Positions 1 to 35,928 of a stretch of DNA of 35,928 bases are shown here, piece by piece. This DNA comes from Sporichthyaceae bacterium (GTDB lineage Bacteria > Actinomycetota > Actinomycetes > Sporichthyales > Sporichthyaceae). Both the position numbers and the translations under genes were made by a program. Under the pieces are notes generated by a model, which was not told the origin of the DNA, did no database searches, and saw nothing but the letters and a program-made list of their open reading frames with translations. Positions within the stretch are counted from its first letter, which is position 1; each line of letters starts with the position of its first letter. The stretch spans positions 1 to 35,928 of the forward strand of contig DASXPS010000013.1 in assembly GCA_036493475.1 (NCBI GenBank), written 5' to 3'.

Positions 1-852
1 CGCCGGGGTGTTGCCCAGGTAGTCCGCGACCTCGCGCACGGTGCGGGCCACCGCGCGCTTACGGGCGGCGGCGCTGTCCGGCACATGGGTGGACACCGCC
101 AGCCCCACCGCCGCCAGCACGGTGGCATGCCAGGTCCGGAAGTCCTTGGCGGTATAGAGACCACCGGAGACCTCCTGCAGGTAGCTGTTCACGTCGGCGG
201 CACGGACGTCGCGCCATTGGCTGCCCTCGCGGAAGGCGAGTAATTCCGGCCCGGTTTCCTTACGCCGCCGCAATCCTTTGACCAAACTGCACAGCGCTTC
301 CTCAGCCACCGCCTGCTCGCACAGGATCGATCCCTTGGCCGGGTATTCGAACTGCACCTCCCCGCGGTGACACCGCACGTGCTTGCGCAGCACGGTGGCC
401 ACCCCGAAGGTTTGGTGCTCGCTCTGGTAGGTCTCGTTGCCGACCCGGAAGAACCCGAGGTCGATCAACCGGACCGCACCGGCCAGCACTCGTTCCCGGG
501 GGAAGCCACGCAGACTCAGATGGTCGGCCGCCGTGGCGCGCAGCGTGGGAAGGCAGGCGGCGAACTCCAGGATGCGCTGATGCTTGGCCTTGTCCCGGCG
601 CCGCCGCCACTCGTCGTGGTAGCGGTACTGCCGGCGGCCCGCGGCGTCCACGCCGGTGGCCTGTAGATGCCCGCGCGGATGCGGGCAGATCCACACGTCC
701 TGCCATGCCGGCGGCAACACCAACGCGCGGATGCGGTCCAACGTCTCGGTGTCCCGAACCGGATTGTCCGCGGCGTCGAGGTAGCGGAATCCGCGTCCAC
801 AGCGCACTCGGCTGATGCCGGGTTCGTCGGCGGAACTGCGGGTCAGACGCAT
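1..852 (-). CDS. DNA topoisomerase IB, 3' end off the left edge
   Basis: Type IB topoisomerases relax supercoils through a 3'-phosphotyrosyl intermediate. The visible 284 codons start at ATG 852 and stay open to base 1. The N-terminal region has the family pattern DEPGISRVRCGRGFRYLD (residues 9-26). The catalytic domain shows RVGNETY, matching the family's active-site R-x-GNE-Y, then a TAKDFRTWHAT block with conserved Lys, Arg and His. The window ends at YLGNTPA, just before the expected catalytic tyrosine segment, so that residue is not seen. The gene is divergent from the CBS gene. A GGGTAA box (862-867) nine bases from the ATG could give a nearly leaderless mRNA. Identification rests on motif order and is firm. 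Confidence 0.9.
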   Translation of the reverse strand, partial: MRLTRSSADEPGISRVRCGRGFRYLDAADNPVRDTETLDRIRALVLPPAWQDVWICPHPRGHLQATGVDAAGRRQYRYHDEWRRRRDKAKHQRILEFAACLPTLRATAADHLSLRGFPRERVLAGAVRLIDLGFFRVGNETYQSEHQTFGVATVLRKHVRCHRGEVQFEYPAKGSILCEQAVAEEALCSLVKGLRRRKETGPELLAFREGSQWRDVRAADVNSYLQEVSGGLYTAKDFRTWHATVLAAVGLAVSTHVPDSAAARKRAVARTVREVADYLGNTPA

Positions 853-955
853 GCACGACGGTTACCCCGCCGCCGCGCCCGGCACGCGTTTGTGCGCAGG
901 TCGCTCGGATAGCCCACGGGTAAGGACGAAAGACCCAACCAACGGGAGGACTGCG

Positions 956-1369
956 ATGACCACGGCGCGCGACATCATGAGCAACGACGCCACGTGCGTG
1001 CGCAGTAATGAGAGCGTCGCGGTTGCTGCCCAGCGCATGGCAGAACTCGGCGTGGGCGCCCTGCCGATCTGCGGTGAGGACGATCGGCTCAAGGGCATGA
1101 TCACCGACCGGGACATCGCCATCAAGGTGGTCGCTGCGGGTAAGGACCCGAAGAGCTGCAACGCCGGCGAGTTCGCCCAGGGCGAGGCCGTGACCATCGG
1201 CGCGGACGACGACATCAACGAGTTGCTGGCCACCATGTCGCAGCACAAGGTGCGTCGGCTGCCGGTGATCGACGGCCACAAGCTGATCGGCATCGTGGCC
1301 CAGGCCGACGTCGCCCGCGCGCTGCCGGACCCACAGGTCGGCGACCTGGTCGAGGCGCTGTCGGTCTGA
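956..1369 (+). CDS. hrp1: Hrp1-like tandem CBS-domain protein
   Basis: 137 residues made almost entirely of two CBS domains (about 7-60 and 75-128). The opening MTTARDIM and the blocks GALPICG, TDRDI and VRRLPVI closely match Mycobacterium Hrp1 (Rv2626c), a soluble dimeric protein of the hypoxia response whose ligand is unsettled. The ATG at 956 is chosen because a GGGAGGA ribosome site lies at 944-950 and the protein then begins exactly like Hrp1; the frame is open further upstream but codes nothing family-like. The SRPBCC gene follows after one base, so the two are probably co-translated. A GGGTAA at 918-923 could be a stress-sigma -10 box, but its -35 is poor. Role inferred from homology: dormancy or redox stress. 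Confidence 0.88.
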   Translation: MTTARDIMSNDATCVRSNESVAVAAQRMAELGVGALPICGEDDRLKGMITDRDIAIKVVAAGKDPKSCNAGEFAQGEAVTIGADDDINELLATMSQHKVRRLPVIDGHKLIGIVAQADVARALPDPQVGDLVEALSV

Positions 1370-1370
1370 C

Positions 1371-1826
1371 ATGCGTAGTTCGGACGGGACCGAGCTGATC
1401 GAGGTCAGCGCGCACGCGTCGGTGAAGCCCGAGGCGGTGATGGAGGTGCTTACCGACGGCTGGCTGTTCGGGCTGTGGGTGGTGGGTGCCTCGCATATCC
1501 GCAGCGTGGACGCGGACTGGCCGCAGCCGGGCAGCAAGATCCATCACGCTGTGGGCGCGTGGCCGGCGCTGGTGAAGGATCACAGTGAGGCGAAGGTCTA
1601 CGAGTCCGACGGCGTGTTGGAAATGACGGCCCGCGGCTGGCCGCTGGGCGAGGCACTGGTGCGTATCGAGGTGCACGAGAAGGACGGCAGTAGTCACATC
1701 GCGCTCGGCGAGCGGATCGTCTCCGGGCCCGGCCGGTTCGTGCGCCCGGTGGAGCGTCTGTTGGTGGCGCCGCGCAACAAGGAATCGCTCAGTCGACTGG
1801 TGGCGCTGGCCGAGGGCCGCGCCTGA
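1371..1826 (+). CDS. SRPBCC-family protein
   Basis: 151 residues with the START/polyketide-cyclase-like (SRPBCC) pattern: an N-terminal strand (LIEVSAHASVKPEAVMEVL), a WPQPGSKIHHAVG turn near residue 50, and a C-terminal helix (NKESLSRLVALAEGR). The fold makes a deep hydrophobic ligand pocket. Members of this subgroup in actinobacteria are mostly uncharacterised, so ligand and reaction cannot be given. It starts one base after the stop of the Hrp1-like gene, which argues for a shared mRNA. Its stop lies nine bases from the stop of the convergent FAD oxidoreductase, leaving no room for a conventional terminator. No signal peptide or membrane segment is present, so a cytoplasmic location is likely. 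Confidence 0.75.
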   Translation: MRSSDGTELIEVSAHASVKPEAVMEVLTDGWLFGLWVVGASHIRSVDADWPQPGSKIHHAVGAWPALVKDHSEAKVYESDGVLEMTARGWPLGEALVRIEVHEKDGSSHIALGERIVSGPGRFVRPVERLLVAPRNKESLSRLVALAEGRA

Positions 1827-1835
1827 TCGACGCTT

Positions 1836-3428
1836 TCAGGGCAGTAGGGCCCGGTGGATCGCCTGCATTCCGCGGCGGTACGCCGGGCCCGCCCAACTGT
1901 TCGCGGCCAATGCGGCGCGCGCGGCGTTGGCGCCGCAGGCCCCGTGCACGCCGCCGCTGGGGTGGGCGGAGGACGAGGCCAGGAACAGTCGCTCGAACGG
2001 GGTGTCGGCCCGACCGAGGCCGGGGATGGGGCGTAGCACCAACTGCTGGTGCACCGCCGCGGTGCCCCCGTTCATGGTGCCGCCGATCAGGCTCGGGTTC
2101 AGCGTCTGCAGGTCGCGCGGCACCAGCACGTGCCGGGCCAATACCTCGTTGCGGAAGCCCGGGGCGGCGTCCTCCACGGCGTTCTCGATGGTCTCCAGCA
2201 TGTGCTCGATCGTGTGCTCGTCCTCGCCGTAGCCGTTGGGCAGGTGCGAGTAGGCCCACGCGGTCTCCGTGCCCGCCGGGGATCGGGTCGGATCGCACAA
2301 TGTCATCTGACCCATCACCAGGTAGGGCTGCTCGGGCAGCAGACCGGCCCGCAGGGCGGCCGCCGTGTCCCGCAGCGCGCGCACGGTGCCGCCGATGTGC
2401 ACGGTCCCCGCGCCGGCCAATTCCTTGGCCCGCCAGGGAATCGGGCACCGCAATGCCCAGTCCACCTTCATCAGCGGTAGGTCCGGTTCGAACCGCGCCA
2501 TCGCCCGGGCGAGTCCGACCGGCCGGCGGTCGGGCGCGATCAACTGCTCATACAGTGCGGGTGCCGGGACGTCGGCCAGCACTGCGCGTCGCGCCCGGAT
2601 GCCCGTGCCGTCGGTCAGGCGGACGCCGTGGGCCATACCCCCGCGGTCGACCACCACGCGGCTCACCGGGGAGCGCAGCCTCAGTTCGCCGCCCGCGGCA
2701 CCCAACCGAGCGCACAACGCCCCGGCCAGTTGCCCGGCGCCGCCAACGGAAACCGGGAAACCGTGCTGCTGCCCCAGCATGCAGAGCAGCCAGCCGAACA
2801 CCGAGCTGCCGATGTCCGCCGGTCCCAGGTCGGTGTGCATCGCCGAGCCCACCAGCAGCGCGGGTCCGCCATCCCCGGTGAAGTCCTCACCGGTCCACCG
2901 ATCCAGCGGGGTCAGCGCGCGGCGGATCAACCCTGCCGTGCCCGAGGCGCCCAGCCGACGTAGCGTCGCCAGCCCGTCACGTACCGGCGGGAACGGATGC
3001 AGCAACGCGGCGACGACCTCGTCCCCGATGCGATCCCATTCCTCGCACAATTGCAGCCAAGCGGCCGCATCCGCGGCCGAGCCGGCGGCCGCGACCGACT
3101 GCGCGGTCTCGTGCCGGTCGCGACTGAGCACCACGGCCCGCTCCGCGTCCAGCACATGGCCCAGCACCGCCGGGGCGTGACCCCAGCGCAAGCCGTAGTC
3201 CTCCAAGTGCAGCGCGGACAACACCGGAGAGGCAGCGGCAAACGGATAGAAGGCACTGAACACGTCGTGCACCCAGCCCGGACGGGTGAGTTCAGCGCTG
3301 CGGACGGCACCGCCCGCGGTATCGGTGGCCTCCAGCACCAGCACCGACCAGCCGGCATCGGCCAGCAGTGTCCCGGCCACCAGCCCGTTGTGCCCGGCGC
3401 CGATGACGATCGCGTCGACGGTCTCGAT
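1836..3428 (-). CDS. Phytoene-dehydrogenase-like FAD-dependent oxidoreductase, apparent AUC start
   Basis: About 530 residues of the COG1233 family (phytoene desaturase/amine-oxidase fold; membrane-associated redox enzymes acting on hydrophobic substrates). The dinucleotide-binding motif IGAGHNGLVAG lies at residues 9-19, followed by LEATDTAGGAVRS. The C-terminal FAD segment includes PSGGVHGACGANAAR. The nearest canonical start is GTG 3380, inside the nucleotide-binding motif and leaving out its glycines. Upstream of it the frame has no ATG, GTG or TTG before a TAA stop, yet an AGGAGG site (3435-3440) lies six bases before an ATC codon at 3428-3426. I therefore place the start at ATC. A sequencing error is the main alternative. 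A second member of this family begins at 35844. Confidence 0.8.
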   Translation of the reverse strand: METVDAIVIGAGHNGLVAGTLLADAGWSVLVLEATDTAGGAVRSAELTRPGWVHDVFSAFYPFAAASPVLSALHLEDYGLRWGHAPAVLGHVLDAERAVVLSRDRHETAQSVAAAGSAADAAAWLQLCEEWDRIGDEVVAALLHPFPPVRDGLATLRRLGASGTAGLIRRALTPLDRWTGEDFTGDGGPALLVGSAMHTDLGPADIGSSVFGWLLCMLGQQHGFPVSVGGAGQLAGALCARLGAAGGELRLRSPVSRVVVDRGGMAHGVRLTDGTGIRARRAVLADVPAPALYEQLIAPDRRPVGLARAMARFEPDLPLMKVDWALRCPIPWRAKELAGAGTVHIGGTVRALRDTAAALRAGLLPEQPYLVMGQMTLCDPTRSPAGTETAWAYSHLPNGYGEDEHTIEHMLETIENAVEDAAPGFRNEVLARHVLVPRDLQTLNPSLIGGTMNGGTAAVHQQLVLRPIPGLGRADTPFERLFLASSSAHPSGGVHGACGANAARAALAANSWAGPAYRRGMQAIHRALLP

Positions 3429-3434
3429 GCTGGG

Positions 3435-3440
3435 CCTCCT
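3435..3440 (-). promoter_or_regulatory. Ribosome binding site AGGAGG pointing to an ATC start
   Basis: On the minus strand AGGAGG is followed by CCCAGC and then ATC at 3428-3426, ideal six-base spacing. The site makes no sense for the GTG at 3380, 54 bases downstream. A GTG at 3443 sits upstream of this site and is in another frame. A GGGTAA at 3465-3470 could be a -10 box giving a leader of about 30 bases. Confidence 0.7.
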
Positions 3441-3514
3441 CCACCCGGGCCTTTGTGCGTTCGATTACCCGAAACTCTCCGTTTCCACCGGCACGCCCCG
3501 GGAAGTCGCCCGAT

Positions 3515-4486
3515 ATGAAGTTCGGCTACACGTTGATGTGCGAGCAAGCGGGCCCGGCACAGCTGGTCCGGGATGCGGTCGCCGCCGAGCAGGCGGGCTA
3601 CGACTTCGCGGTGATCAGTGATCACTACTTCCCCTGGTTGGAGGAGCAGGGGCACGCGCCGTTCGCCTGGTCGGTGCTGGGCGCTGTCGCACAGGCCACC
3701 GACCGGCTGCCGCTGATGACGTTCGTGACCTGCCCAACCCGTCGCTATCACCCGGCGCTGGTCGCGCAGATGTCCGCGACGATGGCGCTGCTCGCGCCCG
3801 GCCGGTTCGCGCTCGGTCTGGGCGCCGGGGAGAACCTCAACGAGCACGTGGTCGGCGGGGAGTGGCCCGCCGTGGACGAGCGCCACGACATGCTCGAGGA
3901 GGCCGCGGGCATCATTCGGGCGTTGTGGACCGGGGATGAGATCACCTGGCGCGGGATGCATTTCGATGTGGTGAAGGCGCGGGTGTTCGACGTGCCGAAG
4001 ACGCCGCCGCCGTTGGGCATCGCGGTGTCCGGGCCGTCCTCGTGTCGGATCGCCGGGGAGCATGCGGACGTGATGATCGCGGTGGAGCCGAACGAGGCGT
4101 TGTGCGACGCGTATGACGCGGCGGGTGGCGCGGGCAAGCCGCGCTACGGGCAGCAGCCGATGTCCTATGACGTCGATCGGCAGGCGGCGATCACCCGCGC
4201 GCACGAGCAGTTTCGGTGGTTCGGTGCGGGATGGTCGGTGAACGCGGAGCTGCCGGGGCCGGCGGCGTTCGATGCGGCCTCGCAGTTCGTGCGGCCGGAG
4301 GATGTGGCGGCGGCGATGCCGTGCGGGGACGACGTGGAGGCCGTGATCAAGTCGGTGCAGCCGTGGGCGAATGCGGGGTTCACGCGGCTGGCGCTGCTGC
4401 AGATCGGCGAGCGCGCGCAGGACGGGTACCTGGAGTGGTCGGCGCGGGAGTTGCTGCCGGCCCTGCGCGCCGCTTTCCCTGAGTGA
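3515..4486 (+). CDS. F420-dependent LLM-class oxidoreductase (G6PDH-like subgroup)
   Basis: 323 residues of the luciferase-like monooxygenase fold, subgroup that includes F420-dependent glucose-6-phosphate dehydrogenases and their relatives (TIGR03557-like). Opening MKFGYTLMCEQ, the ISDHYFPW segment near residue 35, TCPTRRYHPALVAQ near 90 and the LGLGAGENLNEHVVGG block near 115 are typical. LLM enzymes use reduced deazaflavin F420 for hydride transfer in the cytoplasm. The ATG at 3515 gives the canonical N-terminus, with a weak GGGAAG ribosome site nine to ten bases upstream; an in-frame ATG at 3455 would add 20 residues that do not fit. It is divergent from the FAD enzyme and convergent with the DUF421 gene. 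Substrate unknown. Confidence 0.88.
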   Translation: MKFGYTLMCEQAGPAQLVRDAVAAEQAGYDFAVISDHYFPWLEEQGHAPFAWSVLGAVAQATDRLPLMTFVTCPTRRYHPALVAQMSATMALLAPGRFALGLGAGENLNEHVVGGEWPAVDERHDMLEEAAGIIRALWTGDEITWRGMHFDVVKARVFDVPKTPPPLGIAVSGPSSCRIAGEHADVMIAVEPNEALCDAYDAAGGAGKPRYGQQPMSYDVDRQAAITRAHEQFRWFGAGWSVNAELPGPAAFDAASQFVRPEDVAAAMPCGDDVEAVIKSVQPWANAGFTRLALLQIGERAQDGYLEWSARELLPALRAAFPE

Positions 4487-4528
4487 GGTCGTCGTCCGCG
4501 CGGCCGGGCCGCCAAGATCGCGGGGCCC

Positions 4529-4597
4529 TCTCTCATACGCAGGGCGTCATTTTGCGGGCCCTCCGGGCCACGAAAGTGACGCCTCACGTATGAGAGA
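4529..4597. terminator. Long inverted repeat between convergent genes, probable bidirectional terminator
   Basis: Arms 4529-4549 and 4577-4597 pair at 19 of 21 positions (TCTCTCATACG against CGTATGAGAGA at the base). The 27-base interior holds a second stem, 4557-4561 with 4565-4569. The element sits between the stops of the F420 oxidoreductase and the DUF421 gene. It could stop transcription from both sides, or be one copy of a dispersed palindromic repeat. Confidence 0.65.
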
Positions 4598-4600
4598 ACT

Positions 4601-4626
4601 CGCTGCGCTCATGAATGAGCGGAGCG
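4601..4626. repeat. Near-perfect 12-base inverted repeat
   Basis: CGCTGCGCTCAT and ATGAGCGGAGCG pair at 11 of 12 positions around a two-base centre. It lies directly after the longer palindrome at 4529-4597 and just before the end of the DUF421 gene, so the two may act together as a compound terminator. Confidence 0.5.
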
Positions 4627-4636
4627 ACGACGCTCG

Positions 4637-5122
4637 CTACTCGCCGGCGGGCGTACCCTCGTCGCCCGCGCCGGAGTGAGCTCCCTGCGTGGTGAAGAAA
4701 GAGATCCGGCCGTCGGCCTCCAGCACCGCGAGCCGTACCTGCGCGAAACGCTCGATGCCCTGCTCGCGGGCCGCGGCCATCATGTCGTCCAACGACACCC
4801 GCTCGGCGCGCATCAGGTCCATGCACAGCTCCCCCCGGGTCGCCAGCACGACGGGCACGCCGTGGACCACCGGCCGTATTCGGGGCCAGCGCCAGTCCGC
4901 GTAGGACAACCCCACTGTCAGCAGGGCGAACACGCCGATGGCCAGGAACGCAGAGGTCAGCGAGTAGTCCTGCTGGGTGACGCCCTGCTGCACCAGGTCG
5001 CCCATGGTCACGTACAGCAACAGTTGAAACGTACTGAGTTCGCCCAGCGTGGAGCGCCCGACGGCGCGGGTGACCAACCAGAGAAACGCGAACACGATCG
5101 TCGCGCGGAACACGATCTCCAT
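4637..5122 (-). CDS. DUF421 (YetF/YdfR-type) membrane protein
   Basis: 161 residues. The N-terminal half has hydrophobic segments (about 4-20, 30-47 and 58-73) with the family signatures VTRAVGR and LGELSTFQLLLYVTMGDLVQQ. The C-terminal half is the cytoplasmic DUF421 domain with VVHGVPVVLATRGE, the MRAERVSLDDMMAAAREQGI block and VRLAVLEADGRISFF. Members are common in spore-formers and stress regulons, but no biochemical role is established. The ATG at 5122 directly follows the TAG stop of the preceding membrane-anchored protein, so translation is probably coupled. The last 15 residues are Gly/Glu-rich. Confidence 0.85.
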   Translation of the reverse strand: MEIVFRATIVFAFLWLVTRAVGRSTLGELSTFQLLLYVTMGDLVQQGVTQQDYSLTSAFLAIGVFALLTVGLSYADWRWPRIRPVVHGVPVVLATRGELCMDLMRAERVSLDDMMAAAREQGIERFAQVRLAVLEADGRISFFTTQGAHSGAGDEGTPAGE

Positions 5123-5665
5123 CTACGGCACCAACCAGGTGTGGAAGTTCACCGTCAGTCGCTTGACCTGGTCGTCCATCAGTGACAGCTCCGCATGCCG
5201 CCCCAGCTGGGATGCCGGCTGGATGTAGGCGTCGTAGTCGACGGTGAAGTCATCTCCGGACGGCGGTGGGTCGAAGGTCAGATAAATCAGCCGGCCGTCG
5301 GAGGTCTCCTTGTCCGCGTCGGGATGGAAGCCCTGGGTCTCGAAGATGTCGAAGTACCGACGGGAGACAGCCAGCGTGATGTCCTTGTCGCCGAAGCCGC
5401 CGTCGTGGTGCACCTGCACCCGGAACTCCACGTCCAACCCGGCCCGGGCGATGTGCGGGTACCACACCTTCAGCCACCAACCGTCGGTGGACGCCGCCTG
5501 CGCCGAGCCGGTGTGTACGCCGAGCGCCCCGATGGCGCCCGCGGTGACCACGAGCGCGAGCAGGCCCAGCACGGCCCGCCGTATGTTCCGTGCCCGCCGA
5601 CGTGGTCGTGGTGGCGAGACGTCGGCGAGCGTGGAACCCGGCGCGGTCTCCGGTGGGGTCGCCAT
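5123..5665 (-). CDS. Membrane-anchored protein of unknown function
   Basis: 180 residues, not recognised as a named family. A Pro/Arg-rich cytoplasmic N-terminus (RPRRRARNIRR near residues 22-32) precedes one membrane segment (about 33-55). A likely extracytoplasmic domain follows, rich in charged and aromatic residues. It has alternating strand-like stretches such as LDVEFRVQVHHDGGFGDKD and FTVDYDAYIQP and ends FHTWLVP. The frame is open further upstream but that part is antisense-like noise; the ATG at 5665 gives a normal signal-anchor N-terminus. It lies 41 bases after the GH15 gene and abuts the DUF421 start, which suggests a three-gene transcription unit. It may be a sensor or envelope accessory protein; this is inference. 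Confidence 0.65.
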   Translation of the reverse strand: MATPPETAPGSTLADVSPPRPRRRARNIRRAVLGLLALVVTAGAIGALGVHTGSAQAASTDGWWLKVWYPHIARAGLDVEFRVQVHHDGGFGDKDITLAVSRRYFDIFETQGFHPDADKETSDGRLIYLTFDPPPSGDDFTVDYDAYIQPASQLGRHAELSLMDDQVKRLTVNFHTWLVP

Positions 5666-5706
5666 GGCGGGGAACTTCCCGGATGCCACCCGGGAAAACC
5701 CGGTGG

Positions 5707-7449
5707 TCAGGGCACGGCCAGCCGGGCGGCCGTCTCCAGGTGCAACGCATGCACGAACGCCTGAGGCAGGTTCCCGCGCATCTGGTACTGCTCGTCGTCG
5801 AACTCCTCGCTGAACAGCCGCGGCGGGCCACCCGAGCCGCGGGTTCGCTCGTACCAAGCGCGCGCCGCCACCGCGTCGCCCTGCTGGTGCAACGCCAACG
5901 CCGTCAGGAACCCGCACAGCAGGAACGAGCCCTCCGCCTCGGGCAGCGGACGATCGTCGTGCCGGAAGCGGTAGGCGTAGCCGCGATGGGTGAGCGTGCG
6001 CAGGTAGGCGGCCAGCGTCGCGCGGGTCCGCGGGTCGTCGGCGGGCACGGCACCGCGCAGACCGGGTAGCAGCAGCGCGGCGTCCACCGAGGAGTCGTCC
6101 GGCGAGCGCATCCAGTGCCCGGTCGGGTGCAGGGCATGCGCGGTGGTGTGCGCCACCAGGTGTTCGCCCGTCGCCCGCTGGTCGCGGGCCCGCACCGGAT
6201 CGGGCTCCACGCCGGCCACCGCGAACAGCCCGGCCGCGGCGACCAACCGACTGTGCGTCCACGGCCGCTCGCGCAGTTCCCAGATGCCGGCGTCGGATTC
6301 CAGGCCCCGCTTCGCGATCGCGTCGGCCGCCAACCGGGCGGCGCGCAGGGAGTCGGCCTCGAGGCGGTCGAGCTTGCCGGCCGCGGCGAACAACTGCAGC
6401 GCCTCTCCGAACACGTCGAGCTGGAACTGGTCCGCCACCCGATTACCGATGACGTCGCTGCCGCCGGGGTAGCCCGGCAGGTGCACCTGACGCGGCTGCG
6501 GGACCTGCGCGCCGGTGATGGTGTAGGCCGGGGACAGCCGATCGCCGTGCTCGAGGAGCCGGGCGCTGACGAACCGCACCGCGGCGTCCAGCGGCTCGTG
6601 CGTGCCCGCCGCCGCCGCGGCGATCCCGGCGTAGCACTGGTCGCGGATCCACACGTAGCGGTAGTCGTAGTTGCGACCCTCCTCGGCGCGTTCGGGCAGC
6701 CCAGTGGTGGCGGCGGCGACCATCCCGCCGGTGCTGCTGGTCAACCCGGTGAGCACCGCGTGGCTGCGTCGGGTGTGCCACGGGTCGAGGGTGCGCCCGA
6801 GCCGCGGGATCGCGCGCTCCCACGCCTTCTCCGTTGCCGCCCACAGCCGCGCGGGCCGCGGCAGCGCGTCGGGCAGCGGCCCGTCGCTGATCTCCAGCAC
6901 GAAGTCGCGGCAGCCGCCGGTCTCCAGCGGCACCCGCAGGGAGAGCTCCACGCCGTCATCGACGTCGCGCGGCCTGGCGCCCTCGGCACCGGTCCAGCGC
7001 AGCCACAGCTCGCCCAACCGGGCGACCCAGCCACCCTCGATCGCGTAGAGGTCCGTTGCCGGCTCGTGGTCATAGCCACCGCGTGGCACCAGGCACACAT
7101 TGACCACGGCCGGCTGCTCGCAGCTGAGCCGGCGCAGCAGCACCACTCGGCGGGGGTCGGCGGGGTACGCCAGTGCCTCGCGGCACTCGACGATGCCGCT
7201 CTCGGTGACCCAGCGATTGCGCCAGATCATCGACGCGCCCTCGTAGCGGCCGCCCCACACCCAACGCCCGTGCGGGGTGATCGAGTAGTGCCCGCGGCCG
7301 CCCAACAGCGAGGAGAACACCGCGGGGCTGTCCCAGTGCGGGGCGCACAGCCAGGCGATCTGCCCGTCCGGCCCGACCATCGCACCGCGTTCCCCGTCGG
7401 CGAGCAGGGCGTACTCCCGCAGCACGTGGAGTCGTTCCGGTGAGCTCAC
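5707..7449 (-). CDS. Glycoside hydrolase family 15 protein (glucoamylase/trehalase type)
   Basis: 580 residues, normal for bacterial GH15. An N-terminal beta-sandwich region (about 1-230) with REYALLADGERGAMV and IAWLCAPHWDSPAVF is followed by an (alpha/alpha)6 barrel. Signature segments are NYDYRYVWIRDQCY (260-273), GIWELRERPWTHS with E391 as the probable general acid, and LFSEEFD (545-551) holding the probable base, E548 or E549. Mycobacterial members of this layout hydrolyse trehalose, others act on alpha-glucans, so the substrate is open. No signal peptide is present, so it is likely cytoplasmic. The start is GTG 7449, with a weak ribosome site. It probably heads the unit with the membrane-anchored and DUF421 genes, which would fit osmotic or desiccation stress. 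Confidence 0.88.
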   Translation of the reverse strand: MSSPERLHVLREYALLADGERGAMVGPDGQIAWLCAPHWDSPAVFSSLLGGRGHYSITPHGRWVWGGRYEGASMIWRNRWVTESGIVECREALAYPADPRRVVLLRRLSCEQPAVVNVCLVPRGGYDHEPATDLYAIEGGWVARLGELWLRWTGAEGARPRDVDDGVELSLRVPLETGGCRDFVLEISDGPLPDALPRPARLWAATEKAWERAIPRLGRTLDPWHTRRSHAVLTGLTSSTGGMVAAATTGLPERAEEGRNYDYRYVWIRDQCYAGIAAAAAGTHEPLDAAVRFVSARLLEHGDRLSPAYTITGAQVPQPRQVHLPGYPGGSDVIGNRVADQFQLDVFGEALQLFAAAGKLDRLEADSLRAARLAADAIAKRGLESDAGIWELRERPWTHSRLVAAAGLFAVAGVEPDPVRARDQRATGEHLVAHTTAHALHPTGHWMRSPDDSSVDAALLLPGLRGAVPADDPRTRATLAAYLRTLTHRGYAYRFRHDDRPLPEAEGSFLLCGFLTALALHQQGDAVAARAWYERTRGSGGPPRLFSEEFDDEQYQMRGNLPQAFVHALHLETAARLAVP

Positions 7450-7558
7450 CCTGCTGCTCTACCCAGCGTCGGAAAAGTTTGTCGGCGAAATTCCGGGGTC
7501 AGACATCCACTAGCGCCGCTGATCCCCGGCGTTCTCTTCTCATGCAAGGGGGTTGGTG

Positions 7559-10498
7559 GTGGCGACGATCGATCTGCCGATGCCGATGCCGGTGCGGGTG
7601 GAACGTCGGCGTGCGGCCGGGACCACGGGCTGGCAGGCCGACCTGCTCGCCGTGGCCGGGGACGTCCGCCTGGACGAGGGGGCGCGGGCGGCGTACGCCA
7701 CGGACTCCTCCAACTACCGGCAGGTGCCGCTGGCGGTGGTCACCCCGCGCACCGTCGCGGAGGCGGTCGCGGTGATCGAGGTCTGCCATCGGCACCGTGT
7801 TCCGTTGCTCTCCCGTGGCGGCGGTACCAGCCTGGCCGGGCAGACCACCAACGCCGCGGTGGTGCTGGACTGGACCAAGCACTGCAACCGGCTGGTGTCC
7901 ACCGACGCCGATGCCCGCACCTGTGTGGTGGAACCGGGAATCGCGTTGGACGACCTGAACCGAGCGTTGGCCCCGCACCGGCTGATGTTCGGACCGCGTC
8001 CGTCCACCCACCGCTCCTGCACGCTCGGCGGGATGATCGGCAACAACTCCTGCGGCGCCACCGCGCAGGCCTACGGCAAGACCGTGGACAACGTGCGCCG
8101 GCTCGAGGTGCTCACCGTCGACGGCGCGCGGTTCTGGGCCGGTCCCACCGACGAGGCGGCGTACACGGCTCTGGTCGACCGCGACGACCGGGTCGCCGAT
8201 ATTTACCGCACGCTGCGCGAGTTGGGCGAGGAGAACCGCGACGAGATCCGCGCCCGCTACCCGGACATCCCGCGCCGGGTTTCCGGCTACAACCTCGACT
8301 CGCTGCTGCCCGAACGCGGCTTCGACATTGCCCGCGCGCTGGTCGGCTCCGAGGGCACGTTGGTCACCGTGTTGCACGCCGAACTGGACCTGGTGCCGGT
8401 GCCCGAGGCCAAGGCTTTGGTGGTGTTGGGCTACCCGGACATCGCCACCGCGGCGGACGCGGTGCCCGCGGTTCTCCGGCACGACCCGTGGCAACTGGAG
8501 GGCATGGACGACATCCTGGTCAACCTCGACCGGGAGCTGGGCGTGGCCGAGGACGCCATCCAAGGGCTGCCCACCGGCGGCGGTTGGCTGATGGTGCAGT
8601 TCATCGGCGAGGACCAGGACGAGGCCGATCGCAAGGCGCAGTCCCTGCTCGACGCCATGCGCGCACGCGACCCAGCGCCGCACTGCTCGCTGATCGACGA
8701 CCCGGCCAAGGAAGCGCGCCTGCAGGATGTGCGTGAGGCCGGGTTGGGCTCCACCGCGCACCCACCCCAGCAGCACGAGACGTGGGAGGGCTGGGAGGAC
8801 TCCGCGGTCCCACCCGAACACCTGGGCGAGTACCTGCGGCAGCTGCGCGCGCTGATGAACAAATTCGGTTATCCCACCGGGGAAACCTCGTTGTACGGCC
8901 ACTTCGGCCAGGGCTGCGTGCACACCCGCATCCCGTTCGAGTTGCGCACCGCGGACGGCATCGCGCGCTACCGCGCATTCGTCGAGCAGGCGGCCGGGTT
9001 GGTGATTGCTCACGGGGGGTCGCTTTCCGGCGAGCACGGGGACGGGCAGTCCCGCGGAGAGCTGCTCATTCGCATGTTCGGTGCGCAGATTGTCTCCGCC
9101 TTCGGGCAACTGAAAAAGCTGTTCGACCCGGACAACCTGATGAACCCCGGCAAGGTCGTGCACGCCAACCCGCTGGATTCACACTTGCGCCTGGGCACCG
9201 ACTTCGCACCCGAGGAACCCAAGACCTTCTTCGCCTTCCCGGACGACGACAACAAGTTCAGCAAGGTCGCCCGCCGTTGTGTGGGCGTCGGCAACTGCCG
9301 CAACAGCAGCAGCGACGAGCAGGTGATGTGCCCGTCGTACATGGTCACCCGCGAGGAGGAGCACTCCACCCGCGGTCGCGCCCGACTGCTGTTCGAAATG
9401 ATCCGCGGCGAGACCATTACCGACGGCTGGCGGTCGACCGAGGTACGCGACGCATTGGACCTTTGCCTTGCCTGTAAGGGATGTAAGTCCGATTGCCCGG
9501 TGAACGTGGACATGGCCACCTACAAGGCCGAGTTCCTCGCCCACCACTACGCCGGGCGGGTGCGGCCCGCCGCGCACTACTCCATGGGCTGGCTGCCGGT
9601 GTGGGCGCGGATGGCCGCGGTCGCACCGGGTCCACTGAACGCCGCGCTCAAGGTGCCGCCATTGGCCGCGGCCGCAAAGCGCCTGGGCGGCGTCGCACCG
9701 CAACGCGAGTTGCCCGCCTTCGCCCCGCAGCGGTTCACCGACTGGTGGCAGTCCCGGCCCAAGACGGGGAACAAGGCCCCGCGCGGGCGGGTGCTGTTGT
9801 GGCCGGACACGTTCACCAACTCCTTCTCCCCGGAAGTCGGCCGCTCCGCGGTAAATGTGCTCACAGACGCGGGATTCCAGGTAGTGGTGCCCACCCAACC
9901 GCTGTGCTGTGGGCTGACCTGGATCTCCACCGGGCAACTGCGCATCGCCCGTCGGGTGCTGCGCCGCACGGTCGCGGCACTGCGTCCGTACCTGCGCGCC
10001 GGGGTCCCGGTGGTCGGCCTGGAACCCTCATGTACTGCGGTGTTCCGCTCCGACGGCACGGACCTGCTGCCCGGCGATGAGGATATGCGCCGGTTGTCGC
10101 TGCAGACCCGCACGCTGGCCGAGTTGCTTCTCGAACGCGCGCCGGAGTGGCACCCGCCGCTACGCGGCGGGGAGGCGATCATCCAGACCCACTGCCACCA
10201 GCACGCGGTGCTGAGCACGAACGCCGACGACGAACTTCTCGAGCGGGCCGGGGTCTCCGCGGAGCGGCTGGGGTCGGGATGTTGTGGCCTGGCGGGCAAC
10301 TTCGGCTTCGAGAAGGGGCACTACGAGGTGTCCATGGCCGCCGCCGAACGCGTGCTGCTGCCCCGGCTGCGCAACGCCCCGCCGACCACGACGGTGCTGG
10401 CCGACGGCTTCAGTTGCCGCACCCAGATTCAGCAGGGCACGGACGGATCGCGCCGGGCCGTGCACCTGGCCCAACTGTTGGCCGGTGATCTGCCGTGA
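7559..10498 (+). CDS. FAD-linked and Fe-S 2-hydroxyacid dehydrogenase (YdiJ-like)
   Basis: About 979 residues joining a vanillyl-alcohol-oxidase-type flavin half to a GlpC-like iron-sulfur half. The FAD-binding domain (about 45-260) has VTPRTVAEAV, SRGGGTSLAGQ and GGMIGNNSCGATAQAYGK. The FAD-oxidase C domain (to about 540) ends in GEHGDGQSRGEL and MNPGKV. Two Fe-S cysteine clusters follow, CVGVGNC and CLACKGCKSDCP. Two cysteine-rich CCG domains close the protein (PLCCGLTW, GSGCCGLAGNFG). E. coli YdiJ, with the same order and length, oxidises D-2-hydroxyglutarate, so a D-2-hydroxyacid is the likely substrate with electrons passed to the respiratory chain. Tandem TTG, GTG, GTG candidates exist; GTG 7559 has the best spacing from GGGGG. 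It overlaps the next gene. Confidence 0.88.
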   Translation: MATIDLPMPMPVRVERRRAAGTTGWQADLLAVAGDVRLDEGARAAYATDSSNYRQVPLAVVTPRTVAEAVAVIEVCHRHRVPLLSRGGGTSLAGQTTNAAVVLDWTKHCNRLVSTDADARTCVVEPGIALDDLNRALAPHRLMFGPRPSTHRSCTLGGMIGNNSCGATAQAYGKTVDNVRRLEVLTVDGARFWAGPTDEAAYTALVDRDDRVADIYRTLRELGEENRDEIRARYPDIPRRVSGYNLDSLLPERGFDIARALVGSEGTLVTVLHAELDLVPVPEAKALVVLGYPDIATAADAVPAVLRHDPWQLEGMDDILVNLDRELGVAEDAIQGLPTGGGWLMVQFIGEDQDEADRKAQSLLDAMRARDPAPHCSLIDDPAKEARLQDVREAGLGSTAHPPQQHETWEGWEDSAVPPEHLGEYLRQLRALMNKFGYPTGETSLYGHFGQGCVHTRIPFELRTADGIARYRAFVEQAAGLVIAHGGSLSGEHGDGQSRGELLIRMFGAQIVSAFGQLKKLFDPDNLMNPGKVVHANPLDSHLRLGTDFAPEEPKTFFAFPDDDNKFSKVARRCVGVGNCRNSSSDEQVMCPSYMVTREEEHSTRGRARLLFEMIRGETITDGWRSTEVRDALDLCLACKGCKSDCPVNVDMATYKAEFLAHHYAGRVRPAAHYSMGWLPVWARMAAVAPGPLNAALKVPPLAAAAKRLGGVAPQRELPAFAPQRFTDWWQSRPKTGNKAPRGRVLLWPDTFTNSFSPEVGRSAVNVLTDAGFQVVVPTQPLCCGLTWISTGQLRIARRVLRRTVAALRPYLRAGVPVVGLEPSCTAVFRSDGTDLLPGDEDMRRLSLQTRTLAELLLERAPEWHPPLRGGEAIIQTHCHQHAVLSTNADDELLERAGVSAERLGSGCCGLAGNFGFEKGHYEVSMAAAERVLLPRLRNAPPTTTVLADGFSCRTQIQQGTDGSRRAVHLAQLLAGDLP

Positions 10499-11589
10499 CC
10501 GTGTTCGTGGACTGCGTGCAGGCCGCTGCCTACACGGTGTCCACCGACGCACCCGAAGCCGACGGCACGCTGTCCTGGGACTCCACGACGATCGTGATCG
10601 TCGAGGTGCGGGCCGCCGGGGTGACCGGCATCGGTTGGACCTACGGCTCTGCGGCGTGCGTGCGCATCGTGGAAGACACCTTGCGTTCGGTGGTGGTCGG
10701 CCGCCCCGCGATGGACATCGGTGCGGCCTGGGCCGCGATGGCCGTGCAGCTACGCAACGTCGGCCGACCGGGTGCCGGCGGCATGGCGCTGTCCGCGGTC
10801 GATTGCGCGTTGTGGGATCTCAAGGCCCGCCTGCTCGGGCTGCCGCTACACGCGCTGCTCGGGGCCGTGCATTCCGACGTGCAGGTCTACGGCAGTGGCG
10901 GATTCACCAACCAGGACTCCGCTCAACTCACCGACCAACTGCAGGGCTGGTTGGACCGCGGCATGAACCGCGTGAAGATCAAAATCGCGGAGTCGTGGGG
11001 CGGCGCGGAAGCACGCGACCTGGAACGGGTCACGTTGGTCCGCACGGTGGTCGGGCCGGACGTCGAGGTGTTCGTCGATGCCAACGGCGGTTACACCGTC
11101 GCGCAGGCCGTTCGGGTGGCGCGCAAGCTCGAGAAACTCGACGTGCGCTGGTTCGAGGAACCGGTGTCCAGCGAGGACGTCGCGGGTCTGCGCTTCGTCC
11201 GCGACCACACCGACATCGAGATCGCGGCCGGCGAGTACGGGCACAGCCTCGCCGATCTGGCCCGCCTGTGCGAGGCCAGTGCCGTGGGTTGTCTGCAGAT
11301 CGACGTGACCCGCTGTGGTGGCATCACCGAGTTCGTCCGCGCGGCCGCCATGGCCGCCGCACACGGCCTGCAGGTGTCCGGACACTGCGCGCCACACCTG
11401 CACGCCGCGGTGCTCGCCGCGACCCCCAACGCCCGGCACCTGGAGTGGTTCCACGACCACGTCCGCATCGAGGACCGGCTGTTCGAGGGCACCCTGCAAC
11501 CACGTGACGGTGCTCTGGTGCTGCCCGCCGACCGGCCGGGGCACGGGCTGACCAGACGCGGTATCGAGCAGGAACGCCGCGTGGCCTGA
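10495..11589 (+). CDS. Enolase-superfamily (mandelate racemase/MLE) dehydratase or racemase
   Basis: 364 residues. An N-terminal capping domain is followed by the barrel with K161-x-K163 (VKIKI), metal ligands D195 (FVDANGGY), E221 (WFEEP) and E247 (AAGEY), then D270 (QIDVTRCGG) and H301 (GHCAPHLHAA). These are the lysine pair, three metal ligands and Asp-His dyad of the mandelate racemase subgroup, so base catalysis from both faces is possible. Known members dehydrate sugar acids or racemise alpha-hydroxyacids. The GTG start overlaps the TGA of the flavin/Fe-S dehydrogenase, which implies coupled translation and a linked 2-hydroxyacid or sugar-acid substrate. The exact acid cannot be told from sequence. 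Confidence 0.85.
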   Translation: MTVFVDCVQAAAYTVSTDAPEADGTLSWDSTTIVIVEVRAAGVTGIGWTYGSAACVRIVEDTLRSVVVGRPAMDIGAAWAAMAVQLRNVGRPGAGGMALSAVDCALWDLKARLLGLPLHALLGAVHSDVQVYGSGGFTNQDSAQLTDQLQGWLDRGMNRVKIKIAESWGGAEARDLERVTLVRTVVGPDVEVFVDANGGYTVAQAVRVARKLEKLDVRWFEEPVSSEDVAGLRFVRDHTDIEIAAGEYGHSLADLARLCEASAVGCLQIDVTRCGGITEFVRAAAMAAAHGLQVSGHCAPHLHAAVLAATPNARHLEWFHDHVRIEDRLFEGTLQPRDGALVLPADRPGHGLTRRGIEQERRVA

Positions 11590-11745
11590 GCCCCACGTGA
11601 CGTGAGCCGAATGTGTGCGCCCCACGACTGGGGGTAACCGGGCCATATCGAGCGGCACAGGCCCATGTTGACGCTGTGGTTGGCCTGATTACGCAAATGT
11701 TCCGGCCGCGGGACGAAAAGCGACTTCCGCATCGGGATAACGCTG

Positions 11746-12555
11746 ATGGGCCGGGTGCAAGTCCTGAGTATGCGAACTGCTCAGTACCTGGACCTGACGG
11801 CCGACGAACTGGTGTTGTTCCGCGCGCTGCGGGCTACCGACGACGGCCGCGAACGCGAGCGTATCCAGGAGGAACTCGTCCGCCGGCACAACGGCCTGGT
11901 GCGCTGGCTCGCTGCCAAATACAACAACCCGGCCGTGGAGTTCTCGGACCTGGTGCAGGTCGGCTACCTGGGGCTGGTGCAGGCGATCAGGCGGTTCGAC
12001 CCGGATCGGGGCTCGGACTTCATCAGCTTCGCCCGCCCGACCGTGCAGGGCGAGATTCGCCGCTACTTCCGCGACAAGCGTCGCTGGATCCGGCTGCCGC
12101 GCAAGCTGCAGGACACCAAGCTGGCGCTGCGTCAGGCCACCGAGGAGCTGACGCACCAACTGGGTCGTGGTCCCACCGTTGCCGAGCTGGCCGCGCACCT
12201 GAAGGTGGACGAGGAGCTGGTGCTGGAGGTGATGACCGTCGACGACGCCTACTCCCCGCACTCGCTGGACGCCGCGCTCGGCGAGAACGAATCCGACCCC
12301 GGCACCCTGGCGGACACCCTGGGCGCCCTGGACACGCAGATGGACGTGGTCGTCGACCGGATGTCGGTGCGGCCGTTGCTGGCGGCGCTGCCCGAGCGCG
12401 ACCGGCGCATCCTGCACCTGCGCTTCTTCGAGGACATGACGCAGGGTCAGATTGCCGAAGTCGTGGGGCTTTCCCAGATGCACGTGTCGCGACTGCTGAC
12501 CCGCATCCTCAATGAATTGCGCCACGGGGTGATGTCCGAGGTGCATTCGGCGTGA
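11746..12555 (+). CDS. RNA polymerase sigma factor, SigB/SigF/SigG subfamily
   Basis: About 269 residues of a group 3 sigma-70 factor. Region 2 shows RRHNGLVRWLAAKYNNPAVE then FSDLVQVGYLGLVQAIRRFDP and FISFARPTVQGEIRRYFRDK. Region 3 shows WIRLPRKLQDTKLALRQA and LGRGPTVAELA. Region 4 has LPERDRRILHLRFFEDMTQGQIAEVVGLSQMHVSR as its helix-turn-helix. This class is normally held by an RsbW-type anti-sigma and released by STAS anti-anti-sigma factors. No RsbW is in the window, but two STAS proteins are (16991 and 21326). Alternative starts exist at 11770. A GGGTAA at 11632-11637 with GTGT 15 bases upstream may be an autoregulatory promoter. Confidence 0.88.
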   Translation: MGRVQVLSMRTAQYLDLTADELVLFRALRATDDGRERERIQEELVRRHNGLVRWLAAKYNNPAVEFSDLVQVGYLGLVQAIRRFDPDRGSDFISFARPTVQGEIRRYFRDKRRWIRLPRKLQDTKLALRQATEELTHQLGRGPTVAELAAHLKVDEELVLEVMTVDDAYSPHSLDAALGENESDPGTLADTLGALDTQMDVVVDRMSVRPLLAALPERDRRILHLRFFEDMTQGQIAEVVGLSQMHVSRLLTRILNELRHGVMSEVHSA

Positions 12556-12558
12556 TGC

Positions 12559-13545
12559 TCAGGCCGGGGTACGTAAATTCCGCAGTGTGGTGAGGGGCGG
12601 GTGCCCATAGGTAGCGCGGTATGCGGCCGCGAAGCGACCGGCGTTGCCGAAGCCCCAGCGCTTGGCGATGGATCCGACCGTCTCCTTGGCATCACCGCTC
12701 TGCAACTCGGCGTGCGCACAGGCCAATCGAACGTCGCGCAGGTAGGCCATCGGCGTGGTGTTCAACTGGCGACGAAACGCCAACTGCACCGCGCGCACGG
12801 TGACGCAGGCGGCATCCGCGATGTCATCGATGCAGATGTCGGCAGCGGGGGAGGACTCAATGAAGGCGATGGCCCGACGAAGCGTTTCGGAGTATCCGTC
12901 CCGCTCGCTGCGAACGATCGCCGGCATGTCGCCGTCCGTTCGCGACCACAACGCGAGCGTGGTCGCGACCAGCAGTCGCTCCAGCGCATCAACCACCACG
13001 GCCGCGGGTATCGGTCCGTCGCTCGTCACGGTCTTGCGGATGTGGTGATACGCCCGCGACCAGGCTTGTGCCGCGTCGTCGGAGGGTGCGGTGGCCGGCA
13101 GCGGGGGCAGTGTGGCGGCGGCGCCCGCGGTGACCTCGGAGAGCAGCGCCGGACGGATGACCGCCAGGTCCAACTGCGGATCCTCGAGTTTGATGCGCAA
13201 TCGCTGACCCGGCCCGAGCAGGTACATCTGGCCGGGCCCGAAAACCTGCGCCTGACCATCCGTCAGCACCGTGATCCGTCCTGCCTCCAGGCGGCCGACG
13301 TGCCAGGCGCCGAGTGGGTCAACGCTCAGCTCACAGTTGGTGCGGGAACTGATGCGATCCAGCCGGGCATTGTGCAGCGCAACCTGGGTGATGCGCATCC
13401 ACTGCGGCTCACCCTGGCAACGCAGATGAACCCGGGCGTACTCTCGACCGATCAACGCGGCCAGCGCGGACGGTCCCTCGGCTCGCTGTACGCGCACACG
13501 TTCGGGAACGGGAGGTGGGCGGTCGGCTACAAATAGAGCGGCCAT
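12559..13545 (-). CDS. AraC-family transcriptional regulator
   Basis: 328 residues. The N-terminal part (about 30-180) is a cupin-like sensor of the AraC-binding-like type, with SVDPLGAWHVGRLEAG and GPGQMYLLGPGQ. The last 100 residues form two helix-turn-helix motifs, DICIDDIADAACVTVRAVQLAFRRQL and a second with VGSIAKRWGFGNAGRFAAAYRATYG. I choose the ATG at 13545 because AGGAAG precedes it at suitable spacing; an ATG six codons earlier has no ribosome site. It is convergent with the sigma gene, with only three bases between stops, and divergent from the ANTAR gene across 115 bases. Ligand and targets are unknown. Confidence 0.88.
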   Translation of the reverse strand: MAALFVADRPPPVPERVRVQRAEGPSALAALIGREYARVHLRCQGEPQWMRITQVALHNARLDRISSRTNCELSVDPLGAWHVGRLEAGRITVLTDGQAQVFGPGQMYLLGPGQRLRIKLEDPQLDLAVIRPALLSEVTAGAAATLPPLPATAPSDDAAQAWSRAYHHIRKTVTSDGPIPAAVVVDALERLLVATTLALWSRTDGDMPAIVRSERDGYSETLRRAIAFIESSPAADICIDDIADAACVTVRAVQLAFRRQLNTTPMAYLRDVRLACAHAELQSGDAKETVGSIAKRWGFGNAGRFAAAYRATYGHPPLTTLRNLRTPA

Positions 13546-13617
13546 GGCGGCACTTCCTGGCATGCGACAAACAGGCAGCCGCGCCTTGACCGGTAAACGT
13601 CACGATAACCGTTTTGC

Positions 13618-13641
13618 GGTTGCCGTGCGATCCCCGGGTAG
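13618..13641 (+). promoter_or_regulatory. Candidate SigB/SigF-type promoter for ANTAR-CheB-CheR
   Basis: GGTT at 13618-13621, 14 bases, then GGGTAG at 13636-13641, fitting the actinobacterial SigB-type pattern GNNT-N14-16-GGGTA. Predicted start near 13648 just precedes the GGGAGG ribosome site at 13651-13656. Based on pattern only. Confidence 0.45.
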
Positions 13642-13660
13642 TTCGACCGAGGGAGGCGAG

Positions 13661-14047
13661 ATGACTCAGGAGACGGACCGGCTACTGGAAGCGATGCGCA
13701 CCCGGTTGGCGGGCATCGCAAGCTCGCTGGACGACCTCGAACAGCGCCGAGCGGTGGTGATGGGCGCGGCCGCCGCGCAGGGCGATCGGGTATCGGCGTA
13801 CAGCCGTGTCGACGGGTTGCGCACCCGGCTGGAGGAGGCCGAGGCAGAGCTGGATGGTTTGCGGATCGCCATGGCCAACCGCGGCGTGATCGAACGCGCC
13901 AAGGGGATGCTCATGGTGCGGTTGTCGGTGGACGAGGACGCCGCATTCGAGCATCTCCGGGAGGCCTCCATGCGGCTCAACCGGCGGGTGGCCGACGTCG
14001 CGGCCGATGTGGTGAGCAGCCGCGCCGGGGCAGACGTGATGTCGTGA
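13661..14047 (+). CDS. ANTAR-domain protein
   Basis: 128 residues. The first half (about 5-65) is a predicted coiled coil with heptad-like leucines and charged residues. The second half is an ANTAR domain (about 68-122) with the hallmark ANRGVIERAKGMLMVRLSVDEDAAFEHLREASMRLNR split over three short helices. ANTAR proteins bind paired RNA hairpins and prevent transcription termination. This one has no GAF, PAS or receiver domain, so any signal must come by the coiled coil or a partner. The ATG at 13661 is preceded by GGGAGG; upstream frame is non-coding. It lies 49 bases before the CheB gene, which suggests a shared signalling unit. Confidence 0.85.
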   Translation: MTQETDRLLEAMRTRLAGIASSLDDLEQRRAVVMGAAAAQGDRVSAYSRVDGLRTRLEEAEAELDGLRIAMANRGVIERAKGMLMVRLSVDEDAAFEHLREASMRLNRRVADVAADVVSSRAGADVMS

Positions 14048-14096
14048 GCGACGAGCTCACCAGAAGCACCGTTGGCCGTGCGGCAAGGGTAGGCCA

Positions 14097-15095
14097 ATGA
14101 GCGAGGCCGACCGGGTCGTGGTGGTCGGCGCCTCCGCCGGGGGCGTGGAGGTGCTGCGGGAGTTCTTTGGGCACCTGCCCGCCGATCTGTGCGCCTGCGT
14201 GTGCGTGGTGCTGCACATCCCGCCCGACGCGCCCAGCGCGCTGGCCCCGATTCTGAGCCGGGTATGTCCGCTGCAGGTACGATCCGCGGCTCCCGAGATG
14301 CCGCTGACCGCCGGCACGGTAGTGGTCGCGGTGGCCGACCATCACCTGTTGGTCGGCCCCACCCGGGTGGGCCTGAGTTCGGGCCCGCGGGAGAACGGTT
14401 ACCGCCCCGCGGTGGATGTGTTGTTCCGCAGCGCGGCACGGTGGTGGGGCCCGCGGACCGTCGCTGTGGTGCTGTCCGGGGCGTTGGACGACGGCGCTGC
14501 GGGCGCGCACGCGGTGGCCGCCCGGGGCGGCGTGGTGCTGGTGCAGGACCCAAAGACGGCGATGTATTCGGGGATGCCGTCGGCGGCTCGGGCGGCCGTC
14601 CCGGACTCGGTGGCGGCAACCCCCGAGCAATTGGCGGCAGCGGTGGTCGAGCTGTGCAAGCAGCCCGTGGATGAGGCGGCCGTGCCGCCGCTGGATCCGG
14701 TCCTGTTGGTGGAGACGGGGGTGGCCGAGTTGGACGAGGACGCTCATGCCGATCCTGATCGACCCGGCCGTCCGGCCGGCGTTGCCTGCCCGGACTGCCA
14801 GGGCGCGATGTTCGAGATTCAAGAGGGCACCTTGATCCGCTATCGGTGCCGGGTGGGGCACGCCTGGTCCCCGGAGACCCTGCTGGTCGAGCAGGTTTCC
14901 GCGGTCGAGGCGGCGCTGTGGTCGGCGATCCGCTCACTGGAGGAGCGGGCCGCGGTGCTCCGCAAACTCAGCCACCGCGACGGCGGCACGTTCCAACGGG
15001 CGCATCAGCAACGAGCGGCCGAGGCGGACGCCTCGGCGGCGGTGATCCGCGGGCTGCTGCGGGAGGGGCGGGTCGGGCCGGCGGTCGCCACCTGA
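14097..15095 (+). CDS. CheB-type methylesterase without receiver domain
   Basis: 332 residues. The methylesterase domain fills residues 5-190. Its catalytic triad can be read as S13 (GASAGG), H40 (VVLHIP) and D132 (LSGALDDGAAG), and MYSGMPSAA is the usual late motif. CheB normally removes methyl groups from glutamates of chemoreceptors and is switched on by its N-terminal receiver; here the receiver is absent. A C-terminal extension carries C231-x2-C234, C251 and H255, a possible zinc-binding knuckle, then a helical tail. It is followed 26 bases later by the CheR gene. No receptor, CheA or CheW gene is in the window, so control of something other than motility is likely. Confidence 0.87.
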   Translation: MSEADRVVVVGASAGGVEVLREFFGHLPADLCACVCVVLHIPPDAPSALAPILSRVCPLQVRSAAPEMPLTAGTVVVAVADHHLLVGPTRVGLSSGPRENGYRPAVDVLFRSAARWWGPRTVAVVLSGALDDGAAGAHAVAARGGVVLVQDPKTAMYSGMPSAARAAVPDSVAATPEQLAAAVVELCKQPVDEAAVPPLDPVLLVETGVAELDEDAHADPDRPGRPAGVACPDCQGAMFEIQEGTLIRYRCRVGHAWSPETLLVEQVSAVEAALWSAIRSLEERAAVLRKLSHRDGGTFQRAHQQRAAEADASAAVIRGLLREGRVGPAVAT

Positions 15096-15121
15096 GCGCG
15101 CCGGGGGGGTAACGTGCCGGC

Positions 15122-16990
15122 ATGTCCGAGGAGTCCCGGGAGTTCGAGGAACTGCTGGAGTTCCTACGCGACGCCCGTGGCTTCGACTTCACCGGCTACA
15201 AGCGGCCGAGCCTCATGCGGCGGGTTACCCGTCGCATGGAGCTCATCGGCAGCAAGGGCTACGCGGAGTACCAGGACCACCTGGCGATCAACCCCGACGA
15301 ATTCGGGGCCCTTTTCGACACGATTCTGATCAACGTCACCGGCTTCTTCCGGGACCAGGACGCATGGTCCCATCTTGGCTCCACGTTGCTGCCGGAGCTG
15401 CTGGCGAACCAACCGAACGACTCTCCGATCCGGGTGTGGAGTGCCGGCTGCGCGACCGGTGAGGAGGCCTACTCGGTCGCCATGGTGCTCGCCGAGGCAC
15501 TGAGCCCGGACGCCTTTCGCCAGCGGGTGAAGATCTACGCCACCGACATTGACGAGGGCGCCCTGGCGGTGGCCCGCACGGCCGCCTACGGCGAACGCGA
15601 GATGCGCCCCGTGCCGCCGGACCTGCGCGAACGCTATTTCGATCAGGCGGGCGGTAATCGGTGGGCGTTCCGTCCGGACTTCCGCCGCTGCGTGATTTTC
15701 GGCCGCAACGAGCTGGTTTCCGATGCGCCGATCAGTCGCGTCGACCTGCTGGTTTGCCGCAACACGTTGATGTACTTCAACGCCGAGACGCAGGCGAAGG
15801 TGCTGGACCGGTTCCATTTCGCGCTGCGGCCCGACGGCGTGCTCTTTCTCGGTAAGGCTGAGATGTTGCTCTCGCACAGCACGTTGTTCGGGCCGGTGGA
15901 TCTGCGCCGTCGCTTTTTCCGGCCGGTGCGGCGTGCGGGAGGTGGCGCCCCGGCGCTCACCTCGCGGGCGTTGCTGGAGCGGACGGCTCCGCTCGGGGTC
16001 GACCGGTTGCACCACCAGGCGATGATGGTCAGTCCGGTGGCCACGCTCTTGGTCGATGCGGACGGGGTGCTGGCCGGGATGAATCCCCGCGCGGAGTCGC
16101 TGTTCGGACTGGCCGCCCATGGCGTTGGCCGCCCGATGCGCGAGCTGGAAATCGCCTTCCGACCGGTGATGTTGAGCCCCGCCATCGATCAGGTGCTCGC
16201 CGAGCGCCGACCGGTTTGGTTGCGCGAGGTCGAATGGGACCGCTCCGCCGAGGACCACCGGGTGTTGGACCTACTGGTCGCGCCGCTGCTCGGCGGCAAC
16301 GGGGAGGGGATCGGGGTGTCCGTCATGGGGACTGACGTCACCCGGTACCGCGACCTGCAGAACGACCTGGAATCGGCCAACCGGCAACTGGAGACCGCCT
16401 ACGAGGAGCTGCAGTCCACGGTCGAAGAGCTGGAGACCACCAACGAGGAACTGCAGTCCACGGTCGAGGAACTCGAGACCACGAACGAGGAACTCCAGTC
16501 GACCAACGAGGAATTGGAGACGATGAACGAGGAGCAGCAGTCGACCAACGACGAGCTGCGCTCGATCAACGACGAACTGCGCGATCGCACCCAGGAACTG
16601 CACGACGCCGGCGAGTACACCGAGGCCATCTTGGCCAGCCTGCGCTCCGCGGTGATGGTGGTGGACCGGGAGTTCATCGTGCGCACCTGGAACGCCCGGG
16701 CCGAGGACTTCTGGGGGCTTCGGGCGGGTGAGGTCGTCGGCCGGCAGCTGCTGTCGCTGGACAGCGGACTACCGGTGGAGGCCATCAAGCCGATGATCCG
16801 CCGGTTGCTGCTCGACGAGTCGAGCGGGGAGCTGCGCATGGATGCGATGAACCGGCGCGGCCGCACGGTGGAGATCCGCGTGGTCGGCTCGGCGCTGCGC
16901 GAGGCGGGCGGCGAGCCGAGCGGGGTGGTGCTCGTGGTGGACGAACTGCCGACTTTGGACGAGGCGAGCAACGGCCCCGCCGAGGGCTGA
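15122..16990 (+). CDS. CheR-type methyltransferase with PAS domains and long coiled coil
   Basis: 622 residues. The CheR N-terminal helical domain (about 5-60) and SAM-dependent methyltransferase domain (about 65-280) show NVTGFFRD (71-78), VWSAGCATGEEAYS (105-118), YATDID and LLVCRNTLMYF. A PAS domain spans about 300-415. A coiled coil made of 14-residue repeats (about 415-500) and a second PAS domain (about 505-615) follow. CheB/CheR-PAS hybrids usually continue into a histidine kinase; this protein stops after the second PAS and has none. It should methylate glutamates on a partner, countered by the adjacent CheB. Its stop codon abuts that of the convergent STAS gene. A weak ribosome site precedes the ATG. 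Confidence 0.87.
   Translation: MSEESREFEELLEFLRDARGFDFTGYKRPSLMRRVTRRMELIGSKGYAEYQDHLAINPDEFGALFDTILINVTGFFRDQDAWSHLGSTLLPELLANQPNDSPIRVWSAGCATGEEAYSVAMVLAEALSPDAFRQRVKIYATDIDEGALAVARTAAYGEREMRPVPPDLRERYFDQAGGNRWAFRPDFRRCVIFGRNELVSDAPISRVDLLVCRNTLMYFNAETQAKVLDRFHFALRPDGVLFLGKAEMLLSHSTLFGPVDLRRRFFRPVRRAGGGAPALTSRALLERTAPLGVDRLHHQAMMVSPVATLLVDADGVLAGMNPRAESLFGLAAHGVGRPMRELEIAFRPVMLSPAIDQVLAERRPVWLREVEWDRSAEDHRVLDLLVAPLLGGNGEGIGVSVMGTDVTRYRDLQNDLESANRQLETAYEELQSTVEELETTNEELQSTVEELETTNEELQSTNEELETMNEEQQSTNDELRSINDELRDRTQELHDAGEYTEAILASLRSAVMVVDREFIVRTWNARAEDFWGLRAGEVVGRQLLSLDSGLPVEAIKPMIRRLLLDESSGELRMDAMNRRGRTVEIRVVGSALREAGGEPSGVVLVVDELPTLDEASNGPAEG
16406..16573 (+). repeat. Four 42-base in-frame repeats coding a coiled coil
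   Basis: Units start at 16406, 16448, 16490 and 16532, each coding a version of ELQSTxEELETxNE (14 residues, two heptads). The first two are nearly identical in protein but differ at synonymous sites, so the array is old and kept by selection. Such S-helix-like linkers are usual between PAS domains of CheB/CheR hybrids. Confidence 0.85.
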
Positions 16991-17326
16991 TCAGGCGGGT
17001 ATCCGCTCGATCCGGATCACCTGTTCCAAGCCGCTGATCTGCACCACGCGATCCACCAGGGACCCGGCCCGGACCCGCAGCGAGAAGTCCACGTGGTCCT
17101 CGACCAGGCCGAACAGCGCGGCCAGACCGCGGCCGTCCAGGAAGTTCAGCTGAGTCACGTCCACCACCAGCGAGCCCCGATCGCGGCGGGCTCGGGCGCT
17201 GACCGCGCGCCGAAAGGACTGCTCGCTGACCACGTCGAGATCGCCGAACAGCATGAGGCCGTCGGGCAGGGTGCGCGCCCACAGGCCTTCCCCCATGGGC
17301 GCGAGCCGGGATTCGGAGGTAACCAT
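16991..17326 (-). CDS. STAS-domain protein lacking the phospho-acceptor serine
   Basis: 111 residues, a single STAS domain of the anti-anti-sigma kind. Strand-helix pattern GDLDVVSEQSFRRAV and SLVVDVTQLNFLDGRGL is clear. In active anti-anti-sigma factors the loop reads D-S-x-G and the serine is phosphorylated by RsbW-type kinases; here D64 is followed by Gly and Arg, so it cannot be switched that way. The paralogue at 21326 keeps the serine. I choose the ATG at 17326; a TTG three codons earlier is possible. Neither has a ribosome site, and a TATTAT box ten bases upstream suggests a very short leader. It lies 59 bases downstream of the MerR gene. Confidence 0.85.
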   Translation of the reverse strand: MVTSESRLAPMGEGLWARTLPDGLMLFGDLDVVSEQSFRRAVSARARRDRGSLVVDVTQLNFLDGRGLAALFGLVEDHVDFSLRVRAGSLVDRVVQISGLEQVIRIERIPA

Positions 17327-17336
17327 GTCATACAAG

Positions 17337-17363
17337 ATAATAGACGTCTCGCGATACAGTAAA
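17337..17363 (-). promoter_or_regulatory. Candidate promoter of the serine-less STAS gene
   Basis: On the minus strand TTTACT (17358-17363), a 15-base spacer, then TATTAT (17337-17342) ten bases before the ATG. The region is strikingly AT-rich for this genome. Predicted start leaves only a few bases of leader, consistent with the missing ribosome site. The short spacer lowers confidence. Confidence 0.4.
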
Positions 17364-17385
17364 CTTCTATTTGTTGCTACAGGTA

Positions 17386-17706
17386 TCAGTCGCCCGTTTG
17401 CCGCTCATCCTCGAGCTCGGTGATGCGCTCCCGAGCCGCGCCGAGGTCGTCCTGCAGCGCCAGGACGCGCGCGGCGCCCTCCAGGCTCAGGCCCTCGTCG
17501 AGCAGTGCACGCATGCGGGTGGCCAGCTCGAGTTGGCGACGCGAATAGAGTCGGTGACCGCCGACGGAGCGCTCCGGCGAGATCAGTCCTGCCGCGTCGA
17601 GTCGGCGCAGGAACGCGGGCTGCACGCCGAGCAATTCGGCGGCCCGGCCCATGGTGACGGAGGGGTAATCGTCGTCATCCAGGCGTTCAACCTTGCTCAA
17701 CCCCAC
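17386..17706 (-). CDS. MerR-family regulator (HspR-like size)
   Basis: 106 residues. After a 14-residue acidic leader comes the winged-helix DNA-binding domain (SVTMGRAAELLGVQPAFLRRLDAAGLI, then SVGGHRLYSRRQLELATRM), followed by a dimerisation helix (LDEGLSLEGAARVLALQ) and an acidic tail. The shape resembles HspR and short MerR proteins without a metal- or drug-binding domain; no cysteine is present, so it is not a metal sensor. The GTG at 17706 is used; a TTG at 17700 is possible, and both lie behind a GGAGG. Downstream lies the STAS gene, upstream the PfpI/DJ-1 gene on the same strand. Stress-linked targets are inferred from context. Confidence 0.85.
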   Translation of the reverse strand: MGLSKVERLDDDDYPSVTMGRAAELLGVQPAFLRRLDAAGLISPERSVGGHRLYSRRQLELATRMRALLDEGLSLEGAARVLALQDDLGAARERITELEDERQTGD

Positions 17707-17748
17707 CTACCTCCAGGCCGGCGGACAACTCCGCTGATGGCTCCAGAG

Positions 17749-17778
17749 TATCTACAACCGAGATGGTAGGTCTGTTCA
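17749..17778 (-). promoter_or_regulatory. Candidate promoter of the MerR gene
   Basis: Minus strand TGAACA (17773-17778), 18 bases, TAGATA (17749-17754). Start near 17742 gives a leader of about 36 bases containing the GGAGG site. The -35 box overlaps the stop of the PfpI/DJ-1 gene. Weak consensus match. Confidence 0.3.
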
Positions 17779-18330
17779 GTCCGCGTGGGTGGCGAAATGC
17801 TCGACCATGGCGGCGCAGAACGCCGGCAGGTCGTCGGGCTTGCGGCTGGTGACAAACGGGCCGTCCACGACGACCTCTTCGTCCACCCATTGGCCACCGG
17901 CGCGCTCGATGTCGGTGCGCAGACTGGGCCAGGAGGTCATTTTGCGACCGGCCACCACGCCGGTCTCCACCAGGCTCCACGGGCCGTGGCAGATCGCCGC
18001 GACCGGCTTGCCCGCCGCGACCATGGCGCGCACGAAGCCCATTGCTTCGGAGTCCATACGCAACCGGTCCGGGTTCACCGTGCCGCCGGGCAACAGCAGT
18101 GCGTCGTAGTCCTCGGGCAGTGCTTCCTGCAGTGATCGATCGACCTTCAGGTCCCCGGCCGGGTTCAGGTCGGAGTCCTGCGACTGTACGGTGCCGGCCC
18201 GCGGCGAGATCAGGTCCACCGCGGCATCAGCGGCCTCCAGTGCGCGGCGGGGCTGTTCGTACTCGACGCGTTCCACGCCGTCGGTCGCCAGGATCGCGAT
18301 CCGTCTGCCGGTGAGCGTGTCGGCCTTCAT
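17776..18330 (-). CDS. PfpI/DJ-1 family protein
   Basis: 184 residues, the usual length. The nucleophile elbow AICHGPWSL places C114 next to H115, and E20 (DGVERVEYEQP) is the expected acid partner, as in PfpI-type proteins. LISPRAG, YDALLLPGG and TSWPSLRTDIERAGGQWVDEEVVVDG are typical family blocks. Members have been described as stress-induced proteases or as glyoxalase/deglycase-like enzymes, and the activity here cannot be chosen from sequence. The ATG at 18330 gives the canonical start; the frame is open further upstream without family sequence. It is divergent from the hemerythrin gene. A GGGTAC box nine bases before the ATG suggests stress-sigma control with a very short leader. Confidence 0.87.
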   Translation of the reverse strand: MKADTLTGRRIAILATDGVERVEYEQPRRALEAADAAVDLISPRAGTVQSQDSDLNPAGDLKVDRSLQEALPEDYDALLLPGGTVNPDRLRMDSEAMGFVRAMVAAGKPVAAICHGPWSLVETGVVAGRKMTSWPSLRTDIERAGGQWVDEEVVVDGPFVTSRKPDDLPAFCAAMVEHFATHAD

Positions 18331-18339
18331 GAGGCGGGT

Positions 18340-18364
18340 GTACCCGCGGGCTTTGCCGGCATGC
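18340..18364 (-). promoter_or_regulatory. Candidate SigB/SigF-type promoter of the PfpI/DJ-1 gene
   Basis: Minus strand GCAT (18361-18364), 15 bases, GGGTAC (18340-18345), then nine bases to the ATG. Fits GNNT-N14-16-GGGTA, but the -35 is weakly defined. Confidence 0.35.
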
Positions 18365-18423
18365 CCCGAAGACCATGGGGAAGGCCAGGGCAGAGGCCGG
18401 AAAGTTAGGGGAAGGAGCAGTCC

Positions 18424-18924
18424 GTGAGCACAGACGCCATCGTCATGCTGCGTGAGGACCACGATGAGGTGAAGCGCGTTTTCCGGGAGTTCCAGGCAGC
18501 CGGGGACAACGCCAAGGTCGGCAAGGCGCGCCTGGTGGACAAGATGATCGAGCTACTCACCGTGCACACGTACCTGGAGAACGAGTGCGTTTATCCACAG
18601 GTGCGCTCGCTGGTGCCGGACCTGAACTCCGAGATTTTGGAGTCTTTCGAGGAGCACCATGTCGCCGACGTGCTGTGCATGGAGTTAGCGGCGATGACCC
18701 CGGACAACGAGCACTTCGATGCCAAGGTCAGCGTCCTCATCGAGAACGTGACGCATCACATCGATGAGGAGGAGACCGGCTGGTTCCCGCAGGTGCGCGA
18801 AGCGCTGGGCCGGAAGGTCTTGCAGGAGATCGGTGCACAGATGCTGCAGATGCGACCGAACGCGCCCACCCGGCCGAGCCAACCGAGTGCGTTGAAGAAG
18901 GCCGTCGACGCGGTGCTGTCCTGA
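18424..18924 (+). CDS. Hemerythrin/HHE-domain protein
   Basis: 166 residues forming a four-helix hemerythrin-like bundle. Metal-ligand candidates occur in order: H14 (LREDHDE), the histidine of LTVHTYLENE with the nearby Glu, the EEHH pair in helix three, and HHIDEEE in helix four. A Pro-rich linker and a basic C-terminal helix (ALKKAVDAVL) follow. Such proteins bind a diiron centre and sense or buffer oxygen, NO or peroxide in the cytoplasm. The GTG at 18424 has a GGGGAAGGAG site ending six bases upstream. It is divergent from the PfpI/DJ-1 gene and followed by a small repeat protein, a grouping that fits a redox stress response. Confidence 0.88.
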   Translation: MSTDAIVMLREDHDEVKRVFREFQAAGDNAKVGKARLVDKMIELLTVHTYLENECVYPQVRSLVPDLNSEILESFEEHHVADVLCMELAAMTPDNEHFDAKVSVLIENVTHHIDEEETGWFPQVREALGRKVLQEIGAQMLQMRPNAPTRPSQPSALKKAVDAVLS

Positions 18925-18925
18925 C

Positions 18926-18950
18926 GAGTGTTCGGGCGCGGGGCGGGTAG
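18926..18950 (+). promoter_or_regulatory. Candidate SigB/SigF-type promoter of the 60-residue protein gene
   Basis: GAGT (18926-18929), 15 bases, GGGTAG (18945-18950), then about 30 bases to the ATG with an AGGAGG between. It starts immediately after the hemerythrin stop. Pattern evidence only. Confidence 0.4.
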
Positions 18951-18980
18951 TCGAGGTAGTAGCCAGGAAAGGAGGCCGAC

Positions 18981-19163
18981 ATGGCGGACATGAACAAGAA
19001 GTCCGATGTGATGGGTCAGGGCAAACAGGAGCCCGGCGAGGATGTCATGGGACGCGGCAAGCAGATGGCCACCGACAATGACGTGATGCCGGACGAGGGC
19101 AAGCAGAAGATGACCGAGGCCAAGGACAAGGCCGAGGACATCGGGGAGAACGTGCGGCGCTGA
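18981..19163 (+). CDS. 60-residue charged repeat protein
   Basis: Not a family I can name with certainty. It has no hydrophobic core or cysteine, is rich in Lys, Asp, Glu, Gly and Met, and should be disordered. Three copies of a DVMxxGKQ-like motif start near residues 9, 22 and 34, visible also in the DNA. The last 20 residues (KMTEAKDKAEDIGENVR) could form an amphipathic helix of the kind seen in CsbD- or LEA-like stress proteins. It is very likely real: AGGAGG is placed seven bases before the ATG, a stress-type promoter lies upstream, and a strong hairpin follows the stop. A role in desiccation or general stress is inferred. Confidence 0.75.
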   Translation: MADMNKKSDVMGQGKQEPGEDVMGRGKQMATDNDVMPDEGKQKMTEAKDKAEDIGENVRR

Positions 19164-19172
19164 TCACCGCTC

Positions 19173-19202
19173 GATGCCCCGGCACCGCGGTGTCGGGGCA
19201 TC
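19173..19202. terminator. Strong hairpin terminator
   Basis: GATGCCCC and GGGGCATC form perfect eight-base ends. The stem continues through most of the interior (one mismatch at the G/T step) to a CGCG loop. It lies nine bases after the 60-residue protein gene and 12 bases from the end of the convergent MFS gene, so it can serve both. It has no U-tract, as is common in actinobacteria. Confidence 0.8.
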
Positions 19203-19214
19203 GTCATGTCCGGG

Positions 19215-20633
19215 TCAGACGTGCTCGTCCGCGGGCAACTCCGGTGCACACTCGCCGACCCGGCTGAAGCCGATCAACGACGCCACCAGCGTCAGCACCG
19301 CGAAGGCGGCCGCGCACAGGTAGGCGTGCTGCAGGCCGCGGCTGAAGGCGCCGGCGGTGCGGGTCGTCCGGTGCCCGCGCAATACGGCGTTACGCGCGGA
19401 CCCGAGGCCGTTCAACGTCAGCGTGCCGAACAGCGCGACGCCCAACGAGTTGCCGACCTGGCGGAACATGCTGGTGACCGCGCCGGCCACTCCGGCCCGT
19501 TCCCTGGGCAGTCCGGACACCGCGGCGTTGGTAATCGGCGCGTTCACCAAACCCACCCCAGAGCCGATGCACACGTAGCCGGCGATCAGTGCGGGCAGGG
19601 CGTTGTGTCGCACTCCGACCAGCAGGGCGAGGGAACCCAGCAACATCGCCACGGACGCCGCCGCCACCGGCCGCCTTGGCCCGTGTGTCGCCGTCCACCG
19701 CCCGGACAACGGGGACAGCACCAGGTTGCCGATGGTGGCGGGCACCACCACCAGGCCCGCGGTCAGCGGGCTGTAGCCGCGGATGTCCTGCAGATACAGG
19801 GTGTTCACGAACAGAAAGCCCGCGTAGATCACGAACGCGGTCGCGGCCACGATCGCCGCGGTGCTGAACGCGCGGCTGCGGAACAGAGCCGGCGCCAGCA
19901 GCGGTTCGGCGACGTGCCGCTCGGCGATCACGAACGCCACCAGGGTCACCGCGCACGCGACGAACAGCGCGAGCACCCGCGGCGCCGTCCAGCCCGCGGC
20001 GGTGGACTCGATGAACGCACAGATGCCCGCGAAAAGCGCCACGCCAATGAGCACCTGACCCACCGGGTCGAGTCTGCGGGTGCGGTCACCGGCCCCGCTG
20101 GGGGCGTGACGGTTCGTCAGAACCAATGCCAGGGCGACCACCGGCAGATTGATCCAGAACACACTGCGCCAGCCGGCGGTCTGCACCAGCAAGCCGCCCA
20201 GCGGGGGACCGAGTCCGGTGCTGGCCGCGGTGGTGCCGCTCCAGATGCCGATGGCGCGGGCGCGATCGCCCGGATCGGGGAAGGCGTCGGAAACCAACGC
20301 GAGGCTGCTGGGTACCAGGAAGCAGCCGCCGGTGGCCTGCAGCACCCGGGCCGCGATGAGGAACTCCGAGCTCGGGGCGACGCTGCACAACAGCGAACCG
20401 AGACCGAACACCAGCAAGCCGTACTGCAGCACCCGGCGCCGGTCGAACCGGTCGCCCAGTGCGCCGGCGGTGAGCAACAGGGCGCCGCGCACCACGACGT
20501 AGCCGTCCACCACCCACTGGAGTTGGGCGGCCCCGGCGTTCAGGCTGCGCCCGATCTGGGGCAGCGCGACGTTGGCCACGGAGTTGTCCAGCGTGGACAT
20601 GAACAACGCCAGGCACGCGGTGAACAGCACCAT
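19215..20633 (-). CDS. MFS transporter, DHA2-like drug efflux family
   Basis: 472 residues, with about 14 hydrophobic segments. Signatures are the first-helix block LALFMSTLDNSVANVALPQIGRSL, motif A as GALGDRFDRRRVL, motif C as GTTAASTGLGPPLGGLLV near residue 140, and GWRSVFWINLPVVALAL. These mark proton-driven multidrug exporters of the EmrB/QacA type. The ATG at 20633 is the only canonical start in the open frame, although no clear ribosome site precedes it. It lies 46 bases downstream of the flavodoxin-like gene on the same strand. The C-terminus ends in a short acidic cytoplasmic tail. Substrates cannot be predicted. Confidence 0.87.
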   Translation of the reverse strand: MVLFTACLALFMSTLDNSVANVALPQIGRSLNAGAAQLQWVVDGYVVVRGALLLTAGALGDRFDRRRVLQYGLLVFGLGSLLCSVAPSSEFLIAARVLQATGGCFLVPSSLALVSDAFPDPGDRARAIGIWSGTTAASTGLGPPLGGLLVQTAGWRSVFWINLPVVALALVLTNRHAPSGAGDRTRRLDPVGQVLIGVALFAGICAFIESTAAGWTAPRVLALFVACAVTLVAFVIAERHVAEPLLAPALFRSRAFSTAAIVAATAFVIYAGFLFVNTLYLQDIRGYSPLTAGLVVVPATIGNLVLSPLSGRWTATHGPRRPVAAASVAMLLGSLALLVGVRHNALPALIAGYVCIGSGVGLVNAPITNAAVSGLPRERAGVAGAVTSMFRQVGNSLGVALFGTLTLNGLGSARNAVLRGHRTTRTAGAFSRGLQHAYLCAAAFAVLTLVASLIGFSRVGECAPELPADEHV

Positions 20634-20679
20634 CCGCGGGTGCGACGCGGAGCCCGCCGGGCGGGTCGGGCTCTGGAGC

Positions 20680-21282
20680 TCAGGACTTGGGATAGAGGTG
20701 GTCCTTCAGCAGGCCCGCCAGATGCACGGCGTTGGCGACAGCGGTGCGCGTGGTGTCGCGGGTCTTCTCGGGTTTGGGTTCCAGGTCCTTGTAGTCGGTC
20801 GAACCCATGGCCTCGCCCACCCAGTATGTGCCGGCCGCCGGCGCGACCGAGAAGCCGACGTCGTTGAGCGCCTGCAGGGTCTCCGCGACCACGTGGTGGG
20901 CACCGTCCTCGTTGCCGACGACGGCCACCAGGGCCACCTTGCCGGACATGGTCGGCCGACCGGAGGAATCGGTCTCGGACAGCTCAGCGTCCAGCCGCTC
21001 CATCGTCATCTTGGCCACCGAGGCCGGTTGACCCATCCAGATCGGGGTGGCCAACACCACGATCTCCGAGCGCAGCAGCTGCTCCCGGATCGTCGGCCAG
21101 GCGTCACCGTCGCCCTCGTCAACGCTCACGCCGAACCGCACGTCGTGATCCACCACCCGGATGAGGTTGCCGGACACGCCGTGTTCGGCGAGTTCGTCCA
21201 GCACCTCGCGGGCCAGAATCTCCGTCGACGATGGCGTCGGGCTCTTCTTCAGGGTGCACACCAGTGCAAGCGCGTTGGTCAT
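20680..21282 (-). CDS. Flavodoxin-like NAD(P)H-dependent reductase
   Basis: 200 residues of the flavodoxin/NADPH-FMN reductase fold. The FMN phosphate loop is read in CTLKKSPTPSSTEILAREVLDEL (about 8-30). LRSEIVVLATPIWMGQPASVAKMTMERLD (about 66-95) and VALVAVVGNEDGAHHV with AAGTYWVGEAMG are the other cofactor-facing segments. These proteins carry FMN and reduce quinones or other small molecules in the cytoplasm. The ATG at 21282 gives the usual start; upstream in-frame sequence is antisense to the STAS gene. It precedes the MFS gene by 46 bases, so a detoxification pair is plausible. No specific substrate can be given. Confidence 0.83.
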   Translation of the reverse strand: MTNALALVCTLKKSPTPSSTEILAREVLDELAEHGVSGNLIRVVDHDVRFGVSVDEGDGDAWPTIREQLLRSEIVVLATPIWMGQPASVAKMTMERLDAELSETDSSGRPTMSGKVALVAVVGNEDGAHHVVAETLQALNDVGFSVAPAAGTYWVGEAMGSTDYKDLEPKPEKTRDTTRTAVANAVHLAGLLKDHLYPKS

Positions 21283-21325
21283 GCGGTGCGCATTCCCCAA
21301 CCGGGGATGCCGATGCGCTCCGGGT

Positions 21326-21739
21326 TCAGGCGACGGCGCTGGAGGGCGGTACGCCTGGCTGCACCCGCTCGATCGTGAGGATCCGGTCCATGCCGCTGTA
21401 CACCAGCACCCGGTCGACGATCGAGCCCGCCAGCACCCGCAGCGAGAGGGTGAGCTCCGGGTCGTTGGCCATCGCGTACAGCGCGCCGATGCCGCCGCTG
21501 TCCAGGAAGTTGAGCGCAGTGAAGTCAACGGTCAGCGCGCCACCCTGGCGGCAAGCCTGGGCGGTCACCGCGCAGCGGAACTGGCGCTCGGTGGCCAGGT
21601 CGACGTCGCCGTGGAAGGTCATGGCACCCGGTTCGACCCGGGCCCACAGACCTTGGCCGATGACCACCAGGTCAGCGGCGGTTGCTTCGATATCCGGGGT
21701 CACCACGAGCTCCGATACTGGGGCGCGATATGGCGGCAT
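21326..21739 (-). CDS. STAS-domain anti-anti-sigma-like protein with intact serine
   Basis: 137 residues. A 28-residue N-terminal extension precedes a STAS domain that is clearly paralogous to the protein at 16991. Both share GLWAR, GD-D near the second strand, LNFLD, SLRV-AGS-VDRV and an ERV/ERI ending. Here the loop reads NFLDSGG, so S81 can be the phosphorylation site used by RsbW-type kinases. It would release a SigB/F-type factor such as the one at 11746 when unphosphorylated. The start at 21739 is the outermost ATG; GTG codons downstream are possible. The best SigB/F-like promoter in the window lies upstream, which suggests positive feedback. Confidence 0.85.
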   Translation of the reverse strand: MPPYRAPVSELVVTPDIEATAADLVVIGQGLWARVEPGAMTFHGDVDLATERQFRCAVTAQACRQGGALTVDFTALNFLDSGGIGALYAMANDPELTLSLRVLAGSIVDRVLVYSGMDRILTIERVQPGVPPSSAVA

Positions 21740-21784
21740 CGCGGCGCCGATAAGTTGCCCCTGTAGCTAGAGGTTGTCGCGGTG

Positions 21785-21810
21785 TTACCCCACGCTAGCG
21801 GCGGGCAAAC
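21785..21810 (-). promoter_or_regulatory. Candidate SigB/SigF promoter of the STAS gene
   Basis: Minus strand GTTT (21807-21810), 16 bases, GGGTAA (21785-21790), the closest fit in the window to the SigB/SigF consensus. Predicted start near 21778 leaves a leader of about 39 bases. An anti-anti-sigma gene is a classical member of such a regulon. Confidence 0.55.
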
Positions 21811-21851
21811 GACATGTCCGGCGTGTCGTGCTGAGGTACGTTTTTCCGGCC

Positions 21852-22667
21852 TCAGAACTGCGGATCGAGCACGCTGGGGAACCGTGGCGCCCGCTTCTCC
21901 CGGTGCGAGGCCAGGCCCTCCACCACATCGTCGCCGCCGAAGCCGAGGAACTCCAGCGCCAGCGAGGCGTCGAAAATCGGCCCGGCCTGCCGGTACCAGT
22001 GGTTGAGCGTGTGCTTGGTGAACCGCAGTGCGGGCTGGGCCATGTTCGACAGCTGCACGGCCACCTCCAGCGCCTTGTCCTGCAGCTGGTCGTCGTCCAC
22101 GCACAACGAGACCAGTCCGATGCGCTCGGCCTCCTCGCCGGTCACCGTCTCGCAGGTGAGCAGGTAGTACTTGGCCTTGGCCATGCCGCAGAGCAGCGGC
22201 CAGCAGATCGCCGCGTGGTCGCCGGCGGCCACGCCGAGGCGGGTGTGCCCGTCGATGATGCGTGCGGTGCGCGCGACGATCGACACGTCGGACAGCACAC
22301 CCGCGACCAGGCCTGCGCCCACCGCCGGGCCGTGCATGGCGCTGACGATGATCTTCGAGCAGTTGATGACGTTCCACACCAGGTCACGGGCCTCGCGCAG
22401 CACGCCCATGCGCTTGCCGGTCTGGCCGATCATGGAGTCGACGAGCTCGAAGCTGCCGCCGGCCGAGAAGCCCTTGCCCGCGCCGCGCAGGATCGCCACC
22501 CGGGTGTCCGGATCCTTGTCCACGTCCAGCCACACGTCGCAGAGCTCGCGGTGCCCGTCCGGGGACACCGCGTTGAGCCCCGGACCGTCCAGCGTGATGC
22601 GCAGGATGCCGTCTGCCGGACGGTCGAAGGTCAGGGTCGGGTAGACGGCGGCGAAGTCGATGGCCAT
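21852..22667 (-). CDS. Crotonase-family (enoyl-CoA hydratase/isomerase) protein
   Basis: 271 residues. The oxyanion-hole loops [10 protein letters not shown] (65-73) and [10 protein letters not shown] (111-120) mark a CoA-thioester enzyme of the crotonase fold. By my alignment the two glutamates that catalyse hydration in classical enoyl-CoA hydratase correspond to H141 and Y167 (HTRLG and AKYYLLTCE), so simple hydration is doubtful. Isomerase, hydrolase, retro-Claisen or dehydrating activity is possible. The ATG at 22667 has an AGGACC-type ribosome site. It lies 20 bases after the F420 oxidoreductase and is the last gene of the SDR-LLM-crotonase set, which points to catabolism of an acyl-CoA or cyclic ketone. 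Confidence 0.83.
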
Positions 22668-22687
22668 AAGGGTCCTTTCGGGACGGG

Positions 22688-23737
22688 TCAGCGGCGGGCG
22701 GCGGGCTTGGCGTCGCGGACGGTACGGGCGATCTCGCTCCACCTGCCGAGGTGCTCCGGGTGCCGCGTCAAGTCGTCGACGGTGAGGTAGGAGATGACCC
22801 GTTCGGCCAAGCCGCCGTAGCGGGTCACCAGCCGGTCGGCGATCTCATCCCAGGGGCCGATGACCGCGTAGTGGTCGAGCATCTCCTCGGTGATGGTGTT
22901 GGCCAGCGCGTCGATGTCGCCGGCCTTCAGCGCGGTGTTCAGCGCCTCCGAGACGCCGTCGAAACCGAGGTCGGTGAACTGGAACGCATAGTTCTTGGTG
23001 GACCCGTAGAAGCCGATCTGCTTGCGGGCTCGGCGCACCAGGAACGCACGCTCCTCGGGGGTGTCGCCGGGTATCACGAACACCGGGATCAGCAGGTCCA
23101 CCTCCGCGGGGGAGCGCCCGACCTTGTCCGCACCGAGCTGCAGGTCGGGCAGCAGGCGATGCTCGAGGTAATGCATGGAGTGCAGCGGGTGGACGTGGAT
23201 GCCGTCGGCGTACTGGCCCGCCATCGCCACCATCCACGGACCCACCGCGGAGATGTCCACCTTGATATCCCCGTAGGCGTGCAACTGCGGGCTGAACGCC
23301 TCCGGCAGCAGGGTCAGGTCGTAGTGCTTGCTGTGGTGGTCGAGTTTCTTCTCCCGCCGGAACGCCGCCAGGATGTCCTTGACCGCGAGCAGGTAGTCGC
23401 GCATGCGCGGGCCGGGCGGGTCGAAGGCGGCGCCGTAGCGGCGCTCGATGTGCGCCCGCACCTGGCTGCCCAGCCCCAGCCGGTAGCGGCCGTTGGTGTT
23501 GTCCGCCAGCTCCCAGGCGATGTTCGCGGCGATCATCGGGCTCATCGGGAAGGCCACCGCGATGCCGGTGGTGAACGTCAGCGACGGCGCGGCGGTGGCC
23601 GCGGCCGCGATGCTCATCCACGGGGTCTGACCGGTGTCGACGAAGGTCATCCCGGTGAACCCGGCCTGCTCGGTGCGCCGGGCCAGTTCGGCCACCTCGG
23701 TCCACCGGCTCGGGCCGACCATCACATCGAACTTCAT
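22688..23737 (-). CDS. F420-dependent LLM-class oxidoreductase (TIGR03617-like)
   Basis: 349 residues of the luciferase-like fold. [12 protein letters not shown] at the start, [16 protein letters not shown] near 33-48, [25 protein letters not shown] near 55-79 and [19 protein letters not shown] near 84-101 agree with the TIGR03617 group found in mycobacteria and relatives. The expected cofactor is reduced F420 in the cytoplasm. It lies 31 bases downstream of the SDR gene and 20 bases upstream of the crotonase gene. It is a different subgroup from the enzyme at 3515, sharing only the fold. The substrate is probably a hydrophobic CoA-linked or cyclic intermediate, by context alone. Confidence 0.87.
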
Positions 23738-23768
23738 GAGCTCTCCCTGTCGCAGGTGTGATGGGTCC

Positions 23769-24515
23769 TCAGGCCATGGTCAGGCCGCCGCTGACGGACA
23801 GCGTCTGGCCGGTGATGAAGCGCGCGCCGTCCGACGCCAGGAACACCACGGCGGGCGCGATGTCGTCCGGATCGGCCAGCCGGCGCATGGGGATGGCCTT
23901 CTTCAGCGCGTCGACGAACTTGTCGCCGGTGCCCAGCTCCCCGGCCATCCGGTGGATCAGCGGGGTGTCGGTGGGTCCGGGGCACACCACGTTGACGGTG
24001 ATGCCGTGCTTGGCGACCTCGCGGGCCACGCTCTTGGAGAAGGCCACCACCGCGCCCTTGGCGCCGGCGTAGACGGCCTCCAGCGAGGAGCCGACCCGGG
24101 CCGCATCGGAGGCCACCGACACAATGCGCCCACTGCCGCGCTCGATCATCCGCGGCAGCACCGCGTGCACGGTGTTCAACGGGCCGCGGTAGTTGATCGC
24201 GATGACCTTGTCCCACAGGTCCGGGGTGCTATCCACGAACGGCACGAAGCGGTCCCAGCCGGCCACGTTGATCAGGCTGACGATGGGGCCGAGCTCGGTC
24301 TCCACCGAATCGACGGCCGCCTTTACCGCGGCGGTGTCGGAGACGTCCACCCCCAGACCGACGTGGCCGTCGCCGGCCAGCTCGCCCGCCAGCGCCAGCG
24401 CCGGCTTCTCGTCGAGGTCGAGCACCACCACTCGACGCCCATCGGCCGCGAGGTGGCGGCACACCGCGGCCCCGATCGCGCCCGCGCCACCGGTAACCAC
24501 CGCGATCTCGGCCAT
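23769..24515 (-). CDS. Short-chain dehydrogenase/reductase
   Basis: 248 residues, classical SDR. The cofactor motif TGGAGAIG (8-15) and an acidic residue after the second strand (VVVLDLDE) favour NAD(H). INVAG is the NNAG-equivalent. Catalytic residues are N108, S136, Y149 and K153 (YAGAK). NVVCPGPTDTPL and a Gly-rich C-terminus (GQTLSVSGGLTMA) complete the pattern. The family oxidises or reduces hydroxy/keto groups, often at the 3-hydroxyacyl-CoA step. It is first in the minus-strand set with the F420 oxidoreductase and crotonase. GAGGGG lies nine bases upstream of the ATG, and an operator-like inverted repeat lies in the leader. Confidence 0.9.
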   Translation of the reverse strand: MAEIAVVTGGAGAIGAAVCRHLAADGRRVVVLDLDEKPALALAGELAGDGHVGLGVDVSDTAAVKAAVDSVETELGPIVSLINVAGWDRFVPFVDSTPDLWDKVIAINYRGPLNTVHAVLPRMIERGSGRIVSVASDAARVGSSLEAVYAGAKGAVVAFSKSVAREVAKHGITVNVVCPGPTDTPLIHRMAGELGTGDKFVDALKKAIPMRRLADPDDIAPAVVFLASDGARFITGQTLSVSGGLTMA

Positions 24516-24527
24516 AGCCGATCCCCT

Positions 24528-24555
24528 CGCTACTCAAACCTACTAAGGAGTAGCG
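24528..24555. promoter_or_regulatory. Operator-like inverted repeat upstream of the SDR gene
   Basis: CGCTACTC and GAGTAGCG are perfect eight-base arms around 12 bases. Inside lies a second palindrome, CTACT-AAGG-AGTAG (24540-24553). The element begins 12 bases upstream of the SDR start codon. It is the size of a TetR-type operator; the TetR gene at 32210 is one possible partner. Confidence 0.5.
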
Positions 24556-24618
24556 CGAGCCTAGCCCTCTCCATCCACACGCCGCCGGGCCCCTCTGACG
24601 GTGGACCTGCGCAAGTCA

Positions 24619-24679
24619 CCCGAGTGTGCAGTTGTGCAGCCCTAACGCCTCGGAAAACCTGCACGACTGCACACTCGGG
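24619..24679. terminator. 21-base inverted repeat after the LivF gene
   Basis: Arms 24619-24639 and 24659-24679 match at 20 of 21 positions (core CCCGAGTGTGCAGT), with a 19-base loop. The element starts five bases after the LivF stop and precedes the SDR promoter. It probably ends the transporter operon. The unusually long arms also suit a dispersed palindromic repeat. Confidence 0.65.
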
Positions 24680-24684
24680 GAGAA

Positions 24685-25380
24685 TTACGCCGCGTGGCCG
24701 AGGTAGCGGGCGAACAGGTCCTCGCCGTCAAGTTCGCCGGGTTCGCCGGCGAAGACGATCTGACCCTTCTGCAGCAGGTAGACGTAATCGGCCAGGGCCA
24801 ACGCCTTGGTCACGTACTGCTCGACCAGCAGCAGGCTGGCGCCGCCGGCCGCGAGGCGGTGCAGGAACTCGAAGATCTCATCGACGATGATCGGCGCGAG
24901 GCCCATGGAGACCTCGTCGAGCAGCACGGTGGTCGGGTTCTGCACGTAGGCCTTGGCCAGGGCCAGCATCTGCTGCTCACCGCCGGACATGGTCCCGGCG
25001 ACCTGGCTCAAGCGCTTGCCCAGGATGGGGAACGCCTCGGCGGCCTTGGCGATCGCAGCCTGTTCCTGCCCGCGCTGGGACTGCACCACGATGTTCTCCC
25101 GCACGGTCAGCCCCTGGAACACCCCGCGGCCCTCGGGGATGTGGCACACCCCGTGCTTCACCAGCTCGTGCGGGGGTGCGCCCGTTACGTTGCGGCCGTT
25201 GACCAGCAACTCCCCGGCCTGCGGGGGCAGCAGCCCGGCGGCCACCCGCAGCATCGTTGTCTTGCCCGCGCCGTTGGCGCCGAGCAGCGCGACCACCGAC
25301 CCGGCGGGCACCACCAACGTGATGTCGTGCAGCACCCTGCTGGTGCCGTAGCCGGCGGACAGCTCACGCAGCTCGAGCAT
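24685..25380 (-). CDS. livF: Branched-chain-type ABC transporter ATP-binding protein LivF
   Basis: 231 residues. Walker A is GANGAGKTT (34-42), the signature is SGGEQQ near 133 and Walker B is TTVLLDEVSMGLAP with the following His-loop segment. HIPEGRGVFQGLTVRENI is diagnostic of the LivF side of the branched-chain amino acid and amide importers (HAAT family). It should energise the adjacent permease and work at the inner membrane face. Normally LivF pairs with LivG, which is absent here, so it may act as a homodimer or borrow a distant LivG. It lies 27 bases after the lipoprotein gene, last in the operon, followed by a strong inverted repeat. Confidence 0.9.
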   Translation of the reverse strand: MLELRELSAGYGTSRVLHDITLVVPAGSVVALLGANGAGKTTMLRVAAGLLPPQAGELLVNGRNVTGAPPHELVKHGVCHIPEGRGVFQGLTVRENIVVQSQRGQEQAAIAKAAEAFPILGKRLSQVAGTMSGGEQQMLALAKAYVQNPTTVLLDEVSMGLAPIIVDEIFEFLHRLAAGGASLLLVEQYVTKALALADYVYLLQKGQIVFAGEPGELDGEDLFARYLGHAA

Positions 25381-25407
25381 GCGACTTCACCTTTCCGGCA
25401 GGTTGGC

Positions 25408-26910
25408 TTACACGCCGCAGACCGGCTTGGCGCCGACCGGCGCGGACCAACCCTTGGTGGTGAGCAGTTCGTAGAACACGCAGCCGTTGCTCTTCGGCAG
25501 GCCGGCCCCGAACGTCAACGGCCCGGTCAGACCACCGAGGTTGTTGTTGTGGATCTTGTGCAGCCCGTCGATGATCATCGCCGAGGTCAGCGTGCCCTGT
25601 GCGGCGCTGCCGAGCTCGGCCACTGCGGCCTCCACCAGCTTCGCCGCGGTCCACATCTGCACTGAGGAGCCGGAGGTCTGCTCGCCCGGCGCGTACTTGG
25701 CGATCGCGTCCTGGTACGCCTTCAGGCCCGGCGTCGAACTCTCCGTCCAGGGCGCGGTGCCCGTCGCGGTGGCCAGGGTGAACTGACGCAGCGTCGGATC
25801 CGTGGACTGGCCGGGGGAAATCGTGCCGCCGAGGCCGCCCATGGCGGGTTGATATCCGATCGCCTGGCAGGAGCGGGCCACCCGGGCCATCTCGGTGCCG
25901 TCCATGCCCAGCAGCAGTTGTGTGACGCCGGCGCTCTTCGCGCTCTGGCACTGGGCGGTGAAGTCCGTCTGGGTCAGCGAGATCGCCGAGCTGTAATCGA
26001 AGGTCGCGCCCGCCCTCTTGGCCAGGACCTTGGCGACCGAGTTTAGGTAGGTGCACGCCTTGACCTCGACGCAGTACAACAGCCCGGCCTTGGTCCTGCC
26101 GGCGGCCACGTTCTGCTTGATGATGCCGACCGCTTGATCGTCGACGCTGGCGCCCTGCGGGAACAGGTACGGGCTGGACCCGTACCATTCCGGCGCGATG
26201 ATGTCGCCGCCGACGGCCGGTACCTTGTTGGCCTCCAGACCCTGCTTGAAACCGGCCATGCTGAAGTCGTTGTGCCCGCCGGTGAAGGCGATGACGTGGT
26301 CGTCCTTGACGAACTGCGAGATCAGCGCGGAGGAGCGCGCCGGGTCACCGGCATCGTCGCCGAAGTAGAGCTTGACCGGGTGGCAGGCCAGCCCGCCGCG
26401 GTCATTGACGTCCTTGACCCAGATCGCCAGCGCCGTGCGGCCGCCGGTCCAGGCCGGTCCGGTCACTCCGGAGAACGTGCCGACCTGCCCGATCGCCACC
26501 GGGTCGCCCTGCTTGGTGCACGTCGCGGGGGCACCCGCCGCCGCGGCCGATTGCGTGGTGACGGGGTTCTTCTTGGCGCCCGCCTTGGTCGGCGTGGTGG
26601 CGCTGGCCGCTCCGGCCGCCGGGCTGGTGCCCGTCGCGGTGGCTGCGCCGCCCGCCGGTGCCGTGCCGCCGGTTTCCGCGGCGGGGGCCCCGGCCACCGG
26701 GGCCGCGGCGGTGGCGCCACTGGCGCTGACCGCGGATGCGGCGCCGGCGGCTGCCGCCTGCTTGATCTGGTCGAGCATCGCGGGGGTCAGCGAACCGGTG
26801 CCCCCGGACTCGGCCGCGATCTGCGTATCGGAGGCCCGCGTGCCGCAGGCACTGAGCAACAACAGGCCGGCGGTGAGGACCGCCGGGATTCGGCGCCATG
26901 TCTTGTTCAT
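25408..26910 (-). CDS. ABC transporter substrate-binding lipoprotein (LivK-like)
   Basis: 500 residues. The signal peptide ends in a lipobox LLLSACG with C22 as the lipidation site. A long Ala/Gly/Thr/Pro-rich stretch (about 45-130) tethers a periplasmic-binding fold of the Leu/Ile/Val type (about 135-500). Its blocks include GQVGTFSG, WVKDVNDRGGLACHPVKL, PAVGGDIIAPEWYG and a final CVFYELLTTKGW. This clade often serves aromatic, short-chain or sterol-derived acids rather than amino acids, so the ligand is unknown. Its ATG overlaps the TGA of the permease gene (ATGA). The frame extends far upstream, but only as antisense within the permease gene. Confidence 0.9.
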   Translation of the reverse strand: MNKTWRRIPAVLTAGLLLLSACGTRASDTQIAAESGGTGSLTPAMLDQIKQAAAAGAASAVSASGATAAAPVAGAPAAETGGTAPAGGAATATGTSPAAGAASATTPTKAGAKKNPVTTQSAAAAGAPATCTKQGDPVAIGQVGTFSGVTGPAWTGGRTALAIWVKDVNDRGGLACHPVKLYFGDDAGDPARSSALISQFVKDDHVIAFTGGHNDFSMAGFKQGLEANKVPAVGGDIIAPEWYGSSPYLFPQGASVDDQAVGIIKQNVAAGRTKAGLLYCVEVKACTYLNSVAKVLAKRAGATFDYSSAISLTQTDFTAQCQSAKSAGVTQLLLGMDGTEMARVARSCQAIGYQPAMGGLGGTISPGQSTDPTLRQFTLATATGTAPWTESSTPGLKAYQDAIAKYAPGEQTSGSSVQMWTAAKLVEAAVAELGSAAQGTLTSAMIIDGLHKIHNNNLGGLTGPLTFGAGLPKSNGCVFYELLTTKGWSAPVGAKPVCGV

Positions 26911-28817
26911 CGATTCGCTCCCAGCGCGGAGGGGGTGCGTGCCGCGGGCCCGGCAGACAGCCGCGCGGCGGTGGTGCTCTCCCGACGCCAGGCCCACTGC
27001 TGCGCCAGGTGGCGCAGTGGCACGTCCGGTCGGGTAGTGGCGAAGACCGCGGCGAGGATCGCCGCGGCGCCGAAGAGGGTTTGCAACGCGTCGTTCCAGC
27101 CGTGGTTGTAGGCCGGCAGGACGAACACCAGCACCGGTCCGAGGACCGCGCCGACGATGGTGGAGTGACCGGCGGCGGCCAGCACCGCCAGCAGGATCAA
27201 CGACATCACGAAGTTGAACCCGGTACCGCCGACGGAGCCGAACTGGCCGGCGTAGAGCGCGCCGGAAATGCCGGCGAGGAACGCCGAGATGCAGAACACC
27301 AGCACTCGGGTCACGTTGGCCGAGGTGCCCAGTGTGGCCAACGCGGTCGGGGAGTCGCCGAGGCTGCGCAGCAGTCGACCCAGTCGGCTGTTCTGGATGG
27401 CCAGGATCAGCGCGATGCCGACCACCGCGAAACCGAGCAGCAGGTAGTAGTAGCGGGTGTCGGAGGAGAAACCGTGCGGCCGCTGAGTCTGCAGGTCGGC
27501 CAGGCCGAACATGTAGCTCTTCGTGTAGAAGAACTGCGCGATGAAGATGCCGAAGCCCAACGTGGCCAGTCCGAGGAACAACCCGGACAGCCGGATCGCG
27601 GGAATGGCCACGATCGCGCCGACCGGGACGGTGATGAGCCCGGCCCACAGCACGGCGAGCCACCACGGCACCCCGCCGCCGACGGCGTGCGCGAAAGCCG
27701 CGCCGCCGACCGCGGCCAGCGCCACCTGACACAGCGACACCTGGCCGGAGGTGTGCACCAGCAGGCCGAGGGACAGGAACAGCAGCACCTGGCTCATCGC
27801 GGAGATCCACACCGGCAGCCGGGTACCCACCACGTGGGGTACCAGCAAGGCGCCGAGCAGCACCACCGCGCCGCCGCCGAGGCGCAGCCGTGGCGGCAGG
27901 TGCAGCGGCGGGGCGGTACGCGCGCGCACCTGCCCGCCCAGGTCGCCCAGCCGATGACGGCCGAGCACCAGCAACGCGATGAACAGCACGATGAACGGCA
28001 GGTTGAAGTCCAGGCCCTGCAACCACTCGTGGCTGGCGGTCTCCTTGGACACCAATTTCTGCGCGATGCCGATGCCGATGCCGCCGGCGTAGGCCATCGG
28101 CAGGCTGCGGAACGCGCCCAGGGCGGCCGCGCCGAAGGCCTGCACCACCAGCAGAGCAAGGAAGGTGACATCCAGTTCCTGTTGCTGGGAGGCCAGCAGC
28201 ACACCGGACGCGGCGGCGAACACCGAGCCGATCACCCAGGCCTGACGGCGGACCGCGGCCGGGGCCACCCCGGCGGTGTCCAGCAGCGCCGGGTCGTCCA
28301 CGACGGCGCGCATCATGGTGCCCAGTCGAGAACGTTCGACCAGCAGGTACAACGCGAGCGCCGAGGCCGCGACCACGATGAAAATGATCACCGAGTCCTT
28401 CGCCACGGCGACCCCGGAGATGCTGAACGCCTTGTCGCGCGGCAGGAACGCCTTGAACTGGCGGAAATCCGAGCCGTAGATCCAGGTGATGACCGCGCGG
28501 ACCAGCAGCAGAATGCCGATGGTGCCGACGATCTGATAGGACACCGGTACCCGCGCCAACCGCCGGGCCATCGCCTCCAGAATCAGGCCGAGCACCACGC
28601 CGAACAAGCCGATGGCGATCAACCCGGCAAGCACGCGGGACATCCCGTGTTGGTCGCGCAGCTCGTAGAACACATAGGCGGCGGCGGCGCCCAGCGCGCC
28701 GTGGCCGAAGTTGAACAAACCCGAGGTGCGGTAGGTCAGCACCAAGCCCATGGCGGCCAGGCCGTAGATCGAGCCGTACACGACGCCGAAGACCAGATAG
28801 GGCACGTAGTTATGCAT
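26907..28817 (-). CDS. Fused LivH-LivM ABC permease
   Basis: 636 residues, two permease domains in one chain. The LivH half (about 1-300) has GVVYGSIYGLAAMGLVLTYRTSGLFNFGHGALG and MMRAVVDDPALLDTAGV. The LivM half (about 320-610) has GLLVHTSGQVSLCQVALAAVGGAAFAHA, IPAIRLSGLFLGLATLGFG and the cytoplasmic coupling loop SLGDSPTALATLG. Around 16-18 membrane segments are visible. It should form the channel of the importer with LivF and the lipoprotein. The ATG at 28817 overlaps the preceding small membrane gene by eight bases; a GTG at 28832 is an alternative. The last 30 residues form a cytoplasmic Ala/Arg-rich tail. Confidence 0.9.
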   Translation of the reverse strand: MHNYVPYLVFGVVYGSIYGLAAMGLVLTYRTSGLFNFGHGALGAAAAYVFYELRDQHGMSRVLAGLIAIGLFGVVLGLILEAMARRLARVPVSYQIVGTIGILLLVRAVITWIYGSDFRQFKAFLPRDKAFSISGVAVAKDSVIIFIVVAASALALYLLVERSRLGTMMRAVVDDPALLDTAGVAPAAVRRQAWVIGSVFAAASGVLLASQQQELDVTFLALLVVQAFGAAALGAFRSLPMAYAGGIGIGIAQKLVSKETASHEWLQGLDFNLPFIVLFIALLVLGRHRLGDLGGQVRARTAPPLHLPPRLRLGGGAVVLLGALLVPHVVGTRLPVWISAMSQVLLFLSLGLLVHTSGQVSLCQVALAAVGGAAFAHAVGGGVPWWLAVLWAGLITVPVGAIVAIPAIRLSGLFLGLATLGFGIFIAQFFYTKSYMFGLADLQTQRPHGFSSDTRYYYLLLGFAVVGIALILAIQNSRLGRLLRSLGDSPTALATLGTSANVTRVLVFCISAFLAGISGALYAGQFGSVGGTGFNFVMSLILLAVLAAAGHSTIVGAVLGPVLVFVLPAYNHGWNDALQTLFGAAAILAAVFATTRPDVPLRHLAQQWAWRRESTTAARLSAGPAARTPSALGANR

Positions 28818-29370
28818 GACGGCCGCCCCCACCGGTGGCGGCCGGCAGGCACACGCCGCACGCCTGCAGGCCCGCCTTGGCGAGGTCGGACTCCGCGGCG
28901 AAGGTGGCCTTTTTCCCCTGCAGCATCAGACAATCCGCGCCGTGGTAGTGACGCATACCCGGCGCCACGCCGAACCCGACAGCCACCTCCGCGGTGGGCG
29001 CCGCGACCCCGGCCACCGCGGCACGTTCGCCCGCGCTCACCCGGCGGTCGATCTCCGCGTACACCGCGCGACGCAGCTGGCTGATCCGAATCATCGCGGC
29101 CAGCAGCCAGACCACCATGCCCATACCGCCGACGATCAGCCCGATGATGCCCAGCGCCAGCCATCGGGTTTGTCGCTCCAGCGCGACCGCGTCGCTGATG
29201 CCGAACCAACCGACCACCAACAACACCAGACCGATAACGATGAACAGGCCGGGCAGCAGCGCATCCCGACGTGCCCACGGCTCCCGTCCGTCGTGCAGGG
29301 CAACCGGACGGTGGGAGGCCGCCCGCCGCTTCGCCGACGCGCGGGTACCGCTGATCGGGATCGAGGTCAT
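28810..29370 (-). CDS. Small membrane protein with C-terminal HYHGADC/CGVC motif
   Basis: 186 residues, family not recognised. Basic N-terminus, two membrane segments (about 40-60 and 72-96), then a cytoplasmic helical part. The C-terminal domain contains MRHYHGADCLMLQGK followed about 20 residues later by ACGVC. Such His/Cys pairs (H-x-x-x-x-C ... C-x-x-C) are seen in small metal- or nucleic-acid-binding modules of actinobacterial proteins, so a zinc knuckle is possible. It overlaps the previous small membrane gene by ATGA and the LivHM gene by eight bases. It should thus be made in step with the permease and may be an accessory subunit. Function is unknown. Confidence 0.7.
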   Translation of the reverse strand: MTSIPISGTRASAKRRAASHRPVALHDGREPWARRDALLPGLFIVIGLVLLVVGWFGISDAVALERQTRWLALGIIGLIVGGMGMVVWLLAAMIRISQLRRAVYAEIDRRVSAGERAAVAGVAAPTAEVAVGFGVAPGMRHYHGADCLMLQGKKATFAAESDLAKAGLQACGVCLPAATGGGGRHA

Positions 29371-29669
29371 CGACCGGCGCCGGCCGTCGCCGCCCCGATC
29401 GGCTCACCCGTGGCGTCGAGGCGGTGGCGCATGGCGCGCAGTTCGCGCCATTGGTCGCGCAGGTCCGCGGACAACCACAGCATCCCGCCCATGCCGAGCA
29501 GGAAGACCCCGCCCAGCCCCTCCGAGGCTATGTACGGCAATTGCTTGGACACGAAGCCGGTGTCGCTGACGTGGTACCAGCCGACGATCAGCAGGATCGC
29601 CCCGGCGAGCGCCGCGCTGATGGCGGCCACCCGGTCCCACTGCGCCTGCAGAACTTTGACCAGGTCCAT
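29367..29669 (-). CDS. Two-helix membrane protein of unknown function
   Basis: 100 residues. Two membrane segments (about 17-35 and 50-66) are joined by the short loop HVSDTGFVSKQLPYIASEG. A charged cytoplasmic helix follows (LRDQWRELRAMRHRLDATGE). No known family is recognised. The start ATG shares one base with the stop of the secreted protein gene (TGATG), and its stop overlaps the next start (ATGA). The GWYHVSD of this protein resembles GWFGISD in the next protein, and both pair two helices, so the two may be distant relatives or partners. A membrane anchor for the secreted protein or a transporter accessory is inferred. Confidence 0.68.
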   Translation of the reverse strand: MDLVKVLQAQWDRVAAISAALAGAILLIVGWYHVSDTGFVSKQLPYIASEGLGGVFLLGMGGMLWLSADLRDQWRELRAMRHRLDATGEPIGAATAGAGR

Positions 29670-30982
29670 CAGCGCACTCCTCGATAGGCCAGCAGCACGG
29701 TGCCGACCAGTGCGGACAGGCCGACGGCGGCCACCAGCGAGTAGATCCAGCCGACGTCGGGCTGCTTCTGGCCGGCCGTGGCGGCGGCCAGGGTGGTGAA
29801 GTCAACGGTGGGCGGCACGTGCACGGTCAGCGCGGGGTTGCCGGCCGGCGCCGTGCTGAGACCGGTGGTCGGGGTGCCCCCCGTGCCCGGCGGCAGCAGG
29901 CCCGCCGTGGCCGGCGTGCTCACCGCGGGGGCGCCGGCGGCCGGGGTGGTGCCGGCCGGGGCGCCGGTGCCGATCGAGGGCTGCTGCTCGCCCCCACCCG
30001 CGTAGGTGATCTCGGCCTTGACCAGACCCAACGCCAACGTCACCGGGGTCTCCCCGGAGAACCCACCGGGCGTGCCCGGCGGCGGGGCGGGCAGCGTGGT
30101 GTTGATCTGCAGCCCGGCGCCCGTGATGCCGTTGGTCGTCTGCTGGGGCTGTTGATAGACCGTGTGGTACCCGGCCTTGGTCAGCGCGGCGACCACGTCG
30201 GCGACCGGCACTTCGGTGTCATTCGCCGACTGCCCGGGCGCGATCACCCGGAACTTGCCGTCGACCAGGCTGATGGCCGGCGGGGAGATTTTCTGGCTCG
30301 GTCCGTTGGTTCCGGGCGGTGGCGGCAGGGTCAAGGTCAGACCGGTTGCGGACAGGCTGGTGAAGGCCAGTTCCGACGATCGGGTCAGCGTGCCGGAGGC
30401 GTCCCGGCCGGCCATCGCCGTCGCGTGCAGGCCGCTGATCACCAGGTCGTCGCCGAGCCGGATGAGGTTCGCCTCGGTGGACCCATCGGCGGTGACGGTG
30501 TCGCCGTCGCGCAGCACCCGGGCGGTGGAGATGGCCCCGACGCTGTCCCCGCCGCCGGTCGCGCTGGCCTGGGTCAGCGTCTGGGCGCTCTCCGCGCGCA
30601 GATCAATACCGGGGTAGCTCAGCCGCGCCGGGGGGTCGCCCAGGCTGGTGGTGACGATGAACGGATACGCCGGCAATGGCGCGCCGGTGCTGCCCGCGAC
30701 GGTGCTGGGCAGACTTTGGCCCGCGTCCCCCGGGTACGGCGTGGAGGCCATGGCATCGGACTGCTCGATGGAGTTCTGCGTGGCGATCGCGTACGGACCG
30801 GAAACCTCGGGTTGGATGCCCAACGGCACCGACTCGTTGCTCAGATACATGCGCAGCCCACCGGCCTCGGTGCTGGCCGAGTAGGTGGAATCAGCGGCGG
30901 CGCGCCCGCCCGGCAGCAGCACGACCGCACCGGTAAGTGCGACGACGGCGGCAAGCGACGCCATACGCGTGGCGTACGTCAT
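29669..30982 (-). CDS. Secreted, C-terminally membrane-anchored protein of unknown function
   Basis: 437 residues. A signal peptide (about 1-30, ending GGRAAA) is followed by a mainly strand-like extracytoplasmic domain (about 33-325) with many Ser/Thr/Gly. Notable parts are TEAGGLRMYLSNESVPLGIQ, DGKFRVIAPGQSANDTEVP and DVVAALTKAGYH. An Ala/Pro/Thr/Gly linker (about 325-390) leads to a C-terminal membrane helix (WIYSLVAAVGLSALVGTVLLAY). The architecture suits a cell-surface or periplasm-facing receptor. The ATG has no ribosome site, but a leader ORF with a strong site ends over it (ATGA). It heads the structural part of the ABC importer operon. I do not recognise the family. Confidence 0.72.
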   Translation of the reverse strand: MTYATRMASLAAVVALTGAVVLLPGGRAAADSTYSASTEAGGLRMYLSNESVPLGIQPEVSGPYAIATQNSIEQSDAMASTPYPGDAGQSLPSTVAGSTGAPLPAYPFIVTTSLGDPPARLSYPGIDLRAESAQTLTQASATGGGDSVGAISTARVLRDGDTVTADGSTEANLIRLGDDLVISGLHATAMAGRDASGTLTRSSELAFTSLSATGLTLTLPPPPGTNGPSQKISPPAISLVDGKFRVIAPGQSANDTEVPVADVVAALTKAGYHTVYQQPQQTTNGITGAGLQINTTLPAPPPGTPGGFSGETPVTLALGLVKAEITYAGGGEQQPSIGTGAPAGTTPAAGAPAVSTPATAGLLPPGTGGTPTTGLSTAPAGNPALTVHVPPTVDFTTLAAATAGQKQPDVGWIYSLVAAVGLSALVGTVLLAYRGVR

Positions 30983-31029
30983 AGGCGGAATATACGGATA
31001 TGACGGCTGAATGGAACCCGGGTCCGCAT
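30979..31029 (-). CDS. Arg-rich leader peptide ORF (16 residues)
   Basis: The peptide reads MRTRVPFSRHIRIFRL: five Arg, plus rare ATA (codon 13) and CTA (codon 16) codons. Its start has the best ribosome site of the region, GGGAGGGG at 31034-31041. Its TGA overlaps the ATG of the secreted protein gene, which lacks its own site. Translation of the operon should therefore pass through this ORF. A regulatory attenuator is possible but unproven. Confidence 0.6.
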   Translation of the reverse strand: MRTRVPFSRHIRIFRL

Positions 31030-31038
31030 AAATCCCCT

Positions 31039-31058
31039 CCCTTCGCGGGCATGAAGGG
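31039..31058 (-). promoter_or_regulatory. Small hairpin covering the leader ribosome site
   Basis: GAAGGG (31039-31044 on the minus strand) can pair with CCCTTC (31053-31058) across eight bases. It uses the first three G of the GGGAGGGG ribosome site, so the hairpin could modulate access to the leader ORF. A six-pair stem is modest evidence. Confidence 0.35.
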
Positions 31059-31104
31059 GCCTAGTTAAGGGGACGGTTAAACGCCTTTTGGGTTCGGAGC
31101 ACAA

Positions 31105-31383
31105 TCAGCGGACGAAGAAGCTCACCTGGTGCGCCTCGTCCATTTCGGCATCGAGGGTTTGCGCCTCGAGGATGTAGGCGGCGTCCGGCTCCAGGAACAC
31201 CCGGGCTCCCTGCTCGTTGAGCACCTGGTCGTCGGGCTGCGGCCCGGCCGCCACGCTCAACGTCAATACCGGCCCGTGTTGGCCGTTGTGCGATTCGCCG
31301 GTGGCGATGCGCAGTCCGGCATTGTTCGGTGAGTCGACGGTCAGGGCGTGCACGGCATTGCGGGCGGTCTCGGTCAAGTTCAT
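31105..31383 (-). CDS. HesB/IscA-like protein without cysteines
   Basis: 92 residues with the A-type Fe-S carrier fold: MNLTETARNAVHALT start, GLRIATG strand, and the late segment DQVLNEQGARVFLEPDAAYILEAQTLDAE. Real A-type carriers bind iron-sulfur clusters through one mid-chain and two C-terminal cysteines (CGC). This protein has no cysteine at all, so it cannot do that. Similar small proteins are common in actinobacteria and have no known role. The ATG at 31383 has GAAGG upstream; 13 extra upstream codons are unlikely. It is divergent from the methyltransferase and has a good SigB/F-like promoter, so it is probably a stress protein. Confidence 0.8.
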   Translation of the reverse strand: MNLTETARNAVHALTVDSPNNAGLRIATGESHNGQHGPVLTLSVAAGPQPDDQVLNEQGARVFLEPDAAYILEAQTLDAEMDEAHQVSFFVR

Positions 31384-31443
31384 CTGGCACTTCCTTCGGG
31401 CTGATGGTGGCGGGCGGGACACCCGTGGCGTGTCCGCTGGCCC

Positions 31444-31468
31444 TTACCCTCGCGCCGCGGGGCGAACC
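31444..31468 (-). promoter_or_regulatory. Candidate SigB/SigF-type promoter of the HesB-like gene
   Basis: Minus strand GGTT (31465-31468), 15 bases, GGGTAA (31444-31449). Predicted start near 31438 gives a leader of about 55 bases. One of the better matches in the window. Confidence 0.5.
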
Positions 31469-31540
31469 GCTTCGGCATTGCTGTGCGTCAGCCGGCGGGT
31501 GTATGCAAGGGGGCTCCCCACCAGCGACGGGACCGTGACC

Positions 31541-32170
31541 ATGGCCCTTTATCCCCGACTGTTCGCGGCCATCTACAACCCGGTGCTGGCTTCGGGGGAG
31601 TTGGCCGGCATGCGCCGCATGCGCCACGACCTGGTGAGTCAGGCTCACGGCGCGGTGCTGGAGATCGGCGCGGGTACCGGGCTGAACCTGCGTCACTATT
31701 CCGATGCCGTCAAGGAACTCACGCTCACCGAGCCCGAGGACGCCATGCTCGCCAAGGTGCGCCGGGCCGCAGCCGGGCATCGGCTCGAACCGCGGGTGGT
31801 GCAGGCGCCGGCCGAGCACCTGCCGGTGGAGGACAACAGCGTCGACTTCGTGGTCAGCACGCTGGTGCTGTGCACGGTGGCGAATCCGACTGCCACGTTG
31901 ACCGAGATCCGCCGGGTGTTGCGGCCGGGGGGGAAGCTGTTGCTGATCGAGCATGTACAGGCCACCGACGGCCGGGCGTTGCGCGCCGCGCAGAACCGGC
32001 TGCACCGGCCGTGGAAGGCCTTCGCCTGCGGTTGCAACTGCAACCTGGACACCGATTCGTTGCTGGCCGCGGCCGGTTTCAACACCGCGCCGTTGCGGGG
32101 TGGCAAATGGAAGCTGATGCCCCCACTGGTTCGTCCGTTGATCCTGGGGGCGGTCACCCCGCGTTTATGA
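31541..32170 (+). CDS. Class I SAM-dependent methyltransferase (UbiE/METTL7-like)
   Basis: 209 residues. SAM motif I is VLEIGAGTGLNLRHY (about 38-52) and motif II/III is TLTEPEDAMLAKVRR. VDFVVSTLVLCTVANPTATLTEIRRVLRPGGKLLLIEHV (about 103-141) is typical of the Methyltransf_11 group, as is the CGCNCNLDTDSLLAAAGF tail segment. The short N-terminal MALYPRLFAAIYNPVL resembles human METTL7-like and bacterial relatives. Targets range from lipids and quinones to thiols, so none is assigned. ATG 31541 is chosen; GTG 31535 is possible. The TetR gene follows after 39 bases, and a TetR-size palindrome overlaps this gene's stop. Confidence 0.83.
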   Translation: MALYPRLFAAIYNPVLASGELAGMRRMRHDLVSQAHGAVLEIGAGTGLNLRHYSDAVKELTLTEPEDAMLAKVRRAAAGHRLEPRVVQAPAEHLPVEDNSVDFVVSTLVLCTVANPTATLTEIRRVLRPGGKLLLIEHVQATDGRALRAAQNRLHRPWKAFACGCNCNLDTDSLLAAAGFNTAPLRGGKWKLMPPLVRPLILGAVTPRL

Positions 32171-32185
32171 TTGCGTGCATAACGC
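32161..32185. promoter_or_regulatory. Operator-like palindrome before the TetR gene
   Basis: GCGTT-T-ATG, eight bases, CAT-AACGC: an interrupted palindrome of 25 bases with one extra T on the left. It overlaps the methyltransferase stop and lies 25 bases before the TetR start, a usual position for autoregulation. Confidence 0.4.
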
Positions 32186-32209
32186 CGACATCCCCTGAAG
32201 GAGTTCCCG

Positions 32210-32797
32210 GTGGCCAGTCGGACCGACGTCCGCGCGCGCATGATCAGCGCCGGTGAGGAACTGCTCAGCCAGCGTGGTTACGGCGTCACGATGTTGGACG
32301 TCATCGGGCGCGCCGACGCACCGCGCGGCTCGATCTATTACCACTTCCCGAACGGGAAGCTCGAGCTCGCCATCGAGGTGGTCGACAAGGTGCGTCGCGA
32401 GGTGGGCGAGCTGGTCACCCACTACTCGCGCAAGATCGCCGAGCCGGTCCCGTTCCTGCAGAAACTGGTCGATTTCCACCGCAAGCGGCTGGTCAACTCC
32501 GGCTATGAGCTGGGCTGTCCGCTGATGGGCATCATCACCAGCGGCGAGATCGAGTCCCCGGAGCTGCAGGCGGCCATCACCGAGGCGTTCGGGGTGTGGA
32601 TCGGCGCGATCAGCGGGGAGTTGATGGCCAAGGGCCTGACCGAGGCGCAGGGCAATCAGCTCGCCTCGCTGGTGGTCACCGGGATCCAGGGGTGCATCGT
32701 GGTGGCCCGGGCCAAGCACTCCGCGACGCCGTTTCACGAGTTCAGCAAGTCGATCCCACTGCTGGTGACCGGCGTGCTCGCCGCCGACGCCGGCTGA
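32210..32797 (+). CDS. TetR/AcrR-family regulator (LmrA/YxaF-like)
   Basis: 195 residues. The N-terminal helix-turn-helix is standard: MISAGEELLSQRGYGVTMLDVIGRADAPRGSIYYHFPNGKLEL, in which GSIYYHFPNGK is the recognition region. The ligand domain carries LGCPLMGIITSGEIESPELQAAI and a GIQGCIVVARAKHS segment, features of the LmrA/YxaF-like C-terminal domain. Such repressors respond to small hydrophobic or aromatic ligands. GTG 32210 has AGGAG seven bases upstream. It is convergent with the aldo/keto reductase gene. Candidate operators are the palindrome just upstream and the inverted repeats at 24528 and 35797; no link is proven. Confidence 0.87.
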   Translation: MASRTDVRARMISAGEELLSQRGYGVTMLDVIGRADAPRGSIYYHFPNGKLELAIEVVDKVRREVGELVTHYSRKIAEPVPFLQKLVDFHRKRLVNSGYELGCPLMGIITSGEIESPELQAAITEAFGVWIGAISGELMAKGLTEAQGNQLASLVVTGIQGCIVVARAKHSATPFHEFSKSIPLLVTGVLAADAG

Positions 32798-32804
32798 CGG
32801 GCCG

Positions 32805-33674
32805 TCAGCCGGTCGCGGCGGCCAACGCGTCGAACTCGGCCTGGCTGAGTTCGACCTGCGCCGCCGCGATGTTCTCCTCCACATGGGCCACGCTGGAGGT
32901 GCCGGGGATCGGCAGCATGACCGGGGAGCGGCGCAGCAGCCAGGCCAACGCCAGCTGCGAGGGCGAGGCCCCGTGCTGCTCGGAGATCTCGGCCAGCGGC
33001 CCACCGGGTTTGCTCAGCTCACCGGTGGCCAGCGGGAACCACGGGATAAAGCCGATGTTGTTCCTCTCACTGTGCTCCAGCAGCGCCTCGGCGCTGCGGT
33101 TGGACAGGTTGTAGAGGTTCTGCACGGTGGCGATGGTCGCGGTTTTTTGCGCCTCGAGCAGCTCCTCGACGGTGATCTCGGACAGCCCGATGTGACCGAT
33201 CTTTCCCTCGTCCTGCAGGGCCTTGAGCTCACCGACCGAGTCGGCCACCGGTACCTGCGGGTCGATGCGGTGCAGCTGGTAGAGCGGGATCTGCTCCAGG
33301 CCGAGGTTGCGCAGGCTCATCTCGCACTGCTGGCGCAGGTACTCCGGACGACCCACCGGCTGCCAGATGCTCGGGCCGTGCCGGGTGAGGCCGGCCTTGG
33401 TGGCAATCACCAGGTCGGCGGGATAGGGATGCAAGGCCTTGCGGATCAGCTGCTCGGAGACCACCGGACCGTAAGAGTCCGCGGTATCGAGAAAGTTCAC
33501 CCCGAGTTCGACCGCGCGGCGCAGCACGCGTACCGCCTCGTCCGGGTCGGCTGGGTCACCCCACACGCCGGGTCCGGTGAGCTGCATGGCGCCGTAGCCC
33601 AGCCGCACCACGGGCAGCGTGCCGCCGATGCGGAACTCGCCGGCGGCGCGGGCGGGGGCGGTGGACGTGGTCAT
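32805..33674 (-). CDS. Aldo/keto reductase
   Basis: 289 residues forming the AKR (beta/alpha)8 barrel. The catalytic tetrad can be assigned as D63 and Y68 (FLDTADSYG), K93 (ATKAG) and H135 (YQLHRID). IGHIGLSEI, the NLYNLSNR segment and PIPGTSSVAHVEENI near the C-terminus bind NADPH phosphate and the nicotinamide. AKRs reduce aldehydes and ketones in the cytoplasm. It is convergent with the TetR gene, eight bases between stops, and divergent from the DsbA-like gene over an intergenic region with a perfect 17-base palindrome. Its role is probably aldehyde detoxification or a catabolic reduction; the substrate is unknown. Confidence 0.9.
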   Translation of the reverse strand: MTTSTAPARAAGEFRIGGTLPVVRLGYGAMQLTGPGVWGDPADPDEAVRVLRRAVELGVNFLDTADSYGPVVSEQLIRKALHPYPADLVIATKAGLTRHGPSIWQPVGRPEYLRQQCEMSLRNLGLEQIPLYQLHRIDPQVPVADSVGELKALQDEGKIGHIGLSEITVEELLEAQKTATIATVQNLYNLSNRSAEALLEHSERNNIGFIPWFPLATGELSKPGGPLAEISEQHGASPSQLALAWLLRRSPVMLPIPGTSSVAHVEENIAAAQVELSQAEFDALAAATG

Positions 33675-33733
33675 GGCTGTTCCTCCGGCGGTTGACGGTG
33701 CTCCTCGAGGTCAAGGCCGCACCCTGCCGACAC

Positions 33734-33750
33734 ATTCCCGGTCCGGGAAT
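33734..33750. promoter_or_regulatory. Perfect 17-base palindrome in a divergent intergenic region
   Basis: ATTCCCGG-T-CCGGGAAT, eight perfect pairs around one base, between the divergent aldo/keto reductase and DsbA-like genes. It is a strong operator candidate for a dimeric regulator controlling both. No matching regulator is identified. Confidence 0.5.
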
Positions 33751-33810
33751 CGACGCGGCTGGAATGGACTTGAACTCAATGGAGAACCGAACTCGAGATC
33801 TGGCGGATGC

Positions 33811-34551
33811 ATGCCCACCCCTTCCGAAGCCGACCTGCATTTCTACTTCGACCCGGTCTGCCCGTTTGCCTGGATGACAAGCAAGTGGGTTCGGTTGGTG
33901 CAGGCCGCGAAGGATTACCGGGTTGAGTGGAAGCTCATTTCGTTGCGCCTGGTCAACGAGCAGGTCGACTACGACGCCATGTTCCCGCCGGAGTACGAGG
34001 CCGGGCACAACGCCGGCCTGCGCATGCTGCGGGTGGCCGCGGCCGCCCGCGCCTCGCTGGGCCCGCAGGCCACCGACCGGCTGCAGCTCGCCTACGGCAA
34101 GCAGGTCTTCGACCGGCCCAAGTGGGCGAACACCGAGGAGCGCCTGGCGGTCACCGGTAACTCCCCGATGGTGACCGCCGCGCTGCAGGACGCGGGACTG
34201 TCGCTGGAATTCCTCGACGCGCTGCACGATTCCTCGTGGGACGACGAGATCCGGCAGGAGACCAAGCAGGCGCGCGCGCTCACCGGCAAGGACGTGGGCA
34301 CCCCGATCCTGCACGTGGACCCACCACACGGGGTGGCCTTCTTCGGCCCGGTGATCTCCCGCGAGCCGGCGGCCGCCGACGCCGTGGAACTGTGGGACCA
34401 CGTGCTCGGCCTGGCCCGCTACGCCGGCTTCGCCGAGCTCAAGCGCAGCCTGCGGGAGCGCCCGCAGCTGGAGGTGTTCGGCCTGGACGCGAACACTGTC
34501 GGCAAGGTGGAGGATTGGCACGGCGGCAGTCGCCGTCAGCGAGTGCAATGA
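33811..34551 (+). CDS. DsbA-fold mycothiol nitroreductase (Rv2466c)-like protein, monothiol variant
   Basis: 246 residues. LHFYFDPVCPFAWMTSKWV near the start, MSLxxLNE-like ISLRLVNEQVDYD, and DVGTPILHVDPPHGVAFFGPVISR at the C-terminal half match the Mycobacterium Rv2466c family, in which a CPWC motif on a thioredoxin fold uses mycothiol to reduce nitro compounds or S-mycothiolated proteins. Here the motif is C17-P-F-A20, so the second cysteine is missing and only monothiol chemistry is possible. The ATG at 33811 starts the family match; no ribosome site is clear. The thiolase gene follows after 13 bases, so the two probably share an mRNA. Cytoplasmic location is expected. Confidence 0.85.
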   Translation: MPTPSEADLHFYFDPVCPFAWMTSKWVRLVQAAKDYRVEWKLISLRLVNEQVDYDAMFPPEYEAGHNAGLRMLRVAAAARASLGPQATDRLQLAYGKQVFDRPKWANTEERLAVTGNSPMVTAALQDAGLSLEFLDALHDSSWDDEIRQETKQARALTGKDVGTPILHVDPPHGVAFFGPVISREPAAADAVELWDHVLGLARYAGFAELKRSLRERPQLEVFGLDANTVGKVEDWHGGSRRQRVQ

Positions 34552-34564
34552 ACCGGGAGGGAAC

Positions 34565-35791
<1,227 letters not shown>

Positions 35792-35796
35792 CCTGG

Positions 35797-35818
35797 ACAC
35801 TATATCTGGACATAGTGT
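35797..35818. promoter_or_regulatory. Operator-like inverted repeat over a -35 box
   Basis: ACACTAT (35797-35803) and ATAGTGT (35812-35818) are perfect seven-base arms around eight bases. The right half covers the -35 box at 35807-35812, so a bound dimeric repressor would block RNA polymerase. Confidence 0.6.
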
Positions 35819-35836
35819 TCAGTTGTCGGCTATAAC
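35807..35836 (+). promoter_or_regulatory. Strong housekeeping-type promoter giving a leaderless mRNA
   Basis: TGGACA (35807-35812) and TATAAC (35831-35836) each match the consensus at five of six positions, with an 18-base spacer. The -10 ends seven bases before the ATG at 35844 and no ribosome site follows it, so transcription should start at or next to the start codon. Confidence 0.65.
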
Positions 35837-35843
35837 GGACGGC

Positions 35844-35928
35844 ATGACCGTAACGGGGACTCCCGGCAACCGCACCGTGGACGTGATCGTTGCCGGGTCG
35901 GGGCACAACGGGCTGATCGCGGCCGCGT
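35844..35928 (+). CDS. FAD-dependent oxidoreductase, start only (right edge)
   Basis: 28 codons are visible. After a nine-residue leader they read VDVIVAGSGHNGLIAAA, the dinucleotide-binding motif of the phytoene-dehydrogenase-like family (GxGxxG variant GSGHNG). This is nearly the same signature as that of the enzyme at 1836-3428, so it is a second copy of that family, cut by the window edge. The gene is 52 bases downstream of the thiolase stop and has its own promoter with an overlapping inverted repeat. The mRNA is predicted to be leaderless. Nothing can be said about the rest of the protein. Confidence 0.8.
   Translation, partial: MTVTGTPGNRTVDVIVAGSGHNGLIAAA

Follow-up and report, generated by a model that had tools for sequence, protein, structure and literature searches.

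What do genes for three unrecognized envelope proteins do at the head of an operon for a Liv-type importer? Few uptake systems are as common in bacteria, and a binding protein, a permease and ATPases are generally considered sufficient for them. The question is raised by a locus in the 35,928 nucleotides of a soil actinobacterium analyzed here (the window), for which a preliminary description had proposed that the three proteins are accessory components of the importer.

The operon and its neighbors

Six genes, all on the minus strand, follow one another in the order p437-p100-p186-LivHM-SBP-LivF. p437 (30982..29669) encodes a predicted exported, C-terminally anchored protein; it is overlapped by 1 base by p100 (29669..29367), which in turn is overlapped by 4 bases by p186 (29370..28810). 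The gene for the 636-aa fused LivH-LivM permease (28817..26907) overlaps p186 by 8 bases when its start is placed at the ATG at 28817 (a GTG at 28832 is the alternative), and shares 4 bases with the gene for the lipoprotein SBP (26910..25408; lipobox Cys22). The LivF-type ATPase gene (25380..24685) comes after a gap of 27 bases. The ORF coordinates bear out the unidirectional six-gene operon of the preliminary description, with its overlaps of 1, 4, 8, and 4 bases and the gap before LivF; its two further claims, a LivH-LivM fusion and a single ATPase, agree with the two PF02653 (BPD_transp_2) stretches found in one chain (E 7e-51) and with the ABC_tran match of LivF, the sole ATPase of the operon. 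An ORF of 872 aa (25408-28026) lying over LivHM and SBP was rejected as a separate gene: it is the SBP frame with a spurious upstream start.

SBP matches PF13458 (Peripla_BP_6; E 4e-39), and the ATPase matches the UrtE/LivF models best of all (E 4e-58 and 6e-53), below their equivalog cut-offs. As far as sequence similarity goes, LivHM, SBP, and LivF are confirmed as ordinary HAAT-class parts. The likeness to HAAT/Liv importers (LivFGHMJ, UrtABCDE) lies in these three, by Pfam/NCBIfam similarity, whereas the fused LivH-LivM, the lack of LivG and the three extra envelope proteins set the window operon apart. We know of no such extra envelope proteins in classical Liv/Urt systems.

Downstream on the same strand lie genes for an SDR (24515..23769, 169 bases after LivF), a luciferase-like monooxygenase (23737..22688) and an enoyl-CoA hydratase (22742..21852). 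This stretch (21852..24515) is likely a continuation of the operon or a set of adjoining catabolic genes, and it suggests CoA-dependent catabolism. Since the genes that flank the Streptomyces and Haloechinothrix copies are not uniform, no substrate is claimed. Elsewhere the window holds a CheB methylesterase gene followed by one for a CheR methyltransferase with PAS domains, an apparent hybrid signaling pair (14097-16990), and, at 7556-11589, a gene for a large FAD-linked oxidase that contains Fe-S domains and, after it, one for a mandelate racemase/muconate lactonizing-type enzyme.

Recurrence with one permease clade

The window genome (G000; 4.27 Mb) has 14 full LivHM of the clade, and p437, p100, and p186 were found near all 14, using profiles built from the clearest copies. 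In G003, a complete genome from the family of the window genome, 24 such LivHM occur, with p437 near every one and p100 and p186 near 23; the remaining LivHM has p437 and lacks the other two. Conversely, the strong p100 genes of G003 adjoin a LivHM in 23 of 23 cases. The counts from these two genomes are unbiased by the manner of locus discovery. About 85,000 species genomes were also scanned with a p100 motif, so that the presence of p100 in the resulting loci is by construction; the 41 further loci whose length suffices to show LivHM all have p186, and all but three, which are cut by a contig end, have p437. The hosts include Streptomyces, Pseudonocardiaceae, Actinophytocola, Haloechinothrix, Nocardioides, Frankiales, and Acidimicrobiia, and the nearest relatives of the window locus include Sporichthya loci. 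Six more distant fused LivHM in G000 and G003 have no trio nearby, those of the own genome being 25-28% identical. The plasmid records searched gave no match. A trio operon with LivHM in two frames (L073) occurs in a MAG labeled Acidobacteria, by misbinning or transfer.

That the trio might be unique to the window locus is ruled out by the own-genome paralogs and by the loci in other genomes. The co-occurrence with LivHM fusions that the preliminary description anticipated in relatives is almost without exception; absence or scattering of the trio there was looked for and did not occur. The proposal of accessory components of an ABC importer is thereby well supported. The three families are tied to one permease clade in a conserved association, and since dozens of instances in the family and across the phylum show them beside this kind of importer, they are probably unrecognized parts of the uptake machine. 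We put at about 0.6 the probability that the trio are accessory subunits dedicated to a large sub-group of Liv-type (HAAT) importers in actinobacteria; their physical association with the importer we infer. Conservation of the operon is also compatible with a regulator or anchor role.

Not all genes of the operon keep to the permease gene equally strictly. In 77 of 80 loci nothing interrupts the order p100-p186-LivHM, and on this ground p100 and p186 rank as the partners nearest to the permease; SBP, LivF/LivG, and p437 shift, multiply or disappear among the same loci. Across 50 operons, with LivHM divergence removed and 500 permutations, p437 covaries with SBP (0.21; 0/500 permutations) but not with LivF (-0.10), p186 with LivF (0.21; 2/500) and barely with SBP (0.06; 54/500), and p100 with p186 (0.26; 0/500). 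Given small effects among related operons, covariation is supportive and not proof. It agrees with the independently predicted topology, which has p437 outside and the p186 tail inside.

p100 and p186: paired two-helix proteins

Hydropathy gives two TM helices for each protein, as the preliminary description had it. In p100 the loop is conserved (QLPYL) and TM2 is followed by the motif SADLRDxW; in p186 a long TM2 is predicted to continue into the cytoplasm, where it is followed by a small C-terminal domain. The N and C termini of both are predicted inside from positive-inside charges. The tail of p186 bears a putative metal/thiol site recognized by motif conservation, H143-x3-C147 ... C171-x2-C174 (28849..28944, minus strand), which corresponds to the HYHGADC/CGVC motif of the preliminary description. 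The ligands are invariant in 42 aligned proteins, 14 paralogs and 21 of 21 distant relatives. Among 18 p186-type tails, six match the Ada metal-binding domain (PF02805) weakly (best E 4e-4) and 13 match DUF6233 weakly; the window tail matches neither. One of the 18 segments compared departs from its locus by a single leading residue, outside the motif. What the tails have in common with these domains is their shortness, a CxxC at the end and paired ligands before it. The Ada domain has four cysteine ligands, whereas p186 has a histidine in place of the first and carries the tail on a membrane protein. Fold comparison of p186 was little informative, aligning mostly long-helix and helical-hairpin proteins.

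Profile comparison shows homology between p100 and p186 (hhalign 96.7%, E 4.6e-10). In one paralogous operon (L038; G000:C104:1-9000, at 5735-6550) the two are naturally fused into one protein of 271 residues, which speaks for adjacent positions. The simplest reading of the sequences would be that one ancestral two-helix protein was duplicated into p186 and a p100 that lost the tail. Relatives with two TM helices and HxxxC..CxxC were found with the p186 profile in 33 of 396 sampled Actinomycetota genomes, a few by weak or p100-like matches only, and in at least 14 of these 33 genomes, among the loci examined, they adjoin LivF, LivG, LivH/M, SBP or p437 genes. A minimal version occurs in two 9 Mb genomes of one genus (L240 in G132, L241 in G165): a p186-like gene lies directly upstream of a fused LivHM, the SBP is divergent, and no p437 or p100 was detected. 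Another branch has an unfused SBP-LivH-LivM-LivG-LivF set followed by p437 and p100, without p186 (L129 and L130, on G000 contigs C93:44000-58000 and C109; the same set in G014, G044, and G056); its p437 is homologous to that of the window (hhalign 99%, E 4e-18).

That two-helix permease partners exist is shown by the cobalt ECF importer CbiMNQO, in which the two-helix protein CbiN places its loop over CbiM's metal pocket (PMC7689651). p100 and p186 are like CbiN in their two TM helices, short outer loop and coupling of the gene to one permease, and differ in being paired and in the His-Cys3 tail of p186; the likeness supports a similar way of working, not membership, and CbiN was not among the matches above threshold in Pfam scans of the two proteins.

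The same features can be read as a signaling module, dispensable for transport, in which p437 senses substrate or occupied SBP outside and p100 and p186 relay the signal through the metal/thiol tail to a partner in the cytoplasm. An ectodomain joined to TM helices and small cytoplasmic tails is a sensor-like topology, the invariant His-Cys3 site is possibly redox- or zinc-responsive, and the covariation of p186 with LivF beyond LivHM is only modest. We nevertheless regard this reading as doubtful, because no kinase, anti-sigma or output domain was found in p100 or p186 by Pfam/NCBIfam scans, and the trio remains contiguous with the permease gene.

p437 and the tethered binding protein

AlphaFold2 and hydropathy predict a signal peptide (residues ~1-31) and a C-terminal TM helix (residues 411-436; 29752..29675) in p437, in keeping with the earlier account of a secreted, C-terminally anchored protein of 437 residues. 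Between them AlphaFold2 places a beta-rich ectodomain (residues 33-330; 30886..29993), mostly at pLDDT 90 or more, and a disordered linker of about 60 residues (335-395; 29980..29798), all encoded on the minus strand. Pfam and NCBIfam scans gave no match above curated cut-offs, either for p437 or for p100 and p186, so that all three proteins are indeed unrecognized. Profile searches of the PDB with p437, p186, and the p186 tail alone gave no significant match. Nor did fold comparison of p437 give a trustworthy one: the best rows were porin barrels (Foldseek TM about 0.15, VIA Z at most 6), read as a generic beta meander and not as evidence of a porin. Against the choice-of-anchor P family (NF040603), the p437 of the window gave no match at E 0.5, whereas one own-genome paralog (contig C104) scores above the cut-off (30.3 vs. 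27 bits) and another two fall short of it; the likeness is to surface proteins, by family name only. To our knowledge no function is known for that family. Given the lack of a trustworthy fold match, the term receptor rests on topology and covariation. A position of p437 on the wall side, on a tether, would be consistent with the structure model and with its covariation with SBP.

SBP is tethered as well, through a low-complexity stretch between the lipid cysteine and the domain (26503..26844, minus strand). The Ala/Gly linker of the preliminary description is thus present, although it measures 114 residues and not 85; its composition is 80% A/G/P/T/S/V, and tethers of 91-133 residues were found in 12 of 12 SBPs measured. 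Long tethers of this kind, the linker of p437 and its distant kinship with choice-of-anchor P surface proteins would all suit a scaffold by which the importer and its tethered SBP are positioned or retained in a thick wall, the trio taking no part in the transport cycle. Such a scaffold seems rather unlikely, as of all the parts p100 and p186 follow the permease most strictly, and a His-Cys3 site in the cytoplasm is hard to reconcile with a role in the wall.

Exchangeable ATPases and binding proteins

The missing LivG was considered as a defining trait and rejected. LivG is absent from the window operon as described, but the 80 loci do not support it as a mark of the group: LivG lies near LivHM in 58, LivF alone in 11 (six of them in G000) and neither ATPase in four, seven being undecidable. 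LivG thus stands together with trio genes in 58 of 73 classifiable loci (one of these without p100 and p186), and the trio is therefore no replacement for LivG. In the own genome LivG is near eight of the 14 paralogous operons, and several LivG-like genes elsewhere in that genome could serve the window operon. Its loss is scattered yet clustered on the LivHM tree and limited to certain lineages (11 changes of the LivG-bearing label vs. 19.5 in shuffles), and the four-member clade of the window permease has no known LivG-bearing member. Up to five SBP genes stand in tandem beside one permease. They do so downstream of the p437-p100-p186-LivHM block of L167 (G003:C1:5353000-5371500), the nearest relative of the window permease, where no LivF or LivG was detected within 18.5 kb. 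Operons with neither ATPase point to ATPase sharing in trans, and the losses of LivG together with the tandem SBPs indicate that ATPases and SBPs are exchangeable while the trio is fixed. A distinct single-ATPase Liv importer, in which the trio compensates for LivG, would draw on the six LivG-less operons of 14 and on their clustering; it is very improbable in view of the 58 loci that have LivG and trio genes and of the operons that have neither ATPase. Mere hitchhiking in a lineage-specific expansion of a gene block, without joint function, might be imagined from the 11-31 p100 genes per genome in one family, but is scarcely credible when the block also occurs in Streptomyces, Pseudonocardiaceae, Nocardioides, and Acidimicrobiia with LivHM near 40-50% identity and the invariant residues kept throughout.

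How the accessory subunits may work

If the trio does consist of accessory subunits, p437, flexibly tethered, would serve as a second extracytoplasmic receptor or as a scaffold. Working in the wall zone alongside SBP, itself a tethered lipoprotein, it could present or retain the ligand or dock SBP. p100 and p186 would be paired two-helix duplicates lying against LivHM, as CbiN does on CbiM, with their short outer loops near the mouth of the permease and their tails on the cytoplasmic side. To judge from the motif, zinc is probably bound by the His-Cys3 site of p186, which may dock to the ATPase or regulate it. In operons without LivG, LivF would act as a homodimer or with LivG made elsewhere in the genome.

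A bolder proposal, which we hold only tentatively and consider less probable than its negation, is that of an undescribed, phylum-wide HAAT class with obligatory membrane partners. It would have started from an ancestral two-helix protein whose cytoplasmic His-Cys3 zinc/thiol switch gates the ATPase; one clade would have duplicated it into p100 and p186 and added the tethered receptor p437. The resulting importers would have two extracytoplasmic receptors, and their binding proteins and ATPases would be interchangeable.

Significance

An actinobacterial ABC importer for degradable carboxylic acids has been described in CamABCD of Rhodococcus jostii RHA1, which imports cholate metabolites (PMC8399759); the likeness to the present importers is by that description. 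A search of the open literature, subscription papers being outside its scope, found no paper on Sporichthya ABC importers, fused LivHM in the group or choice-of-anchor P. Nor did it find a description of the trio-bearing HAAT importers.

If our reading is true, three additional envelope proteins are required by an entire actinobacterial branch of these importers, which can number about two dozen in one genome, and current annotation misses parts of the machine. The invariant His-Cys3 site of p186 offers a single-residue handle on regulation. The trio would also provide a testable model of how monoderm, thick-walled bacteria capture bulky nutrients, e.g., steroid or terpenoid acids.
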